Assembly (NCBI GenBank): GCA_009917695.1
Contig: JAACJG010000002.1
Span: forward strand, 372,001 to 436,000
Source of the DNA: Candidatus Rifleibacterium amylolyticum
GTDB lineage: Bacteria > Muiribacteriota > Ozemobacteria > Ozemobacterales > Ozemobacteraceae
Direction of reading: 5' to 3'
Length of the DNA: 64,000 nucleotides
Below are positions 1-64,000 of this stretch, one piece after another. Each line of letters begins with the position of its first letter. Position 1 is the first letter of the stretch. Position numbers and translations under genes: made by a program. The notes under the pieces are model-generated. The model worked only from the letters and a program-made list of their open reading frames with translations. It did no database searches and was not told where the DNA came from.

Positions 1-2367
1 ATACGGGCAGTTACCGAACATTTTGAGACGAAGAATCAAAGAAGAGCTCTGCTGGTGATGGCTACCGGCTCTGGCAAGACCAGGCTCACGATTGCTCTGG
101 TTGAAGTGCTGCAGAAAGCCAACTGGGCCAAGCGTGTGCTGTTTCTGTGCGATCGCGATTCGCTGGTAAAACAGGCCAAAGGCGCGTTCACGAAATTTCT
201 GCCGAACTGCCCGGCGGCTGATCTGAGAGATGCGAAGTCTGACAATCTTTCCAGAGTCTGCCTGTCGACCTATCACACGATGATGAACCTGATCAACGAG
301 TTCAAAGACGGCGAGAGACTGTTTACACCGGGCCATTTCGATCTGCTGGTCATCGACGAGGCCCACCGCAGCATTTACCAGAAGTTCGGCGCGATCTTCG
401 ATTACTTCGATTCTTACCTGGTCGGCCTGACCGCAACGCCCAGAGATGAAGTCGATAAGAACACCTACCAGATGTTTAACCTGACCAGAGAGACCGGCCC
501 GGTGTTCGGTTATGACCTCGCCGAAGCCATAGAACAGGGCTATCTGCTGAACTATTACAAGGCCACAGTGTCAACCAAGCTCAGCCGCGAAGGCCTCACC
601 TACTCGCAGCTCAGTGATGAAGACAAAGAAGAGTATGACAAACACTTCGTCGATGAAGTTACCGGTGAAAGGCCCGAGAAAGTCGGCAAGGAAGCGATCA
701 ACAAGTGGTTGTTCAATACCCCCACGGTCGATAATTTCCTGAAAGATCTTATGGAAAAAGGCATCAAGATCGATGGCGGCGACAAGCTCGGCAAAACCAT
801 CATATTTGCGCGCAACAGCGACCATGCGAAGTTCATCGTCACTAGATTCGACGCCAATTACCCGCAACACAAGGGGCATTTCTGCGCACAGATCGACTAC
901 ACCCTCGGCAAAGATGCAGAAGGCATGATCGACAAGTTCAAAAAGGCAGACGGTATGCCTCAGATAGCGGTCTCGGTCGATATGCTCGATACCGGGATCG
1001 ATGTTCCTGAAGTCGTGAACCTGGTATTTGCCAAGCCAGTGTATTCGAAAGTGAAGTTCTGGCAGATGATCGGCCGTGGCACGAGAAAGTGCGAAGACCT
1101 GTTCGGGCCCGGTGACGATAAAAAGTGCTTCTATGTATTCGACTACTGCGAGAATTTCGAATTCTTCGAAACCAACCCCGGCGGTGTTGAAAGTAACGCC
1201 GTGATTCCGCTAAGCCAGCGAATCTTCAGAAACCGCCTGGTATTGGCTGAAATGTTGCAGGATAACGACAGCGAAGAGTCAGCGGCGATCAGAAAAGAGT
1301 TTCTCGACAACCTGCACGAATACGTGTCAGGCATGTGCGATGAGAACTTTCTGGTGCGGCCATACCTGAAAAGTGTAACGAAACTGAAGAGCCGTGAGGC
1401 CTGGGAAAATCTCGACTCTGAGCTGAGAGCTGAAGTAGCGAAGAACATATCAGGATTACCCAGTCAGATCGAACAAGACGATGAATACGCCCGGCGCTGG
1501 GATCACCTGCTGCTGAAGACCGAACTGGCATTGTTTGAACATGAAGCCATGAAAAAGCTCAATAGATCTTCGGCTGAATACATATCTCTGATGAAAAAAA
1601 TCAGAAAAATTGCAGACAGGCTCGAAGACAAGACGACGATACCTGACGTCAAGAAGCAGCTGGAATTCATTCAGGCGATACAAACAGATGAGTTCTGGGA
1701 AGGCATGAACATCAAGGTTCTCGAAGAGATCAGAAAGCGCCTCAGACTGCTGATCAAATACATCGATCAGGCTGATAAGAAAATCGTTTATTCGAACTTC
1801 AGCGACACCCTGACCCAGCCCGCAGCATTCGAGCCAGGCACCGAGGTATTCAAAAACGATGAGCTTGCTGCCTACCGGCAGAAAATGAGCGCCGTCATCA
1901 ATGAAAACCTTGATAAAGAAGTGATCTGGAAGGTTCGCTGCAATCGCCCGCTTACTGATTCCGATCTCAGGCAGCTCGAAGAGATTCTTGACCTGAGCAC
2001 AGCAGAAGATAAAGAGATGTTCAAAGAGGCTTACCAGAGCGGGTTTCAGGCCAAAACCGGAAAAGACAACCCCAGCCTGGAGCTGCTGATCAGATCTATC
2101 GTCGGCCTTGACCGTGAGGCGGTAGAAAAAGAATTTGCCGACTTCATCGAGAAGTCGAACTTTTCATCGCTGCAGCTGGCCTTTGTGCGCAAGATCATCG
2201 ACTACTTCGTCGAAAATGGCTTTGTCAGAGACGATATTCTCTATGAACCACCGTTCAGCGACATGTATCACGACGGGCCCGAAGGCCTGTTCGGCGACGC
2301 CGCCGAGGCTCTGTTCGCCCGCATCAAGCGCGTGAATGAGTCTGTATCCGCTGAAATTCAACGGTAA
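1..2367 (+). CDS. hsdR: Type I restriction endonuclease subunit R (EcoEI-like), 5' end cut by window edge
   Basis: Frame is open from base 1 (IRAVTEHFETKNQRRALLVMATGSGKTR, Walker A); DEAH box VIDEAHRS; SF2 motifs VGLTATPR and QMIGRGTR; C-terminal EcoEI_R_C-like DILYEPPFSDMYHDGPEGLFGD. Confidence 0.94.
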   Translation: MRAVTEHFETKNQRRALLVMATGSGKTRLTIALVEVLQKANWAKRVLFLCDRDSLVKQAKGAFTKFLPNCPAADLRDAKSDNLSRVCLSTYHTMMNLINEFKDGERLFTPGHFDLLVIDEAHRSIYQKFGAIFDYFDSYLVGLTATPRDEVDKNTYQMFNLTRETGPVFGYDLAEAIEQGYLLNYYKATVSTKLSREGLTYSQLSDEDKEEYDKHFVDEVTGERPEKVGKEAINKWLFNTPTVDNFLKDLMEKGIKIDGGDKLGKTIIFARNSDHAKFIVTRFDANYPQHKGHFCAQIDYTLGKDAEGMIDKFKKADGMPQIAVSVDMLDTGIDVPEVVNLVFAKPVYSKVKFWQMIGRGTRKCEDLFGPGDDKKCFYVFDYCENFEFFETNPGGVESNAVIPLSQRIFRNRLVLAEMLQDNDSEESAAIRKEFLDNLHEYVSGMCDENFLVRPYLKSVTKLKSREAWENLDSELRAEVAKNISGLPSQIEQDDEYARRWDHLLLKTELALFEHEAMKKLNRSSAEYISLMKKIRKIADRLEDKTTIPDVKKQLEFIQAIQTDEFWEGMNIKVLEEIRKRLRLLIKYIDQADKKIVYSNFSDTLTQPAAFEPGTEVFKNDELAAYRQKMSAVINENLDKEVIWKVRCNRPLTDSDLRQLEEILDLSTAEDKEMFKEAYQSGFQAKTGKDNPSLELLIRSIVGLDREAVEKEFADFIEKSNFSSLQLAFVRKIIDYFVENGFVRDDILYEPPFSDMYHDGPEGLFGDAAEALFARIKRVNESVSAEIQR

Positions 2368-2383
2368 TCTGACAGAAATATCT

Positions 2384-3859
2384 TTATACAGTAGTTTTGG
2401 GATACTGCCCCTTTCTCAATGTCTCAATCAGAGAATTACCTCGAAGAACGGTTTTACTCTTTGCGTAATGGTATGCAGTCTTGCCATCTTTATTCTTTTT
2501 GCTTGGGTCGGCGCCCAAAGAGAGCAATCTCTTGAGCATCTTAGGATTGCCGCTGTTTTTACATAGCTTTATCAAGGCCGTATCGCCCTCTGCATCACGA
2601 AAATCTATCATTTTCTTGAAGCCTGTTGAGTCTTTTGAACGTGTGCACTTCTTTTTTGACCAGGTGATTATTACCGAGATAGCATCCGGATAATTTTGCG
2701 CGGCGTTAAAGAGCAAATTTGCCATGAAGCGATGGTCAAAACGCGGTATTGAACGAACCAGTAATCTGAAAGCCTTAATAGGTAAATTGTTCGAAATAGC
2801 GTATGTCAGTGCTGTTTCTCCATGGAAGTCCCTGGTTCTGACAGAAACATTTTTATTTAGGCACAACTGTAAGGCCGGCAATTCTCCGAAATTCTTTACT
2901 ATAACCATTAAAGGATTAAGTCCATTTCTATCCTGCTCGAACACAAACTGGCGGTCACTCAAAATCTTACTAATTTTATCAAGATTCTTTTGTTCGCAGG
3001 CCTCACTAAGGGCGCGAAATTTTCGAGCCATTTTGCTGGCGTATCTGTCCACGCATTTCTTTGAAGAACAAAATTGCTTATCAAAATCGCGTTCCTTTTT
3101 GAACACAGCACCACAACATTTACAGGCAGCAAAGTAAAACTCACCATTAGACCATTTTCGACCTGTTTGAATTTCATTGTTCTTCACCAGTTCGATACCC
3201 ATGCACAGTTTGTTTCTAGGGAATACAATTCTATTCGAGTCCATTGTATCAAGCGATTTTCCAAGGATTTCAATAAACTTTGCGCGAAAAACGCCAAAAA
3301 TGTCGAGCATTTTCGCGTCCTTGTCGGAGATCTCTTTATTATTACGCCAGTAATAAACTGGGTTTCCGTAGATACGGGTATTCCCGGGATAACCCCAGAA
3401 CGACTTTTCGAACCGGTAAACCGGAGCATACTTCATTATCCAGCCGGATAATTCATCATTATCAACAGGTGTAACAATAACAGTTGCTGAATAAACCATT
3501 CTTTTCAGCATTCGAAGCGTCTCTCTCAGATAATCAGTCACAGCTGAATCAGCTTTATAGGGTTTTACCTCAGCCTCTAACATTGCAGCATACTTTTTAC
3601 TCAGAACAAGCTCTTTGGAGCTTCTGAGCCAAAATCTTGCATTCTGAGAGTCTGGGTCACTCTTCTCAGTAAATGCATGACTGTTTAATCCAAATCTCTT
3701 ATTGGAATAGTTCCCTATCACGGGATATGCCGAAACAAATGCTTTGAAAAGCTCATCATTACCAACATCATCTGCAAGCTTCAAAAAATGCAGACCAAAA
3801 TTGACGATCAGACAGGTCTCATAGGAGGGCTTGGGCTTGTTTTTCGCTTTACTCATCAA
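2384..3859 (-). CDS. CGNR-like zinc-finger protein with C-terminal ankyrin repeats
   Basis: CKCCGAVFKKERDFDKQFCSSKKCVDRYASKMARKFR treble-clef-like motif followed by ankyrin-like units (GLNPLMVIVKN..., GETALTYAISNNLP..., GDTALIKLCKN...LLSLGADPSKKNKDGKTAYHYA). Confidence 0.75.
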   Translation of the reverse strand: MMSKAKNKPKPSYETCLIVNFGLHFLKLADDVGNDELFKAFVSAYPVIGNYSNKRFGLNSHAFTEKSDPDSQNARFWLRSSKELVLSKKYAAMLEAEVKPYKADSAVTDYLRETLRMLKRMVYSATVIVTPVDNDELSGWIMKYAPVYRFEKSFWGYPGNTRIYGNPVYYWRNNKEISDKDAKMLDIFGVFRAKFIEILGKSLDTMDSNRIVFPRNKLCMGIELVKNNEIQTGRKWSNGEFYFAACKCCGAVFKKERDFDKQFCSSKKCVDRYASKMARKFRALSEACEQKNLDKISKILSDRQFVFEQDRNGLNPLMVIVKNFGELPALQLCLNKNVSVRTRDFHGETALTYAISNNLPIKAFRLLVRSIPRFDHRFMANLLFNAAQNYPDAISVIITWSKKKCTRSKDSTGFKKMIDFRDAEGDTALIKLCKNSGNPKMLKRLLSLGADPSKKNKDGKTAYHYAKSKTVLRGNSLIETLRKGQYPKTTV

Positions 3860-4914
3860 GCGTCATCTATTTTTTCGTCGACATCAAAATTCAGACGATC
3901 TATTTTGCCTTTCAGATTTTCCTGGGAAACATGGGCATAGCGAAGGGTTGTTTCGAAATCTTCGTGACCGACCATATCCATGACAGATCTTACCGGAACA
4001 CCGGCAGCAAGAAGGCCAGACACAAAGGTGTGTCTAAGGCCGTGAAGTCTTCTATATGGCAAACCCAGATTCTTACAGGCAATGCGAAGCTGTTCACGGC
4101 ACCAATTCTTTGAATGTTTCTGCATCTCAGGAAACACCAGTTCCTCTGGATCTTTTCCCCGGGCTCTTTTCAGCAATATTGGTTTCAACTTTTCGTGCAT
4201 CTCGATGTGACGGAACTGGTTGTCTGGAGACTTTTCCGTCTTGTGGTTACGAACACGAATCATTGAACCTCTGACGTCCATAACTTCCAGACTGGCGGCT
4301 TCCCTGCTTCGACAGCCAGTGAACAGGAAAAACGTAAAAAGATCGCCGAACTCTTTGTCCGTGAAATAATTCATCAAGCTTTGAATATCAGAAGAAGAGT
4401 AAGCACCAAGTCTCTCAGGCCTCTTAGTCAATGTCTTCAACCGTGGCCATCTTTTTATGGGCATCTCAGAGATAGAGCCTTCATCAAGCAGCATCTTTAA
4501 AACCGCCTTCAGCAGGTTGATCTCTTCCTGAATCGTCTTATTGGATCTCCCCTCCCCCTGGCGCATTGTCAGATAATCGGTTAAATTTTCACTGGTAAGC
4601 TTATTCACCAGCTTTACACCCTGCTTGTCAAAAAAGTTTTTCATCAGAATAATCTGCTCACGATACCGAAGCAAAGTGCCGGCCTTCAACAAGGGTTCTT
4701 TCGAGCGATAAAACTTCTTGAAAGCTTCTACAATGATGACTCTCTTGGGTGCCAGTCCTGTTTTCATGCTTTCAACCTGAGCGTCGAGACGAACTTTCAG
4801 GCGCTTCGCCTCTGTTCGGTTCTTTGTCTTCAGGCTCTTCTTGTGAAGCTCACCCTCTTTATAATACTGGTAATACCAAGTGCCACCGGCTGTTCTCTGA
4901 TAAATGCTACCCAT
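3856..4914 (-). CDS. Tyrosine recombinase / phage-type integrase
   Basis: Likely start MGSIYQRTAGGTWYYQYY at 4914 (the longer ORF reads through the tRNA). R...HxxR...Y catalytic motifs: TGCRSREAASL, LHGLRHTFVSGLLAAGVPVRSVMDMVGHEDFETTLRYAH. Confidence 0.95.
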   Translation of the reverse strand: MGSIYQRTAGGTWYYQYYKEGELHKKSLKTKNRTEAKRLKVRLDAQVESMKTGLAPKRVIIVEAFKKFYRSKEPLLKAGTLLRYREQIILMKNFFDKQGVKLVNKLTSENLTDYLTMRQGEGRSNKTIQEEINLLKAVLKMLLDEGSISEMPIKRWPRLKTLTKRPERLGAYSSSDIQSLMNYFTDKEFGDLFTFFLFTGCRSREAASLEVMDVRGSMIRVRNHKTEKSPDNQFRHIEMHEKLKPILLKRARGKDPEELVFPEMQKHSKNWCREQLRIACKNLGLPYRRLHGLRHTFVSGLLAAGVPVRSVMDMVGHEDFETTLRYAHVSQENLKGKIDRLNFDVDEKIDDA

Positions 4915-4970
4915 CTCGTTTTTTCTCCTACCACTACCAAAACCACTACCATGCTCCCCGGAATAAGCAG

Positions 4971-4995
4971 AAAGCCCGCTAATAAAGCGGGCTTT
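4971..4995 (-). terminator. Hairpin terminator downstream of tRNA-Leu
   Basis: AAAGCCCGCT-aataa-AGCGGGCTTT inverted repeat. Confidence 0.7.
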
Positions 4996-5005
4996 CAACT
5001 TTCGG

Positions 5006-5087
5006 TGCCGGGAGCGGGACTTGAACCCGCATGGCGTTAGCCACACGCCCCTCAAACGTGCGTGTCTACCAGTTCCACCATCCCGGC
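5006..5087 (-). tRNA. tRNA-Leu(GAG)
   Basis: Minus strand GCCGGGATGGTGGAACTGGTAGACACGCACGTTTGAGGGGCGTGTGGCTAACGCCATGCGGGTTCAAGTCCCGCTCCCGGCA; anticodon stem CACGT/GCGTG, loop TTGAGGG; long variable arm. 3' CCA is not encoded (ACCG). Confidence 0.93.
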
Positions 5088-5353
5088 GGGAACGTGAAAG
5101 CTATTATAGCGAAAAGTCTGACGGCAGTCAAGCAAATTTTAATCGAATTTTTATGCTACAGACCGCCTTTATGACCCTGCCCTGGGCATTCAGATTCAGT
5201 GCAGACCCATAGTGCTGCGGAGACAAACATAAGACTGCACTTTGTATGCACCAGACAGGACCTGTAATGTTCTCCGGCTCCGGACGATTTTGCAACATTA
5301 CTGATGAGAATCAGACGGCAAGATGCTACAATCTTTAAGTCAAAGGAGGAAAT

Positions 5354-5701
5354 ATGTCTGGCAATATCAGCTACAGATTAGAAAACAAGGTGTTTATAGC
5401 AGAAATAAGCGGTTACGCAGAAGTTAACCTCATGACAGGACTGGTGGAAAAGTTTTTTGAGAAAGTTGAAGAGGAATATTCTGACTTTGTTTTCGACTTT
5501 TCTAAGATGACCTTGATAAACTCATCTGCGCTGGGCAAACTGCTTGACATTATTTCCGAAGGCATGGGCTGCGACAATATCAGCTTTCATTTCTGTGCGA
5601 TTCCCAACACCAGCAAGCTGGGCATGTCCAGCCTTGGAATCCTCAACTACGTCAATGAATATGCAAGCCTGGACGAGGCCCTGAAAAAGCTCCAGCAGTA
5701 G
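5354..5701 (+). CDS. STAS-domain protein (anti-sigma factor antagonist-like)
   Basis: 115 aa; SDFVFDFSKMTLINSSALGKLLDII matches the STAS phosphorylatable-Ser region; SD aaaggagg upstream. Confidence 0.82.
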   Translation: MSGNISYRLENKVFIAEISGYAEVNLMTGLVEKFFEKVEEEYSDFVFDFSKMTLINSSALGKLLDIISEGMGCDNISFHFCAIPNTSKLGMSSLGILNYVNEYASLDEALKKLQQ

Positions 5702-5907
5702 CGACAATCCTCTCCGCTTCCGGCGACAAATCTGTCATTGCAGGCGCAGCGAAACAATCCTATTGTCAATGGTATTGCTTCAGGGCTCCGCCTTCGCCAT
5801 GACTTATTTTGACCGAAGATTGCTGTAATTGAGAGTTATCATTTTACTCACGGGCGTAATTTTGTTACACTGATTCAAGAAATGCACGCTAGAGGCTGGT
5901 AACGACA

Positions 5908-8115
5908 ATGTCTTTATGTAACGACCTGAAACGCCACGCCACGAGAAGATCAGGGTACATACTGTATCTGGTGCTGTCACTTCTGGCGGTCTGGGGAATC
6001 ATCAGCTTTTCTCTTTCGCGTTACAAGAGCGGTTCAGTAAGCCTGCTGAGCCGAAGCTCGATGCAAAACCGCCTGACTACCGTCGCCCAGAGCGGCGCCA
6101 ATGAAATATGGGCAGTCATCAGAAGCGAAGTAAACGACAAAGGCGGCGCCGCCAACCCACTGCACTTCTACTCGCTCGTAAACTCCGTTTTCGCCAGGCC
6201 GGAAACCGAAAAACCGCCGGCAAACACTTACGTATGCGAGAGGTTTTTCGATCTGTCAGATCTGCCGTTTTCGAATATTCTTGCCGGTGAAATCTCTGCC
6301 GACAAGTTTGTCGTAAAGGGACACAGCCGAATATTTGTCACCAGACGCATCAGAAAGTCGCCCGAAGCGTTCTCTGGCCATATCGAGGTTCTCGTTCAGG
6401 CCGTTTCAAAATCTGACAGCAGAGAATTCGTCGAACTCAAAGAGAGACGGGACTTCAAAACAATAGATACCAGAGATTTTTTCGACAGGTATGCATTGTA
6501 TGTTAAAGACTATTCGTATGACTACAACAAAATCAATCAAAGGCTCATCATAAAAGGTCTCGAAGGCGGCGTGGTATCGACAGTCTATCTAGGCTCGCGC
6601 TTTGCACCGGCATACAAGGCGTTCAAGGGCTTGACCGGCCCGGCACCGATCTATCTGGATCTTAACTTCAGGGATGATTCGAACCTGATTCCGGGATTGC
6701 TGCAAAACCAGGTCGCACCGATTCCTCCCGGCGCCGGGAATGTTCCTTCTGCCAGCACAATTGCCAAAACGGCCGCCAAAGGCAATGTTTTCTGGGCCGT
6801 GCCGATGCCGATTCGCTTCAAACCGATTTACGACCGCGGAAGTTTTTCAGACAGCGATTTTTACTCAGTAAAAGCCCTGCAGGATGGCTATTACAAAACC
6901 TTTGTCGAGACTGCCCAGAAAACAGGAGCAGAAGAACATTCTCTGCCAGGGTTGATTCTCGAGGACTGGAAGAATTGCGGCGGCAACTACGCCAATTCAA
7001 AGGTCTTCAAGATGGTGGTTTCGACCAGCATCGATGCCTGGCAGTACATTTACGCCTACACCGATGCCCAAAGCCTCTGGGAGGGAGCGAACTGGACAAA
7101 TTTTGCCACTACGTTCCATTTTACCGGGCTCAATGATTACGTGAAATTCATGAAAAGCTTCCATCCTGAAAAAGTAATTTCCGGAAAAATGGCGCAGATT
7201 TTCGGGCCGCTGCGCAACATCCCGGTCTCGCTCGAAGGCAATGTATTTTTCAGATTCTTCAAGGTCGCATTTCTTGACGAATTTGACACAACAATAACCT
7301 TGGGCGGCGAGGCGAAGGATCTCGGAATGCCGGCAATCCCCCTTCATTTTCAAGATCCGGAAGGCAACGCCAACAATTTCCTGAACAAGGAAGTAAGAAT
7401 CCATGGGATTGAAAACCAGCTGATGAGCCGCGAAGTTAACGAAATCCCGGTCAATGCAGTGTTCTTTGCCGGAATTGCCACGCCGGCAGCTTCGAGCGGC
7501 AACCCCGACAAGGTTTTTCCGACAGTCAGCATCGATGCTATTTCTTATCGATACAAGTCCGCCGAAGACTTTCTTGCCGACAGAACCATGATTGTCAACG
7601 GCAAAAAGCGAATCAATGCCGATGGAATCATGTTCATTGAAAAGGGCAACCTCGACCTCAGCGATTATGAGTCCTTTTCCGGCCAGGGAATGATATGGCT
7701 GGGCTTCCGAGGCAACGTCTACCTTGGCGACCTTGCCAAGTCGAAACCCTCTGACATCTTGAAAATATGGGCGCAGGACGGCAATTTCATCGTCAAAAGC
7801 AACAAGGCGGCCGTAAAAATTCACGCATCGCTGATCGCCACAACTTTCTTTTCCGACACTAAAAGAGATGTAAAATCGCTGAACAATCGCGGCAAGCTGA
7901 TCCCAGACAAGCATGAAGTTGAGATAGTCGGCAATCTGATCACCGACTATCTGTTTCTGACCGACAAAAGCTACGGTATTCCCGATGGAAAATCACTGAC
8001 CATAACTCATGACCCGTTTCTTCATTCCCCGGTCTACCCGAAATGGACAACGGTCGGCACGGTCAGAAGTATACACTGTCTGAGTTTCGACTATGAAAAC
8101 AGGTTTTTCAAATAA
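5908..8115 (+). CDS. PilX/GspK-like membrane-anchored protein (putative)
   Basis: N-terminal RRSGYILYLVLSLLAVWGIISFSLS helix then large extracytoplasmic domain; abuts the HEAT/pseudopilin genes. Confidence 0.5.
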   Translation: MSLCNDLKRHATRRSGYILYLVLSLLAVWGIISFSLSRYKSGSVSLLSRSSMQNRLTTVAQSGANEIWAVIRSEVNDKGGAANPLHFYSLVNSVFARPETEKPPANTYVCERFFDLSDLPFSNILAGEISADKFVVKGHSRIFVTRRIRKSPEAFSGHIEVLVQAVSKSDSREFVELKERRDFKTIDTRDFFDRYALYVKDYSYDYNKINQRLIIKGLEGGVVSTVYLGSRFAPAYKAFKGLTGPAPIYLDLNFRDDSNLIPGLLQNQVAPIPPGAGNVPSASTIAKTAAKGNVFWAVPMPIRFKPIYDRGSFSDSDFYSVKALQDGYYKTFVETAQKTGAEEHSLPGLILEDWKNCGGNYANSKVFKMVVSTSIDAWQYIYAYTDAQSLWEGANWTNFATTFHFTGLNDYVKFMKSFHPEKVISGKMAQIFGPLRNIPVSLEGNVFFRFFKVAFLDEFDTTITLGGEAKDLGMPAIPLHFQDPEGNANNFLNKEVRIHGIENQLMSREVNEIPVNAVFFAGIATPAASSGNPDKVFPTVSIDAISYRYKSAEDFLADRTMIVNGKKRINADGIMFIEKGNLDLSDYESFSGQGMIWLGFRGNVYLGDLAKSKPSDILKIWAQDGNFIVKSNKAAVKIHASLIATTFFSDTKRDVKSLNNRGKLIPDKHEVEIVGNLITDYLFLTDKSYGIPDGKSLTITHDPFLHSPVYPKWTTVGTVRSIHCLSFDYENRFFK

Positions 8116-10353
8116 ATGAACAGCAGGAGCGAACAAAATCTGCGTGCAGAAGAGCTGTCACAGGGCTCTTCGGTCGATAATCTGTCGATACAGGAATTGC
8201 AGATCAATCTCTGCCTCGAAGAATTGAATTCAAGCGACACTCTCACCAGACAGCACGCAATTTCGCAGTTGCAAAATTTTGTTGATAATCCAAAAGTTGT
8301 TGCTGCCCTGAAGGCCCGCTTTGAGATTGAGGAAAACCCTTACTGCAAAAGCGATTTAATTGAGCTGGTCAAGCTGACGACTGTCTCTACCACTGCGCTG
8401 GAGCTCTCAAAGAGCCAGACAAGTCAGGCTCTGGAAATAATCAGGCTCTGGAACTCAGTCGAAATTGCTCTTCTCTTCGACCTGGTCAAGCATGTGAAGA
8501 AGCTATCGACAGAAGATCAGGTAAAGGTTTTCTGCGAAATTTTCGGCAGCGCAAAGTCGCCGGCACAGATTATTCCGGCGCTTTCTCTAAGCAGAAAAGT
8601 AATGCTGCATGACGAGGTATTGAAGCGCCTCGAGAAGCTGCTGCATGCGAAAAGCCCGTTGATGGTGATCAGAGTCATCAATCTTCTCACACGTCTCAAA
8701 CCGGCAAGGCTTGCCACACACCTGCCAAGACTGCTGGTCGACAAAAGCATGCAGGTTCGGCTGGCGGCCATAAAAGCTCTGCACCTGCTTTCACAATCAG
8801 AAGCAATAAGACTGCTCAACGAATTTTTGTTTTCCAAAAATGAAAACAATCGTAAGTCGGCTTTTTCTGCGCTTTTTCTGCTACCGTTCAATCACACCGG
8901 CGACGTCGTGTTGAGGCTGATAGAGCAGGCCGAGCTCCCGAAAAATCTTGACCAGGTCATCAGCTTTCTGATCTACAACAACCCCGACCCGCAATTTTTT
9001 CGCCGAATCACCATTTCATATCTGCTGCATGGCAAAAAGCTGGCCAGACTGAAGAATTACTGGTCCCTGGCCGCCAGAGCGCTTATCATTGCCAGGCTCG
9101 TCGACAAGGATGAAATAGAGCTGAAAACTCAGGCGCTGGCAGAAGCAAAAAAGTTCATTCAAAGTCACACCAGCAAAGATACCGCAGATGAAGTGGCAAA
9201 AGAAGAGGCAGCTCCGTCCGGTCATCAAAATAACGAACTTGCACAGTTGTTCACCGTTAAGGAATTTTCGGAAAACGAGGCAAACAGGCTTCTGAAAATC
9301 TGCCGGAATGTTACCAGTCCATCAGAAATTCTGGCGGCCATCAGACTTATCAGCACACATCGACTGACCTCGCAGCATTTTTCTGACTGGCTGGAAGCGC
9401 TTCTCGACCACGATTCTACAGATATAGTCTGCGCCGCAATCGCCAGTCTGCAGAAGATCAACAGCGCAAGACTGCTTCCGCACCTGCCGGTTCTGGTTTT
9501 TCACAAAGAATCGACGGTTGGAGAAACTGCCATTAAGGCATTCAGCAGCGATTATTCAGACAAATTTGCAGACAAACTGAAGCTATGGCTCAAAGATAAC
9601 GATGCCAGAATCAGAGATGTCGCCCGCAAAGGTCTCATGGAAATCGACTTTCTGCAGGCCCGCGACCTTATTTTTGGCTATTACCGGTCAGTTGCAAAGG
9701 TTGAACAGCTCAAATTCTACGCATCGATTCTGATATTGAACCCTGACAGATTGACGGTCTACCGGCTGAATGACCTGGCTGCCAGATCGTCAGGCGAAAA
9801 GAAACAGTATCTTTGCCAGCTCTCTGACGAGATTAAAAAGGAGCTTGGCGATGCCACCAACGATGAAAACACTTCGACCTTGAGCGCCATAATCAGCGAA
9901 GCAAGCCTGCAGGAGCAATGGGCGGAAATTCTCTGCAAAATCAAACAGATCAGTTATAACAATCAGGAAATCACGCTGTCAGACCTGACCAGATCAAAGG
10001 CTTTCAATTTTGTCATGGCTGGTTTTCTGATCATTACCATCGTTCTGTTTTTAACGAAGTTCAGAATCGACAATATTTTTACGGGCAAAACCGCACCAGC
10101 CACGGCGACGCAGAAGACTTATTCATACGATCTTGGCGAACAGACCCTGCCACAGGCTGATCTTGCAAAGGCCAGACCATGGGATTACACACTTCCTGAG
10201 CTTGCAACCCCCAGCCCTGAATTGAACGAAGTAATGACGATCGAGGAACATAGGGTTCTTCGCAACGACCTGCGAGAAGAAATCGGTACAGATGCGGATA
10301 AGGTTTCGACTGATTTTATAAATTTATCACCTGAAGGTGAGTCGTTAAAATGA
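8116..10353 (+). CDS. HEAT-repeat protein with single C-terminal TM helix
   Basis: Repeated helical units (LPRLLVDKSMQVRLAAIKALHLLSQSEAIRLLNEFL...); TM FNFVMAGFLIITIVLFLTKF near the C-terminus; start directly follows the preceding stop. Confidence 0.72.
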   Translation: MNSRSEQNLRAEELSQGSSVDNLSIQELQINLCLEELNSSDTLTRQHAISQLQNFVDNPKVVAALKARFEIEENPYCKSDLIELVKLTTVSTTALELSKSQTSQALEIIRLWNSVEIALLFDLVKHVKKLSTEDQVKVFCEIFGSAKSPAQIIPALSLSRKVMLHDEVLKRLEKLLHAKSPLMVIRVINLLTRLKPARLATHLPRLLVDKSMQVRLAAIKALHLLSQSEAIRLLNEFLFSKNENNRKSAFSALFLLPFNHTGDVVLRLIEQAELPKNLDQVISFLIYNNPDPQFFRRITISYLLHGKKLARLKNYWSLAARALIIARLVDKDEIELKTQALAEAKKFIQSHTSKDTADEVAKEEAAPSGHQNNELAQLFTVKEFSENEANRLLKICRNVTSPSEILAAIRLISTHRLTSQHFSDWLEALLDHDSTDIVCAAIASLQKINSARLLPHLPVLVFHKESTVGETAIKAFSSDYSDKFADKLKLWLKDNDARIRDVARKGLMEIDFLQARDLIFGYYRSVAKVEQLKFYASILILNPDRLTVYRLNDLAARSSGEKKQYLCQLSDEIKKELGDATNDENTSTLSAIISEASLQEQWAEILCKIKQISYNNQEITLSDLTRSKAFNFVMAGFLIITIVLFLTKFRIDNIFTGKTAPATATQKTYSYDLGEQTLPQADLAKARPWDYTLPELATPSPELNEVMTIEEHRVLRNDLREEIGTDADKVSTDFINLSPEGESLK

Positions 10354-10907
10354 AAACCATTCACAAAGCAGCACGCTCTGACAGATTGCGTGGCATTACC
10401 TTTCCGGAGATTGTTGTCGCAGTGGCAGTGTTTGCGATAATGGTTATTCCGCTTTATCTGACCATGGGTAATGTTCAAACCGACACGAAAAAAAGCATCA
10501 ATTACCTCAGGGCAATTGAACTCGCAAATGAAGCCATAGATTACGTAAAGATGCTTCCGGTCGACAAAGACTTCAAACGCAATGCCGATGCGCTTTCCGG
10601 CAGCATTCTGATCGAAACCGGCAGTGACTTTGAAGCCGCTCAGATTCCAACCGGCGCCAATGACTACTACAAAGATGTTCTCGAGCCTAAAATTCAATAT
10701 TCAAGCCAGTATAATCCGGCCTACTTTTACCGGACCATTGAAGTGTCAGATTTGACCGGCACCGGCTATGCAGGCTTGTTGAAAAAGGTCATAGTGACAG
10801 TGTACTGGGATAACGACGTTAAGGTTAACAATATTCATGATCTCAGCAAAAAAACCAGAAACGTCGTTATGGCTACTCTTGTCACAGACTGGAAAAGCCA
10901 GCCATGA
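10350..10907 (+). CDS. Prepilin-type N-terminal cleavage protein (PilV/GspI-like)
   Basis: RGITFPEIVVAVAVFAIMVIPLYLTM type III signal; overlaps the upstream gene by 4 nt. Confidence 0.8.
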   Translation: MKTIHKAARSDRLRGITFPEIVVAVAVFAIMVIPLYLTMGNVQTDTKKSINYLRAIELANEAIDYVKMLPVDKDFKRNADALSGSILIETGSDFEAAQIPTGANDYYKDVLEPKIQYSSQYNPAYFYRTIEVSDLTGTGYAGLLKKVIVTVYWDNDVKVNNIHDLSKKTRNVVMATLVTDWKSQP

Positions 10908-11587
10908 AGATTACATCAGCAAAACCACATTCGGGATTTACGCTGGTAGAAATGCTTATCGGCACCGTCATCATCGGCTTCATTTTTTACATAGTTACCT
11001 CCTTTTCCAGCAATATGGCCTTCAAATACAAGCACGGCTTTGTCGATCTCGAAAATTTCCGTGTAGCGCATCAGGCAATCAATCAGTTGCGGCGCGATTT
11101 CAACATGGCCTGTCCCTATGTAACTGCCGGTGACGGCATAAATGAGCAGAAAAAGTTTCTTTTGCGGCCGCTTTCTATCGACAAAGGCGCCGGAAAATTT
11201 GCCGGAGCCAACAGAAGAATAGGTATTATGCCGCAACATCTGACTTTCTATAAATTTGCCGACGCAAGTTTTGGCCAGCACCAGATGCCGGTGGTCGAAG
11301 AGGTTGAGTATCTTTTTGACAGTGCTTCTGGAGATCTGACCCGTAGATGTGGCGCGACTCTGCAAAAGTTCCCAGGTTTCAAGGAAATCGAGTTCAAATC
11401 GTTTGTGCATCAGGCAAACCCACAGGTTCCGGTATTGTGGGTGAGAATGACGCTCGACCAGGATCACTATAAGGAAAGCGACTTCGGCAAGCCACTGGAA
11501 CTGACTGTAAGCATCACCAGCAACTTTGTTGCTGACGCGATAAACTACAACAGCTGGCAATATAGAAATTATCATCAGAGCAAATAA
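10904..11587 (+). CDS. Prepilin-type N-terminal cleavage protein (PilW/GspJ-like)
   Basis: SGFTLVEMLIGTVIIGFIFYIVTSF canonical GFTLVE motif; overlaps the upstream gene. Confidence 0.88.
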   Translation: MKITSAKPHSGFTLVEMLIGTVIIGFIFYIVTSFSSNMAFKYKHGFVDLENFRVAHQAINQLRRDFNMACPYVTAGDGINEQKKFLLRPLSIDKGAGKFAGANRRIGIMPQHLTFYKFADASFGQHQMPVVEEVEYLFDSASGDLTRRCGATLQKFPGFKEIEFKSFVHQANPQVPVLWVRMTLDQDHYKESDFGKPLELTVSITSNFVADAINYNSWQYRNYHQSK

Positions 11588-11653
11588 CAAATTACGTTTT
11601 CGAAATTTTGCGCGTTTTAATAAATGAAGAGAGATTACAGAGGGAGAAATTTT

Positions 11654-12532
11654 ATGATGAGTTTCTGGCAAAAACGGTTCCTTATCAGCATTTTTCTGAT
11701 ACTGGCACTAACTTTTCAGCCAATCATAATTTCCTCAGTCTATGCGCAGAGCGGAAGCAAGGCACAGCAGCTTAAAAAAGCAGGTGAGCTGGCTAAAGAC
11801 GTCTGGGAAAAGGGAAAAGACGTATTAAAAATCACGCCTGACCCCGCCAAAGAGGCAGCCAAAGCTATGGCTGCGAAGGGAATAGAAGACTCTGCCAAAT
11901 CAGGCATGCTGAATCGGGCAATTCAGAAATTCGTCGGCATGATCACCGATGCCAAGCTGAATGTCAAACTGATGATCGATGTTATCGATTCGATCATCAG
12001 CATTGTAAAACTGGTAAGAAACCCGGCGAGGTCTATTCTCGACTCGGCAACGACGCTGACCGGCATTACCACAAAGTTTCACAAAGAAGAAACAATACTC
12101 GATGTGCTCATCGGAAAAATGGACACAATGGTAACCAGTTCAAGCATTGTCGGAATGATTCTGGCCGGGGCCGGCGCTTTGGCGGCCTCAACCGGAATTT
12201 TTGTCCATATCGGGGCGACCTGCAGTGCCATCGGCACGGCAATACTGGGCTATGCCAAAACTGCCGGCATCCTTTTGTCGGCTTTAAAAGCCGGGATTGT
12301 GGTGGGGAAAGCCGCAACCAAATTATGGTATGCTGCTTCCAACAAATTAAGATCCTGGTGGGAGAAGCGAAAGGCGGCAAGGGAGACAGGCATACAACCC
12401 GGCGAAGAACCGCCAGACATGAAAGAAGACATCAAGGCAATCGATGAAACAAACGACAGCATGTCGACCGATCTTAATGGCCCGGATGATTCGGATACAG
12501 TCGCAGATCCCAGCTACTCAGCTGAAGATTGA
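11654..12532 (+). CDS. Exported hydrophobic-segment protein A (unknown function)
   Basis: SD agggaga; signal RFLISIFLILALTFQPIIISSVYAQS; central IVGMILAGAGALAASTGIFVHIGATCSAIGTAILGYAKTAGILLSALKAGIVVGKAA. Confidence 0.6.
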   Translation: MMSFWQKRFLISIFLILALTFQPIIISSVYAQSGSKAQQLKKAGELAKDVWEKGKDVLKITPDPAKEAAKAMAAKGIEDSAKSGMLNRAIQKFVGMITDAKLNVKLMIDVIDSIISIVKLVRNPARSILDSATTLTGITTKFHKEETILDVLIGKMDTMVTSSSIVGMILAGAGALAASTGIFVHIGATCSAIGTAILGYAKTAGILLSALKAGIVVGKAATKLWYAASNKLRSWWEKRKAARETGIQPGEEPPDMKEDIKAIDETNDSMSTDLNGPDDSDTVADPSYSAED

Positions 12533-12612
12533 CACAAATTATTCAGGTACAATTACATTTGTTAAAAAATGTTCGTTTAATATTAAGAATGAAGATTAAG
12601 GGGGAAAAGAAT

Positions 12613-13536
12613 ATGAGCAGAAATCTTAAACTCAGACCGCTACTCTGTTGGTTGCTGGTTTTTTCACTGGTGTTTCAGCCGGTCATATTTGAAGCAGTGG
12701 CACAGGCAAATGAGCAGGTAACCACCGCGGAAGACTCAAGCACTCAAACCCAGGGAGCCTCACAGGAACTCAGCAGCGTCGATACCAGCAAATGGGAAAT
12801 CAAAACCAACTTCTGGCAGAAGCTTGGCATCTCGATCGGTAATTTCTTCAAGAAAGGCTTGAAGAAGAAAATCGAGAACGCAAAAAAGGAACTGGCCAAA
12901 GCCAGAACAGAGACAGAAGCAAGCAAGGCCCAGACCAAAGAAGCGGCAGCTGAATCAGCCAAAGCGACCCAGGACACAAAGGGTGCCGTGGCAACATCTC
13001 AGTCGGCCAAAGATAAAGACAACCTGAGCGCTGCATCGGGCGCAAAGGGAAAAGCTCAGGAAGGACTGCTCAAGGTCGGTGAAAAACTGCAGGGAATAGC
13101 GGATATACTATCTCAGATCGGCATGGCGCTGGGAACCGTCGGCATGGTATGTTCTTCACTCAGCGCAGTACCCTATGTGGGGGCTATTTTAGGTGCCGTG
13201 GGAGGAATCCTGAAGACCGTAGCCGCGCTTCTTGCCAAAGTTTCGGCAGTGATAAAAGTGGCAGCAGCCGCAATAATTGCGGCTGCAAACGCTTCCAAAA
13301 CGAGCGATGTTGATTTCGATAAATATGCAAAAGACGCTGCCGAAGCATGGAAAAACTCAGGCAACGAGTATAAAACGTCAGAAAAGACAACTGAAGGTAA
13401 GGTGAGCGAAGAAAGTGTCTCTGGCTCTGAAAAAGAAGAAGTGACCGTTCCGGATGAAGACAGCATTGAAACTGACAACTCAGGCTCACAGGAAGAGGTG
13501 GTCGGAGAGCCCGACCTTCCGGGATCAGAAGAATAA
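12613..13536 (+). CDS. Exported hydrophobic-segment protein B, likely paralog of protein A
   Basis: SD ggggaaa; signal LLCWLLVFSLVFQPVIFEAVAQA; hydrophobic IGMALGTVGMVCSSLSAVPYVGAILGAVGGILKTVAALLAKVSAVIKVAAAAIIAAANA; acidic C-terminus. Confidence 0.6.
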   Translation: MSRNLKLRPLLCWLLVFSLVFQPVIFEAVAQANEQVTTAEDSSTQTQGASQELSSVDTSKWEIKTNFWQKLGISIGNFFKKGLKKKIENAKKELAKARTETEASKAQTKEAAAESAKATQDTKGAVATSQSAKDKDNLSAASGAKGKAQEGLLKVGEKLQGIADILSQIGMALGTVGMVCSSLSAVPYVGAILGAVGGILKTVAALLAKVSAVIKVAAAAIIAAANASKTSDVDFDKYAKDAAEAWKNSGNEYKTSEKTTEGKVSEESVSGSEKEEVTVPDEDSIETDNSGSQEEVVGEPDLPGSEE

Positions 13537-13622
13537 TTGCGGCGGTCAGAAACAGATCGACTTCTGTTGTTAATCGGTAAGCATTATTCAGGAAATGCTG
13601 CAAGAAAGCTGAGACTGCAACG

Positions 13623-13663
13623 ACACATTCAGGCAGAGGGTTCTGAAGTCTGCCTGAATGTGT
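13623..13663 (+). terminator. Strong hairpin terminator
   Basis: ACACATTCAGGCAGA/TCTGCCTGAATGTGT perfect 15 bp stem followed by tattcttt. Confidence 0.75.
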
Positions 13664-13712
13664 TATTCTTTAGATAGCGACAGGATGCGAACAGCGTTCG
13701 GGAGATTCAACC

Positions 13713-14687
13713 TTGAACGAAAGCCGGAAAGATAATTTGAACAATGTGGTTAAAGAGCTTCTCTTTGACCTGTCTTCTGATGAAAAAACTGTCAGAGCCG
13801 GAGCAATAAGCGGACTTCTCAAATTTTCCACACTTAAACCAGTAGCTCAAGCCGCCCGCGAGATATTTGACTCAGAGCAGGATCCTCATTGTAAACAGGG
13901 ACTGCAGGAAATTCTCGATATTTATGAGCGCAACTCGGGAGATGCAAAGATACGTCTGGTCAAAAGTCCGCATTTCAAACAACCGGATACTCGCAAGCTG
14001 TCTCCTGATGTTCAACCTGAGCCTGAAGCTCCAAAGTTAAGACTTGTCGACAGTAAAATCAGAACAAATCCACCGCGAGCCGGTGTTCATACCGGTAGCG
14101 CGAGTATATCCGAGACAAGACAGCTGGCAGATAAAAACACGGTGCAAACTGCTGAAATAGGCAATAAAGACACCATGTCAGAAGCCGATACCCCAAAACT
14201 CGAACAGGAAGAACAGCCCGCCCAGTCTACAATATTACCGCTCAGTCTCGAAAAACTGAAAAAAATCTCGAATGACTGGTTGGAATGGGCTGCTCAAAAC
14301 GATCTACGGGTGTCACAATCCGGGCTGGGTATTATACTGACGTTTCTATTATGTTTTGCACTTATTGTTTCATACAATATTTATAGAGGCAATGTGATCT
14401 CATACTCTGGAGAATCCGGCAAACTGGAACATGCAATAAACCCCGGTCAAATCCAGACAGGCGAGATTCCACGAGGAGAGATAATTAAAGGAACTCTGAA
14501 AGAATACAATAACCTCGCTCAGATCTGGTTTTTCCTTGCAGACGACGGGAGACTGTTCAAGCTCAAGCTTGACAAATCGCCCAGCTATTACAGAGTTGAA
14601 GAGTATCTCGAGGTTCTGGTCGAGGGCTGCTCAAAAAACTCTCTGGGTCATACAATTCTTATGGGTAAAGCTGAAAAGAAAAGCTGA
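13713..14687 (+). CDS. Short HEAT-like/TM protein, paralog of the 8116-10353 product
   Basis: TTG start. N-terminal LSSDEKTVRAGAISGLLKF...DSEQDPHCKQGLQEILDI resembles LNSSDTLTRQHAISQLQNF...EIEENPYCKSDLIELVKL; TM GIILTFLLCFALIVSYNIY; about 100 aa C-terminal extracytoplasmic domain. Confidence 0.62.
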   Translation: MNESRKDNLNNVVKELLFDLSSDEKTVRAGAISGLLKFSTLKPVAQAAREIFDSEQDPHCKQGLQEILDIYERNSGDAKIRLVKSPHFKQPDTRKLSPDVQPEPEAPKLRLVDSKIRTNPPRAGVHTGSASISETRQLADKNTVQTAEIGNKDTMSEADTPKLEQEEQPAQSTILPLSLEKLKKISNDWLEWAAQNDLRVSQSGLGIILTFLLCFALIVSYNIYRGNVISYSGESGKLEHAINPGQIQTGEIPRGEIIKGTLKEYNNLAQIWFFLADDGRLFKLKLDKSPSYYRVEEYLEVLVEGCSKNSLGHTILMGKAEKKS

Positions 14688-14699
14688 CAGGATGGCAAA

Positions 14700-15209
14700 T
14701 TGAATACAAATGTAATACAAAACAACAGAAAAGCACGCCAGGGACTCTCTCTGCTAGAAGTCATGCTGGCTGTAGTAATATTTATTCTAGGTATAATTCC
14801 ATTGTTGAGGCTCTTCTCTGAAGGCGGACTGGCGCAGCAAAAGGTCATTCGCGATTTTCCGGTGACATTGAGCATTGCCGAGCGAATCCTGATGACAATA
14901 GAAAACGAAATAGATGAAGGGCGTTTTGATACCGCCATGTTTACGGGAACAGACGGAAACGGCGTCGATATCACTGAATCCGTAATAGAAAACCAGGAAG
15001 TAAGCATGGCTCTCGAAAAATTTTATGGCACAGACAATCAAAGCGCTACCAGATTTTTAACCCAGTGCCGGGTTCTTCTCTCAACCAAGCCAAGTTCTGA
15101 CCCTAATCTGATTGAGATTACCATACGTTTTCTCTGGAATGACCGTGATACAAACAGCAAAGATTTTAAGCACGGCATCGAACTTCATCTGCTCAAAGGC
15201 AAGATCTGA
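14700..15209 (+). CDS. Prepilin-type N-terminal cleavage protein (PilV/GspI-like)
   Basis: RQGLSLLEVMLAVVIFILGIIPLLRLF; TTG start. Confidence 0.82.
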   Translation: MNTNVIQNNRKARQGLSLLEVMLAVVIFILGIIPLLRLFSEGGLAQQKVIRDFPVTLSIAERILMTIENEIDEGRFDTAMFTGTDGNGVDITESVIENQEVSMALEKFYGTDNQSATRFLTQCRVLLSTKPSSDPNLIEITIRFLWNDRDTNSKDFKHGIELHLLKGKI

Positions 15210-15213
15210 AAAA

Positions 15214-15723
15214 ATGCTTGATATGATAAACGGAAAAAAAGGCGTAACCATAGTAGAAATCTGCGTATACGCAGTAATCTTCGCCATGTTTATGGGCATG
15301 GCGACTGGAGTGTTCTTCTGGGCAAAAAAATCACTCGATGTAACTAAGAGAACAGATGATCTGCAGGATCTGCGAGTTGCCTCTACCCAGATAAACACCG
15401 AGTTGTCATACGGCAACAGAGTGCTTTTTCCGCCGGTTTCAAACAGGAGTTTCAGTCAGATACTTTTCATGAATGACAGAAATGAGCTTGTAGTCTTCTT
15501 CAGAGATGAAGACGCCAAGCTTAAGCTGATAAATTATGAAAAGTTCAAGGCCGGCGAAAAAAGCGGCGAAAGGGTTATTGCCAGAAACACCATCGAATTT
15601 CAGGCAGAAAGACCTGATGCCAACCTGATCAAGTATTTTGTAAGAATCACCGACGAAAAGAATGTCGAACACGTGATCGCCAACGCTGTAAAAATGCGAA
15701 ACACAGAAACCAACGGCCCGTGA
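15214..15723 (+). CDS. Prepilin-type N-terminal cleavage protein (PilW/GspJ-like)
   Basis: KKGVTIVEICVYAVIFAMFMGMATGVFFW; internal ATG at 15214 is preferred over the ORF-track start. Confidence 0.78.
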   Translation: MLDMINGKKGVTIVEICVYAVIFAMFMGMATGVFFWAKKSLDVTKRTDDLQDLRVASTQINTELSYGNRVLFPPVSNRSFSQILFMNDRNELVVFFRDEDAKLKLINYEKFKAGEKSGERVIARNTIEFQAERPDANLIKYFVRITDEKNVEHVIANAVKMRNTETNGP

Positions 15724-15752
15724 AGACCTGTTATCCAGAAAGGAGATTGATT

Positions 15753-17510
15753 ATGCAGAAACGAGGGATCGCAGTTCCCACGGCTCTCGTGCTCATTACT
15801 GTTCTACTTGGCTTTTTCGTTGCCATGATGAATTTTTCGAGCCATGAGATGCATAACGTAAAACTTTTCTACGAGCAAAAGCGGGCCGAATATCTCGCAT
15901 ATTCAGGCCTGAACTGGGCCGAAGTAAAGCTTCAGGGCAAACGCTGGTGGGTAAGCGGCGGGTTTGACCCGACCAAAAAAATATCGAGAGCGACCGGCGG
16001 CGCGGCAGTGCATGAATTTTTCGGCAGCGGCAACGGCAAGACATACATAATTGCCGAAGAGTTCGAATCAGCAAATCCGTCACCGGTTAAAGGCTATTCC
16101 AAGGTTCAAAGACTAGATCACATCAGGGTCATCTCTATTGGCGAATACAAAGATCAACGCGTTCTCGTTTACGGCAAGTATATCATGAGCCCTGAACCAT
16201 TTTTGAACTCTGACAGCACTGAAGGAGCTGAAACACAGACAACCGCCACCACCGAAGAAGGCAAGGTGGCGATCACCGTTCCTGAACCCTGGTCGCAGGA
16301 TGGCCCGGTTCCGGAACTGATGATCGTAGAGAGCATAAATGTGGGGGTTGGCAGCAAAGTAAACCCAAATGTAATTCTGGCAACTCTCGCCGCGCATCCG
16401 AGCGACCCGGTTCAAATTACCATGACCTGGGACATCAAAGCACCGGCATTCGGAACCTTAACCAAAGTTAACTTCGCCGTAGGACAACCTATCAGGGCGA
16501 GAGATCTTTTCGGCGAATGTACCGACGAACTGATGGTGGCGACAAGATCGAACAAAACTCTCAAAAAAATGGTCAGAGTCACCAAGGTAATCGATCGATC
16601 GATCACCGATCTTGACCTGACTGATTTTGCGGTTCGGCGCAATAAACTCGATGCGTTCATCAAAAAGCTGTCAGACGAGTATGTGGTTAACTATGCCAAG
16701 AATCTGCCCCACATCGACCAGCTGGAGAGCTCTTTTGGTAGCCCGCCATTGGGCAATACCGTAAAACAGGAAGAAGTGCTCAGGCGATTGAGTGCCGTGC
16801 CTGGCAACAGCTCCATACCAGTCTTTACAGCCGGCAACAAATTCATGGAAGACATGCTGGAAAAATGGACTATGCCGGGACTCACAGCCCCGCAACGCGA
16901 AAAATTCCCGGGCATGAGTGAATATCATCTTGCCATCGGAAAAAGTCAGCCAAGGGCCGAGATAATGGAAGTGCTGGCTCACTTCGGGCGACTTGGCGAT
17001 ATCGTTACCCGCCCTCAGAAAAACCCCGAACTATACAAGCTGACATCAACCGAAAGATACAAAAGCACCATGGGAATCAGCGATTTCAGCAAACCTTCAG
17101 ACCAGTTCGTTCATGATGCCACTTTTCTGCAGGATGCCGCCAAGAAGATCACCATAACCTTCAACAAGGGGACCCCATGGGAAGACGCTGTCTACAAAGA
17201 AAAAGTCGCCAACGGAGAGATCAATGCCGGCGACTACTGGTATTGGCCATCAAAAGCAGGCTGGTATACCAAACCCGATATCACTATAGAAGCTGTAGAA
17301 ATCCCCTACAACTTCGTAAACAAAGCATCCGGCCAGACCTTTACCATGGAAGTCGGCTTCGTTCTCAACTATCTGCGAAAGCACTATGACGAGGGAATGG
17401 CCGTGCCGCCCGGTGGACCGATCAGATTTCCCAGCGACCAGCAGGATACTCCTCAGGCGCCAGGCCCGCCAGATTCAACCGGCGCCAAATACAGCGGTAT
17501 TTCTTCGTAA
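15753..17510 (+). CDS. PilX/GspK-like protein
   Basis: SD aaaggag; KRGIAVPTALVLITVLLGFFVAMMNFSSHEMHNVKLFYEQKRAEYLAYSGLNWAEVKLQG resembles PilX/GspK N-termini. Confidence 0.6.
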   Translation: MQKRGIAVPTALVLITVLLGFFVAMMNFSSHEMHNVKLFYEQKRAEYLAYSGLNWAEVKLQGKRWWVSGGFDPTKKISRATGGAAVHEFFGSGNGKTYIIAEEFESANPSPVKGYSKVQRLDHIRVISIGEYKDQRVLVYGKYIMSPEPFLNSDSTEGAETQTTATTEEGKVAITVPEPWSQDGPVPELMIVESINVGVGSKVNPNVILATLAAHPSDPVQITMTWDIKAPAFGTLTKVNFAVGQPIRARDLFGECTDELMVATRSNKTLKKMVRVTKVIDRSITDLDLTDFAVRRNKLDAFIKKLSDEYVVNYAKNLPHIDQLESSFGSPPLGNTVKQEEVLRRLSAVPGNSSIPVFTAGNKFMEDMLEKWTMPGLTAPQREKFPGMSEYHLAIGKSQPRAEIMEVLAHFGRLGDIVTRPQKNPELYKLTSTERYKSTMGISDFSKPSDQFVHDATFLQDAAKKITITFNKGTPWEDAVYKEKVANGEINAGDYWYWPSKAGWYTKPDITIEAVEIPYNFVNKASGQTFTMEVGFVLNYLRKHYDEGMAVPPGGPIRFPSDQQDTPQAPGPPDSTGAKYSGISS

Positions 17511-17524
17511 CCTGGCCCGACTGT

Positions 17525-18436
17525 TCAGTCAGGCAGAACCGGATCAGAGGCAACATCGAGAACGGGCTCGGGTGATGACTCGCTACCCGTTGATTGCCCG
17601 GACTCTTCGCTATGACTCTGCGTCATTTCAGCGATTTGCCTTGCCGAAATAGTCAACCCCTGCCCTTTTGCCAGAAAACCGGTTTTACCGCCATCTTTCT
17701 GCTGCCACTGAATTTTGCCGTCCTCGACATAGATGAAGTCTGAATCCGGCCGGGCCTGCAGCTGCAAAACCGTGCCGACGATAACAAGCGAAGAGAAATT
17801 CATGACTACGTTGTAACCCCTCGCAGACGGCTTGAATGCTATTCTGGCGTCGCCATTCAGCATGCTGAGAGAATTCTCATTGACAATGAATTCTGCCCCG
17901 CCTTCTATCTGAAGCTGGTCCTTGTTATCCCAGGCCAGTTTGCCGCCACCGTCAGCAAAATGCAGTCTATCGCCGGGAAGAACAGCCTGCTGTTGCGGAC
18001 TCAATTCGATTGCAGTTGCGTTTCTCAACAGCTTGCCATTGCCAGAAACATAAGCCACCGGCTTTGGGCCATGTCCCCAGAAACTTATGGCTGCGAGCGA
18101 ACACAAAAGAATGACAAGAGCAAAACCGGACAGCGCCCATTTTCTGTTATCGGGCATGAATAAACCGGAAAGAAATGCGGCAAACGAAAAGCGCTTCTCT
18201 GACTGAGGCGCGGCAATCTGCTTTTTCACTTCCAACAGTATTCTCTTTTTAACTTCCGGTCTCAGCGTTGCCTGTTTCTTGAGCTTGGCGATCTCGAAAT
18301 TCTGAACGGAAAGAGCTTGCTGGCAAATGCTGCAGCTTTTGACATGCTCAACAAAGTGCTCAGGCAATTCATCGACTCCGGCGGCAAAATTGCCTTCATT
18401 CAACCATTCTGAGAAATTCTCACAGGTCATTTGCAT
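17525..18436 (-). CDS. FecR-like anti-sigma factor with N-terminal zinc-finger
   Basis: HFVEHVKSCSICQQAL (HxxxCxxC); TM LSGFALVILLCSLAAISFW; FecR-like periplasmic domain (GDARIAFKPSARGYNVVMNFSSLVIVGTVLQLQ). Confidence 0.8.
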   Translation of the reverse strand: MQMTCENFSEWLNEGNFAAGVDELPEHFVEHVKSCSICQQALSVQNFEIAKLKKQATLRPEVKKRILLEVKKQIAAPQSEKRFSFAAFLSGLFMPDNRKWALSGFALVILLCSLAAISFWGHGPKPVAYVSGNGKLLRNATAIELSPQQQAVLPGDRLHFADGGGKLAWDNKDQLQIEGGAEFIVNENSLSMLNGDARIAFKPSARGYNVVMNFSSLVIVGTVLQLQARPDSDFIYVEDGKIQWQQKDGGKTGFLAKGQGLTISARQIAEMTQSHSEESGQSTGSESSPEPVLDVASDPVLPD

Positions 18437-18956
18437 CCAGCTCCTTCCTCAAAATTTTCATCCCTTTGCAGACGAGGTTCCGTAGTGACCCTTCAGTTTT
18501 GTCCAGGATCTGCGATATTTCCTTGTAGTTGAGCTCTTCAACAACCTTGAACATCAGCGGAATCCTTATTTCGTCGGGCAGCAGGCTCATAAAATCTGGA
18601 GATTCGCCGGCATCTTTCTCTGCAGTGCGTATTTTCAATTCTTCCACCGGTCTGTTTACACAGCTGGGCCTTCGCTTCTTTCTGCGGATCTCATCAAAGC
18701 AATGATTTCTGGCAATGGTCATCAACCACGATTTCACGCCGCCAGGCTTCAGACCCGGCAAGAACCTGTAAGCTTTCAAAAATATCTCCTGGGTCGCATC
18801 TTCGGCCGCCGTCTGATCGCCCAGAATCGCTACGCATCTTGCAAAAACCAGATCTGCCATCTCGTCGAACAATTTTTCGAAAGCGGCAACATCCTGTTGT
18901 CGAAGCCTTTCGACAAATGCTTCATCATAGCTTTGACTGCCGGCAGAACGACTCAT
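18420..18956 (-). CDS. ECF-type RNA polymerase sigma factor
   Basis: DATQEIFLKAYRFLPGLKPGGVKSWLMTIARNHCFDEIRRKKRR (region 2) and MFKVVEELNYKEISQILDKTEGSLRNLVCKGMKILRKEL (region 4); overlaps the anti-sigma gene. Confidence 0.93.
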   Translation of the reverse strand: MSRSAGSQSYDEAFVERLRQQDVAAFEKLFDEMADLVFARCVAILGDQTAAEDATQEIFLKAYRFLPGLKPGGVKSWLMTIARNHCFDEIRRKKRRPSCVNRPVEELKIRTAEKDAGESPDFMSLLPDEIRIPLMFKVVEELNYKEISQILDKTEGSLRNLVCKGMKILRKELDANDL

Positions 18957-19024
18957 GTTACTGACTTCTGGTTCCTTCATTTAATAAAACGTCACAATTC
19001 ATGCTTTTGTCACCGGGCGCCCTG

Positions 19025-20938
19025 CTATTTTTTTGCAGGCGGCCCCTCTCTTCTAACAACTACATAAGTCACGTCATCATCAAAGCTTCTTCCTTTTTTA
19101 TGTTCGTTGACACCGGCAAGAAGCTCACTCAAATCACGATCTCGCGTAAAATCAGGCATAATTTTTCTGAGAAACTCGTACCAGTTCGGAAAAGAATATT
19201 GCTCATCATTCCAGTCAAGCGCCTCAACGATTCCATCAGTGAAAAGAACGATTGAATCGCCGTGTTGCATATCGTAATGCACAGCTTGAATTGGCAGATT
19301 CTTTATCACTCCCATGGGGAATCCGGCCTTTTTGAGTTCCTGTAGATTCCCGTCGCGATCGATTACAACAGGAGGCAGGTGTCCGGCCAGCACCAGATTC
19401 AATTTGTGAGTTTCGACATCGATGTGACCAACCGCAAGAGTCATGAATTTCTTTTTCTTTACCAGCTCAAAAATGATCTGATTGAGCGTAGAAACAATGG
19501 CTTCTGGCGAGACCATTTCTTTCTGCCGGAGCAACTGAATTGTAGTTTTTGCCATTACCGTGAGCATTGCCGCCGAAAACCCGTGACCGGCGACATCACC
19601 CATAACGAACAGCAGATTTTTGTCGGCCATTTCAAAGTAATCAAAGAAGTCGCCACCTGTAGCGTCACATGGCATGCATACGCCTCTGATGCTGTAGTTG
19701 TCATTCTCAATGAACTTTTCGGGAAACAGCTCGCCCTGAATCTTGCCGGCCAGCTCAGCCTCGGCCTTCGAGATCTGCTGCTCGATCAATTCGATGAAAC
19801 GCCTGACCAGACTGTAAGAGACCGAAACGAACGCCCAGGTCAGAAACAGGCAGCTGAGCGGCGGAAAAATCAGCAACAATGCCAGCAGATGATATGTCAG
19901 CAGTAGAAGCACAAAAAATACCGCGACATCAAAAAGTTCGTGAACAAACCGCTTCCGCGAAGCAAAAACATAGCTTAAAAGCACTCCCACCGCGGCAAGC
20001 AGCAGTCTCACCAGAAATCCGTCAACCGGTGCTGAAATGCGGCCTGTTAAGATGGTGTCCATCGTTGCAGCGAGAATCTGAGGGCCTGACATCAGCCCAA
20101 GGCAGGTCTGATGATAATCGTGCAAAGCGATAGCGGTCGCTCCGACTATTACGATTTTATCCTTCAAAAATTCTCCCGACACCTCTCCTGACATCAGATC
20201 CAGACCTCTAAGCAATGGTATACCGCCATTTTTCCCGGCAAAAATTATGTGACTTCTGTCCGGCATCCTGCCCAAGGTTTCGTAGCCTGGTTCTAATTTT
20301 TTCACCACTTTCAACTGACAACTTTCTTCGTCAAGTTTTGAGTCGCGAATCGAGAACGTGCGAATTCTGGCGTCCGAGTCGGTAAATGAATGTATATAAC
20401 CGTCACACCAGGCAACATCCCTGAACCTTTTCAGACTGCGAAACTGACGACTTCGCCGGCCTGATTCAGTCAATTCCTCCTCGATAAAACCAACCAGGGC
20501 AATGTTTCCCGCATTTTTGATCATTTCTTCGAGAACAGCGTCGCCATACCCGCCATCAGACTCTTCAGGCTGTTGAAAAACAATATCCAGAATTATCACT
20601 CTGGGCTTAAAAGAATTTATCAACTCAAAAAACTCGGCAAATTTAGCGCGACTCCATGGCCAGCGCTGCTTTATCCCATCCAGGGTTTCGGTGTCTATCG
20701 CCACGACAGCGAGCTCAGACGAACTGGCAAAAAATGGCGCCAGATTCCTTTTCGCAAAGTCCTGAAAAATGCGATCAACTCTGTCGGTCTGCTGCGGCAA
20801 AAAGATTATGAGAATGATTACCAGCAGAAAGCACAAGAACAATCCAATGCTTTTCTTCCTGGACAGGGTTAAATTAAACTTCTTGAGATTCGTTAATATC
20901 TCATTCTGCACCAGACTCATTACGTCCTCAAAAATCAA
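19025..20938 (-). CDS. CHASE2 sensor / SpoIIE-type PP2C serine phosphatase
   Basis: CHASE2-like VVAIDTETLDGIKQRWPWSRAKFAEFFELINSFKPRVIILDIVF, TM helices, then PCDATGGDFFDYFEM...VMGDVAGHGFSAAMLTVMAK...VLFTDGIVEALD. Confidence 0.92.
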   Translation of the reverse strand: MIFEDVMSLVQNEILTNLKKFNLTLSRKKSIGLFLCFLLVIILIIFLPQQTDRVDRIFQDFAKRNLAPFFASSSELAVVAIDTETLDGIKQRWPWSRAKFAEFFELINSFKPRVIILDIVFQQPEESDGGYGDAVLEEMIKNAGNIALVGFIEEELTESGRRSRQFRSLKRFRDVAWCDGYIHSFTDSDARIRTFSIRDSKLDEESCQLKVVKKLEPGYETLGRMPDRSHIIFAGKNGGIPLLRGLDLMSGEVSGEFLKDKIVIVGATAIALHDYHQTCLGLMSGPQILAATMDTILTGRISAPVDGFLVRLLLAAVGVLLSYVFASRKRFVHELFDVAVFFVLLLLTYHLLALLLIFPPLSCLFLTWAFVSVSYSLVRRFIELIEQQISKAEAELAGKIQGELFPEKFIENDNYSIRGVCMPCDATGGDFFDYFEMADKNLLFVMGDVAGHGFSAAMLTVMAKTTIQLLRQKEMVSPEAIVSTLNQIIFELVKKKKFMTLAVGHIDVETHKLNLVLAGHLPPVVIDRDGNLQELKKAGFPMGVIKNLPIQAVHYDMQHGDSIVLFTDGIVEALDWNDEQYSFPNWYEFLRKIMPDFTRDRDLSELLAGVNEHKKGRSFDDDVTYVVVRREGPPAKK

Positions 20939-21046
20939 TGGTTTCCGCCATGATACATTTTGTTGAACGAATCATTAAGCTTTTTTTGACACTCTGGCGA
21001 AAAAATGGCTCTCTTTCATGTGAAAGTCTAGCGAATAACTGAAAAT

Positions 21047-21080
21047 GAAAAAGTGCCTGCAGGTATGAACCGGCAGGCAC
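21047..21080 (-). terminator. Hairpin terminator of the thioredoxin-fold gene
   Basis: GTGCCTGC...GCAGGCAC stem with T-rich tract when read on the minus strand. Confidence 0.65.
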
Positions 21081-21098
21081 CTCTACGTAATTCAGTAT

Positions 21099-22121
21099 TT
21101 ATTCGATGATAGATTTAAGATGATTCACGTAATTTTCGGCGCCACCTTCGATGTAGCCGGTCTTTTTGATGACCTTACCGTCTGCATCGACGATCAAAAC
21201 GGTCGGGAAACCGGTAACGCCATACTGCTGCATCAGCGCCTGATTCTGCCGTTCGAGTTCGGCAGGCTGCTGAGTGGTTCGCGGGAAATCGGCGATAAAG
21301 GTCTGCATGTTATCTTTGGCATAGTTCTGAAAGGCTGGCTGCGAAGTGATTTCGGCCTGGAACTTTTTGCACCAGCCACACCAGTCTGAGCCTGAGAAGA
21401 CCATCATAATCGGCTGATCTTTTTCTTTCGCCAGTTTTTTAGCTTCTTCGAAATTAGTGAGCTCACGATACTCGTTTGCAGCTGGCGGCTCGGGCTCGGC
21501 CGGCTTTTCAGGCTCTGCCGGTTTCTCAGGTTCAGCGGGTTTTTCGGGCTCGGCGGGCTTTTCGGGTTCAGTCGGCTGGTTGGGCGGATCTGCCGGCGGT
21601 TTAGCAGGCTGTTCAGGCTCTTCAGGCTTCGGCTCAGGCGGCACGACTTTTTTGGCCTCAACCACCTTGATCTTGACGTTAATACCAAGCAATTTATTCA
21701 TCAGCCTGGTAATCAGCCGATTAAGCACGTTTTCGATGCGTTCAAGCATTGACTTAAGCTTGGCCTCAGCGGTTGGCACGCACTTTCCATCGACGCATTC
21801 CTGGCCAGCCGGACATTTACCGGACTCACAGGTTGTTTTGCATTCATCGCCCTCACAGGTTGGCTTGCAATCATCGCCTTCGCAGGCTGGCTTACATTCG
21901 TCACCCTCACAGGTAGGCGCAGCGCAGTCTTCGCCAACGCACTGCTGATCTTCGGGGCAATCGACACCAGGGGTACACTGCGAATCATCAAAATTGGCGG
22001 TTCCATCGTCAGAGGCCTGATAAATAGTGTCGAGATAGCTTCCGTTACCGGCAAAAACCGGACCGGCGACCACCAGAAGAGCACAAAACAGCATCAACAC
22101 AGCAAAATGCAGCTTTTGCAT
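21099..22121 (-). CDS. Exported thioredoxin-fold protein with Cys-rich repeat region and PEKPAE linker
   Basis: Signal peptide; repeats CEGDECKPACEGDDCKPTCEGDECKTTCESGKC; tandem EKPAEP; C-terminal MMVFSGSDWCGWCKKFQAEI and GVTGFPTVLIVDADGKVI. Confidence 0.85.
   Translation of the reverse strand: MQKLHFAVLMLFCALLVVAGPVFAGNGSYLDTIYQASDDGTANFDDSQCTPGVDCPEDQQCVGEDCAAPTCEGDECKPACEGDDCKPTCEGDECKTTCESGKCPAGQECVDGKCVPTAEAKLKSMLERIENVLNRLITRLMNKLLGINVKIKVVEAKKVVPPEPKPEEPEQPAKPPADPPNQPTEPEKPAEPEKPAEPEKPAEPEKPAEPEPPAANEYRELTNFEEAKKLAKEKDQPIMMVFSGSDWCGWCKKFQAEITSQPAFQNYAKDNMQTFIADFPRTTQQPAELERQNQALMQQYGVTGFPTVLIVDADGKVIKKTGYIEGGAENYVNHLKSIIE
21491..21575 (-). repeat. In-frame 18 bp tandem repeat encoding PAEPEK units
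   Basis: Units ggctcggccggcttttca / ggctctgccggtttctca / ggttcagcgggtttttcg / ggctcggcgggcttttcg and a partial unit. Confidence 0.85.
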
Positions 22122-22279
22122 ACAACCTCCTCAAAAATTCATCTCTAATCATTATACATATATATTACGCCGGACGGTCGCAAAATGTTTCAGAGACACA
22201 ATATAACACCATGCTTCAGAGAACTGGACAAACCCGCTCGACAATGGCAAAATGAGGCAAAAGTTACAAAGGCTGCCGC

Positions 22280-23137
22280 ATGTTCGACAAATTCGAAAAA
22301 TATCTCTACCAGACAGTTTTTCCGACGCGCCCACCCGAAAACATTTTCCATTTCACCACGCAGGCCGGCATTCTCGGCATTATTCAAAACCGCGAAATGT
22401 GGGCGACTCAGGTGCATTTTCTCAACGACAAACATGAAATCTTTTTAACTTCCAAGCTGCTGGAAAAAGAGCTGAAAAGGCGAATCGGCATTGCGCAGAC
22501 ACCCGCGCTTCGCAGTCTGCTCGTCGATATCCGCAAAAACCTCAAAAGAATCGATCAGAGCCATATCTGCATCGCCTCTTTCTGCGAGCAGGGCGATCTT
22601 CTCAGTCAATGGCGTGGTTACGGCAATCAGGGCAAAGGTTATGCAATGGGCTTTGACCTTGCCGAGCTGCGAAAGATCGCAAAGTTACAGCATTTTGTCC
22701 TGTGGCCCTGTGTATATAACGCTTCGCTGCAGCTCGAACTGGTGAATTACCTGATCGAAAGCTGGCTCAAAGAATTCTGCGACAACAGAGCCAGCCACGA
22801 ACAAATGCGCAAAGTTATCGATATCAGCACCGGCCAGCTCGCACCTATTCTCAAAGACGAGAGCTTCTCAGAAGAAAAGGAATGGCGACTGGTCTCTTCT
22901 GTGCTGACAAGCAAATCACCTGGATTTGCATTCAGGGAAGGTCAATATTCTCTGATACCTTACTACAAATTTTCGATAGTCACACCCGACGGCAAAGACT
23001 GCCTGAAAAGCATAGTTGTCGGGCCATCACCGCACACCGAACTAGCCTGCAACAGCCTGACAACCTTTCTCAATACTCAGAAGCTGTCACGCGTCGAAAT
23101 AAAAAGCTCCAGAATCCCTTTCCGTCACTGGAAATAG
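22280..23137 (+). CDS. DUF2971-like protein
   Basis: ENIFHFTTQAGILGIIQNREMWATQVHFLNDKHEI...CIASFCEQGDLLSQWRGYGNQGKGYAMGFD...EEKEWRLV. Confidence 0.85.
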   Translation: MFDKFEKYLYQTVFPTRPPENIFHFTTQAGILGIIQNREMWATQVHFLNDKHEIFLTSKLLEKELKRRIGIAQTPALRSLLVDIRKNLKRIDQSHICIASFCEQGDLLSQWRGYGNQGKGYAMGFDLAELRKIAKLQHFVLWPCVYNASLQLELVNYLIESWLKEFCDNRASHEQMRKVIDISTGQLAPILKDESFSEEKEWRLVSSVLTSKSPGFAFREGQYSLIPYYKFSIVTPDGKDCLKSIVVGPSPHTELACNSLTTFLNTQKLSRVEIKSSRIPFRHWK

Positions 23138-23164
23138 TATTCTGGAGCCTTAAGCTCGGTTCAA

Positions 23165-23710
23165 TCAATAATCGGCGTCGACTGCACTTGCCATGTAGCG
23201 CTTGTATTCAGCGGGTGAAAGCACGATGTCGGGATATTCGTTGCTGACCCAGAAGCGGCGACCATCGGGAGCGGTATGCCACTGGCCATCGCGCAGGTTA
23301 ACTTCACAGCCGTAGATATAGGCAATCTTTTTGCCTCTTACAGAGGCTGAAGAACCTTCTTCCATGCCTTCCATTTTGTCGAGAAGAATCTGCAGGTCTT
23401 TGCGATGTTCCTGGCCGATTTCGAAGCGCAGGCGGCTCTTGAAGCGCTCATCAAGACCTGAACCGGTAGAGGCCAGGGCTGGAATCAACTTTTCAATATC
23501 TTCATTTGAATTGATAACGGATGAGAAAAGGCTGTTTTCTCGGGCGCGCAGTTCTGACTCACGAGCGGCGGTATCGGCGACATCCTGGTCGGCGATCTTG
23601 ACCAGTTCGCGGTCGATATCGATCAGTTCAGAGATATTATCGCCAAAAGCCATGCCGGAGAGACAGAAACAAGCCATCCACAGGATCACAGCCAGTCTTG
23701 CAATTTTCAT
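23165..23710 (-). CDS. Exported hypothetical protein
   Basis: Signal-like LAVILWMACFCLSGMAFG; 181 aa intact ORF; no recognised family. Confidence 0.55.
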   Translation of the reverse strand: MKIARLAVILWMACFCLSGMAFGDNISELIDIDRELVKIADQDVADTAARESELRARENSLFSSVINSNEDIEKLIPALASTGSGLDERFKSRLRFEIGQEHRKDLQILLDKMEGMEEGSSASVRGKKIAYIYGCEVNLRDGQWHTAPDGRRFWVSNEYPDIVLSPAEYKRYMASAVDADY

Positions 23711-23862
23711 TTTTAGCCTCGAATAAAGAAGTGTTACGCTTAAGTTGTCGCAAATTGCGTACCAGTTTGAAGACAGCGGCAGACCGCGATAAATCGCAGA
23801 ACTCTGGATTTAGTCGCGCAAAAGTGCTAAATTATCAGCAATTTTCTGCCAAGAAACTTACA

Positions 23863-25059
23863 ATGAATAAGCCAAACCTCATTATCAGAATTCACAACTA
23901 CAACAAAGTCAGTCTGGGCGCCATCATCGGCGCCTGTCCACCTGCTCTGCTCGGGAACTTCAACCTGCTGACCTGGATCAGCGATGAGCCAACACCACTG
24001 GAAGCTCTTTCTTCAAGGTCTTTGATCGTTTACTCCTTTATGCTGCCTCACATTCCACAGGTGCGGGCCGAGCTCGAAAAGTTGCGACAGGCCGACGTCA
24101 AAGCAGAAACTATTGCCGGCGGCTCGCAGGCCACGGCAGCACCCGAAAGCATCAGCGAACTCGGCTTTGACTACACGGCTTCCGGCGAATGCGAAGACTT
24201 TTTTCCGCAATTTCTCAGCGAATGGCTGACAGGAAGCGCTAAAAAGGGCATTCATCAGACCGCGCGCGGCCAGGTCGATCTTGACCGCTATCCCGGCTTC
24301 AGCGAAATAACCGGCTACCTGCCGCCAATCGAAATCAGTCGCGGCTGCAAATTCGGCTGCATGTTCTGCGGAGTTCCGAAACTCTATGCCGGAACCCTTC
24401 GCCATCGCAGCCTCGCCGGCATCGAAGCGATAATCAAAGAATATTTTCGTCTCAAGCCCACCCGCAAACGCATCAAATTTCTCTCGTCCAATGCTTTCGC
24501 TTACGGCTCTGACGGCCGCCAGCCAAATCTGACCGCTCTAAAAGAGCTGCTTGAAATGCTCAAAGCCGTTGGCGTGCCCGAAATCAACCTCGGCAGTTTC
24601 CCCTCTGAAGTCAGGCCCGACTTCGTCACACCTGAGGTAATGGAACTGGTAACCCCCTATCTGTCGAACAAGACAATAGTAATGGGCGTTCAGACCGGTT
24701 CTAACAGCATGCTCAAAAAGATGAACCGCCTTCACACAAGAGAACAGTCGGTAAATGCGATTTCGCTGCTGCGCGCACACGGGTTTCAGCCGCATATCGA
24801 CTTTATCATCGGCAACCCCGACGAGACCGATGAAGATCAGTTCGAGCTCATCGATTTCATGGAAGAAATGCTGCAAAAATACCAGGTGCGTATTCACATG
24901 CACGCGTTCGTGCCGCTTCCGGCCACTCCATGGGAGAACAAACTGCAGTCGCCGATCAACGACAAAGTCAAGCGGCGTTTGCGCGAACTTGAGCAGGCCG
25001 GCGTGCTCGACGGCTGGTGGGAAAACCACATCGGCTACTTCCGCACCGCCAAAGGCTGA
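23863..25059 (+). CDS. B12-binding/radical SAM-like protein (MJ_1487-like)
   Basis: EISRGCKFGCMFCGVPK (CxxxCxxC) and GVQTGSNSMLKKMNRLHT; internal ATG at 23863 (MNKPNLIIRIHNYNK) preferred. Confidence 0.86.
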   Translation: MNKPNLIIRIHNYNKVSLGAIIGACPPALLGNFNLLTWISDEPTPLEALSSRSLIVYSFMLPHIPQVRAELEKLRQADVKAETIAGGSQATAAPESISELGFDYTASGECEDFFPQFLSEWLTGSAKKGIHQTARGQVDLDRYPGFSEITGYLPPIEISRGCKFGCMFCGVPKLYAGTLRHRSLAGIEAIIKEYFRLKPTRKRIKFLSSNAFAYGSDGRQPNLTALKELLEMLKAVGVPEINLGSFPSEVRPDFVTPEVMELVTPYLSNKTIVMGVQTGSNSMLKKMNRLHTREQSVNAISLLRAHGFQPHIDFIIGNPDETDEDQFELIDFMEEMLQKYQVRIHMHAFVPLPATPWENKLQSPINDKVKRRLRELEQAGVLDGWWENHIGYFRTAKG

Positions 25060-25128
25060 TACCACTAACTTTAGCCGCAAAAATTTGTTGACTTGGCAAC
25101 GTCACGGTGCTATCATAAGCAAACGCAC

Positions 25129-25199
25129 TGGGGTGTCGTCTAATGGTAGGACAGCAGTCTCTGGAACTGCCTATTGGGGTTCGAATCCCTGCACCCCAG
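25129..25199 (+). tRNA. tRNA-Gln(CTG)
   Basis: TGGGGTGTCGTCTAATGGTAGGACAGCAGTCTCTGGAACTGCCTATTGGGGTTCGAATCCCTGCACCCCAG; anticodon loop CTCTGGA. Confidence 0.95.
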
Positions 25200-25204
25200 C
25201 CGAA

Positions 25205-25226
25205 GCCCGCTTTAAGCGGGCATTTT
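25205..25226 (+). terminator. Hairpin terminator after tRNA-Gln
   Basis: GCCCGCT-tt-AGCGGGC followed by attttc. Confidence 0.7.
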
Positions 25227-25263
25227 CATTTAAGGCTGCGAATAAAATCTGCAGTTTAAAAGC

Positions 25264-25335
25264 GCCGGAGTAGCTCAGGGGTAGAGCAACGCCCTCGTAA
25301 TGCGTAGGTCGCGGGTTCGATTCCCGCCTTCGGCT
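25264..25335 (+). tRNA. tRNA-Thr(CGT)
   Basis: GCCGGAGTAGCTCAGGGGTAGAGCAACGCCCTCGTAATGCGTAGGTCGCGGGTTCGATTCCCGCCTTCGGCT; anticodon loop CTCGTAA. Confidence 0.92.
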
Positions 25336-25400
25336 CTGACAGACAGTTTAACAGGGTTTAACAAAACCCAACAAACCCGCTGAAGAAGCGGGTTTGTTGT
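25325..25400 (+). repeat. Direct repeat copy A: tRNA-Thr 3' end plus downstream terminator
   Basis: cgccttcggctctgacagacagtttaacagggtttaacaaaacccaacaaacccgctgaagaagcgggtttgttgt; matches 26667-26744 with few mismatches. Confidence 0.85.
25370..25398 (+). terminator. Hairpin terminator downstream of tRNA-Thr
   Basis: AACAAACCCGCT-gaaga-AGCGGGTTTGTT. Confidence 0.75.
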
Positions 25401-25808
25401 TTCCAGAACAGCATTACCAAACTCGCCCGCAGCAATTTTCGGTGAGGTGCAAAACCATCATAAACAGAGACTCTGATGTTGAGATATCGCGGTTTTGCTC
25501 GTCCTGCACGGAGCGAAGCGCAGTCGCAGGATCCAGAACAACGCAAAAAACGGTGATCAGGCAGCTCTTACGGCTTCAGCCGGAAAAGCTGCGAAAGGCT
25601 TGTCCTCATTCGCTACAGTTCTCCTCACGATCATTGTGGAAAGCTATGGCCTTGCGTCAAAGCTGCCTAGCTTGAAGGAGGATACGCCGGCCGCCACGAA
25701 CTCTTAACCCTGCATAGTTTCCGGGAGCAGAGAAGCAGGCCATTATATAGGCTCTCAGACACGGCCACGGCTGGCGCCGGCTCATGCTGCCGTTGATTTT
25801 ACCTTGTC

Positions 25809-25836
25809 TTGACTGGCGAACAGATCGGCGTATATT
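25809..25836 (+). promoter_or_regulatory. Putative sigma70 promoter upstream of the ORF6N gene
   Basis: TTGACT-16 nt-TATATT. Confidence 0.45.
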
Positions 25837-25892
25837 TGATAGGTGGCAGCCGGAAAAATTGCCGCATCATGCCTGGGCGGGAATGGTGACAG

Positions 25893-26432
25893 ATGACAAA
25901 GCTAATGCATATCAGCAACGAATATCTTGAGCAGAAGATATATCAGATACGTGGTCAGAAAGTGATGCTTGATTCTGACCTTGCCGAACTCTACGGGGTT
26001 GAAACAAAACGACTCAATGAGCAGGTAACGCGCAACATAGAGCGCTTTCCTGATGACTTTATGATACAACTCACATTCGAAGAGGCGAATAATCTAAGGT
26101 CGCAAATTGCGACCTTACCGACTGAAAGCCACTTTCGGCACAAGCCCCGCGTTTTTACAGAGCATGGTATCTTGATGCTTTCAAGCGTCCTGAGAAGCCC
26201 GCAAGCCGTTCAGGTAAACATTGAAATAATGAGGGCATTTGTAAGATTACGCAAAGTCAGCCTGAGCTATGCCGACATTGCCGCCAAGATCGAGGAGATA
26301 GAAAGCCGTCTTGCTGGCCATGATGACCAGTTTAAGATATTCAATGAGATCATATTGCCGTTACTGGAAGCCCCGGCCCCAAGTAAAAGAAAGATCGGTT
26401 TCAAGTCTGGCAAGAAAGACGATGACGCCTGA
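25893..26432 (+). CDS. ORF6N-domain protein
   Basis: YLEQKIYQIRGQKVMLDSDLAELYGVETKRLNEQVTRNIERFPDDFMIQLTFEEANNLRSQIATL...RVFTEHGILMLSSVLRSPQAVQVNIEIMRAFVRLR. Confidence 0.92.
   Translation: MTKLMHISNEYLEQKIYQIRGQKVMLDSDLAELYGVETKRLNEQVTRNIERFPDDFMIQLTFEEANNLRSQIATLPTESHFRHKPRVFTEHGILMLSSVLRSPQAVQVNIEIMRAFVRLRKVSLSYADIAAKIEEIESRLAGHDDQFKIFNEIILPLLEAPAPSKRKIGFKSGKKDDDA
26095..26117. repeat. Palindrome TAAGGTCGCAA-A-TTGCGACCTTA within the ORF6N gene
   Basis: Perfect 11 bp arms with 1 nt centre. Confidence 0.9.
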
Positions 26433-26666
26433 ACCGCTACGAAGTGTAGCAGAGTAGCAACTGTAGCAGTAGCAAAAGTATAAAGGTTGTGTTTTGTCTG
26501 GTGGCGGCCGGCAAAATTCTTGCCGATGGTATGTTATAATTCGAGAAGATCGGCCGACCAGATCGAAAAAATTCACAAGCTGCACAACTCGGCTTTTGTG
26601 GTAATTACCCCGGCGCTATTTTATAAAGCAGCTCCAATGAAGAGTTTCAAGAGACAGTTAAATAGA

Positions 26667-26744
26667 CGCCTTCGGCTGTGACAGCCAGTTTAACAAGGTT
26701 TAACAAAACCCAACAGCCCCGCTGACAAAGCGGGTTTTTTGTTG
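26667..26744 (+). repeat. Direct repeat copy B: duplicate of tRNA-Thr 3' end and terminator region
   Basis: cgccttcggctgtgacagccagtttaacaaggtttaacaaaacccaacagccccgctgacaaagcgggttttttgttg. Confidence 0.85.
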
Positions 26745-26776
26745 TCGACAAACAAAACCGGAATCCAAAATCCAAT

Positions 26777-26806
26777 TTGATTGAACAGGGCAGCCCGGCG
26801 TATATT
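26777..26806 (+). promoter_or_regulatory. Putative sigma70 promoter upstream of the antitoxin gene
   Basis: TTGATT-18 nt-TATATT, flanked by sequence resembling 25809-25860. Confidence 0.35.
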
Positions 26807-26966
26807 GAAAAGGTGGTGGTCGGAAACTGGTTGACTTCCCGGCATATCGGCGGCATATTCTTGCCAGGCCAGGCCACAATTTTTGATATGCCATTTTGGA
26901 ATATCAAGTTGAATAATGATTCATCTGCCGGGCGAAGTAAAGCAAACGAGGACAGGGGCAAAATTA

Positions 26967-27169
26967 TGAGCAATCCGGTTAAAGACTTGGAAAACGCAGT
27001 TAAGCAGTTGTCTGAAGATCAGTTGCAGAACTTCAGAGAATGGTTTGACCGCTTTGATGCTAAGAGATGGGATGAAAAAATAGAGAAAGATTCAGCATCA
27101 GGAAAGCTGGATTCGCTTATAAACAAGGCGATTGCAGAGCATAAAGACGGCAAAACCAAGCGGCTATGA
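26967..27169 (+). CDS. Antitoxin-like protein of a RelE/ParE-type module
   Basis: MSNPVKDLENAVKQLSEDQLQNFREWFDRFDAKRWDEKIEKDSASGKLDSLINKAIAEHKDGKTKRL; overlaps the toxin-like ORF start by 4 nt. Confidence 0.72.
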
Positions 27170-27427
27170 AGCATTTCGCAAGCTCTTCTTTCTGGTCTGC
27201 CTATGACGCATTGCCTGCCAGAATAAGAAAAACCGCCGATAAAAGCTATGAGCTTCTAGAACGACCCGAAGCACACGTCATTGAACTTCAAGCAGATCGG
27301 GCGGTTATGGTCGGTCAGAGTTGGTATTCGTTATCGAGCTCTTGCCGTAGAGGTTGCAGATGGCCTGCTCTGGTTCTGGATTGGTAGCCATTCAGATTAT
27401 GACAAGCTGATAGCAGAATCATGCTAA
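27166..27427 (+). pseudogene. RelE/ParE-like toxin, frameshifted
   Basis: MKHFASSSFWSAYDALPARIRKTADKSYELL in frame 1, then DPKHTSLNFKQIGRLWSVRVGIRYRALAVEVADGLLWFWIGSHSDYDKLIAESC* in the adjacent frame; switch near 27258-27264. Confidence 0.78.
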
Positions 27428-27585
27428 AGCAGGATTCAAGCCGGGCAAGCAACAACAATGATGATTCGCTAAAATAAATGTTATGACGCGAACAAAGAAT
27501 GAATCAATAACAGATTGGTTCAGAGGTTTGACATCCAAGGTGCCAGACTGACACCTTGAAATTTTTACAGGGAGATGCGCCAGCG

Positions 27586-27713
27586 TAAGGTCACAAATTG
27601 TGACCTTACCAGAGAGTTTTTGATGTCGCAATTTGCGACATCAAACTTTAAAGAGCACATTCAGTGCTTGCCGCAGCTTTTGGATAACTTGAAATCACAA
27701 ATTGTGACCTCAA
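27586..27713. repeat. Three iterated palindromes related to the ORF6N internal palindrome
   Basis: 27586-27608 TAAGGTCACAA-A-TTGTGACCTTA; 27619-27645 TTTGATGTCGCAA-T-TTGCGACATCAAA; 27689-27713 TTGAAATCACAA-A-TTGTGACCTCAA (imperfect). Confidence 0.85.
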
Positions 27714-27758
27714 AACCAGAAACCCTGATTAACAACAGAACACAGTGTGTAAAAACAG

Positions 27759-29408
27759 TCAGGGTTTGTGCGGGGGTTTGGGGGCCGGGGCCTGGTTGGG
27801 CTTAGGGCCCTTTGGTTGAGGATTGCCAAGTGGAGCTTTACCTTGAGGTCTGTTTTTAAAATCCGCTGCAGGAGGCCGGTTCTCAGGCCCCTTGCCGTCC
27901 GGCTGACCTGAAGGTGACTCAGGCCGTTTAAACTGGCGAGGCCCGGGGCCGGGCCATGGCCTTTTGCCGCCCTCACGCATGCCTTCTGGCAGGCGAGGCC
28001 TGTCTGGTCGCTGCATTTCGCCATCAGGTAAATTTTCAGGCTTCTGCTGACCAGGCTCATCGTCTCGACCAGGTGGCGGAAAGCGCCGGGAACCTGGAAA
28101 ATGCTGTTGTTGGCCATCGGTTTCCGACTGGTTGAAACCTTCCCGAAATTTTTCTACATCCTGCCAGCGCCGCTGAATGTTCTCGTCGCCGGCAGCGCGA
28201 CTCCCATCGCCCATCATACCTCTTCTGAATTCACGAACATCACCATGGCGGCGCGGTCTGAAAGGCGGCGGCCGGCGAGGCGGCATACCCTGCGGGCCAG
28301 ACATGTCGGGCCTGAATTGCTCACGCTGACCGGGCATATCAAATCGACCAGGCTGCCCCGGTGGTCGGAAACGCCCGGGATCTCCCTGCTGACCGGACTG
28401 CGGCTCAGGCCTGTTCTGATCTGGAGTCCAATTCTGCCCCTGCTGACCACTGCGACCAGGCCGGAAGGGATGTCCCGTCTGACCCGGCTGTCCTGGCGGC
28501 TGCTCAGGCATATTCTGACCTGGGATCCATTGCTGGCTTTGATGCCCCTGTCGGCCCGACCTTAATGGCTGACCAGGCTGGCCGGGTTGTTTATCATTAC
28601 CTGGTTTTACGGGTTGTCTGTTGCCCTGCATTCCTGGCTTATGTTGACCAGGTTGCGGCCGACCAGGCATATGACCGTTCTGGCCGCCGGGCTGGCGGTC
28701 GGGATGTTGGCGTTCGCCCCAGACAGGCTTCTTATCGTGTGGTTGACGATTTTGCGCGTCTGGAAAAACCCCGGGAGTAAAACCAGGCGATCGGTTCGGC
28801 TTTTCACCCTGGCCTGGTGCCGGCTGACCAAACCTGCCGGGAATCTGCTGCCCATGTGGCGGCCGAGCCTGATCTGGGCGCTGCGGCTGGTTTTGCCACT
28901 GATCTGGGCGTTGCTGCGGCGGCTGAGCCTGCCCCGGTCTCTGCGACTGGTTCTGCCATTGTTCCGGGCGATGCTGCGGCATAAACTCTGGTCTCGGCTT
29001 GAAGTTCGGAATGAACTGCCGCCGGAACTGCTGCCGGCGTTCTTCTGGCAAGCGCTGAAACTGCTGAAAACGCTGGCGCAACTTTTGTTGCTGCTGCGGT
29101 TTGAACTGTTTGATCCGGCCAAAGTTCTGCTTTACCCGCTTTTGTTCGGTCGGTTCCAAGTTGCTGACCCGCTCGAAATTATTTTCGAGCTGCTTGAACT
29201 TTTCCTCGCTGATCGAGCGCGCTTTCTGCCGAATAGCTTCTCTCTGCTCTTCCGACATGCTGTTCCAGCGCGCCAGCTTTTCTTCGTAACTAAGCTTTCT
29301 GATTTCCCTGGTCTCGGAAGCATCCTGCGCAGCAATATCTCCGCCGGCCAGCAAGGCCGTCAGAACAAGAATTAACGCGCACAGATTCCGAAACAGGCTG
29401 CTTGTCAT
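27759..29408 (-). CDS. Exported low-complexity Pro/Gln/Gly/Arg-rich protein with N-terminal charged helical region
   Basis: Signal LCALILVLTALLAGGDIAAQ; SYEEKLARWNSMSEEQREAIRQKARSISEEKFKQL; long RPDQWQNQPQRPDQARPP/GQPGQ-type repeats. Confidence 0.75.
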   Translation of the reverse strand: MTSSLFRNLCALILVLTALLAGGDIAAQDASETREIRKLSYEEKLARWNSMSEEQREAIRQKARSISEEKFKQLENNFERVSNLEPTEQKRVKQNFGRIKQFKPQQQQKLRQRFQQFQRLPEERRQQFRRQFIPNFKPRPEFMPQHRPEQWQNQSQRPGQAQPPQQRPDQWQNQPQRPDQARPPHGQQIPGRFGQPAPGQGEKPNRSPGFTPGVFPDAQNRQPHDKKPVWGERQHPDRQPGGQNGHMPGRPQPGQHKPGMQGNRQPVKPGNDKQPGQPGQPLRSGRQGHQSQQWIPGQNMPEQPPGQPGQTGHPFRPGRSGQQGQNWTPDQNRPEPQSGQQGDPGRFRPPGQPGRFDMPGQREQFRPDMSGPQGMPPRRPPPFRPRRHGDVREFRRGMMGDGSRAAGDENIQRRWQDVEKFREGFNQSETDGQQQHFPGSRRFPPPGRDDEPGQQKPENLPDGEMQRPDRPRLPEGMREGGKRPWPGPGPRQFKRPESPSGQPDGKGPENRPPAADFKNRPQGKAPLGNPQPKGPKPNQAPAPKPPHKP

Positions 29409-29410
29409 AA

Positions 29411-29932
29411 TTATTTTTCCGCCTCGTAATTCTCGACGGCTTCGAGGTCAACCAGAAGATCAAGATTTTCGAGCATATCAGCGTTTTCATATATCTCGAG
29501 ATCCCGGATAATATCTTCATCCTTGAGGTCTCTGACAATTTCGAATTTCTGCGTCCCCGAAAATCCTTCATTGTTAACATTAACAGAACGATTGCTCAGA
29601 ACAAAATAACCGAGACCAGCCAGCAGAGCCAATGACGCCAGAGCCGGCAGACTTCTGAACGACATGAATGCAACCAGACGGTCGAAAAGACCCGTCGCCG
29701 GTTGCTTCTGGCTTCGCTCATGCACTTTCTGCAACACCTGCCGGGTAAACTGGTCACTGACAACAGGAGCCTGGTAATCGGCCATCATTTCGCAGGCTGA
29801 CAACAGGCCGTCGCGCTCTTTACGACAGCTGTTGCAGTCGCACAGATGCTCATCAACCGCCTGACGGCGGCGCGCATCGAGACTTTCGTCAAGATACTCG
29901 ATCAACAGCTCTTTTACTTCGTTACACTTCAT
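29411..29932 (-). CDS. Zinc-finger anti-sigma factor
   Basis: MKCNEVKELLIEYLDESLDARRRQAVDEHLCDCNSCRKE; TM SLPALASLALLAGLGYFVLS; adjacent to the ECF sigma gene. Confidence 0.85.
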   Translation of the reverse strand: MKCNEVKELLIEYLDESLDARRRQAVDEHLCDCNSCRKERDGLLSACEMMADYQAPVVSDQFTRQVLQKVHERSQKQPATGLFDRLVAFMSFRSLPALASLALLAGLGYFVLSNRSVNVNNEGFSGTQKFEIVRDLKDEDIIRDLEIYENADMLENLDLLVDLEAVENYEAEK

Positions 29933-29955
29933 AACATTCCTGCCTTTGTGGCTGC

Positions 29956-30549
29956 TCACACACCATCTGCAAAGTATTCCTTCAAATGCTCCTTCAGAGA
30001 CACATGCCCTCTGAAAAGAAGCGACTTAACCGACTGAACCGAGCAGTTCATGATCTCGCCAATCTCTTCGTAACTCAGCTGGTCATAGCGGCGCAGAATA
30101 ATCGCCATCTTCTGCGACTCAGGCAAACGATCGAGCGCATCAGCAATGCGACGACTTTTCTCCTCGGCCAGGGCGTGATCAGAAGGCGTCTTTGCGTTGC
30201 CATCTGCCAGCGTTTCAATGAGCTCTCGCCCGTCTTCAGTCTGCCGCGAGTCAACCGAGAGACGCGGCCCCATCTTCTTAAGCGCCTGCAGACAGGTATT
30301 TCGCGTTATCACGTATACCCAGGTCGAAAACTTCGCAGCCAGCCGCCAGGTGTCACGCGCAAAATAGACTTTCACAAAGACCTCCTGCGCGATGTCCTCC
30401 GACTCCTGACTGCCATTGAGAAAACGCCAGGTAAAAGCGAATATGCGCTGCCGGTATCTGTCGACCAGAACTCTGAAACCGGCCTCGTCTCCCTTTTGAA
30501 AGCGAAGCATCAGTTCCTCGTCCGGCAGTCTCTCGAGATCGTTTTCCAA
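29956..30549 (-). CDS. ECF-type RNA polymerase sigma factor (RpoE-like)
   Basis: QESEDIAQEVFVKVYFARDTWRLAAKFSTWVYVITRNTCLQALKK; RLPESQKMAIILRRYDQLSYEEIGEIMNCSVQSVKSLLFRGHVSLKEHL. Confidence 0.95.
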   Translation of the reverse strand: MENDLERLPDEELMLRFQKGDEAGFRVLVDRYRQRIFAFTWRFLNGSQESEDIAQEVFVKVYFARDTWRLAAKFSTWVYVITRNTCLQALKKMGPRLSVDSRQTEDGRELIETLADGNAKTPSDHALAEEKSRRIADALDRLPESQKMAIILRRYDQLSYEEIGEIMNCSVQSVKSLLFRGHVSLKEHLKEYFADGV

Positions 30550-30742
30550 GCGTTACCTCATCAAAATAACCCGGCGTTTGTTCAGCTGCCTGCTGCTTAC
30601 GCAGACTCTGCCAAGATACCGTATCGAACCATGACGTTTCAACATTCATCTTACTCATATATCTGATCTTTTCAATTTCATGCAGGCTGGCCGGAAAAGG
30701 GCCGGCCGGCCACGTGCCTGTTCGCGGCCGACCGCTTACATG

Positions 30743-31729
30743 CTACCTTTTACCGTTATTCCTGGCATTACCAAGACCATTGTTACGATTTCCCTGTTTA
30801 GTTCTGCCACTGTCAACGGCTCCCTTGCCCTGATTACCATTGTTTCTCCAGCCGAGATGCAGACCATTATTGCCTTTTCTGCCATTGTTGCCATTTTTCA
30901 TACCGTTGCCGGAACCATTACCTTCGTTGTTCTGCTTTGCCTGACCTTTGATATTAGCATTATTGCCCTGCTGAGCACGGTTTCTCCAGCCGAGATGCTT
31001 TCCGTTATCACCTTTTGCGCCCTGATCAGGATTGTTATCCTGAGCACCATTATTACCAGGATTGAACGCACCAGGCTGACATCTGCCACGGCCGCCAAAA
31101 GGCATGGGCGGACGGCGCATGAACTGCGGCTGTCTGTTCTGCCCCTGATTCTGGCACTGATTCTGGTTCTGATTTTGTCCGAATTCACCGCCATTACCAT
31201 CTGGCGGCATCATCGGCCGAAACGGCATGCGACGAAACCCCTGCTGCCCATCATTTTGACCTTCAGGCATACCCTGGCGCATGAACGGCCTTCTATGTTT
31301 GCCATGCCCGCGCTGCCAGCCAGAACCGCCCTGGCCACATTCATTATTGCCCTGATCGCCAGCGTTGTTCTGACCAGGGTTAAAGCCACGCATTGGCGGC
31401 TTTCTGAAACCGCGTCTCTGAAATCCCTGCTGCCCGGTTCCTGTCGGCGGTTCTGATACGCCTTCGCCAGAACCGGAATCGCCGGCAGTCTGATCTACGA
31501 CATCTTTGCGATGTCCGTTGCGCTGTCCCGGCATATTGTCGCTATGACCGGTACGACGGCCGGGTTTGCCCTGATCGTGACCGTTGCCATTGCCTGAATC
31601 GTTTTCGAACGAAAGATCCTGGCGCCCGTAGGCATTTTGCGCCATCACCGGATTCACTGTGCCTGAAAATATGACCAGAACAAGCATTACCGTCACTACC
31701 GTGATCACATCGAAAATTGAGCTTTTCAT
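30743..31729 (-). CDS. Exported low-complexity Asn/Gly/Gln-rich protein
   Basis: Signal-like N-terminus ITVVTVMLVLVIFSGTVNPVMAQN; composition dominated by G/N/Q/R; repeated (K/L)HLGWRN motifs. Confidence 0.72.
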   Translation of the reverse strand: MKSSIFDVITVVTVMLVLVIFSGTVNPVMAQNAYGRQDLSFENDSGNGNGHDQGKPGRRTGHSDNMPGQRNGHRKDVVDQTAGDSGSGEGVSEPPTGTGQQGFQRRGFRKPPMRGFNPGQNNAGDQGNNECGQGGSGWQRGHGKHRRPFMRQGMPEGQNDGQQGFRRMPFRPMMPPDGNGGEFGQNQNQNQCQNQGQNRQPQFMRRPPMPFGGRGRCQPGAFNPGNNGAQDNNPDQGAKGDNGKHLGWRNRAQQGNNANIKGQAKQNNEGNGSGNGMKNGNNGRKGNNGLHLGWRNNGNQGKGAVDSGRTKQGNRNNGLGNARNNGKR

Positions 31730-31856
31730 TTCGGTTCCTCCTGAAATTTCTGATCGTATCCAACTGGTTAAATCAACAATTCGCCAAAAAGTTGCGGTGT
31801 TTTTTTACTTTTTTCTGAATCATTTTGTGAGATTGTCCAGCTGCGGCTGACAGGCA

Positions 31857-31880
31857 TAAAAAAACCCGGAAATCCCGGGT
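31857..31880 (-). terminator. Hairpin terminator of the 31907-32209 gene
   Basis: Minus strand ACCCGG-gattt-CCGGGT followed by a T run. Confidence 0.7.
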
Positions 31881-31906
31881 GAATGAGATCAGAAATTCCA
31901 GAAAGG

Positions 31907-32209
31907 TCAGGCGCTCATAGTTTCATGAATGATTGGCTCGCCAAGCTCTTTGAGCGAAAACTGATAGAACACATGGTGACCGTCATAGTCAAGAACCCGC
32001 AGATCGCTTTCCTGTCTAAGATCGCCCATGATTACATTGTAGTGATTGCCGTATTTTTCCTTGACCGTATCGATCGGCACTTCATAAACGATGAATTTTT
32101 TAATGCCCTTGGCATCGAATTTCTTCAACAAATCATCGTCGGTAAAAGATGAATAGGTTGTCAAAAACAACACAGGACCGGTTCCGGTAAAGCATATTCC
32201 TGCCCGCAT
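31907..32209 (-). CDS. Conserved small cytosolic protein, function unknown
   Basis: GTGPVLFLTTYSSFTDDDLLKKFDAKGIKKFIVYEVPIDTVKEKYGNHYNVIMGDLRQESDLRVLDYDGHHVFYQFSLKELGEPI. Confidence 0.7.
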   Translation of the reverse strand: MRAGICFTGTGPVLFLTTYSSFTDDDLLKKFDAKGIKKFIVYEVPIDTVKEKYGNHYNVIMGDLRQESDLRVLDYDGHHVFYQFSLKELGEPIIHETMSA

Positions 32210-32420
32210 CGATATTCACCTCCTCTACTACCCCTCTACGCAAAAAGAACAGACCTCATATTTCAAATATAATTTTTCACGGCTCTAATTCAAGAACAAC
32301 TGCACTTTGAAAATTCCTGTTCGCTAGAAAGCCTTATAGACAAAGAATTTCAATAATTGATTGCGGTATTGCGGCAAACGAGTATAATTAAGTTAAGAGA
32401 GGTTAGAGAAAAAACAACGC

Positions 32421-32464
32421 AACCAATTTGTTGTAATGCCTAAATAAAGGCCAACAATTGGGTT
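32421..32464 (+). other. Stem-loop in a 0.6 kb intergenic region (possible RNA structure)
   Basis: AACCAATTTGTTG...CAACAATTGGGTT with inner GCCT/AGGC stem. Confidence 0.45.
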
Positions 32465-32608
32465 AGGCGCTCAGACCGGAATTCAAACTTCTGACAGTGC
32501 TCTGCACCGTTGGAGGTCTTTGGTTTTCCCAATTTTCCTGGCATGACAAACAGAAGATAAGATCATGAGCCTATAAGATCTGTTTTTGGCTGCTGAAGGA
32601 GGGAGACT

Positions 32609-32707
32609 ATGTGCACCATTGAATTACGTCTATTCAGCTGTAAAAGTGGGCAGTTTGCTGCCAATTATCTGGCAAAAATAGAGTTACTTAGACGCCAGAC
32701 AGCCTGA
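32609..32707 (+). CDS. Possible 32-aa small protein
   Basis: SD aaggaggga then ATG; MCTIELRLFSCKSGQFAANYLAKIELLRRQTA*; below the length cutoff of the supplied ORF track. Confidence 0.4.
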   Translation: MCTIELRLFSCKSGQFAANYLAKIELLRRQTA

Positions 32708-32817
32708 CAGAGCCGCACACCAAACCTGGCACAGGTTTTGCTAATTCCGCGCTTCATAACTGCGGGGAATGCCAATAAGCATATAAGAATCTGCATCAGC
32801 AGATACGGGAGGCCAAA

Positions 32818-34155
32818 ATGTGGAACAAAATTTCCGGAGCAATTGAAGGATCCGATGCCGATCTTGTACGATTCTATCTCGACCAGGAACCTGACATTCT
32901 GTTCGAACAAAACTACCACAACGAGACTCTGCTCCATCACGCAGCCAGAAGCGCCGATGCCGAAACCATATCTGAACTGCTCGCACGTGGCGCCAGAGCC
33001 GACACTGCTGACGAATTTGGCTGGACGCCTCTGCACGAAGCCTGTCGCAGCAGAAATGAAGGTGCGGTAGCTCTGTTCATAACGACCGGCATCGACGTAA
33101 ACCTTCGCACCAGCCGCAGAGAAACGCCATTACATATAGCTGCGCGCCACAATTCTCATGCTATAATAGCCAGACTGATAGAAGCCGGAGCCAGAACTGA
33201 TGCCGAAAACAAAGACGGTGATTCTCCTCTTCACGTTGCCGCCAGAAAAGGTCATGCCAGAGCGATTGAAGTTCTCATCGCTGCCGGCAGCAATCTGCGC
33301 GCCCGCAATCTTATCGGAATGACCGCTCTGCATATGACTGCAATTGCAGGCCACTTCGGCTGCGCCGCGATATTGCTCAACCATAAGGCTAACCCACACC
33401 AGCTTGACGACAACGGCAAAAGCTTTCTTGAGATAGCCGATATGTTCGGCAAAGACCTTTTTGCAATGCATGCCAGAGCTCTGACAGGACAACTTGAAGA
33501 AGAGGCTGATAATTCCGTATCGAGTGAGGCCCATGATCGCAATAACGCCGGACTTGAGACAAAACCGGCAATGGCCGATTTTTATAACGATCTTTCGCAA
33601 CAAACGACAAGCCGCCTGCAGAAGACCTGTACAATGGTGGTTAACGACATGATAAGCGGGCACAGTTCTCATAGTTATCACAGCGCAACTTTGGAGACCA
33701 TTGAGAATACTCTGTGGTTCCTGGTCTACCCGTTTCTGCTTTTCATATTATGGAAAGGGTTTGCCGAAGGCGCACTGCCGTCACCAATAAGCATCAATTT
33801 TGGTATTGGCAGCCTGATCAGTTCGGAATTCCTGCAGACTCTGGTAAACACTCTGCTTGTCATCGTTGCATCTTCACTGCTCATAACCTCAGAAAATGAC
33901 TCGATGTCGACGCTGCATTTTCTCAAGGACATGCGCGAAACTGTTCATTTCAGAGTAACCCACCTGTTACTACTGGAAGTGTTCTATATCGGAAAACTTG
34001 TTGTGGATGCAGCTTTCTTTTCTGAATTCGTAGTATTCTGGGGATGGTTTCTGGTGCTTTATGTCGTTTCATACCTGGTCTGGTGGGTAAACACACACAC
34101 ATTTGCATCAACTGCCAGCGATGCAGAAACAGAAGTCTACTGCACAAACAGCTGA
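32818..34155 (+). CDS. Ankyrin-repeat protein with C-terminal TM helices
   Basis: At least five ankyrin units (NETLLHHAARSADAETISELLARGARADTADEFGWTPLHEACRSRNEG...); hydrophobic segments TLWFLVYPFLLFILW, FLQTLVNTLLVIVASSLLI, FFSEFVVFWGWFLVLYVVSYLVWW. Confidence 0.9.
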   Translation: MWNKISGAIEGSDADLVRFYLDQEPDILFEQNYHNETLLHHAARSADAETISELLARGARADTADEFGWTPLHEACRSRNEGAVALFITTGIDVNLRTSRRETPLHIAARHNSHAIIARLIEAGARTDAENKDGDSPLHVAARKGHARAIEVLIAAGSNLRARNLIGMTALHMTAIAGHFGCAAILLNHKANPHQLDDNGKSFLEIADMFGKDLFAMHARALTGQLEEEADNSVSSEAHDRNNAGLETKPAMADFYNDLSQQTTSRLQKTCTMVVNDMISGHSSHSYHSATLETIENTLWFLVYPFLLFILWKGFAEGALPSPISINFGIGSLISSEFLQTLVNTLLVIVASSLLITSENDSMSTLHFLKDMRETVHFRVTHLLLLEVFYIGKLVVDAAFFSEFVVFWGWFLVLYVVSYLVWWVNTHTFASTASDAETEVYCTNS

Positions 34156-34189
34156 TTCGTTAAAAAAACAGACTTTAACTTTCAGGTAA

Positions 34190-34212
34190 CAGGCTCGCCA
34201 CAGGCGAGCCTG
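34190..34212 (+). terminator. Hairpin terminator after the ankyrin gene
   Basis: CAGGCTCGCC-aca-GGCGAGCCTG followed by tgttattt. Confidence 0.75.
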
Positions 34213-34316
34213 TGTTATTTGTGCAGGTCAACAGATTTTTATTGCGTTCACCTGTAAACCCGTCTAAAATGGCAGCAGCCTTAGAGCTTTCGAGCCGTTA
34301 CAGGAGCATCGGGTTT

Positions 34317-35534
34317 ATGTTTCTCAGCATCATTCTCTGCATCATTGGATTCGTCATACTTTCTTATGCTGCCGACAAACTTGTTGAAGGTGCTTCCAAC
34401 CTCGCCATGAATTTTGGTGTCAGCAAGACTGTTATCGGTCTGACCATTGTCGCGGCCGGCACTTCTCTGCCCGAAATGGTCGTGAGTGTAAATGCTTCGA
34501 TTAAAGGCAACCCGGCACTTTCGCTCGGTAACGTCGTTGGTTCAAACATCATGAACGTCGCACTCATCCTTGGCATCGCTTCGCTGATCAAGCCAATTCA
34601 GTGCAGTCGCGAGATGGTACGCCGCGAAACCCCGATCATGATCTTTACGGCACTTCTGATGTGGTATATGGCCCACACCGGAAGCGTGATAACTCCCGGG
34701 GAAGGCATCATAATGTTCACCATGCTAATTGCCTACACCGCGCTGAGCTACTATTGGAGCCGCAAAGAAAGTGCAATAGCAGCAGAAATTGCCGAAAAGT
34801 GTGATGAATTCGCAGCCGAACCTGAAGAAATGCCAACAACAGGCACCAATGTCTTATATATCATAATTGGCATGATCGGGCTGGTTGCAGGATCTGAAGT
34901 TCTTGTCAGAGGCGCTGTAGATATTGCCAGAACTCTGGGTCTGTCAGACGAGGTTATCGGTCTCACTCTTATCGCCATCGGAACTTCACTGCCCGAACTG
35001 GCAACCTCTATTGTGGCGGCGCGCAAGGGCCAGTCAGAAATTTCTCTGGGCAACGTAGTAGGCTCTAATATTTTCAACGTTCTCGGGATCGTTGGCTGTG
35101 CCTCGACAATAGCCTGGTTCAACACCACTCCCGAGACTCAGGTTCTGGCGGTCTCACCAAACATGCTTGGCATTCATATTCCTTTGATGGTTGCTGTAAG
35201 CCTTGGCGTATTACCGATCATGTCAACCGGGATGCGCATAATCAGAGCCGAAGGCGCGCTGCTTGTAGCCGTCTATCTGGCCTACAACGTCATATTGTTC
35301 CAGACCACAGCGCCAACCGTGCCACCACCTAGTCCGAAGGCCCATGACCTGAAGACACATTCCGAAACAAACGGCAATGGCAACGCTACAGCCAGCGCGA
35401 CATCGGAAGCGCCACCCGCAATCCAGAAACAGGATGAAACAGCTTCGTCAACAGAGCCGGTTATGGCACCGGCCGCTGATTCAGCAACGACTACTTTTGC
35501 GCCAGCAGCTATGCCAGCGCCCGGCGGGCTATAA
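34317..35534 (+). CDS. CaxA/YrbG-type Na+/Ca2+ exchanger family protein
   Basis: Two inverted alpha repeats: VAAGTSLPEMVVSVNASIKGNPALSLGNVVGSNIMNV and IAIGTSLPELATSIVAARKGQSEISLGNVVGSNIFNV; disordered C-terminal tail. Confidence 0.93.
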   Translation: MFLSIILCIIGFVILSYAADKLVEGASNLAMNFGVSKTVIGLTIVAAGTSLPEMVVSVNASIKGNPALSLGNVVGSNIMNVALILGIASLIKPIQCSREMVRRETPIMIFTALLMWYMAHTGSVITPGEGIIMFTMLIAYTALSYYWSRKESAIAAEIAEKCDEFAAEPEEMPTTGTNVLYIIIGMIGLVAGSEVLVRGAVDIARTLGLSDEVIGLTLIAIGTSLPELATSIVAARKGQSEISLGNVVGSNIFNVLGIVGCASTIAWFNTTPETQVLAVSPNMLGIHIPLMVAVSLGVLPIMSTGMRIIRAEGALLVAVYLAYNVILFQTTAPTVPPPSPKAHDLKTHSETNGNGNATASATSEAPPAIQKQDETASSTEPVMAPAADSATTTFAPAAMPAPGGL

Positions 35535-35565
35535 GCAAATTTTGCATGCTCCGGCTGGAGTTCTT

Positions 35566-35835
35566 TCAGCTGTCGATGTGATTCTGGTAAGTGGCGCCCG
35601 AATTTGGGCCAAGATCGGAAAGCAGCTGAAGATTGAGAGCCAGCATAGACGTCAGTAAGGCATGCGCTTCTTCGCGGGTAATGTCGGCGAGCTGACCAAA
35701 CGAAAAATTACGTCGAAAAGCCTGAAACTGAGCTTCTGACATATTCTTGATCTGTCGCAGCTCACGCCGATGCAGGCGGTTCATCTTTTCGAGCTGCTCG
35801 CGCGTAAGTTTTATCTCATCCTGCGTCATCGCCAA
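35566..35835 (-). CDS. Small hypothetical protein
   Basis: 89 aa; start overlaps the floA 3' end, suggesting coupling. Confidence 0.5.
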   Translation of the reverse strand: MAMTQDEIKLTREQLEKMNRLHRRELRQIKNMSEAQFQAFRRNFSFGQLADITREEAHALLTSMLALNLQLLSDLGPNSGATYQNHIDS

Positions 35836-36766
35836 ACCCCAGTCCAGTACGGTCTGCCGGCGGCTGTTTCTTTTTGCGTTTAACTACGATTTTGCCTTTT
35901 CTGAAACTGTCTGCAATTGCATGCGGAATTTTCATTTCGGCCTGAACCAGATTAGCTTTTGCTTCCTGTTCGGCGGCCCGGTTTTCCTGAGTGAGCGCCA
36001 TGGCCAGAGCCCGACGGCCTTCAGCTTTGGCTTCACCGACTTTTTTGTCGGCAACAGCCTGGGCGTTTTTCAGATATGCACCTATATTGCGCCCTACGTC
36101 GATATCAGAGATATCAAGTGAAACAATTTCAAAAGCAGTGCCAACATCGAGGCCGGCAGAAATGATCTTCTGGCTGAGAATTTCGGGTTTGTTAAGAATT
36201 ACCTGATGTGATTCAGCAGAACCAATAGCCGAGACAATGCCTTCACCGACTCTGGCGAGAACGGTATCTTCACCGGCACCGCCAACCATGGTTTTAAGGT
36301 TCGAGCGCACTGTAATGTTAGCCATTACAATCAGCTCGATACCGTCTTTGGCGATACCATGAATATCAGGAGTCTTGATAACACGTGGATGAACCGACAT
36401 TTTGACGGCGTCTTCGACATCACGACCAGCCAGGTCGATGGCGGCGGCGCGTTCGAAATCAAGATCAATCTTCGAGTTTTTGGCACTGATCAACGCCTGC
36501 ACGACTTTGTGCATGTTCCCGCCTGAGAGATAATGAACTTCCAGGCGATCCAGTCCGAGCGGAATTCCGGCCTTGCGCACACGCACATAAGCTTCGACTA
36601 TGACATTGGTCGGCACGTTGCGCAGCTGCATGGCGACAAGCTGTACAGCTGAAATCGGCACATTGGCAGATATGCAGTTCATATAGGTCATGAACGGAAA
36701 CAGGCTGATCAGGTAAAGACCGACCAGTACGATCAGAATCAGCAATCCGGCCAGAATAATTTGCAT
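35816..36766 (-). CDS. floA: Flotillin-like protein FloA
   Basis: LGLDRLEVHYLSGGNMHKVVQALISA...IDLAGRDVEDAVKMSVHPRVIKTP...VSLDISDIDVGRNIGAYLKNAQAVADKKVGEAKAEGRRA. Confidence 0.93.
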   Translation of the reverse strand: MQIILAGLLILIVLVGLYLISLFPFMTYMNCISANVPISAVQLVAMQLRNVPTNVIVEAYVRVRKAGIPLGLDRLEVHYLSGGNMHKVVQALISAKNSKIDLDFERAAAIDLAGRDVEDAVKMSVHPRVIKTPDIHGIAKDGIELIVMANITVRSNLKTMVGGAGEDTVLARVGEGIVSAIGSAESHQVILNKPEILSQKIISAGLDVGTAFEIVSLDISDIDVGRNIGAYLKNAQAVADKKVGEAKAEGRRALAMALTQENRAAEQEAKANLVQAEMKIPHAIADSFRKGKIVVKRKKKQPPADRTGLGFGDDAG

Positions 36767-36917
36767 TTCAGCTCCCCTGACAATAAGATCACATGCGACA
36801 GCCAGCAATACAGAATATGAAAATGCCAGCTCTGCTTAAATGTACATAATAGTTTGACTAAAAGCAACTTTATGCTAGATTTTTGTTGATAAAATAATCA
36901 CAATAAGGAGACACACT

Positions 36918-38108
36918 GTGAAACAGCAGATTTGCAAAGACATTTACTGGGTGGGTGCCCTCGAATGGAGCAAAGAGCACTTCCACGGCCATGAGCTGTC
37001 AATTCGCCATGGCACCAGCTACAATTCCTATTTTATCAATGACGAAAAGAAAGTGCTGATCGATCTCGTCAGAGTATCGCACGCCGATGACCTGATCAGC
37101 CACATCGAAGAATTCGTAAAAGTCGAAGATCTTGACATTCTCGTTATCAACCACGCAGAACCTGATCACGCAAGTGCTTTGACCAAAATTTACGCCCGCA
37201 ATCCGAAACTGCAGATTTACGCCAGCCGCGGCGGACATATTTCTATCAAACGCCATCATCCTCAGGTCGAAAACATCAATGTCGTAAAAACAGGAGACAG
37301 CATCAACATCGGCAAACGCACGCTGCGCTTTTTCGAAGCCCAGATGCTGCACTGGCCTGACAGCATGTTCACCTACTGCCCTGAAGAAAAGATACTGTTC
37401 TCGACAGATGCTTTTGGCCAGCACTTTGCCAGCCCTGAACGCTTTGTCGACCAGGTCGATCAGAAAGGTCTCTGGTTCGAAGCCGAAAAGTATTTCGCCT
37501 GCATTCTGACCCTCTATTCGGCGCAGATTCTCAAAAAAATCGAAGAATTCAGCAAACTCGGCTGGGAACTGGCAATCATTGCTCCGGCGCACGGTCTGTG
37601 CTGGCGCGAGAATCCCGGCCAGATCGTCGAAAAATACGTCGAGTGGTCAAAGGGCGTCAATCGCGAGGCTGCGGTGATAGTATTCGACACCATCTGGGGC
37701 GGTACTGAAGCCATGGGCCGGGCAATAGCCGATGGCCTTGCCGAAGAAGGCGTGAGTTATCGAATGTTCAATGCCGGCGGCGCCGACATGCACGATGTTA
37801 TGACTGACATTTTGACTGCAAAAGCTGTCGTTCTTGGTTGTCCGACCCTCAATAACGGCATAGTTCCGACTCTGGCACTCTATCTCGAAGAACTGCGCGG
37901 ACTGAAGTTTCGCAATAAAATTGGCGCAGCCTTCGGAACCTACGGATGGAGCGGAGAAGGCACCAAACGCATCGAAGCCGGAATGCAGGACGCCGGCATT
38001 GAAGTAGCTGTAGCGGCTGTAAAATGCCAGTTCAATCCGAGCGCTGAAGACCTTGAGAAATGCCGCGAACTTGGTCGTGAGCTCGCCCACAAAATTAAAG
38101 GCAGCTGA
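36918..38108 (+). CDS. Flavodiiron protein (FprA-type)
   Basis: Metallo-beta-lactamase diiron motif NHAEPDHA, then flavodoxin domain (FDTIWGGTEAMGRAIADGL). Confidence 0.95.
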   Translation: MKQQICKDIYWVGALEWSKEHFHGHELSIRHGTSYNSYFINDEKKVLIDLVRVSHADDLISHIEEFVKVEDLDILVINHAEPDHASALTKIYARNPKLQIYASRGGHISIKRHHPQVENINVVKTGDSINIGKRTLRFFEAQMLHWPDSMFTYCPEEKILFSTDAFGQHFASPERFVDQVDQKGLWFEAEKYFACILTLYSAQILKKIEEFSKLGWELAIIAPAHGLCWRENPGQIVEKYVEWSKGVNREAAVIVFDTIWGGTEAMGRAIADGLAEEGVSYRMFNAGGADMHDVMTDILTAKAVVLGCPTLNNGIVPTLALYLEELRGLKFRNKIGAAFGTYGWSGEGTKRIEAGMQDAGIEVAVAAVKCQFNPSAEDLEKCRELGRELAHKIKGS

Positions 38109-38115
38109 TTTGCTG

Positions 38116-38667
38116 ATGAAATCGAGCCTGAGGCTGACCCTTGCCATAGCATGGGTCAGCTTTATCTTTAGCGCAATAGCCGGCAACGCGGCTGAACCGG
38201 GTAAAGTCTACGATCTGCCTCTGAGATTCATTGCCCGCGCCGAAGTCAGTCGCCTCAGATACGATTATTACAGTGTGCGCGAATGTCTCGACGTCTACAA
38301 TGACGACAATCTAATACCACTGGTCGTAACCGGAGTCACAGTAGATACCTGGCGAGGTCATCAGTTAGATGCCCTCGGCGAAAACTGGTTCGAAAACCGG
38401 GCGCCGCTGACGGTTGCACCGGGCAAAACCCTGCGCGTAGTCGAGCACAAGCACACGGTGCTTGGCCGGCGCAAACGCGACTGGTGGGTAAGATGGATAA
38501 GGTTCAACATCTTCACGAACCGTGGCCAGTTCGTTTCGAACTTCGTAGCATCGCCATTCAAACGCCCCGGAAAGATCCTCAGCGAGCACGTCGAACCACA
38601 GATAGACACACTGGCAGAACCAGGTGCGCTGTCACCCGCCCAGAAAAAAATAGGCGGCGACTGGTAG
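38116..38667 (+). CDS. Exported hypothetical protein
   Basis: Signal-like LRLTLAIAWVSFIFSAIAGNAAE; no recognised domain. Confidence 0.5.
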   Translation: MKSSLRLTLAIAWVSFIFSAIAGNAAEPGKVYDLPLRFIARAEVSRLRYDYYSVRECLDVYNDDNLIPLVVTGVTVDTWRGHQLDALGENWFENRAPLTVAPGKTLRVVEHKHTVLGRRKRDWWVRWIRFNIFTNRGQFVSNFVASPFKRPGKILSEHVEPQIDTLAEPGALSPAQKKIGGDW

Positions 38668-38737
38668 TTTGCAGTGGCGGCAAAAATCATTATAATCATC
38701 GCATGATATATACTTGGTTGGATCGAGGAACAACAAC

Positions 38738-39832
38738 ATGAGCAAACCCTTTTATGAGAGCAATAATAAGCCTGATTTTCTGATACGCGAAACCTTTATT
38801 CACCCTCAGGATAAAATGAACATCGAGTATGCGGTAGATGGCTACAAGCTGCCCGGAATTATCGATATACATTTTCATGGCGCCTTCGGCTGGGACTTTG
38901 CCTTCGGGGACTGTGCAAAAATCGAGACAATGCTCGATCGCCTTTTGATTGCCGGCATGACGGGTGTTTTCCCGACTCTGATCACCTGCGGTGAAGAGCA
39001 GCGACTAAAGGCACTGACCGACATTGCGCAGGTAGCAAAAACAAGAAAACAGCTGCCGATCATGCATGGCATTTATCTGGAAGGCCCTTTCCTGGCGCCT
39101 GCCCGTCGTGGCTCGCATCCTGAAGGCATGCTTATGCTGCCTTCACTTGAAAAGCTTGAGAAATGGCAGAGAGCTGCTGACGGTCTTATCAAAATGATCA
39201 CGGTCGCGCCAGAACTGCCCGGGGCGATTGAATTTATCAGTAAAGCACGCAAAATGGGGATAATAGTAGCGCTCGGCCATTCCGCCGCAGACTGGGAAAC
39301 CACCGACAGAGCCGTCGAAGCTGGCGCCAGTCACGTCACTCACCTGTTCAACGCCATGCCCGCCTTTCATCATCGCAAGGCAAACATGCTCAGTTACATC
39401 ATGAGCAAACGCGAACTCAGCATAGAACTGATCGGAGACTGCGAGCATGTCGCCCCTGAAATATTAAGACTGGCCTGCAATTTTCATGAAAACAGCCAGA
39501 TCATCTTTGTCTCTGATGCCGTAGCACCCGCCGGGCTTGCAGACGGCGAGCACAACCTGTATGGAGAAAGCCTGAGCAAATGTGGGCGGCGCTGCTGTCT
39601 GCCGGATGGAAATCTGTTCGGTGGCGCTACCCTGCTGCCAGATTGTCTCAACACGCTCAACGAGAAGGCAGAACTCGCATGGGGGCTGCTCGGCACATCG
39701 GTCTGGCGGACTCCCTGCGCTCTCATGGAAATAGAACCGCCTGATACTGAGGTGTTTTTCGACCAGAACATGAGCTGGCTTGCTTCACGGCATGGCAGCA
39801 CCTGGTATTTTGCCAAAGGCCAGTCCCGGTGA
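38738..39832 (+). CDS. nagA: N-acetylglucosamine-6-phosphate deacetylase
   Basis: PGIIDIHFHGAFGWDF; HGIYLEGPFLAPARRGSHPEGML; ALGHSAADWETTDRAVEAGASHVTHLFNAMPAFHHR; FVSDAVAPAGLADG. Confidence 0.9.
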   Translation: MSKPFYESNNKPDFLIRETFIHPQDKMNIEYAVDGYKLPGIIDIHFHGAFGWDFAFGDCAKIETMLDRLLIAGMTGVFPTLITCGEEQRLKALTDIAQVAKTRKQLPIMHGIYLEGPFLAPARRGSHPEGMLMLPSLEKLEKWQRAADGLIKMITVAPELPGAIEFISKARKMGIIVALGHSAADWETTDRAVEAGASHVTHLFNAMPAFHHRKANMLSYIMSKRELSIELIGDCEHVAPEILRLACNFHENSQIIFVSDAVAPAGLADGEHNLYGESLSKCGRRCCLPDGNLFGGATLLPDCLNTLNEKAELAWGLLGTSVWRTPCALMEIEPPDTEVFFDQNMSWLASRHGSTWYFAKGQSR

Positions 39833-40503
39833 AGATTAACACGGCAGCAGCTACAGCTTTTGCGGTCCTGGCATCAGTCGGGGCAGCTGCCAGTACCGAA
39901 CGCCTCGAAAATTACTATTATTACCTCAAGCAGACAGCATCAGAAGCCATGCAGTTTGACCGTGACGCCGCCAGAAAGTGGTATGAGAGCCTGCCGGAGC
40001 TAAAGCTACAGGAGAATTTCGATAACACTGTCGAAAAGCTCAAAGAAATGCTGTCAAAGCCACCTGAAACCGCTGAAGACAAAAATCAGCGTTCAAACCG
40101 CATGCTGATCGAGCGTTTTGGCCGTACCAGGATTGGCAGAGACGGCAAAACCCTCAACGAATATGCCCAGGACGCGCTCGAAAAAGTTCGGCCCGACCTG
40201 CGCGATACCGACTATTTTAACGACCCCGCACGCACTCTGACCTACTTCGTGCTGTTTGACCCAAAGGGCTTTATCGAAAATGTCAGACTGATCAAAGGCC
40301 CGCTAGACTCGCCAATGACACTCAAAGAGGCTTATCAGTATTACAAACGCACCGATCCGGAGAAAGCTCAGAAAATTCTCAACATGCTCGACCGTCTGCA
40401 AAGGCTGTATGGGCCGAATCAGAACCCTGACGAGAAGCAGCTCGATATAATAATCGAAGCAATACAGCAGACTGTAGACCTGCTCAACACTCCAGAACGC
40501 TAG
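39829..40503 (+). CDS. Hypothetical protein (possibly exported)
   Basis: Overlaps the nagA stop by 4 nt; GTG start; 224 aa. Confidence 0.5.
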   Translation: MKINTAAATAFAVLASVGAAASTERLENYYYYLKQTASEAMQFDRDAARKWYESLPELKLQENFDNTVEKLKEMLSKPPETAEDKNQRSNRMLIERFGRTRIGRDGKTLNEYAQDALEKVRPDLRDTDYFNDPARTLTYFVLFDPKGFIENVRLIKGPLDSPMTLKEAYQYYKRTDPEKAQKILNMLDRLQRLYGPNQNPDEKQLDIIIEAIQQTVDLLNTPER

Positions 40504-40901
40504 TTGCGGACCACTATCATGTCTTCTTTGCCAATAGCCAGCAAAGCGGCGTTGAGCACTGCGAGATCGTCGTCAAAACCGAATCGGTCTGAAAAATCGA
40601 GTTGAGCGTCTTCGCTGTCGAGAAAATAGCGAACAGCGGCAGAAACCACCATTTTTTCAGCATCATCGAACCGGTTAAAATCAGTGAGCAGCCTGTTCAA
40701 AGCTGCAACCATACGATCGACCAGTTCAATATCTATACAGCCACTTTTAATGCTCTCAGCTGCTGCCTGATTGCGGTAGGCTTTGAGCTCATCATGCATA
40801 TAGTCGGCCGTAGCGCTGTCAAGCGGCTGATCGTAGCGAGCTGCAACCGAGCGCAGGCTTTCCGGTAACAGATCATAAAACTTCTGCAGTGTTCTCTCCA
40901 A
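40500..40901 (-). CDS. Hypothetical protein (distant DUF1232-like C-terminus possible)
   Basis: 133 aa; SAAVRYFLDSEDAQLDFSDRFGFDDDLAVLNAALLAIG; overlaps the mfd 3' end. Confidence 0.5.
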   Translation of the reverse strand: MERTLQKFYDLLPESLRSVAARYDQPLDSATADYMHDELKAYRNQAAAESIKSGCIDIELVDRMVAALNRLLTDFNRFDDAEKMVVSAAVRYFLDSEDAQLDFSDRFGFDDDLAVLNAALLAIGKEDMIVVRN

Positions 40902-43900
40902 TTTCGGCCTCCTTGACTTCGTCCTGTTGCCTCATTTCTCTAAGCAGTTCCAATAGAGCCGCTGCGTCACCAAACACATCTTCATCGGTATCTCTGAGTA
41001 TACTCAAATTTATTGAATTTTTGTCCTTCGGCTCAAAATAAATCTGATTGAGAATACCGCCACCCTGCTTGAACAAACGCCCGATATCGGGCAGACGCGC
41101 GGCAGCAAACTCGAAGCGCAGATGATTGATAACCCGGGTGATCTTTTTTACGCCGGCAAAGGCTGCGAGGATTCGCAGACGGCTGATCGCGAACAGCCCC
41201 CTGGCCTCTTCGGGAAGCCGACCAAAGCGGTCTTCGCACTCATCGCGAATTTCGTCGAGCAATCCGGTGTCGTTGCAGCGTGCCAGCCGCGAATACAGCT
41301 CAACCCTGGTCTCTTCATCGGCAATGTAAAAGGTCGGGAAATAGGCAGTAACCGGTATTTCAATCGCCGAATCGACTCTGGCAACTTCCTTTTTACCGCT
41401 TTTAAGGCGGGTAACCGCTTCTTCGAGCAGTTCCATATACAGCGAAAAACCAATACTCGAGATATGACCACTTTGCGATTCGCCTAAAATATTACCGGCA
41501 CCGCGAATCTGCAGATCGCGCAGGGCGATTTTAAAGCCGGAGCCAAGCGCCGTGTGCTCTTCAATGGTTTCGAGGCGCTCGGTCGCCTCTTTCGTCAGCT
41601 TGCGACCCTTAGAATAGAAGAAATAGGCCCAGGCCTGGCGGGCCGAACGCCCGACCCGACCGCGCAACTGATACATCTGCGAAAGCCCGAGGCGCTCAGC
41701 CTCATCGACGATCAGCGTGTTAACATTGGGAATGTCGAGCCCCGACTCAATAATCGTTGTCGCCAGCAGCAAATCATGTTTGCGTTCGATGAACTCGAGC
41801 ATCGTCTTTTCAACGCGCTCCTCCGGCATCTGACCATGTGCGACCGCTATGCGCGCTTCAGGAACCAGGTCGCGCAAAAATTGCGCCTTCTGTTCGATAA
41901 ATTCAACACGGTTGAACACATAATAAATCTGGCCACCGCGCTTTAACTCTTCTATAATAGCGCGTTTGACCCAGGCAGCATCAAAGGGCGCCACATAAGT
42001 CTGCACCGGGCGCCGGTCAACCGGCGGCGTATCGATGACGCTGATCTGCCTGATGCCAGACATGGCCATCTGCATGGTCCTCGGAATAGGCGTCGCCGTA
42101 AGCGTCAGCACATCTATCTGGCTCTTCAGCTGTTTGAGCTTTTCTTTGTGCTTGACGCCGAAACGCTGCTCTTCATCGATAATCAGCAGACCGAGATCGC
42201 GAAAGGAAATATCGGAAGAGAGTATGCGATGAGTACCCACCAGGACGTCAAGCGTACCTGCAGTAGCGCGCTTGAGAGTTTCTTTCTGCTCAGCCGGTTT
42301 GCGCAGCCGACTTACCATATCGACGCTCACCGGAAATCCATCAAACCTGTTTTGCAGGGTCTTGTAATGCTGAAATGCCAGCAGTGTCGTCGGCGCCAGA
42401 ATTGCCACCTGCTTACCAGAGCATACGGCTTTAAAGGCTGCCCGCATGGCAACTTCGGTCTTGCCATAGCCGACATCGCCGCAGATCAGGCGATCCATCG
42501 GCACTGCATTTTCCATGTCTTCTTTGGTGGCAACGATCGCTTTATACTGGTCAGGCGTTTCAGTAAAGGGAAAACGCTCTTCCATCTGGCGCTGTAAATC
42601 GCAGTCGGGCGAAAAAGCAAAGCCGCTGCTGGCAAGACGCGTAGCATAAAGTTCGAGCAGCTCGCGCGCGATCATCTCGACATTCTTGCTGACCCGGCTC
42701 TTTTGTCCAGCCCAGACTTTTGAATTCAGGCTGTGAATTTTCGGAACAAAACCTTCGACACCAAGATATCGACTAACCTTGTGAACCTGATCGGTCGGCA
42801 CATAAAGCTTGTCGGTGCCGGCATACTGCAGCAGAATATACTCACGCGTACGACCGGCAGCAGTCATTGTCTGTATGCCGCGGAACTCTGCGACACCGTG
42901 GTCGGCATGCACAACGATATCGCCAGGCACCATCTGCTGCAGGCTGAGAAGGTTCTGCTGCGAAGAGGCCCGGCGACGCGTAGTTTCACGCGCTGGTCCG
43001 AGATAAATGTCTTCTTCGGCAAAAATCGCAATGCGCCGACGGTAATCTTTGAAGCCGCGACTGCAGCTGCCGTTAACAAAAAGAACCGAAGCAGCCTTGA
43101 CTCCAAAAGGTCGAGCGGAAGAATGGATTCGTATGTTGCGCTCGCCCAGCAGCCCACGCAGATTGTGCAGGCGCTGTTCGTCTTCGATGACGATTGCTAC
43201 CGACCAGCCGGCTTCGAGCAGTTGCCGAAGTTCTTTCAGCAGCGTTTCACGCGATGAATCTGAGGGCGGTGGATGCTGCTCGATGTCGGCAAAAATACCG
43301 CCCTCTCGTTCGCCAAAACGGCTGAATCGGCAGAATCCGCGTTCATTCAACCCTTCGCTGACTGCCTGTGGGCGATGGTAATAATACTGCGGCGGCCGCA
43401 ACGGCGTCATATCATTGAGCTGTTCGAACTGGGCTTCGAAACCGCCATAAACTTCATCAGCCAAAGCAGTGAGCTGATCCGGCTCTTCTACGACTATCCG
43501 ACATTTTTTCCAGAAATCCCAAAGATAGCCAGAGCCTTTTTCGACAAAGGGCTTGAGTTCTTTGTAATCACGCGAATCCGGGTGAGCCAGCAGATGTTCG
43601 TGGCGGCGCTGCAGCAGGCTGGCCCGGCGTTCATCGAGCCCGGCGAATTCTTCGACGATACGCTCGCTGAGTCTCTGCATGTCACCATCATCAGCGACGA
43701 ACTCGTTCACCGGAATTACCGTCAGCCGCTCGCGCTTGTCGAACGACCTCTGGGTTGCCGGAGCAAAGAGCTTGATAGATTCAAGATCGTCACCAAAAAA
43801 ATCAAGCCGGGCCGGGAACTCGGCATCAGGCGGGAAAACATCGAGAAGACTGCCGCGGACAGCAAAAGTGCCACGTTCTTCAACTACGCTGACACGCGTA

Positions 43901-44385
43901 TAACCTGCCTGCACCAGCCTGGCAATCAGTTCGTCACGGCTGACATCAGAACCAGCGCGCACTTCAAAACATGCCGCGAGCCAGCGTTCAGGCGAAAAAA
44001 ACCGTTCAAGAGCCACACTTAAAGGTGCAATCACCAGACCGCCACTGTTCATTTCAGCAGCCATAGCAGAGAGACGACGCCACATCACTTCTGGATCGGC
44101 AGCAGTCTGATCGTAAATCGAAGCGCGTTCGGGCAGCATGCAGATTACCCGTGTGCTACGAGAACCCAGCCAGGTGGCAACCTGCTTTTCAAGGATTCTG
44201 GCACGCGCGGCATCAGCGCAGACAAACAGCGTCACTCCAGCCTGTTGAGCCAGACCAGCCAGACATATCGCCGCCAGCGCACCGGTGCAGCCTTCGAGAC
44301 TGCTGCGTTCAGACAAAGCCAGTTCCGAAAAAAACCTTTCGAACGGCTCGCCTTTTGTCGTATTCTGTGTGAAGGTTGCGCTCAT
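40873..44385 (-). CDS. mfd: Transcription-repair coupling factor
   Basis: [20 protein letters not shown] (RNAP-interaction region); [75 protein letters not shown]. Start at 44385 inferred. Confidence 0.97.
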
Positions 44386-44547
44386 CTGATGATGCTGTTC
44401 CTGAGACTGCCCCGTCGTCGAGTCAAATAATTGCACCGGCCGGCAAGGCTGTGTATAATGTATCCGGTTGCAGCATAGTACAGTAGACAGAAGTAAGTCA
44501 AGACGCAAACTTGCAAAGGGTGCCAGCACCCGGAACGGGAAAAGAAG

Positions 44548-45783
44548 TTGAAAGAACGCAAACGAATAAACCTGAATTCATATCTTTTCGCCAACCTGGT
44601 CATAGTAGGTGTCCTGCTCATCGGCCTGTGGAACCGCCAGCCGGTCTGGGACGTCAGCCTCAGATTCCCCAATCTTCTGCTGGTTCTGGTGCTGATCAAC
44701 ACCATACTCATTTTCCGCGAAGTAATACTGGGTGGGCGCCCAATCCAGGTCAGAAGCAAACAACAGACAAAGTCGCGCCAGAAAATGCGAAATCTCAACG
44801 AATTACGCAGTGTTCTCCGCAATTCGCCGGCAATCGACGAGAACTTATTGAACCGGGCGCTGCTGCGACTGCGCGAAATCTGCGGCAGCGACTCAGTCTC
44901 TCTTTATCTGCTGGAAAACGCCCAGTGCCGTCAGGTGGCAGGCGCTGGCGAACTGCCGGCCGCGCTGAACGGCAGCCGCTTCATCAACCGCGAGAATGCT
45001 GTTTTTATCAAATTTCCAGGCTCTCTCGGCGAAGAAGAAATTGGCAAGATCGGCAGCAGCAACCGCCCGATTTCATTCAAATCTTCGCTGATCCGCCTTG
45101 AGCTGACCGCTCTGCCCCTCACTCTGTCTCAGAATCGCCTCGCTCTCTGCGTCTTTTCAAGCCGCGAGGCGCACAAGACACCGCCAATACCGATGGCCAG
45201 CACAGCCCTCTTTCTTGAAACCCTGCTGGCGCTCGTCGACAATGCAGGAAATTCAGGCGATGGCCGCTACAAGGATAAATCGACGGGACTGTTTCTGTTC
45301 GAATGCTTCGCTGATTCGTTCGAAACGGAAGTCGAACGTTCAGAACGCTACAAGCAGGAAATGAGCCTTTTCACCATTTCCATCCGCGGCTTCAGCAGTC
45401 TGAGCAGCGAAAATGCCCAGCAGATTGCGCGCAGCGCCGCATCGGCTCTAAAACAGTCTCTGCGCCGACTGGACCTGATGTTCTGCGGCAAAACCGAGGG
45501 CGAATTTCTTGCAATTCTTACCGAAACCAGCGCCGAAGTCGCCGAAATTGTCGCAAAACGCGTGCAAAAAACATTTGCCAAACAGAACGAAAAGTTTGAT
45601 TTTATTAACAGCAACAATTTGAAAATGTATATCGGCTCAGCGGCTTACCCCGTCGATGCCACACACGGAGCCGGCCTGCTCGAAAAAAGTCGCGAGTCTT
45701 TGAATCAGGCAATCAATGAAAACGTCGAGTTCAAATCTTATGGCGCTATCGGCAACGGCTCCAAAGGAGAAAAACATGAGTAA
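44548..45783 (+). CDS. GGDEF-like domain protein with TM helices, degenerate active site
   Basis: DKSTGLFLFECFADSFETEVERSERYKQEMSLFTISIRGF...LRRLDLMFCGKTEGEFLAILTET; N-terminal hydrophobic helices; TTG start. Confidence 0.72.
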   Translation: MKERKRINLNSYLFANLVIVGVLLIGLWNRQPVWDVSLRFPNLLLVLVLINTILIFREVILGGRPIQVRSKQQTKSRQKMRNLNELRSVLRNSPAIDENLLNRALLRLREICGSDSVSLYLLENAQCRQVAGAGELPAALNGSRFINRENAVFIKFPGSLGEEEIGKIGSSNRPISFKSSLIRLELTALPLTLSQNRLALCVFSSREAHKTPPIPMASTALFLETLLALVDNAGNSGDGRYKDKSTGLFLFECFADSFETEVERSERYKQEMSLFTISIRGFSSLSSENAQQIARSAASALKQSLRRLDLMFCGKTEGEFLAILTETSAEVAEIVAKRVQKTFAKQNEKFDFINSNNLKMYIGSAAYPVDATHGAGLLEKSRESLNQAINENVEFKSYGAIGNGSKGEKHE

Positions 45784-46264
45784 TAATCTGATCAAGATCA
45801 GCTTCAGCCTCAACGGCAACAAGGTCGAAACCGAGGTTTCGCCTCAACTGACCGTGCTCGAAATGCTGAGACGCAACTTCAGACTTACGGCGGCCAAGGA
45901 AGGCTGCGGAAAAGGCGAATGCGGTGCCTGTTCGGTCATGCTTAACGACCAGCCGATAAACAGTTGCCTCAAGCTCGCCGCCACCCTGAAGCCTGGTGAC
46001 AGACTGGTGAGCGTCGAAGGCTTTAACGAAGACCCTCTGATGAAAAATATCCAGGAGGCCTATGTCGAAGAAGGCGCAGTTCAGTGCGGATTTTGCATAC
46101 CCGGCATGACCATGGCCAGCTATCACCTGCTTAAACACAACGCCAAACCAGATGAGCACGCGATCAAACAGGCGCTTTCCGGCAACATATGCCGATGTAC
46201 CGGCTACCGCAAAATCGAAGCTGCAGTAAAAAAAGCCGCCGAAAGGACAAAGGCCAATGAATAA
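45776..46264 (+). CDS. (2Fe-2S)-binding small subunit of a xanthine dehydrogenase/CO dehydrogenase-family enzyme
   Basis: AAKEGCGKGECGACSVMLNDQPINSCLKLA and QCGFCIPGMTMASYHLL...SGNICRCTGYRKIEAAV. Confidence 0.95.
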   Translation: MSNNLIKISFSLNGNKVETEVSPQLTVLEMLRRNFRLTAAKEGCGKGECGACSVMLNDQPINSCLKLAATLKPGDRLVSVEGFNEDPLMKNIQEAYVEEGAVQCGFCIPGMTMASYHLLKHNAKPDEHAIKQALSGNICRCTGYRKIEAAVKKAAERTKANE

Positions 46265-47096
46265 CCTTCAATTCATCAGGCCGGCCAGCGTTCAGGCCGC
46301 CTGCGAAGCACTTAAAAACCCCGGATTCATGCCAGTTGCCGGCGGCAGCGATCTTGTCGTAAAGATCCGCAACGGACTCTACCCAAATCTTGAGGGAATC
46401 GTCGATATCGGCGACCTTGCCCCACTGAACCTGATCAGAACCGACGAAAACCGCGTAATCATCGGCAGCGGCTGCACCATGAACCAGATAATCAACGACC
46501 GCCTGATGCAGGATTATTTTCCTGCTCTGGTAAAGGCAGCTGCAACGGTAGGCGCCCTGCAGATTCGCAATAGCGCAACGATTGGCGGCAATGTCGCCAA
46601 CGCATCACCCGCCGGAGACACTATACCAGCATTGTACAGCCTCGAAGCCCGAGTCCTGATCACAAATGGAAGCAGCACCCGCAAAGTCCCGATAGATGAA
46701 TTTTTCCTTAGTCCCGGAAAAACCCTCATTCAAGCCGGGGAAATTATCGAGGGATTTACTCTGCTGCTTCGAAAAACCCGTGGAGAATTTTTAAAGCTTG
46801 GCGAGCGCAGAGCGCACGCAATTTCAAAGATTAACATGGCGGTATCGACCTGGAACGATGGCCGCAATCACTGGCGCATTGCTATGGGCTCAGTGGCGCC
46901 GACCGTTTTGCGCTGCCGTGAAGCCGAAGAATTTCTCGAAAGTTGCGCTCAAATAGACGAGGCAGCCATAAACAAGGCAGCCGAGATGGCAATAAACACA
47001 GCAAAGCCTATCAGTGATCTCCGCTCCACCAGCGCCTACCGCAAAAGGATGGCTGGAGTTCTCCTCAAACGCTCTGTGACAGCAATTATTAAATAA
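46257..47096 (+). CDS. FAD-binding medium subunit of a xanthine dehydrogenase/CO dehydrogenase-family enzyme
   Basis: FMPVAGGSDLVVKIRNGLYPNLEGIVDIGDL; VGALQIRNSATIGGNVANASPAGDTIPALYSLEA; overlaps the small-subunit gene. Confidence 0.93.
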   Translation: MNNLQFIRPASVQAACEALKNPGFMPVAGGSDLVVKIRNGLYPNLEGIVDIGDLAPLNLIRTDENRVIIGSGCTMNQIINDRLMQDYFPALVKAAATVGALQIRNSATIGGNVANASPAGDTIPALYSLEARVLITNGSSTRKVPIDEFFLSPGKTLIQAGEIIEGFTLLLRKTRGEFLKLGERRAHAISKINMAVSTWNDGRNHWRIAMGSVAPTVLRCREAEEFLESCAQIDEAAINKAAEMAINTAKPISDLRSTSAYRKRMAGVLLKRSVTAIIK

Positions 47097-47120
47097 GCCT
47101 TTCTAAAACTTTCAAATAAA

Positions 47121-47148
47121 AACACCGCCACAACGCGGTGTTTTTTTC
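47121..47148 (+). terminator. Hairpin terminator
   Basis: AACACCGC-cacaac-GCGGTGTT then a T run. Confidence 0.8.
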
Positions 47149-47447
47149 ACACCTAAAAAACTTAAACCTGCCGTACGACACAAATTCTGTGCGTTTTTTA
47201 CACAACGCAATTCTCTATATCGCAGATCTGGACGATGGCGGAAATAGACGAATACTATAGTATAGCCGGAGAATCTAACTTAACTCCAGACCATACCATG
47301 CCGATATTATTAAGGGGGGGATGTTATCGCCAGCCCAATTTTGTACAAACTCTCTGACAAAGAGACTTACGATCCAAAAAGTCCGGCAGTACACGAACTG
47401 CCGGAATTCTGGCATTCAAATTGCTACTTATAAGGCGAGGTTGCTGA

Positions 47448-48290
47448 ATGAAGCTATACTTAAAAAAGGTAATCATGCTGATTCTTGTGCTGGCAGCGGC
47501 GCAATCTTTTGCTATCACGTCTTCAGAGATCTACAGTGATGGCACAAGAGCATTCAACAGTGCCCGCTGGCAGGAAGCCGAAGAAATTTTTGCACGTTTC
47601 ATCGAAACCTGGCCTGATCATATACTCAAACCAAAGGCTCTCTATTACAAAACCATTGCCGCAACACGCAATATGACAGGGAGCATCAATAAAACCCTGG
47701 CAGATAATGCTGCCATCTGGAGAAGCGAACTGTCTCAACTGCAGACTGAACTTCCTGGACAGGATCTGACCGAATTGAAAGTTGCGATAGATATTGCCAA
47801 CCGTTACAACGAAAAACCCGACTGGAACTCCCTGGGCAACTTAAACCCCGTGGAACTCAAGCATTACCTGCAGCGGAACTGGCATCCCGATGCCACCAGC
47901 GAACCCATGGCCGCCCTGGCCTGGAGCAACGACTGGTTAAAAAAACACTCATCACCCATGGATCCAGATCTGGAGAGCAGAATACAGCTTATCAGGGCCC
48001 GAGCTTTTTGGCAAATCTTACTTTCCCCCTTATCACTTTGCGCAAATTCCGATATACTTAAGTTATGGAGGTGTTGGCCCGTACACGAACACCTGCAGAA
48101 AGCTCTCGACCGTGGATTTGCGACTGGCGATCCTGAACTCAAGAAACAGATAGCGTTGTTGGGGTATCACTTCGACTTTTTCAAGGGAAGAGGCTTGATT
48201 GGCATCAGCACGGCCAGCCTGAAAAGCCGGTGGTATTCCTATCTTTCTGAACGCGGAATCAACCATCAGGAGGCCTGGTGCCCTAAATGA
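47448..48290 (+). CDS. Exported TPR-like protein
   Basis: Signal KKVIMLILVLAAAQSFA; SDGTRAFNSARWQEAEEIFARFIETWPDHILKPKALYYK. Confidence 0.6.
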   Translation: MKLYLKKVIMLILVLAAAQSFAITSSEIYSDGTRAFNSARWQEAEEIFARFIETWPDHILKPKALYYKTIAATRNMTGSINKTLADNAAIWRSELSQLQTELPGQDLTELKVAIDIANRYNEKPDWNSLGNLNPVELKHYLQRNWHPDATSEPMAALAWSNDWLKKHSSPMDPDLESRIQLIRARAFWQILLSPLSLCANSDILKLWRCWPVHEHLQKALDRGFATGDPELKKQIALLGYHFDFFKGRGLIGISTASLKSRWYSYLSERGINHQEAWCPK

Positions 48291-48883
48291 AAGGTAGCCT
48301 GGGTAACATTATCAAAATCGGACTGCTCATAGCCCTGCTTCTTTTCGCAGGTTATATGATCTCCGAAGTGCCACACTCGACAGCGATCGACTTTTCGAGT
48401 GTAAGGCGCAACCTCGGCAGTACCGCCGCCAGAACCCCCGAACCAGGCCTCGAAGAAGACATTGCCAGCGGCCCCGAAGCTCTTGCAGCTATTCAGTCTC
48501 GCAACAAATATCTCAACGAGAGCCGCGCCCGCGAATACGTTGAATCTGCCACTACCGACTATTACCACGGCAGCTACGAAGAAGCTCTCAGAAGACTGGA
48601 GAGAGCAAGAATATACGATCCCAGTAATTACAGCATATTCAAGCTGAGCGGCCAGATATTCTTCGAAAAGAACAAGCTGCGCAAAGCCTTTAACGACTGG
48701 GAACGCGCCAACCAGCTGCCGAACGACGACCGCACCATCGCCCGCGATCTCGACGTGCTCAGACGCCTGATCCGCTACAGTCGCACTGAAATGGACAGAC
48801 TTCAGAGAACGGTCAATCGCGACCCAGACAATCGCATAGCCCGCGCCCGTTTGAGAGAACTCGAAGAACAGATGCGTGACTAA
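48287..48883 (+). CDS. Membrane-anchored TPR-like protein
   Basis: TM IIKIGLLIALLLFAGYMI; YYHGSYEEALRRLERARIYDPSNYSIFKLSGQIFFEKNKLRKAFNDWERANQL. Confidence 0.65.
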   Translation: MKGSLGNIIKIGLLIALLLFAGYMISEVPHSTAIDFSSVRRNLGSTAARTPEPGLEEDIASGPEALAAIQSRNKYLNESRAREYVESATTDYYHGSYEEALRRLERARIYDPSNYSIFKLSGQIFFEKNKLRKAFNDWERANQLPNDDRTIARDLDVLRRLIRYSRTEMDRLQRTVNRDPDNRIARARLRELEEQMRD

Positions 48884-48925
48884 AAACGGTACACTATCTG
48901 CGTTTTTCAGCCGATATGTACTGAA

Positions 48926-49894
48926 ATGCCTGAACCCAAGCACAGCCCGATCGAATTCCTTGCCGACTGGTCACACCTTGCCGGAGGCTTTTACGCTGAC
49001 GCTCCCGTGTATGAACCAGAGATTCCAGAATCATTAAAACATTCTGAGCTTTATCAGCTGCTGATCAATCGGGTTATGCTGCGCGAATTCTGCAGAAGCA
49101 ATCAGATCGAACAGCCGCCATATATTTCCGGGCTGCAGTTCGATGCACTCTCAGCCTGGGCGGTAAAACGCAACCGCTTTCCGCTTGCAATGAAGTCGGC
49201 AATAAACGGCAGCGACTGCGACCACTGCTACATTCTTAAAGCCTTTCGCGAATTGCCTGAATTTTTCGACGCGATAAGAAATTCTATAAATGGGCCGGTC
49301 ATACTGGAAGAGTTCATCAACGCAAAAACTCGAATTGAAGTTACCTATATAGCCGGTTTACCACGTCTGTTCTCTCAGTTCGGACTTGAGAAATCGATGC
49401 GCATGCGCCACAGCTGGCGTGTATTTCCAATCAGACCGCCGGAAGCTCTGGTCGATCAGATCTGCTCAATCACCTCCAGATTCAAAGGTCTCGAAAAAAT
49501 AAAAGATGCGCCGATACGCTTTTCGTTTGCCCTGCGCGACGGAAAGCTCATACTCTTATCGGTCAACTCAGGCATGAACCGGCCAGAATATCATCCAGAC
49601 TGGTGCAAAGCAGCCGGCATATCATGCATTTCATTGCCGCCAGTCAAAAGTCGCAGCAAAAAGATCTGCAAACTCTTGATTTATACCGATATCGGAGAGT
49701 TTCCCGAGAACGAACTATTCGCAACCGGTGGTGACAGTCTGGTAAAATTTGGCGCCGCCGGTAACCAGACAATTGCGCTTTTAAGCTCAGGCAATACAGC
49801 CCGGCTTCTCGAAGATGCTGAAAAAGTCGATGCCTTTTTCAGGCACTCGCGCGACAGCGGCTACCAACCGCCGCAACCAGCTGAAGAAGACTGA
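48926..49894 (+). CDS. Hypothetical protein with possible ATP-grasp-like core
   Basis: RFPLAMKSAINGSDCDHCYILKAFRELPEFFDAIRNSINGPVILEEFINAKTRIEVTYIAG resembles ATP-grasp spacing but is divergent. Confidence 0.4.
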   Translation: MPEPKHSPIEFLADWSHLAGGFYADAPVYEPEIPESLKHSELYQLLINRVMLREFCRSNQIEQPPYISGLQFDALSAWAVKRNRFPLAMKSAINGSDCDHCYILKAFRELPEFFDAIRNSINGPVILEEFINAKTRIEVTYIAGLPRLFSQFGLEKSMRMRHSWRVFPIRPPEALVDQICSITSRFKGLEKIKDAPIRFSFALRDGKLILLSVNSGMNRPEYHPDWCKAAGISCISLPPVKSRSKKICKLLIYTDIGEFPENELFATGGDSLVKFGAAGNQTIALLSSGNTARLLEDAEKVDAFFRHSRDSGYQPPQPAEED

Positions 49895-49902
49895 ATCGGC
49901 TG

Positions 49903-51270
49903 TTAAAATTTACTGCGGTAACCGCGCCAGACATCAAAAAACAGCTTGTTGCCCTGAAAATGCGGGCAATACTTGTAAAACGAAAAGGTTGCAGCGTTTT
50001 TCACCTGCACTCTTTTACCATCTATGGTCATAACTACCTTTTCGCCGCGATCGAGTTTTGCCTTTGCGTCATCATACCAGCGTCGATAGGTATGCGCCGC
50101 GTATTCGACCTGCTTGTCGAAACCCTTGAATTTCTGGTTCCAGTTGCCGGAATCGTAACAGCCGACACCAAGCGCCCAGTCAAGTTTATGCTGAGTTGCA
50201 GAAGACTTTGAAATCAGCCCCTGTTCGCATTGCAACCTGGTTAAAATGACCTGCGGATTGATACTGTATTTTTTTGCGGCATCGTAAATCATCTGAGCCG
50301 GCGAAGAGCCACGATATGGCTTTGCCAGAACAGAATTCTTTGATTCGAGAAACTTCTGAATCTGGGCGACAGTCATGGTGCCACTGTTAGTCAGGGCATG
50401 ATCTGAGATCAGGTAGTCCTGTTGAAAGGTCTCCTGCCAGGACTCATTTCCGGTCGAAGGCGCAACGCCTGAACTCGATGAAGATGTCGATTGCGTTTGC
50501 GCAGCTCCTGTTGTAGATGCGTTCTGTGACACCGTGGCATCTGGTTTTGTTGCCGATGTATTCAGACCGCGCGGCAATGCAATAAGTTGTCCCGGGAAAA
50601 TCAGATTCGGCGTTGCAGCGATGTTGCTGGCCTGATATTTAACGATATGTTGCCACATCCCGCCGTTGCCATAATATTTTTCGCAGATTTTGTACAATGA
50701 ATCGCCAGATTTAACCCGGTAGTAATCCATTCCGGTGATGCCAGCGGATGAAACGGGCGAGCCCGAAGCGCCCTGCCGAGAAGCAACTGGAGTCTTTACT
50801 GTTGTAGCAGCAGAAGAGCCCGCACTGGCATGAGCACCTATGGCTACAGGGGCTTCACCAAACGGCGACGGAGCGTCGGAAAATACAGGAGCGGTTGGAA
50901 CCGCGGCGGCTGAAGCGTTTTGCGCCTGTTCGAAAGCATCCATATCCATTTCAGAGACGCCAGGGGTATTTCTAAATATTTCTATTTCAAGATTACGCTT
51001 AGCTTCGCGCAACGCTTCTGCATATTTAGCCACGTCTGAACGGCCCAGACCAACAGCCTGCTGATAGTCGCGGTAGGCCTTCTGATATTGTTCAAAAGCC
51101 TTTTCAACACTGGCAGGCGAGCTGGGCTCACGCACAGCGGCAAAAGGCTGCTTCTGTTTGTTATCGCGAGCGATTTCGTTGCTCACCACCAAAGCTGCCG
51201 CGCCAAGCGCTATGCCAACGGCCATGGTAAGCATGAAACCGATAACTCCCCTGCGGTTCAGCGTAAACAT
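49903..51270 (-). CDS. LysM-domain protein with putative C-terminal peptidoglycan-hydrolase-like region
   Basis: YYRVKSGDSLYKICEKYYGNGGMWQHIVKYQASNIAATPNLIFPGQLIALP; C-terminal YDAAKKYSINPQVILTRLQCEQGLI... Confidence 0.8.
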   Translation of the reverse strand: MFTLNRRGVIGFMLTMAVGIALGAAALVVSNEIARDNKQKQPFAAVREPSSPASVEKAFEQYQKAYRDYQQAVGLGRSDVAKYAEALREAKRNLEIEIFRNTPGVSEMDMDAFEQAQNASAAAVPTAPVFSDAPSPFGEAPVAIGAHASAGSSAATTVKTPVASRQGASGSPVSSAGITGMDYYRVKSGDSLYKICEKYYGNGGMWQHIVKYQASNIAATPNLIFPGQLIALPRGLNTSATKPDATVSQNASTTGAAQTQSTSSSSSGVAPSTGNESWQETFQQDYLISDHALTNSGTMTVAQIQKFLESKNSVLAKPYRGSSPAQMIYDAAKKYSINPQVILTRLQCEQGLISKSSATQHKLDWALGVGCYDSGNWNQKFKGFDKQVEYAAHTYRRWYDDAKAKLDRGEKVVMTIDGKRVQVKNAATFSFYKYCPHFQGNKLFFDVWRGYRSKF

Positions 51271-51497
51271 GCTGTCGTCTCCAGGTTAATAATTTGCTCG
51301 ACCGCTAACGGTACCTTTTTTAATCATAACAAAAATTCTAACGAGTGTTTAAGTTTACGCGAAATTATCACAAAAGTTTCAAATTTACCTGCATTTCTGT
51401 CATTTGCCTGAGAATTACTGATCGATCGCTTTTTTTATGTTCAATCCGGGTTGATTTATGGTAAATTTTCAGTAATTCAGTCAGGGTCGGCAAACAG

Positions 51498-52454
51498 ATG
51501 ACTATCAAATCAGCTTCAGACAAGACTTCGATTTTTGTTGGTGTGGCATTCATTCTTCTGGCCAGCATTATCGGAACTGGCGGCGTTTTGTGGAAAAACT
51601 TCGTCGAGTACACCGGCAACAGCTCAAACCTTCCAGACGTCTTTGCTGGAATCTCTGAGCAACCGCCGTATAACCCTTCGACCGACCCTGATAATCGTGA
51701 AGAGATCATCTTTTCGTTCACCATACCACGTGGAGATCTGGTCAAGTTCATTGAGGTCATGCAGCCAAAACTTGACGACATAGTCGCCAGAACAGGAAAA
51801 GTAGCAAAGATAGACGTTTCCACCAGCGAATACGAAATCGCCGACAAGGTCGAAAGGCGCCTCGTCGATTTTGGCAGTATTTCGATCATGGGATATCTGA
51901 CCTTACGCGACAAGAAAAAGATAACCGCTATTCTCGAGCGTTACAGCACGCCGCCTAAACGGACATATTTCGTGGTCAGAGCTGGTGACAAGGCTCTTTC
52001 TCTTGGCGACATATCAGGCTACCGCATAGCTTACCGCAGTAACGACTCGCTCACCGGTCACCTTATTCCATTACGCGAATTGAAACAGGCAGGCATAGAG
52101 CACAGCACTTATTTCAGCCAGGAATTCTATTCAGAGAACTACAGCGACTCGATGCTGGGCCTGCTGAATGATCAGTATGACTGCATCGTCATTTCGAGCA
52201 ACTATTTTCTCGAACAGCCTGAGAGCGTGCGTAAAAAAATGCGGATAATCCACGAGAGCCACGAAATGCCGGGCGGAGTCTATCTGACTTCACTTAAAGA
52301 ACGCAGCCCCTACGAACAGATCGTAGTCGGCAATTTTATGAAATTATCAGATACGATCAACGAAACCGAAATGTTTTCTGGCATGTTCAAAACCAGAAGA
52401 CCTGATGAACAGACCTATTCGATGCTGGTGCGGGAGTATATCAATGGCAACTGA
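51498..52454 (+). CDS. Membrane-anchored PhnD-like periplasmic binding domain protein
   Basis: N-terminal TM; VDFGSISIMGYLTLRDKK...YFVVRAGDKALSLGDISGYRIAYRSNDSLTGHLIPLRELKQAGI...DQYDCIVISSNYF. Confidence 0.7.
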   Translation: MTIKSASDKTSIFVGVAFILLASIIGTGGVLWKNFVEYTGNSSNLPDVFAGISEQPPYNPSTDPDNREEIIFSFTIPRGDLVKFIEVMQPKLDDIVARTGKVAKIDVSTSEYEIADKVERRLVDFGSISIMGYLTLRDKKKITAILERYSTPPKRTYFVVRAGDKALSLGDISGYRIAYRSNDSLTGHLIPLRELKQAGIEHSTYFSQEFYSENYSDSMLGLLNDQYDCIVISSNYFLEQPESVRKKMRIIHESHEMPGGVYLTSLKERSPYEQIVVGNFMKLSDTINETEMFSGMFKTRRPDEQTYSMLVREYINGN

Positions 52455-54669
52455 CAGCAGCATTCAGGCACAATCATTCAGCATTGGCTTTCGCCATAAG
52501 ATCGCTATTGTTTTCACGCTGCTGATAACCTTCATCATGCTGGTATCAGTGTATCTGGTGACGATACAGATCAAGCGCACCAGCCTGAAACGCGCAGAAG
52601 AGACGGGACAGATGTTCGGGCGCATGATCGCACTCGCCATGGGTGAAGACATAGTACGTGGTAATTTTCAGGGCATAGATTATGCTCTCAGTGAATTCAC
52701 GCGACACGAAAAAGTCGAATACTGCCTGATTCTCGACAACCTTGGCCGCATCATTTCCAGCACCGAACCCGGCCTGCATGGCAAGTATTTCAGCGATGGC
52801 TGGTCACGCAGCGCATTGTTTGCTACAACGCTCTCAATCAGAAGAGCAGCCAACAAACTCAGACCGGTCTACGACATTTCAGTGCCGATAATCATTGGCG
52901 GCAAGCGCCATGGCTTGATAAGAGCCGGCTTTACCATACAGGATGAGTATGAAAGCATTCGCAGCCTGTTGTTTTATAACCTCACCCTGGGAGCGATTCT
53001 CATAATAATAGGCATTCTCATCGCCTATGGCATCTCGGCAACACTGCTGGCGCCGCTTAATGCGATTCTGAATTCGGTCGAGTCGATAAGCCGTGGCGAC
53101 TACAAGCAGAGAGCGATGATCGGCAGCAGCGACGAATTCGGCGCCCTGGCCCTGTCGTTCAATCGTCTTTCATCTATATTGCGCACACGCGAAACTACCA
53201 ACAACCACATTACCAAAAAGATCCTCGAAGAAGACCCTGAGCTGGCCGACCGTCATTTCAGTGGCAAAACCTTCGCGGCGATCGTTCTGCATCTTGAGTT
53301 GAACAGATTCAATCTGTTCATCGAACGCAACTCGCCTTCTGAAGCCGTTGACACCCTCAACAGTTTCTTCGAGCAAACCGCCGAAATCATAGCTGAAGCT
53401 GGCGGAATCGTCGACCGCTTTGGCGACGGTTTCATGACCGCCATTTTTCCGACGTCAAAGAGCGACAAATGGCCGGCGCCTCTGCGGGCGGGTTACGCAG
53501 CCCTGTCAGCCCGCAACAACATAAATCTGTTCAACTACCGGCAGGCTCAGCTTGGTCTTGAAGAAGTCTTTCTGAAAACCGGCATAACCTGTGGAAAAGT
53601 CATCATCGGACATATCGGCAGTCGTTCACGCTCTGACTTCAGCGCAATCGGACCCTGTATCGCCAATGCCAGAACCAATGCCGAACTTTCCCACCGCAAC
53701 AACGGCTTTCTGCCAGTTGCTGACCGGGGCTTCGCCAACATTTCGCGGGACTATCTTCTGTTCAAAGGTCTGAGCCAGAATCCTGAGGACGACGAAACTC
53801 ATTTCATTCTCACCGGCTTCGCCAATTTCTCGTATTTCAAAGAGCTTCTACAGACAGCTTCCGCCCAGGGAAGCTACGCCATCATCTCGGCTTTCGGACT
53901 TACTCTGAGCCCTGAAGGCTTCGAGTTTCTCAAAAACGCTATTGCTGACGAGAACTGCGAATATCGCAGCGACGCGATCAGAGCGCTATCTCCTTTTATA
54001 TTCCGGCAAAACAAAGATGCCAGAGAATTGTTGATCGAGATGATAAAACGCGATCATGACTCACAACAGACATCGGTGGCAGTTTCGGTGCTGGCATTGA
54101 GCCGAGACAACGAACTTTTGAACATTTTCACCGACCTGCTCAAGCACAGCGATGACAGGATCAGGGCAAATGCGGTTGAGGCATGTATTCCCCTTGAATT
54201 TCCTGACAAGCGCGAACTGTTCAAACAAATGATGGCTGACAATGCGCCACGTGTCTGTGCCAATGCCCTGCTCGGGCTCTGGCTGGCTGACGATCAACAG
54301 ACGCTTGCCTGTCTCTACGGCATGCTCAAGTCTGACAGCAGCAAAATGAGGGCTTCAGCAGCCTATGCCATCTCATTTCTGGCAAAGGCACGCAGATTTA
54401 GACGGCTGTTTCCGGCTTACAGTGAACAATCAGGCCTGATCGTGCTGCCGGTTATCGAAAACATCCTCAAGCGCCTCAAACTGATGCTCGAAAGCAGCGA
54501 GGATTCAGAGCGCCTGCAGGCTCTGCGTGCCGTTGGCAGCATCGGTGGCACTGACTACCGCGATCAGATCGATCACCTGCTCAAAGTCGAGACCGATCCC
54601 GAGATCGTCAACCTCGCCCACACAATTCTGCACGACTGGGAGCGTCTGCTCAGACCGGCTAAAGACTGA
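52444..54669 (+). CDS. Class III nucleotidyl cyclase-like protein with TM/HAMP region and C-terminal HEAT repeats
   Basis: TM-HAMP (LLAPLNAILNSVESISRGDYKQRAMIGSSDEFGALALSFNRL); cyclase core (FAAIVLHLELNRFN...GGIVDRFGDGFMTAIF...GKVIIGHIGSRSRSDFSAIG); HEAT-like repeats; overlaps the upstream gene. Confidence 0.82.
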   Translation: MATDSSIQAQSFSIGFRHKIAIVFTLLITFIMLVSVYLVTIQIKRTSLKRAEETGQMFGRMIALAMGEDIVRGNFQGIDYALSEFTRHEKVEYCLILDNLGRIISSTEPGLHGKYFSDGWSRSALFATTLSIRRAANKLRPVYDISVPIIIGGKRHGLIRAGFTIQDEYESIRSLLFYNLTLGAILIIIGILIAYGISATLLAPLNAILNSVESISRGDYKQRAMIGSSDEFGALALSFNRLSSILRTRETTNNHITKKILEEDPELADRHFSGKTFAAIVLHLELNRFNLFIERNSPSEAVDTLNSFFEQTAEIIAEAGGIVDRFGDGFMTAIFPTSKSDKWPAPLRAGYAALSARNNINLFNYRQAQLGLEEVFLKTGITCGKVIIGHIGSRSRSDFSAIGPCIANARTNAELSHRNNGFLPVADRGFANISRDYLLFKGLSQNPEDDETHFILTGFANFSYFKELLQTASAQGSYAIISAFGLTLSPEGFEFLKNAIADENCEYRSDAIRALSPFIFRQNKDARELLIEMIKRDHDSQQTSVAVSVLALSRDNELLNIFTDLLKHSDDRIRANAVEACIPLEFPDKRELFKQMMADNAPRVCANALLGLWLADDQQTLACLYGMLKSDSSKMRASAAYAISFLAKARRFRRLFPAYSEQSGLIVLPVIENILKRLKLMLESSEDSERLQALRAVGSIGGTDYRDQIDHLLKVETDPEIVNLAHTILHDWERLLRPAKD

Positions 54670-54699
54670 AAACCGGCCATTCAACAAAAGCAGAGAACC

Positions 54700-55239
54700 T
54701 TATTTATCAGATAAAACCGTTTCGCGCTGGCTGACAGCGCCTGACAACTTCTCGCCGACGAACATGCCGATGGCAGCGGTAAAAAACTGCATGGTTGCAA
54801 TCGGCATGAACAACCACTGCACCTGGTCACTCAATTTGAGAAAATTTACGATCATGCTGCCTGCTCCCCATATAACAAGCGCTTTGGCGATAGCCGGCAA
54901 CGAATAACGCACCGGCGCCGGCAAACGCTGTACCATATAATAACCAGCGAGCATCAGCAGATTACCGGTCATGATAACCGGCAGCACAGGATACAGAGGC
55001 GCCGGCAGATGCCCCGAAACGATGCCACCAATAGGGCTGAGAATGCCAAGCATCATGGCATATCTGGCGCCCAGGCGCAGCAACACAAAAAGCAACAAAG
55101 CATTGACCAGCGTGCCGGTAACCGGGTTCGGCAAACCAACGAGCTGCAATGCCAGCAGCACAGCGAGAAATATACCGGCCTGACTGACCAGTATCAGCTG
55201 TCTGCGGCCTGTTCCTTCATTTTGTCGTTCGCTTTCCAT
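54700..55239 (-). CDS. Multi-TM membrane protein (ECF-transporter S-component-like)
   Basis: Hydrophobic throughout; ATG at 55239 (MESERQNEGTGRRQLILVSQAGIFLAVLLALQLV) preferred. Confidence 0.6.
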   Translation of the reverse strand: MESERQNEGTGRRQLILVSQAGIFLAVLLALQLVGLPNPVTGTLVNALLLFVLLRLGARYAMMLGILSPIGGIVSGHLPAPLYPVLPVIMTGNLLMLAGYYMVQRLPAPVRYSLPAIAKALVIWGAGSMIVNFLKLSDQVQWLFMPIATMQFFTAAIGMFVGEKLSGAVSQRETVLSDK

Positions 55240-55659
55240 AGGCGCAAGTCTAGCACAACAACCATACCAGGTAAACCAGACAAAATTCGGCACCTGCGCT
55301 TGTTGCTTGAGGTTCTGCGGCTTTGCCCAGGGGTTGCTTTTTCTGAGAAATCGTTTACAATATATATAGGTTAATTTTCGGTCGCTGTTATTTTTATCAC
55401 AACTTAAATGGAAATAGCCATGTATACCATCTCTACGGCCAAAAAAATCTGGCGAAGTGACTTTCATGTCTCACGACTGCCAAGTCAGAGCATCTACTGA
55501 TTCAATCTGATCAGAAGACAGAGTTCTTCGCCCCGCCCACATCATCTTTTACCCGCCGACAGCACGCGCAGGCGCCAACCCGGTTCTGCCTGCGCTATAC
55601 TGCTCTATTTCGGCAGATCATGTGGAAAAGAAACCACATATAATCAAAAGAGAATTACA

Positions 55660-56514
55660 ATGAAAAAGACAGATTTTCGCTCAAACCTTCAGAGCGTAAT
55701 GCTTCTCTTAGTTGGCTCAGCCATCTGCGCTATTGCCGTCAACGGCATTCTCGTACCCAAACAGTTTCTTTCAGGCGGTCTGACCGGCATCACCCTCTTC
55801 ATCAATCGTTTCGTGCCAGCAGCGCCGATTTCATGGATGTATCTTGCCTTCAACATTCCGCTCTTCATCTTCGGCTACCGACAGCTTGGCAAACGTTTTT
55901 TCATGCTGTCTCTCGCCGGCACCGCCTTTTATACCGCGGCCATCGAACTGATCGACTTTCGCATCGCGGTTAACGATATGATGCTCTCGGCAATTCTGGC
56001 CGGCCTGATCAATGGCATCGGCTCAGGCATGATACTGCGCTCGAAAGGCTCGGCCGGCGGCACCGACATTCTCTCGGTACTTCTGGCCAACCGTTTCGGC
56101 ATCAAACTCGGCACGACTTTTCTGTCGTTCAATATCTTCGTTCTGACCGGTGCGGCGCTGTTCTTCAGTCTTGACGAAGCTCTGTTCACCCTCGTCTACA
56201 TGTTCGTTTCATCGAAGATGATCGATCTTGCCATTTATGGCCTGTCGCAGCGCAAGGCTGTCACCATCGTTTCCGAGCAATGGAAGACGATCAACCAGAG
56301 CATACTCGACGAAATGCAGCGTGGCACAACGCTGATCGCTGCCAGCGGCGGCTTTTCGCAGCAGTCGGTCAACATGATCTACACAGTGGTATCGCGGCGC
56401 GAACTCAACCAGCTCAAAGAGGTCGTTCTCAAGGAAGATCCCAAGGCTTTTATTGTCGTGAACGAGACGAGCGAGGTAATAGGCTATCGCATCGGAAATC
56501 AGCCGCAGTGGTAA
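55660..56514 (+). CDS. YitT family membrane protein (DUF2179 C-terminus)
   Basis: LLLVGSAICAIAVNGILVPKQFLSGGLTGITLFI; GSAGGTDILSVLLANRFGIKLGT; IYTVVSRRELNQLKEVVLKEDPKAFIVVNETSEVIG. Confidence 0.92.
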   Translation: MKKTDFRSNLQSVMLLLVGSAICAIAVNGILVPKQFLSGGLTGITLFINRFVPAAPISWMYLAFNIPLFIFGYRQLGKRFFMLSLAGTAFYTAAIELIDFRIAVNDMMLSAILAGLINGIGSGMILRSKGSAGGTDILSVLLANRFGIKLGTTFLSFNIFVLTGAALFFSLDEALFTLVYMFVSSKMIDLAIYGLSQRKAVTIVSEQWKTINQSILDEMQRGTTLIAASGGFSQQSVNMIYTVVSRRELNQLKEVVLKEDPKAFIVVNETSEVIGYRIGNQPQW

Positions 56515-56531
56515 AAGACAGGAGAAACACA

Positions 56532-57779
56532 ATGAACAACATTCGACCCGACCTCAAGTGGATATTAAACCATCACAAGAACCCCGATCTGACACTTTGT
56601 CAGCAGCTGTTTTCGCCGGAAGTCGCACGCAAGGCGCGTCGCTTTCATCGACAGATTCCGGGCTTCAAGATGTCGCCACTGCTGGCCATGCCCAATCTCG
56701 CGCAGATGTTCGGCGTCGGCGGCATCTGGGTAAAAGATGAGTCGGTGCGGCTGCAGCTGAACTCATTCAAAGTCCTGGGCGGATCATACGCGGTTTATCG
56801 CTATCTCAAACAACGTCTTGGCGCCGATGAAGAGCTCACTTACGCCGAACTGACCTCGGCCGAAACCAGACAGAAGCTGGGCAAAATCACTTTCGCCACC
56901 GCCACCGACGGCAATCACGGCCGCGGCATCGCCTGGGCGGCGCAAAAACTCGAGCATGACTGCGTTGTCTACGTACACGCCGAGACCTCGAAGCCACGCA
57001 TCGACGCGATCCGCAGTTATGGCGCCACGGTCAAAATCATTGCCGGAAATTACGACGACGCTGTTCGTCAGATAGTGATCGATGCAAAAGAGAACGACTG
57101 GGCGGTAATTTCTGATACTTCATGGGAAGGCTATACCGAGATCCCGACCTGGATCATGCAGGGCTACACCACTATGATGGCCGAGATTCAGGAGCAGTTC
57201 GCCGGTCAGGGAATCACCCGGCCGACGCATGTTTTCGTACAGGCCGGCGTAGGCGCGCTGGCAGCCTCGGTCATCGGTTATTATCACGCGTTGTTTCCAG
57301 GCGATGCGCCGCGCTGCATCGTCGTCGAGCCAGAGACCGCCGACTGTCTTTACCAGTCTATGCAGATTGGTGACGGCAAACCGCACCGTATCGACGGCGA
57401 GCTCGACACCATAATGGCAGGTCTGGCCTGTGGCGAGCCAAGCCCGGTGGCCTGGCAGATTCTCAAAGAAGCCGCCTGCTGTTTCGTCACCTGCCCCGAC
57501 TACGTGGCGGCAAAAGGCATGCGCATTTACGGCACTCCGCTCGCCGGCGACCCATTTATCGTCTCGGGCGAATCGGGTGCAGTGACTCTCGGCGCTCTCG
57601 TATCGATTCTGCGTGAGAACTGTGTCGGCGAACTGCGCGACTACCTGCACATCAATCAGGATTCGCAGATTCTCTTCATCAATACCGAAGGCAACACCGA
57701 CCCGGTTCATTTCCGCCAGATCATCTGGGAAGGCGCCAACCCGGTTCCGCGCGAATACTGGACCGATTCACCCAGCTGA
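56532..57779 (+). CDS. dpaL: Diaminopropionate ammonia-lyase (PLP-dependent)
   Basis: LQLNSFKVLGGSYAVYRYL (PLP Lys); TFATATDGNHGRGIAWAAQ; FVQAGVGALAASVIGYYH; internal ATG at 56532. Confidence 0.9.
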   Translation: MNNIRPDLKWILNHHKNPDLTLCQQLFSPEVARKARRFHRQIPGFKMSPLLAMPNLAQMFGVGGIWVKDESVRLQLNSFKVLGGSYAVYRYLKQRLGADEELTYAELTSAETRQKLGKITFATATDGNHGRGIAWAAQKLEHDCVVYVHAETSKPRIDAIRSYGATVKIIAGNYDDAVRQIVIDAKENDWAVISDTSWEGYTEIPTWIMQGYTTMMAEIQEQFAGQGITRPTHVFVQAGVGALAASVIGYYHALFPGDAPRCIVVEPETADCLYQSMQIGDGKPHRIDGELDTIMAGLACGEPSPVAWQILKEAACCFVTCPDYVAAKGMRIYGTPLAGDPFIVSGESGAVTLGALVSILRENCVGELRDYLHINQDSQILFINTEGNTDPVHFRQIIWEGANPVPREYWTDSPS

Positions 57780-57785
57780 TGCAAA

Positions 57786-57821
57786 TTGTCTGAAGCGCTG
57801 TGAAAGCGGCGCTTCAGACAA
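57786..57821. terminator. Bidirectional hairpin terminator between convergent genes
   Basis: TTGTCTGAAGCGC...GCGCTTCAGACAA. Confidence 0.75.
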
Positions 57822-58410
57822 AATCAGCCAGCCAGGCAACCGCAATGAACCTTGGAATTCTGCTGATCAGGCTGGCAAGCATCACTTTGCCGAGAGGCAT
57901 GCGGTAAATGCCGCCGATCCAGCAGACGGCCGAATAGGGTATTGGGGTGACCCCCGCGACAAAAATCGCAAGCGAACCATGATCGCGGAACAGGTCGCGT
58001 CCGCCGCGCAGATACTTCGCGCCAAACAGGCGCCGGAAACGCCAGGGCCCGAACATTCTGCCCAGCAGATAACCGGTCGTGCCACCAAGCGCGCTGGCTG
58101 CTCCGGCGACGAAAGCAGTCTTCCAGATGTTGGCACCGCCGAAAGCGGTGCCAAACACCACGGCATCTGGCGGAATCGGCTGGATAATTGCATCCGCCAG
58201 CCAGCAGACCACGAACAATGCCGGGAAGCCATAATTCTCGACCGACTCTTTGGCAAAGACCTTTATAGGCGCGCGGTACAGGTAGAACATGAGAAACACA
58301 CCGACCAGCAGCAGAATCGCTGAGAGAGTTGAAGGTGTGAGAAATCCGCCGGTCATCTGCCGGATATTGCTGATGCCAGAAATTTTATGACGCTTTAACG
58401 GATCAAGCAT
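57814..58410 (-). CDS. DedA/VTT-domain membrane protein
   Basis: GFPALFVVCWLADAIIQPIPPDAVVFGTAFGGANIWKTAFVAGAASALGGTTGYLLGRMFG... Confidence 0.82.
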   Translation of the reverse strand: MLDPLKRHKISGISNIRQMTGGFLTPSTLSAILLLVGVFLMFYLYRAPIKVFAKESVENYGFPALFVVCWLADAIIQPIPPDAVVFGTAFGGANIWKTAFVAGAASALGGTTGYLLGRMFGPWRFRRLFGAKYLRGGRDLFRDHGSLAIFVAGVTPIPYSAVCWIGGIYRMPLGKVMLASLISRIPRFIAVAWLADFV

Positions 58411-58440
58411 TCAGGTATTCTATCATCCTTGCGCTCAAAC

Positions 58441-60813
58441 TTAAGAAACCTTCTGGTCAATTTTATCGTCGCGAAAATCGTCGGCCAGAAAACGCTTCAG
58501 CAGGCAAATCTGCGCTGGCATGATCGTCAGTTCGCAGAAAAGGGCGACGATAATCGTCATCGACAGCAGCAGACCGAAATAGATGACTGATTTTATGCTG
58601 GCAAACACCATAAAGAGAAAGCCGATTGAGTAGATCAGCGAGGTTGATACGATAGCCGGGCCGGCTTCGCGAATACCATCGACCACCGCTTCAACCGGTG
58701 CAAACTTCGATCTTGAAGGATCGTAGAAAAGATAAAGCGCATGAATTGTGTCATCTACAACGATACCCATGGCGATTGCCGCAATGGTAACTGAGGCGAT
58801 ATCGAGTTTGATGCCAGACCAGCCCATAAAACCCAGCGTGAAGAGAATGGGAAAAATATTCGGCAGGATGACGAGAAACATGGCTTTAAGGCGCCGAAAA
58901 AGAATGTAGATTGCACCAAACACCAGAATGAAAGCCGAAGCGAAACTGTTGATCTGGCTCCAGGTAACATAGCTGATGATGCGGGCATAAAGAGGAACAT
59001 AGCCGCCAAATTTCCAGGTGGTGGTGCTGCCAGCGAAATTTTTCTCGAGAATTGCCTGAGTTTTCTTTTCAAATTCGTAAAGCCCGGCGGCACTGATCAT
59101 AGGAACCCTTATTGTCAGGCGGGTTTCGCTGTAATCAGGATAGTCGGTCATGTATTCAAGGTCGTTGTCGGTGTCTGATTCGTAGAGCAGCAGCAACTGG
59201 CTGACTGCCTCATCACTGGCCGGAACCACGTAGGTTTCTGAAACCGGCCCGTCGCTCATTACTTCGTTCATCTTTTTCAGCACATCTAGAATCGATGCAG
59301 GTTTTTCCATGCCAGGAACTGCCAGAAGATCTTCGATCGTTCGATCGAGCCGGCGCAGAAATTCGACTTTTTTGACGCCTTCTTTCTGCCCGGTCAGCAG
59401 ACGCACTTCGAGCGGCAGATAATTGCCATAGTTAGCCTCGACTGCGTCGCTGTCGACTCTGATCGGATTGCTATCGTGCAGAAAGCCCATCGAATATGTA
59501 TCGACCTGCAGCTTTGCGATGCCGTATACAGACATTACCGATAGAATCGCGACAATTACCAGAATGTGAACATAGTAGCGTGGCATGCGCTGCATCCACC
59601 AGTCGACCTGAGCTTCGAACGGCCTTCTGATCTGCACTTCTTCTTTAAGTTCGATCTGACCGAGAATAAAAGCGGCAACGATCATCGAAACGACGTATTC
59701 AGCCATACAGGCAAACGCCGCGAAGGCACCAAAGACCCGCAGCACGTCGAGCGGGCTGGTAACGAGTGCGAGAAAGCCGGCAAAGTTGGTCAGCGAGGTA
59801 AAAAGACAGGGCGAAAGAACTTCGTAAAAGACGTATTCAAGGCCTTGCTCGCGATTTTCTCTGACTCTGGCCGAATTGAAACAGTAATTATTATAAGCAT
59901 AGGCCACGTCTGAGACAGAAAGAATCATCATCAGTGTCGGCAGAACGATGGTGACCATGTTGAAGTTCTGCCCGAACAGCCCGTAAAAGCCGAGGAAACC
60001 GAGACCACTGAAGAACATTGCTCCGAGTGCCATGAAGAGAAAAACCCATGACCGGTAAAGAATGTAGACCATCAAAGCGATAGCGACATAGGCGACCGCG
60101 TTGAATACCACCCCGTCCTGAATGCTCAGGCGGTTGAGTTCGTTATACATGACACCCATGCCGGCCAGCCTGAAATTGAAACCGTTGAGCTTCTGCCGCA
60201 TCGAATCAATGATTTCCGGGCGGCGGCTGTCCATGTCAGGCGTTGCAACAGGTTCGGCAATGATGATCGCCCAGGTTGCACTGGCGTTTTTGAGAATCCG
60301 CTGTTTGAACGGATCGTCCATGAAGCGCTGCCTGATTTTTTCGGCTTCTTCAAGCGTATTGACCGGGCCGCTCATCAGATCTTCGATGATCAGCTCTTCA
60401 CCACTCAAACCGATAAACGGCGAAAGACCGACACTGAGAACCCGTTTGAAATTGTGCGTATCGTCTTCGATTTCTTTCGATGCTTTATAGATGGCTGAGA
60501 GCGTGGCCGGCGAAAACATGCCATCACGGCTGCAGTCGATCATGGCCAGAATGACTTCATCGTTGCCGTAACGTTTTTTGAATTCGTTATAGGCTTCGAG
60601 CGCCGGGTCGCCTTCGAGAAACCAGAGTTCTAAACTGTTATCTATGCTGATATTGCGGGAAAAATACAGACCGGCAAAACACAGAATCAACAGCAGCATC
60701 GCCAGAATACGGCGATGCCGCACAAGATAAATCGCGGCAACACGAAACTGCCTGTCGGCAAAGCGTTGTGCTGATGCGTGGCCAGCTGGTTCCTGATGTT
60801 CATTCGTATTCAT
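58441..60813 (-). CDS. RND-superfamily (MMPL-like) exporter
   Basis: Two 6-TM blocks with FLEGDPALEAYNEFKKRYGNDEVILAMI and IASVTIAAIAMGIVVDDTIHALYLFY. Confidence 0.92.
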   Translation of the reverse strand: MNTNEHQEPAGHASAQRFADRQFRVAAIYLVRHRRILAMLLLILCFAGLYFSRNISIDNSLELWFLEGDPALEAYNEFKKRYGNDEVILAMIDCSRDGMFSPATLSAIYKASKEIEDDTHNFKRVLSVGLSPFIGLSGEELIIEDLMSGPVNTLEEAEKIRQRFMDDPFKQRILKNASATWAIIIAEPVATPDMDSRRPEIIDSMRQKLNGFNFRLAGMGVMYNELNRLSIQDGVVFNAVAYVAIALMVYILYRSWVFLFMALGAMFFSGLGFLGFYGLFGQNFNMVTIVLPTLMMILSVSDVAYAYNNYCFNSARVRENREQGLEYVFYEVLSPCLFTSLTNFAGFLALVTSPLDVLRVFGAFAAFACMAEYVVSMIVAAFILGQIELKEEVQIRRPFEAQVDWWMQRMPRYYVHILVIVAILSVMSVYGIAKLQVDTYSMGFLHDSNPIRVDSDAVEANYGNYLPLEVRLLTGQKEGVKKVEFLRRLDRTIEDLLAVPGMEKPASILDVLKKMNEVMSDGPVSETYVVPASDEAVSQLLLLYESDTDNDLEYMTDYPDYSETRLTIRVPMISAAGLYEFEKKTQAILEKNFAGSTTTWKFGGYVPLYARIISYVTWSQINSFASAFILVFGAIYILFRRLKAMFLVILPNIFPILFTLGFMGWSGIKLDIASVTIAAIAMGIVVDDTIHALYLFYDPSRSKFAPVEAVVDGIREAGPAIVSTSLIYSIGFLFMVFASIKSVIYFGLLLSMTIIVALFCELTIMPAQICLLKRFLADDFRDDKIDQKVS

Positions 60814-60850
60814 TTACTGGTGCCTCATTACTGAATTCAGGTGCAGGAGC

Positions 60851-61762
60851 TCAATCTTTCAATTTATCGCCGGTCATTTCAAAAAGAACCGGGCTGGCGA
60901 TAAAGATCGAAGAGTATGTTCCAACGATACAGCCGATGGTGAGAGTGGTGGCAAACCCCTTGATCGACGCGCCACCGATCAACAGGAGTGCAATCAGTGC
61001 CAGCAGAGTAGTAATCGATGTATTGAGAGTTCGACCAAGAGTCTGATTTATCGAGTCGTCGATCAGTGTGGCGAAACTGCTTTCCCGGCTGATTTTCCGG
61101 TTTTCTCTGATACGGTCCAGAATCACGATTGAGTCATTGACCGAATAACCCAGCAATGTCAGAATAGCTGCAAGAACAGTGATATCGAATTCAATACCGA
61201 TCAGAGATACTGCTCCCAGAACTATTATCAGGTCGTGAACCAGAGCAATGATAGCTCCGGTAGCCGACTGAAGCTCAAAGCGATACGCGAGATACAACAG
61301 AATGCCGATCACCGACAATATCGCGGCCTTTATGCCCTGACCTTTCAATTCATCTCCCATGGTCGGTCCCACGTTCGAAACTTCCAGCGCTTCATCGGAA
61401 AAAGGCGCGAGACGTTTCAGATCCGATAAAATTTGATCATGAATTTCTGCGTTCTGTGCTGAGTCGAGCGGAGCAGCCGGATACTGAATGATGAATTCAC
61501 GATTTTTACCGCCGGCAACGGACTGAACGATAATCTGATCAGAGGTGAAATACAGCTTGCGCTCTTTTTCGATCTGCCGGAAAGTTTCTCTGATTCTGTT
61601 TTCATCAGATTCATCGATGAACCTGACATGCAGAATACTGCCACCCTTGAAGTCGATACCATAATTGAGGCCTTTAACAGCCAGAAGCAGTATTGAAGCC
61701 ACAATCAACGTGATGGAAAGGCCATAAAAACTGTATCTGTTTTTCATGAACTGAAAATGCAT
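60851..61762 (-). CDS. secF: Protein translocase subunit SecF
   Basis: GLNYGIDFKGGSILHVRF; ILTLLGYSVNDSIVILDRIRENRK; SINQTLGRTLNTSITTLLALIALLLIGG. Confidence 0.97.
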   Translation of the reverse strand: MHFQFMKNRYSFYGLSITLIVASILLLAVKGLNYGIDFKGGSILHVRFIDESDENRIRETFRQIEKERKLYFTSDQIIVQSVAGGKNREFIIQYPAAPLDSAQNAEIHDQILSDLKRLAPFSDEALEVSNVGPTMGDELKGQGIKAAILSVIGILLYLAYRFELQSATGAIIALVHDLIIVLGAVSLIGIEFDITVLAAILTLLGYSVNDSIVILDRIRENRKISRESSFATLIDDSINQTLGRTLNTSITTLLALIALLLIGGASIKGFATTLTIGCIVGTYSSIFIASPVLFEMTGDKLKD

Positions 61763-61781
61763 GATGAATATTCCCCTTTTA

Positions 61782-63464
61782 TCAAATGCTCAGAGAACCT
61801 GCTCTGTCATCGGTATAATACAGAGCAAGAGCGAGTCTGACACATACGATTGCAGTGAAAACGTTGGCGATGAGACCAACCCCAAGAGTGGTTGCGAATC
61901 CACGGATTGGACCGGAACCAAAGAAATAAAGAATCACTACGGTCAGCAGAGTCGTTACATTCGAGTCGATAATGCAGGAAAAAGCACGGTCGAACCCCGC
62001 GTTTATAGCAGCCCGCACCGTTTTGCCAGCGCGATATTCTTCCTTGATCCGTTCAAAGATGATGACATTGGCATCTACAGCCATGCCAACCGTGAGGATG
62101 AGGCCGGCGATACCCGGCAGAGTCAAAGTGCCGCCAAAGAACACCAGCACGGCAAAGATGATCAAAGTATTGAAAAGGACGGCGGCATTAGCAAGCGTTC
62201 CGCAAAACCGGTAGAACATCGCCATGAACGACAGCACGAGCAACGTTCCGACAATACCGGCGCTCCAGCCGGCCTTTATCGATTCCTGACCGAGAGTAGG
62301 CCCGACGACTCGGCTTTCAAGTGCGATCAAACTTGCTGGAAGCGCACCGGCTCTCAAGACGATCGCAAGGTTCTGAGCCTCTTCGAGAGTGAAACCGCCG
62401 GTGATCTGTGCCATTCCGCCGGTAACTCTCGACTGAATGGTCGGGGCACTGTGAATCTTTCTGTCGAGCACTATCGCGAGCTGTTCGCCAATATGAGAAC
62501 CGGTTACCTGAGCGAATCTGGCAGCACCTTCGGCATTGAACTCCAGATGCACAACAGGAGCGCCCAGTTCGTCGAATGCAACCTTCGCGAATTTAAGATC
62601 ACGACCGGCAATCTCAGGCCTGGCTGCGAGCTTGAACCATATATCCTGATGCCGGTTGTTTCCAGGAAGCATCATCAGAATCTCGGTTTCAGCATTGACC
62701 GGCTCGAGCTGATCTGCAGTCAAAGCCTGATCGATGACCATGTGAAACTGTAACATGGCCGTGTTTTGAATCAACTGCTTGACTCTTTCCGGGTCTTTTA
62801 CGCCAGGCAGCTGAATCCTGATGCGGTTCCCATCCTGAGCCTTTATGGTGGGCTCGGCAATACCATACATATCGATACGGTTTCTGATGATTTCGACCGA
62901 TCGTCTGACCGCGTCAGCGATGTTATCGTTCTCCTGAACAGAATCGGTATCGACCTGATATACAAGATCGATTCCGCCTTTCAGATCCAGTCCCAGCGTG
63001 ATTTTAGCCTGGGGAAACAATGTCGCGATCGACAGCGGCAATTTTGCATAAAGTTGTGCTTCTGCGAGGAGACGACGGGCTTCTTCGCCCGTTTTACCTG
63101 CAACTTTCAAAGAAACACTTCCCCTGGCATAATCTGGGTCGACGACACGTGCTTCGACACCACGGTTGACCAGAACTTTTCTGGCAGTATCGACGACATT
63201 GTTAAGAACGGCATCAGGACTTGCAGGATTTCTGGCGAGATTGAATATCTCTGCCATCCGATCGACCTGAAATTTTATCAGCGCTGACTTACCGTCATCC
63301 AGCGAACTGAATTCGAGCAGCCGCTCTGGAACGGCACGCTGTTCAGCCGGAGAAATGATTCCGAATGCCGTATCCCAGATGCTGGTAGACGGCAGACTGT
63401 AAAACAGAGAAAACAGAAATATCGTTGCCACAATGATGATTGTGCCTCTGTGCTTATTTTTCAT
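61782..63464 (-). CDS. secD: Protein translocase subunit SecD
   Basis: LGLDLKGGIDLVYQVD; RNRIDMYGIAEPTIKAQDGNRIRIQLPGVKDPERVKQLI; ILTVGMAVDANVIIFERIKEEYRAGKTVRAAINAGFDRAFSCIIDSNVTTLLTVVIL. Confidence 0.97.
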   Translation of the reverse strand: MKNKHRGTIIIVATIFLFSLFYSLPSTSIWDTAFGIISPAEQRAVPERLLEFSSLDDGKSALIKFQVDRMAEIFNLARNPASPDAVLNNVVDTARKVLVNRGVEARVVDPDYARGSVSLKVAGKTGEEARRLLAEAQLYAKLPLSIATLFPQAKITLGLDLKGGIDLVYQVDTDSVQENDNIADAVRRSVEIIRNRIDMYGIAEPTIKAQDGNRIRIQLPGVKDPERVKQLIQNTAMLQFHMVIDQALTADQLEPVNAETEILMMLPGNNRHQDIWFKLAARPEIAGRDLKFAKVAFDELGAPVVHLEFNAEGAARFAQVTGSHIGEQLAIVLDRKIHSAPTIQSRVTGGMAQITGGFTLEEAQNLAIVLRAGALPASLIALESRVVGPTLGQESIKAGWSAGIVGTLLVLSFMAMFYRFCGTLANAAVLFNTLIIFAVLVFFGGTLTLPGIAGLILTVGMAVDANVIIFERIKEEYRAGKTVRAAINAGFDRAFSCIIDSNVTTLLTVVILYFFGSGPIRGFATTLGVGLIANVFTAIVCVRLALALYYTDDRAGSLSI

Positions 63465-63595
63465 TGATTGAACTCCCTGATTGCGACTGTTGGCAGTTGC
63501 TGCTGCCTGACAGACATGCGAATGACAATGATTGTCGCCATGGGTAAACTGACCATGGACTAAGTCTTACTGGAGCTGGAGTCGGTGTAGGGGGG

Positions 63596-63952
63596 TCAGC
63601 CGTCGCTACGCGGCATCTGAGCAATAACGAAACCCCATTTTTTTACAGGATGAACGAAAAAAGACGTTCGCCTGTTCTGTATTGGGATGGTAGCAGACTG
63701 CAATGAAGAAAAGACGATTGCCGAGAACTCCCGGAATGCGCAGGACGGATTCAGTGACGATCTTATATCAGGCGCTGTTAATCTGGAAATACCGGCTGTT
63801 GCATTTATCCGGCAGTTGTCGTGCAAAACGACGGGTTCTCTGACGACGCCGTCTTTCTGACTTCCAGAAAAACAAAACAGCTCTCTGTCTGTCATCCAGA
63901 GAGTCTGACTGAGGAAGGCGATCAGGAAAACTAACAACAGCGCTTTTCTCAT
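63596..63952 (-). CDS. Hypothetical protein with N-terminal hydrophobic segment
   Basis: MRKALLLVFLIAFLSQTLW...; 118 aa; low support beyond an open frame. Confidence 0.3.
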   Translation of the reverse strand: MRKALLLVFLIAFLSQTLWMTDRELFCFSGSQKDGVVREPVVLHDNCRINATAGISRLTAPDIRSSLNPSCAFREFSAIVFSSLQSATIPIQNRRTSFFVHPVKKWGFVIAQMPRSDG

Positions 63953-64000
63953 ATGAATAATGATAACACGGTTAACCGAAGAACACCATTCAAAAAACTG

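Follow-up and report, generated by a model that had tools for sequence, protein, structure and literature searches.

Does an operon that pairs HEAT-repeat membrane proteins with minor-pilin-like genes encode a secretion or appendage system of its own, or does it serve a machine encoded elsewhere? The question arises from the window analyzed here (64,000 nucleotides of the genome of Candidatus Rifleibacterium amylolyticum, an uncultured, deep-subsurface bacterium), in which positions 5908–17510 form one plus-strand operon of two tandem cassettes, namely X1-HEAT-V1-W1 followed by HEAT'-V2-W2-X2 (V, W, and X being shorthand for PilV-like, PilW-like, and PilX/GspK-like proteins, respectively).

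Composition of the tandem cassettes

All ten open reading frames reported in the initial annotation are present on the plus strand where it placed them, most of them joined by 4-base overlaps or abutting ends, and the cassette gene order is kept in a relative (L166). That gene list began at X1, however, and overlooked a conserved gene located 206 bp upstream of it (5354–5701, plus strand), which encodes a 115-residue, SpoIIAA/RsbV-like STAS-domain protein with Ser57 in the motif INSSAL; its Pfam STAS match (E = 1.7e-4) lies just under the curated cut-off. This gene is kept upstream of X1 in L166 and in a second relative, L167, and both cassettes constitute a single conserved operon headed by it.

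The V and W proteins carry a class III prepilin signal and, directly after it, a hydrophobic helix, as do members of the type IV filament superfamily, and the four prepilin motifs noted initially were all found: GITFPEI in the PilV/GspI-like V1 (10350–10907, plus), GFTLVEM in the PilW/GspJ-like W1 (10904–11587, plus), GLSLLEV in the PilV/GspI-like V2 (14700–15209, plus), and GVTIVEI in the PilW-like W2 (15214–15723, plus). Their Pfam N_methyl E-values are 0.013, 1.1e-5, 4.7e-4, and 0.087, respectively; we accepted the weak matches of V1 (which also has a sub-cut-off GspI match) and W2 because their orthologs contain GFSFPEI and GFTIVEI, respectively. W2 probably starts at ATG 15214, though its reading frame is open from TTG 15112.

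X1 (5908–8115, plus; 735 residues) has an N-terminal transmembrane (TM) segment and an AQSG signature, and its orthologs comprise 741 (L166) and 736 (L167) residues; it matched no Pfam or NCBIfam model. X2 (15720–17510, plus; 596 residues) has an AYSG signature, a sub-cut-off GspK match (E = 0.0012), and a C-terminal tail that is nearly invariant in our alignment, PQAPGPPDSTGAKYSG(I/L/V)SS. The PilX/GspK-like assignment of both proteins was borne out in their N-termini (AxSG, residue 60), whereas no PilX or GspK model matched above its cut-off. None of the models tested placed X in a known family, which counts against the interpretation we favor below, and an AlphaFold model of X built from five sequences showed no confident fold (pLDDT 33.5). 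Likewise, no cassette protein exceeded the cut-off of the PilV, PilW, or PilX family models in Pfam and NCBIfam, and the likeness to these families is suggested by N-terminus, size, and gene order.

The first HEAT-TM protein, HEAT-TM 1 (8116–10353, plus; 745 residues), contains the HEAT repeats initially described (Pfam HEAT_2, PF13646; E = 1.4e-15) and a TM segment near residue 629, and its orthologs stand at 56% and 53%. We defined the HEAT-TM family by a match to our profile A2 over most of the length together with a C-terminal TM segment. HEAT-TM 1 fits this definition, scoring 725 bits against A2, of whose ten rows it is itself one; its C-terminal tail of ∼98 residues has diverged from the OB-like domain that other members possess. 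The second protein, HEAT' (13713–14687, plus; 324 residues; ortholog at 44%), had also been called a HEAT-TM protein, and this was upheld in part: Pfam detects no HEAT repeat, but the AlphaFold model comprises one HEAT unit, a linker, a TM helix (202–224), and an OB-like domain (257–322). In a one-sequence search with a family profile built without HEAT', only its first ∼62 residues matched (E = 3.6e-13), so that it resembles the family in the first unit only, but has the TM helix and the C-terminal domain.

A single C-terminal TM segment is present in 69 of the 72 HEAT-TM proteins, and an N-terminal hydrophobic signal is absent. The best reading of this architecture is a cytoplasmic HEAT solenoid, one TM helix, and an OB-like domain, present in most members, that would lie in the periplasm; the weak positive-inside bias at the TM segment (34 proteins favor this orientation and 19 oppose it) counts against it. 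By sequence, the C-terminal domain matched nothing in the PDB, while Foldseek comparison of the predicted fold retrieved OB-fold proteins (best E = 1.6e-3; TM-score to target up to 0.65), making the OB-like assignment suggestive only.

Two further genes reside between W1 and HEAT'. Exported A (11624–12532, plus; 302 residues) has an N-terminal hydrophobic segment and a hydrophobic middle, and Exported B (12529–13536, plus; probable start at ATG 12613) has a signal-peptide-like N-terminus and a hydrophobic middle. Exported B is conserved in L166 (306 residues), with a single other match, a weak one (E = 5e-6), among the genome loci searched, and Exported A was not found in the L166 operon; we therefore rejected both as general cassette components.

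Recurrence of HEAT-TM genes with minor-pilin-like genes

The cassette occurs in many copies in the source organism and its relatives. Full-length HEAT-TM proteins were found in all 22 genomes of the host's taxonomic family, with 3–28 matches each, and genomes of other families yielded partial, generic-HEAT matches only. In one of these other families, L180 has a HEAT protein with a single TM segment, and a prepilin gene is located 0.5 kb downstream of it. The full X, V, and W set lies downstream on the same strand in 33 of 72 related HEAT-TM genes. Gene maps covered 20-kb stretches and used a simple open reading frame caller tuned to the source genome, those of some relatives being rougher; the key counts in relatives come from profile searches of all open reading frames.

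Since the genome is rich in both prepilins (98 matches) and HEAT genes, some adjacent pairs would be expected by chance, and the regions up to 6.1 kb from an N_methyl match already make up about 16% of it. Nevertheless, each of the nine full-length HEAT-TM genes has a Pfam N_methyl prepilin no more than 6.1 kb away (p = 6e-8, whole genome). Across eight genomes, prepilins occur at 0.11–0.19 per kb in the 0–6 kb downstream of HEAT-TM genes on the same strand, versus 0–0.04 per kb elsewhere. Moreover, generic-HEAT control loci from other families in the phylum (299 kb) are near-empty (one V, one W, no X, and one STAS), compared with 52 V, 50 W, 45 X, and 38 STAS in the HEAT-TM loci (1.13 Mb). 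Finally, HEAT-TM proteins co-evolve with the other cassette proteins in within-genome paralog pairs (r = 0.70–0.71, p ≤ 0.008 for X, V, and W; r = 0.88, p = 0.0005 for STAS). On these four grounds we rejected chance adjacency, whose probability we consider negligible. The pairing proposed initially thus recurs across related genomes, and HEAT neighbors are present at the orthologous pseudopilin loci, where their absence had been named as a potential refutation.

The association is incomplete in both directions. Neither a STAS gene nor a complete downstream X, V, and W set accompanies 24 of the 72 HEAT-TM genes, which counts against our favored interpretation; five of these reside in PilQ operons, and others among them are core-linked or convergent. 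Conversely, HEAT-TM genes accompany 8 of 39 V-W pairs in the source genome, and because most pairs lack one, HEAT-TM is not required for all minor-pilin sets, which likewise counts against that interpretation.

Links to type IV pilus cores and a possible relation to type II secretion

The cassettes had been proposed as a candidate undescribed secretion or surface-appendage system that probably plugs into a core encoded elsewhere. The second half of this proposal agrees with the genome, in which a motor, platform, and secretin are available: it encodes several PilC/GspF proteins, about 8 PilB-like ATPases, more than a dozen PilT-like ATPases, seven secretins, and a T2SS-like GspE-GspM cluster. 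Taken as a system that stands alone, the first half is not supported and was rejected, since these core parts are missing from the cassettes and the HEAT-TM family is itself embedded in ordinary type IV pilus loci. In six genomes, one HEAT-TM clade lies 54–161 bp after the secretin gene of a pilin-PilMN-PilO-PilQ operon; a tail-anchored clade faces a PilC-PilB-PilM-PilN-PilO cluster; and a PilT pair lies upstream of HEAT-STAS-V-W-X in four genomes. In a different HEAT family, a 932-residue HEAT-PilT fusion occurs. These ties make the cassettes look like accessory tip or priming modules, and the best reading is that each is an accessory module of a shared core rather than a separate secretion system. 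We tentatively propose, at a probability approaching even, that HEAT-TM serves type IV pilus machines as a previously undescribed adaptor, with each cassette supplying a tip/priming complex and its own adaptor.

Alternatively, the cassettes could be cargo-specific pseudopilus modules of type II secretion, in which X, V, and W would form a GspK-I-J-like tip that picks and expels specific substrates (such as Exported A and B), while HEAT-TM would couple this tip to the platform in the role of GspC or GspL. The small I-like and J-like prepilins, together with a large K-like protein lacking the usual Glu5 motif, do resemble GspI-GspJ-GspK. In hhalign comparisons, V aligned best with the genome's own GspI (92.8%, E = 4e-7), W matched GspG, GspH, GspI, and GspJ alike, and X was weakly similar to GspK (40%) and GspH alike; in addition, the top sub-cut-off NCBIfam matches of V and X2 include GspI and GspK, the operon contains two exported proteins, and the genome has the T2SS-like cluster. 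However, all of these cassette matches fall below family cut-offs, none of the GspC-GspM components (including GspC, GspD, GspL, and GspM) is found among the cassette genes, and the exported proteins are sparsely distributed, as described above. The clade beside PilQ sits in a type IV pilus layout, a PilT pair adjoins one cassette type, and we know of no T2SS counterpart of HEAT-TM. We therefore regard a type II function as improbable.

The pairing fits no layout found in the searches made, in keeping with its initial description as nonstandard, and a literature search (covering few subscription journals) found no relevant paper on HEAT repeats with pseudopilins or minor pilins. The Verru_Chthon cassette is a multi-copy prepilin cassette of Verrucomicrobia (NCBIfam TIGR02599 and relatives), for which we know of no HEAT-TM or STAS protein. 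W1 weakly matches its protein C, but TIGR02599 and relatives had no match over cut-off anywhere in the genome, and membership was rejected. Another comparison is SgmX, a TPR solenoid as far as is known. It is a cytoplasmic activator of type IV pili in Myxococcus xanthus (PMC7668184) and differs from HEAT-TM in having TPR rather than HEAT repeats, no membrane anchor, and MglA rather than STAS or minor pilins as its partner.

A further close comparison is with the M. xanthus clusters 1–3, which are type IVa pilus minor-pilin/PilY1 clusters (PMC7541494, PMC13190605). Minor-pilin clusters serving as priming/tip complexes are a precedent for the adaptor reading (PMC7541494), and the M. xanthus clusters, like the cassettes, comprise several PilV/PilW/PilX-like sets away from the core genes and are thought to yield differing complexes. 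In contrast to them, the cassette lacks PilY1 and FimU and has HEAT-TM and, often, STAS; the ten operon proteins matched neither PilY1 nor GspH/FimU at E up to 1, which counts against a type IVa priming complex. Whereas myxobacterial genomes average two pilY1 genes, with at most six (PMC7541494, PMC13190605), the HEAT-TM family reaches 28 matches per genome.

Possible phospho-signaling and a proposed model of interchangeable tips

A STAS gene lies within 500 bp of 34 of the 72 HEAT-TM genes (37 within 2.6 kb), and all 38 aligned STAS proteins have a serine at the position corresponding to SpoIIAA Ser58, giving them the predicted phosphorylatable residue of a partner-switching protein. Beyond the operon, on the minus strand, are a convergent anti-sigma-factor-like gene (17525–18436; no Pfam match, named from context), which also adjoins the operon in L166; a conserved ECF sigma factor gene (18420–18980; Pfam Sigma70_r2, E = 2.5e-14); and a gene for a CHASE2-SpoIIE/RsbU-like PP2C sensor phosphatase (19025–20938; SpoIIE, E = 6.3e-40; CHASE2, E = 1.4e-29), the nearby phosphatase expected of partner switching. 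Because SpoIIE phosphatases are only modestly enriched near HEAT-TM genes (2.8 versus 1.0 per 100 kb), we treat this link as secondary.

STAS and SpoIIE proteins usually regulate sigma factors, which, with an ECF sigma gene adjoining the operon, counts against the adaptor reading. HEAT-TM could accordingly be a membrane sensor or an anti-anti-sigma control that governs transcription of the adjoining pilin genes without physically taking part in the pilus machine. The putative phosphorylation site, the sigma, anti-sigma-like, and CHASE2-containing genes adjoining the operon in two species, and the closer tracking of HEAT distances by STAS than by V or W all favor such a signaling unit. It appears unlikely, however, as the HEAT-TM clades in PilMNOQ operons are mostly without STAS, the ECF and anti-sigma genes were seen at this locus type only, and HEAT' keeps the OB-like domain while reduced to one HEAT unit, which points to a periplasmic role.

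Under the adaptor reading, the operon would supply two accessory modules to a machine of the type IV pilus kind, the genes for its motor, platform, and secretin lying at other places in the genome. The V and W prepilins of a module would combine with its large X protein into a minor-pilin priming/tip complex, which HEAT-TM, as an inner-membrane adaptor, would dock on the shared PilB/PilC/PilMNO core. STAS would be toggled by phosphorylation of its invariant serine, with dephosphorylation probably by SpoIIE-type sensor phosphatases, and would bind the HEAT solenoid and determine if the module is put to use. The genome would in this way carry a repertoire of pilus tips, interchangeable and each under separate control. 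A bolder and more doubtful version is that HEAT-TM is an undescribed component, as integral to this lineage's type IV filament machines as PilP or GspC is elsewhere, and was duplicated so that one core mounts at least a dozen interchangeable tips, many of them chosen post-translationally by a STAS phospho-switch whose target would be the adaptor rather than a sigma factor. A parallel exists in the cyanobacterium Nostoc punctiforme, where HmpV, a STAS protein, is a partner-switching output required for hormogonium development and motility (PMC6495340); its Hmp/hps system resembles the cassettes in having pseudopilins outside the core locus and a STAS protein, there the output of a system needed for type IV pilus-linked hormogonium motility, whereas no pairing of the HmpV gene with a HEAT-TM protein is reported and the HmpV effector is undefined (PMC6495340).

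How a type IV pilus chooses its tip complex is largely open; past studies have focused on systems that have a single minor-pilin cluster or a few of them. In this lineage numerous cassettes exist in parallel. Every one has a putative membrane adaptor to itself and many also a STAS protein, and further copies of the adaptor sit within PilQ and PilMNO loci. If our proposal is true, the type IV filament superfamily gains a component, and tip selection becomes testable. Some of the unexplained genes, of which Riflebacteria are reported to have unusually many (PMC10849945), would then gain a function as well, and the multiplicity of cassettes suggests that a single type IV pilus machine may carry many separately controlled tips.

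The tandem cassettes as one conserved unit

The operon at 5908-17510 (forward strand) comprises two tandem cassettes, X1-HEAT-V1-W1 and HEAT'-V2-W2-X2, with exported proteins A and B between them, where V, W and X denote PilV-like, PilW-like and PilX/GspK-like proteins. All ten ORFs of the initial annotation are present, and the prepilin signals that it had assigned to four proteins were recovered as the class III type in V1, W1, V2, and W2; the N-termini of X1 and X2 are PilX/GspK-like, without the class III motif. The HEAT-TM protein (8116-10353) combines HEAT repeats with a single C-terminal TM helix. HEAT' (13713-14687), annotated as a second HEAT-TM protein, retains the HEAT kinship but not the full form: its N-terminal ∼62 residues are matched by a family profile built without it (E 3.6e-13, one-sequence search), and its structure model has a five-stranded domain resembling OB folds (pLDDT about 82) in addition to one HEAT unit (pLDDT 83-90) and a TM helix. 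Upstream of both cassettes lies a STAS gene (5354-5701) that had been overlooked.

The orthologous locus of a relative (L166) shows the order STAS-X-HEAT-V-W-exported B-HEAT'-V-W-X, as in the window, and also keeps convergent genes that match the window's anti-sigma-like, ECF sigma, and CHASE2-SpoIIE genes in size and place. Because order and convergent neighbors are both kept, the two cassettes constitute one conserved unit.

Separately, X2 (15720-17510) ends in a 20-residue, PQAPGPPDSTGAKYSGISS-like tail, nearly invariant in relatives whose identity elsewhere is only about 30%; the tail may serve for recognition. A phage-type tyrosine integrase (3856-5055, reverse strand) sits just upstream of the STAS gene, with a restriction-type helicase and an ankyrin-repeat gene next to it, possibly the edge of a mobile island.

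Recurrence and co-inheritance of HEAT-TM, prepilin, and STAS genes

In the window's genome (5.39 Mb in 35 contigs), all 9 full-length HEAT-TM genes lie ≤6.1 kb from a prepilin (p 6e-8), a test based on the Pfam prepilin model only, with neither search seeded on the other. Pfam N_methyl has 98 matches in this genome, and 39 V-W pairs occur in the stretches of it that were read, with X nearby in 22 and HEAT-TM nearby in 8. A ten-row HEAT-TM family profile, including the row for 8116-10353, gave 3-28 matches per genome in 22/22 genomes of the same family, many of nearly full profile length, and nothing beyond partial generic-HEAT matches in twelve genomes of other families of the phylum; all named relatives of the window's HEAT-TM protein are Candidatus Riflebacteria. 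The mapping covered 72 HEAT-TM genes from eight genomes: X, V, and W all occur within 7 kb on the same strand at 33 of them, usually arranged HEAT-X-V-W, and a STAS gene lies no more than 2.6 kb away at 37 (within 500 bp in 34 of those). Prepilin density is high only downstream, on the same strand.

HEAT-TM loci (1.13 Mb) contained 52 V, 50 W, 45 X, and 38 STAS genes, versus 1, 1, 0, and 1 in twenty control loci around generic HEAT genes of other families (299 kb total); the seeds of the V, W, X, and STAS profiles came from HEAT-TM loci and could favor these over the controls, but the bare prepilin motif gave the same contrast (7.5 versus 1.0 per 100 kb). Among within-genome paralog pairs, HEAT distances follow those of X, V, and W (r 0.70-0.71) and of STAS (r 0.88), indicating that all five are inherited together.

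In another Riflebacteria family, a one-TM HEAT protein (L180:8970-11669) is followed, after about 0.5 kb, by a prepilin, possibly an early form of the pairing.

Adjacency to the type IV pilus machine

As the initial annotation had supposed, a core machine is encoded elsewhere in the genome, where a PilC-PilB-PilM-PilN-PilO cluster is present. The HEAT-TM tree resolves into separate clades. In six genomes, members of one clade follow a secretin gene at a distance of 54-161 bp, with the operon order prepilin, PilM-PilN fusion, PilO-like, secretin, HEAT-TM in Pfam-scanned examples; a tail-anchored clade faces the PilC-PilB-PilM-PilN-PilO cluster, Pfam-confirmed in the window's genome and found again with the same gene sizes in two relatives. 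In four genomes, one cassette type has a pair of PilT genes about 4-7 kb upstream, and a 932-aa HEAT-PilT-like fusion with a T2SSE ATPase domain (L171:5619-8414, reverse strand, in the window's genome) carries a HEAT family different from HEAT-TM. From these adjacencies, the core machine is present and HEAT-TM is part of its neighborhood. By analogy with known families (PMC7541494), V, W, and X would form a priming/tip complex, which HEAT-TM may dock onto this machine; a main rival explanation of the same cassettes is a T2SS-like cargo module.

Other features of the pilus loci were also observed. In PilQ operons (L081:16557-19997, L124:11224-17979), the genes after HEAT-TM encode a protein with five TM segments and a giant lipoprotein-like one that carries Ig-like and kelch domains, and they are conserved across genera. 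PilT-like ATPases number over a dozen across the window's genome (L060, L048, and L175 among the stretches); they frequently occur as adjacent pairs, and some adjoin HEAT-TPR proteins. This is an unusual expansion of motors of the retraction type. Seven consecutive prepilin genes (L058:4303-10047, reverse strand), two sharing the same first 45 residues, lie downstream of a PilC-like gene and represent a recent major-pilin duplication.

A candidate STAS switch

The serine equivalent to SpoIIAA Ser58 is kept in 38/38 aligned STAS proteins. SpoIIE phosphatases number 48 in the window's genome and are modestly enriched near HEAT-TM genes. Elsewhere in the window, a sensor with an unusual domain mix (52405-54669, forward strand) has HEAT repeats at its C-terminus besides sCache, HAMP, and a weak match to guanylate cyclase. 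Hormogonium development and motility in Nostoc need a partner-switching system whose output is the STAS protein HmpV, with the effector undefined (PMC6495340); this system offers a precedent rather than a test. The other main rival explanation treats HEAT and STAS as a purely regulatory unit. In the docking model, STAS binding to HEAT-TM would instead gate the docking of the tip complex.
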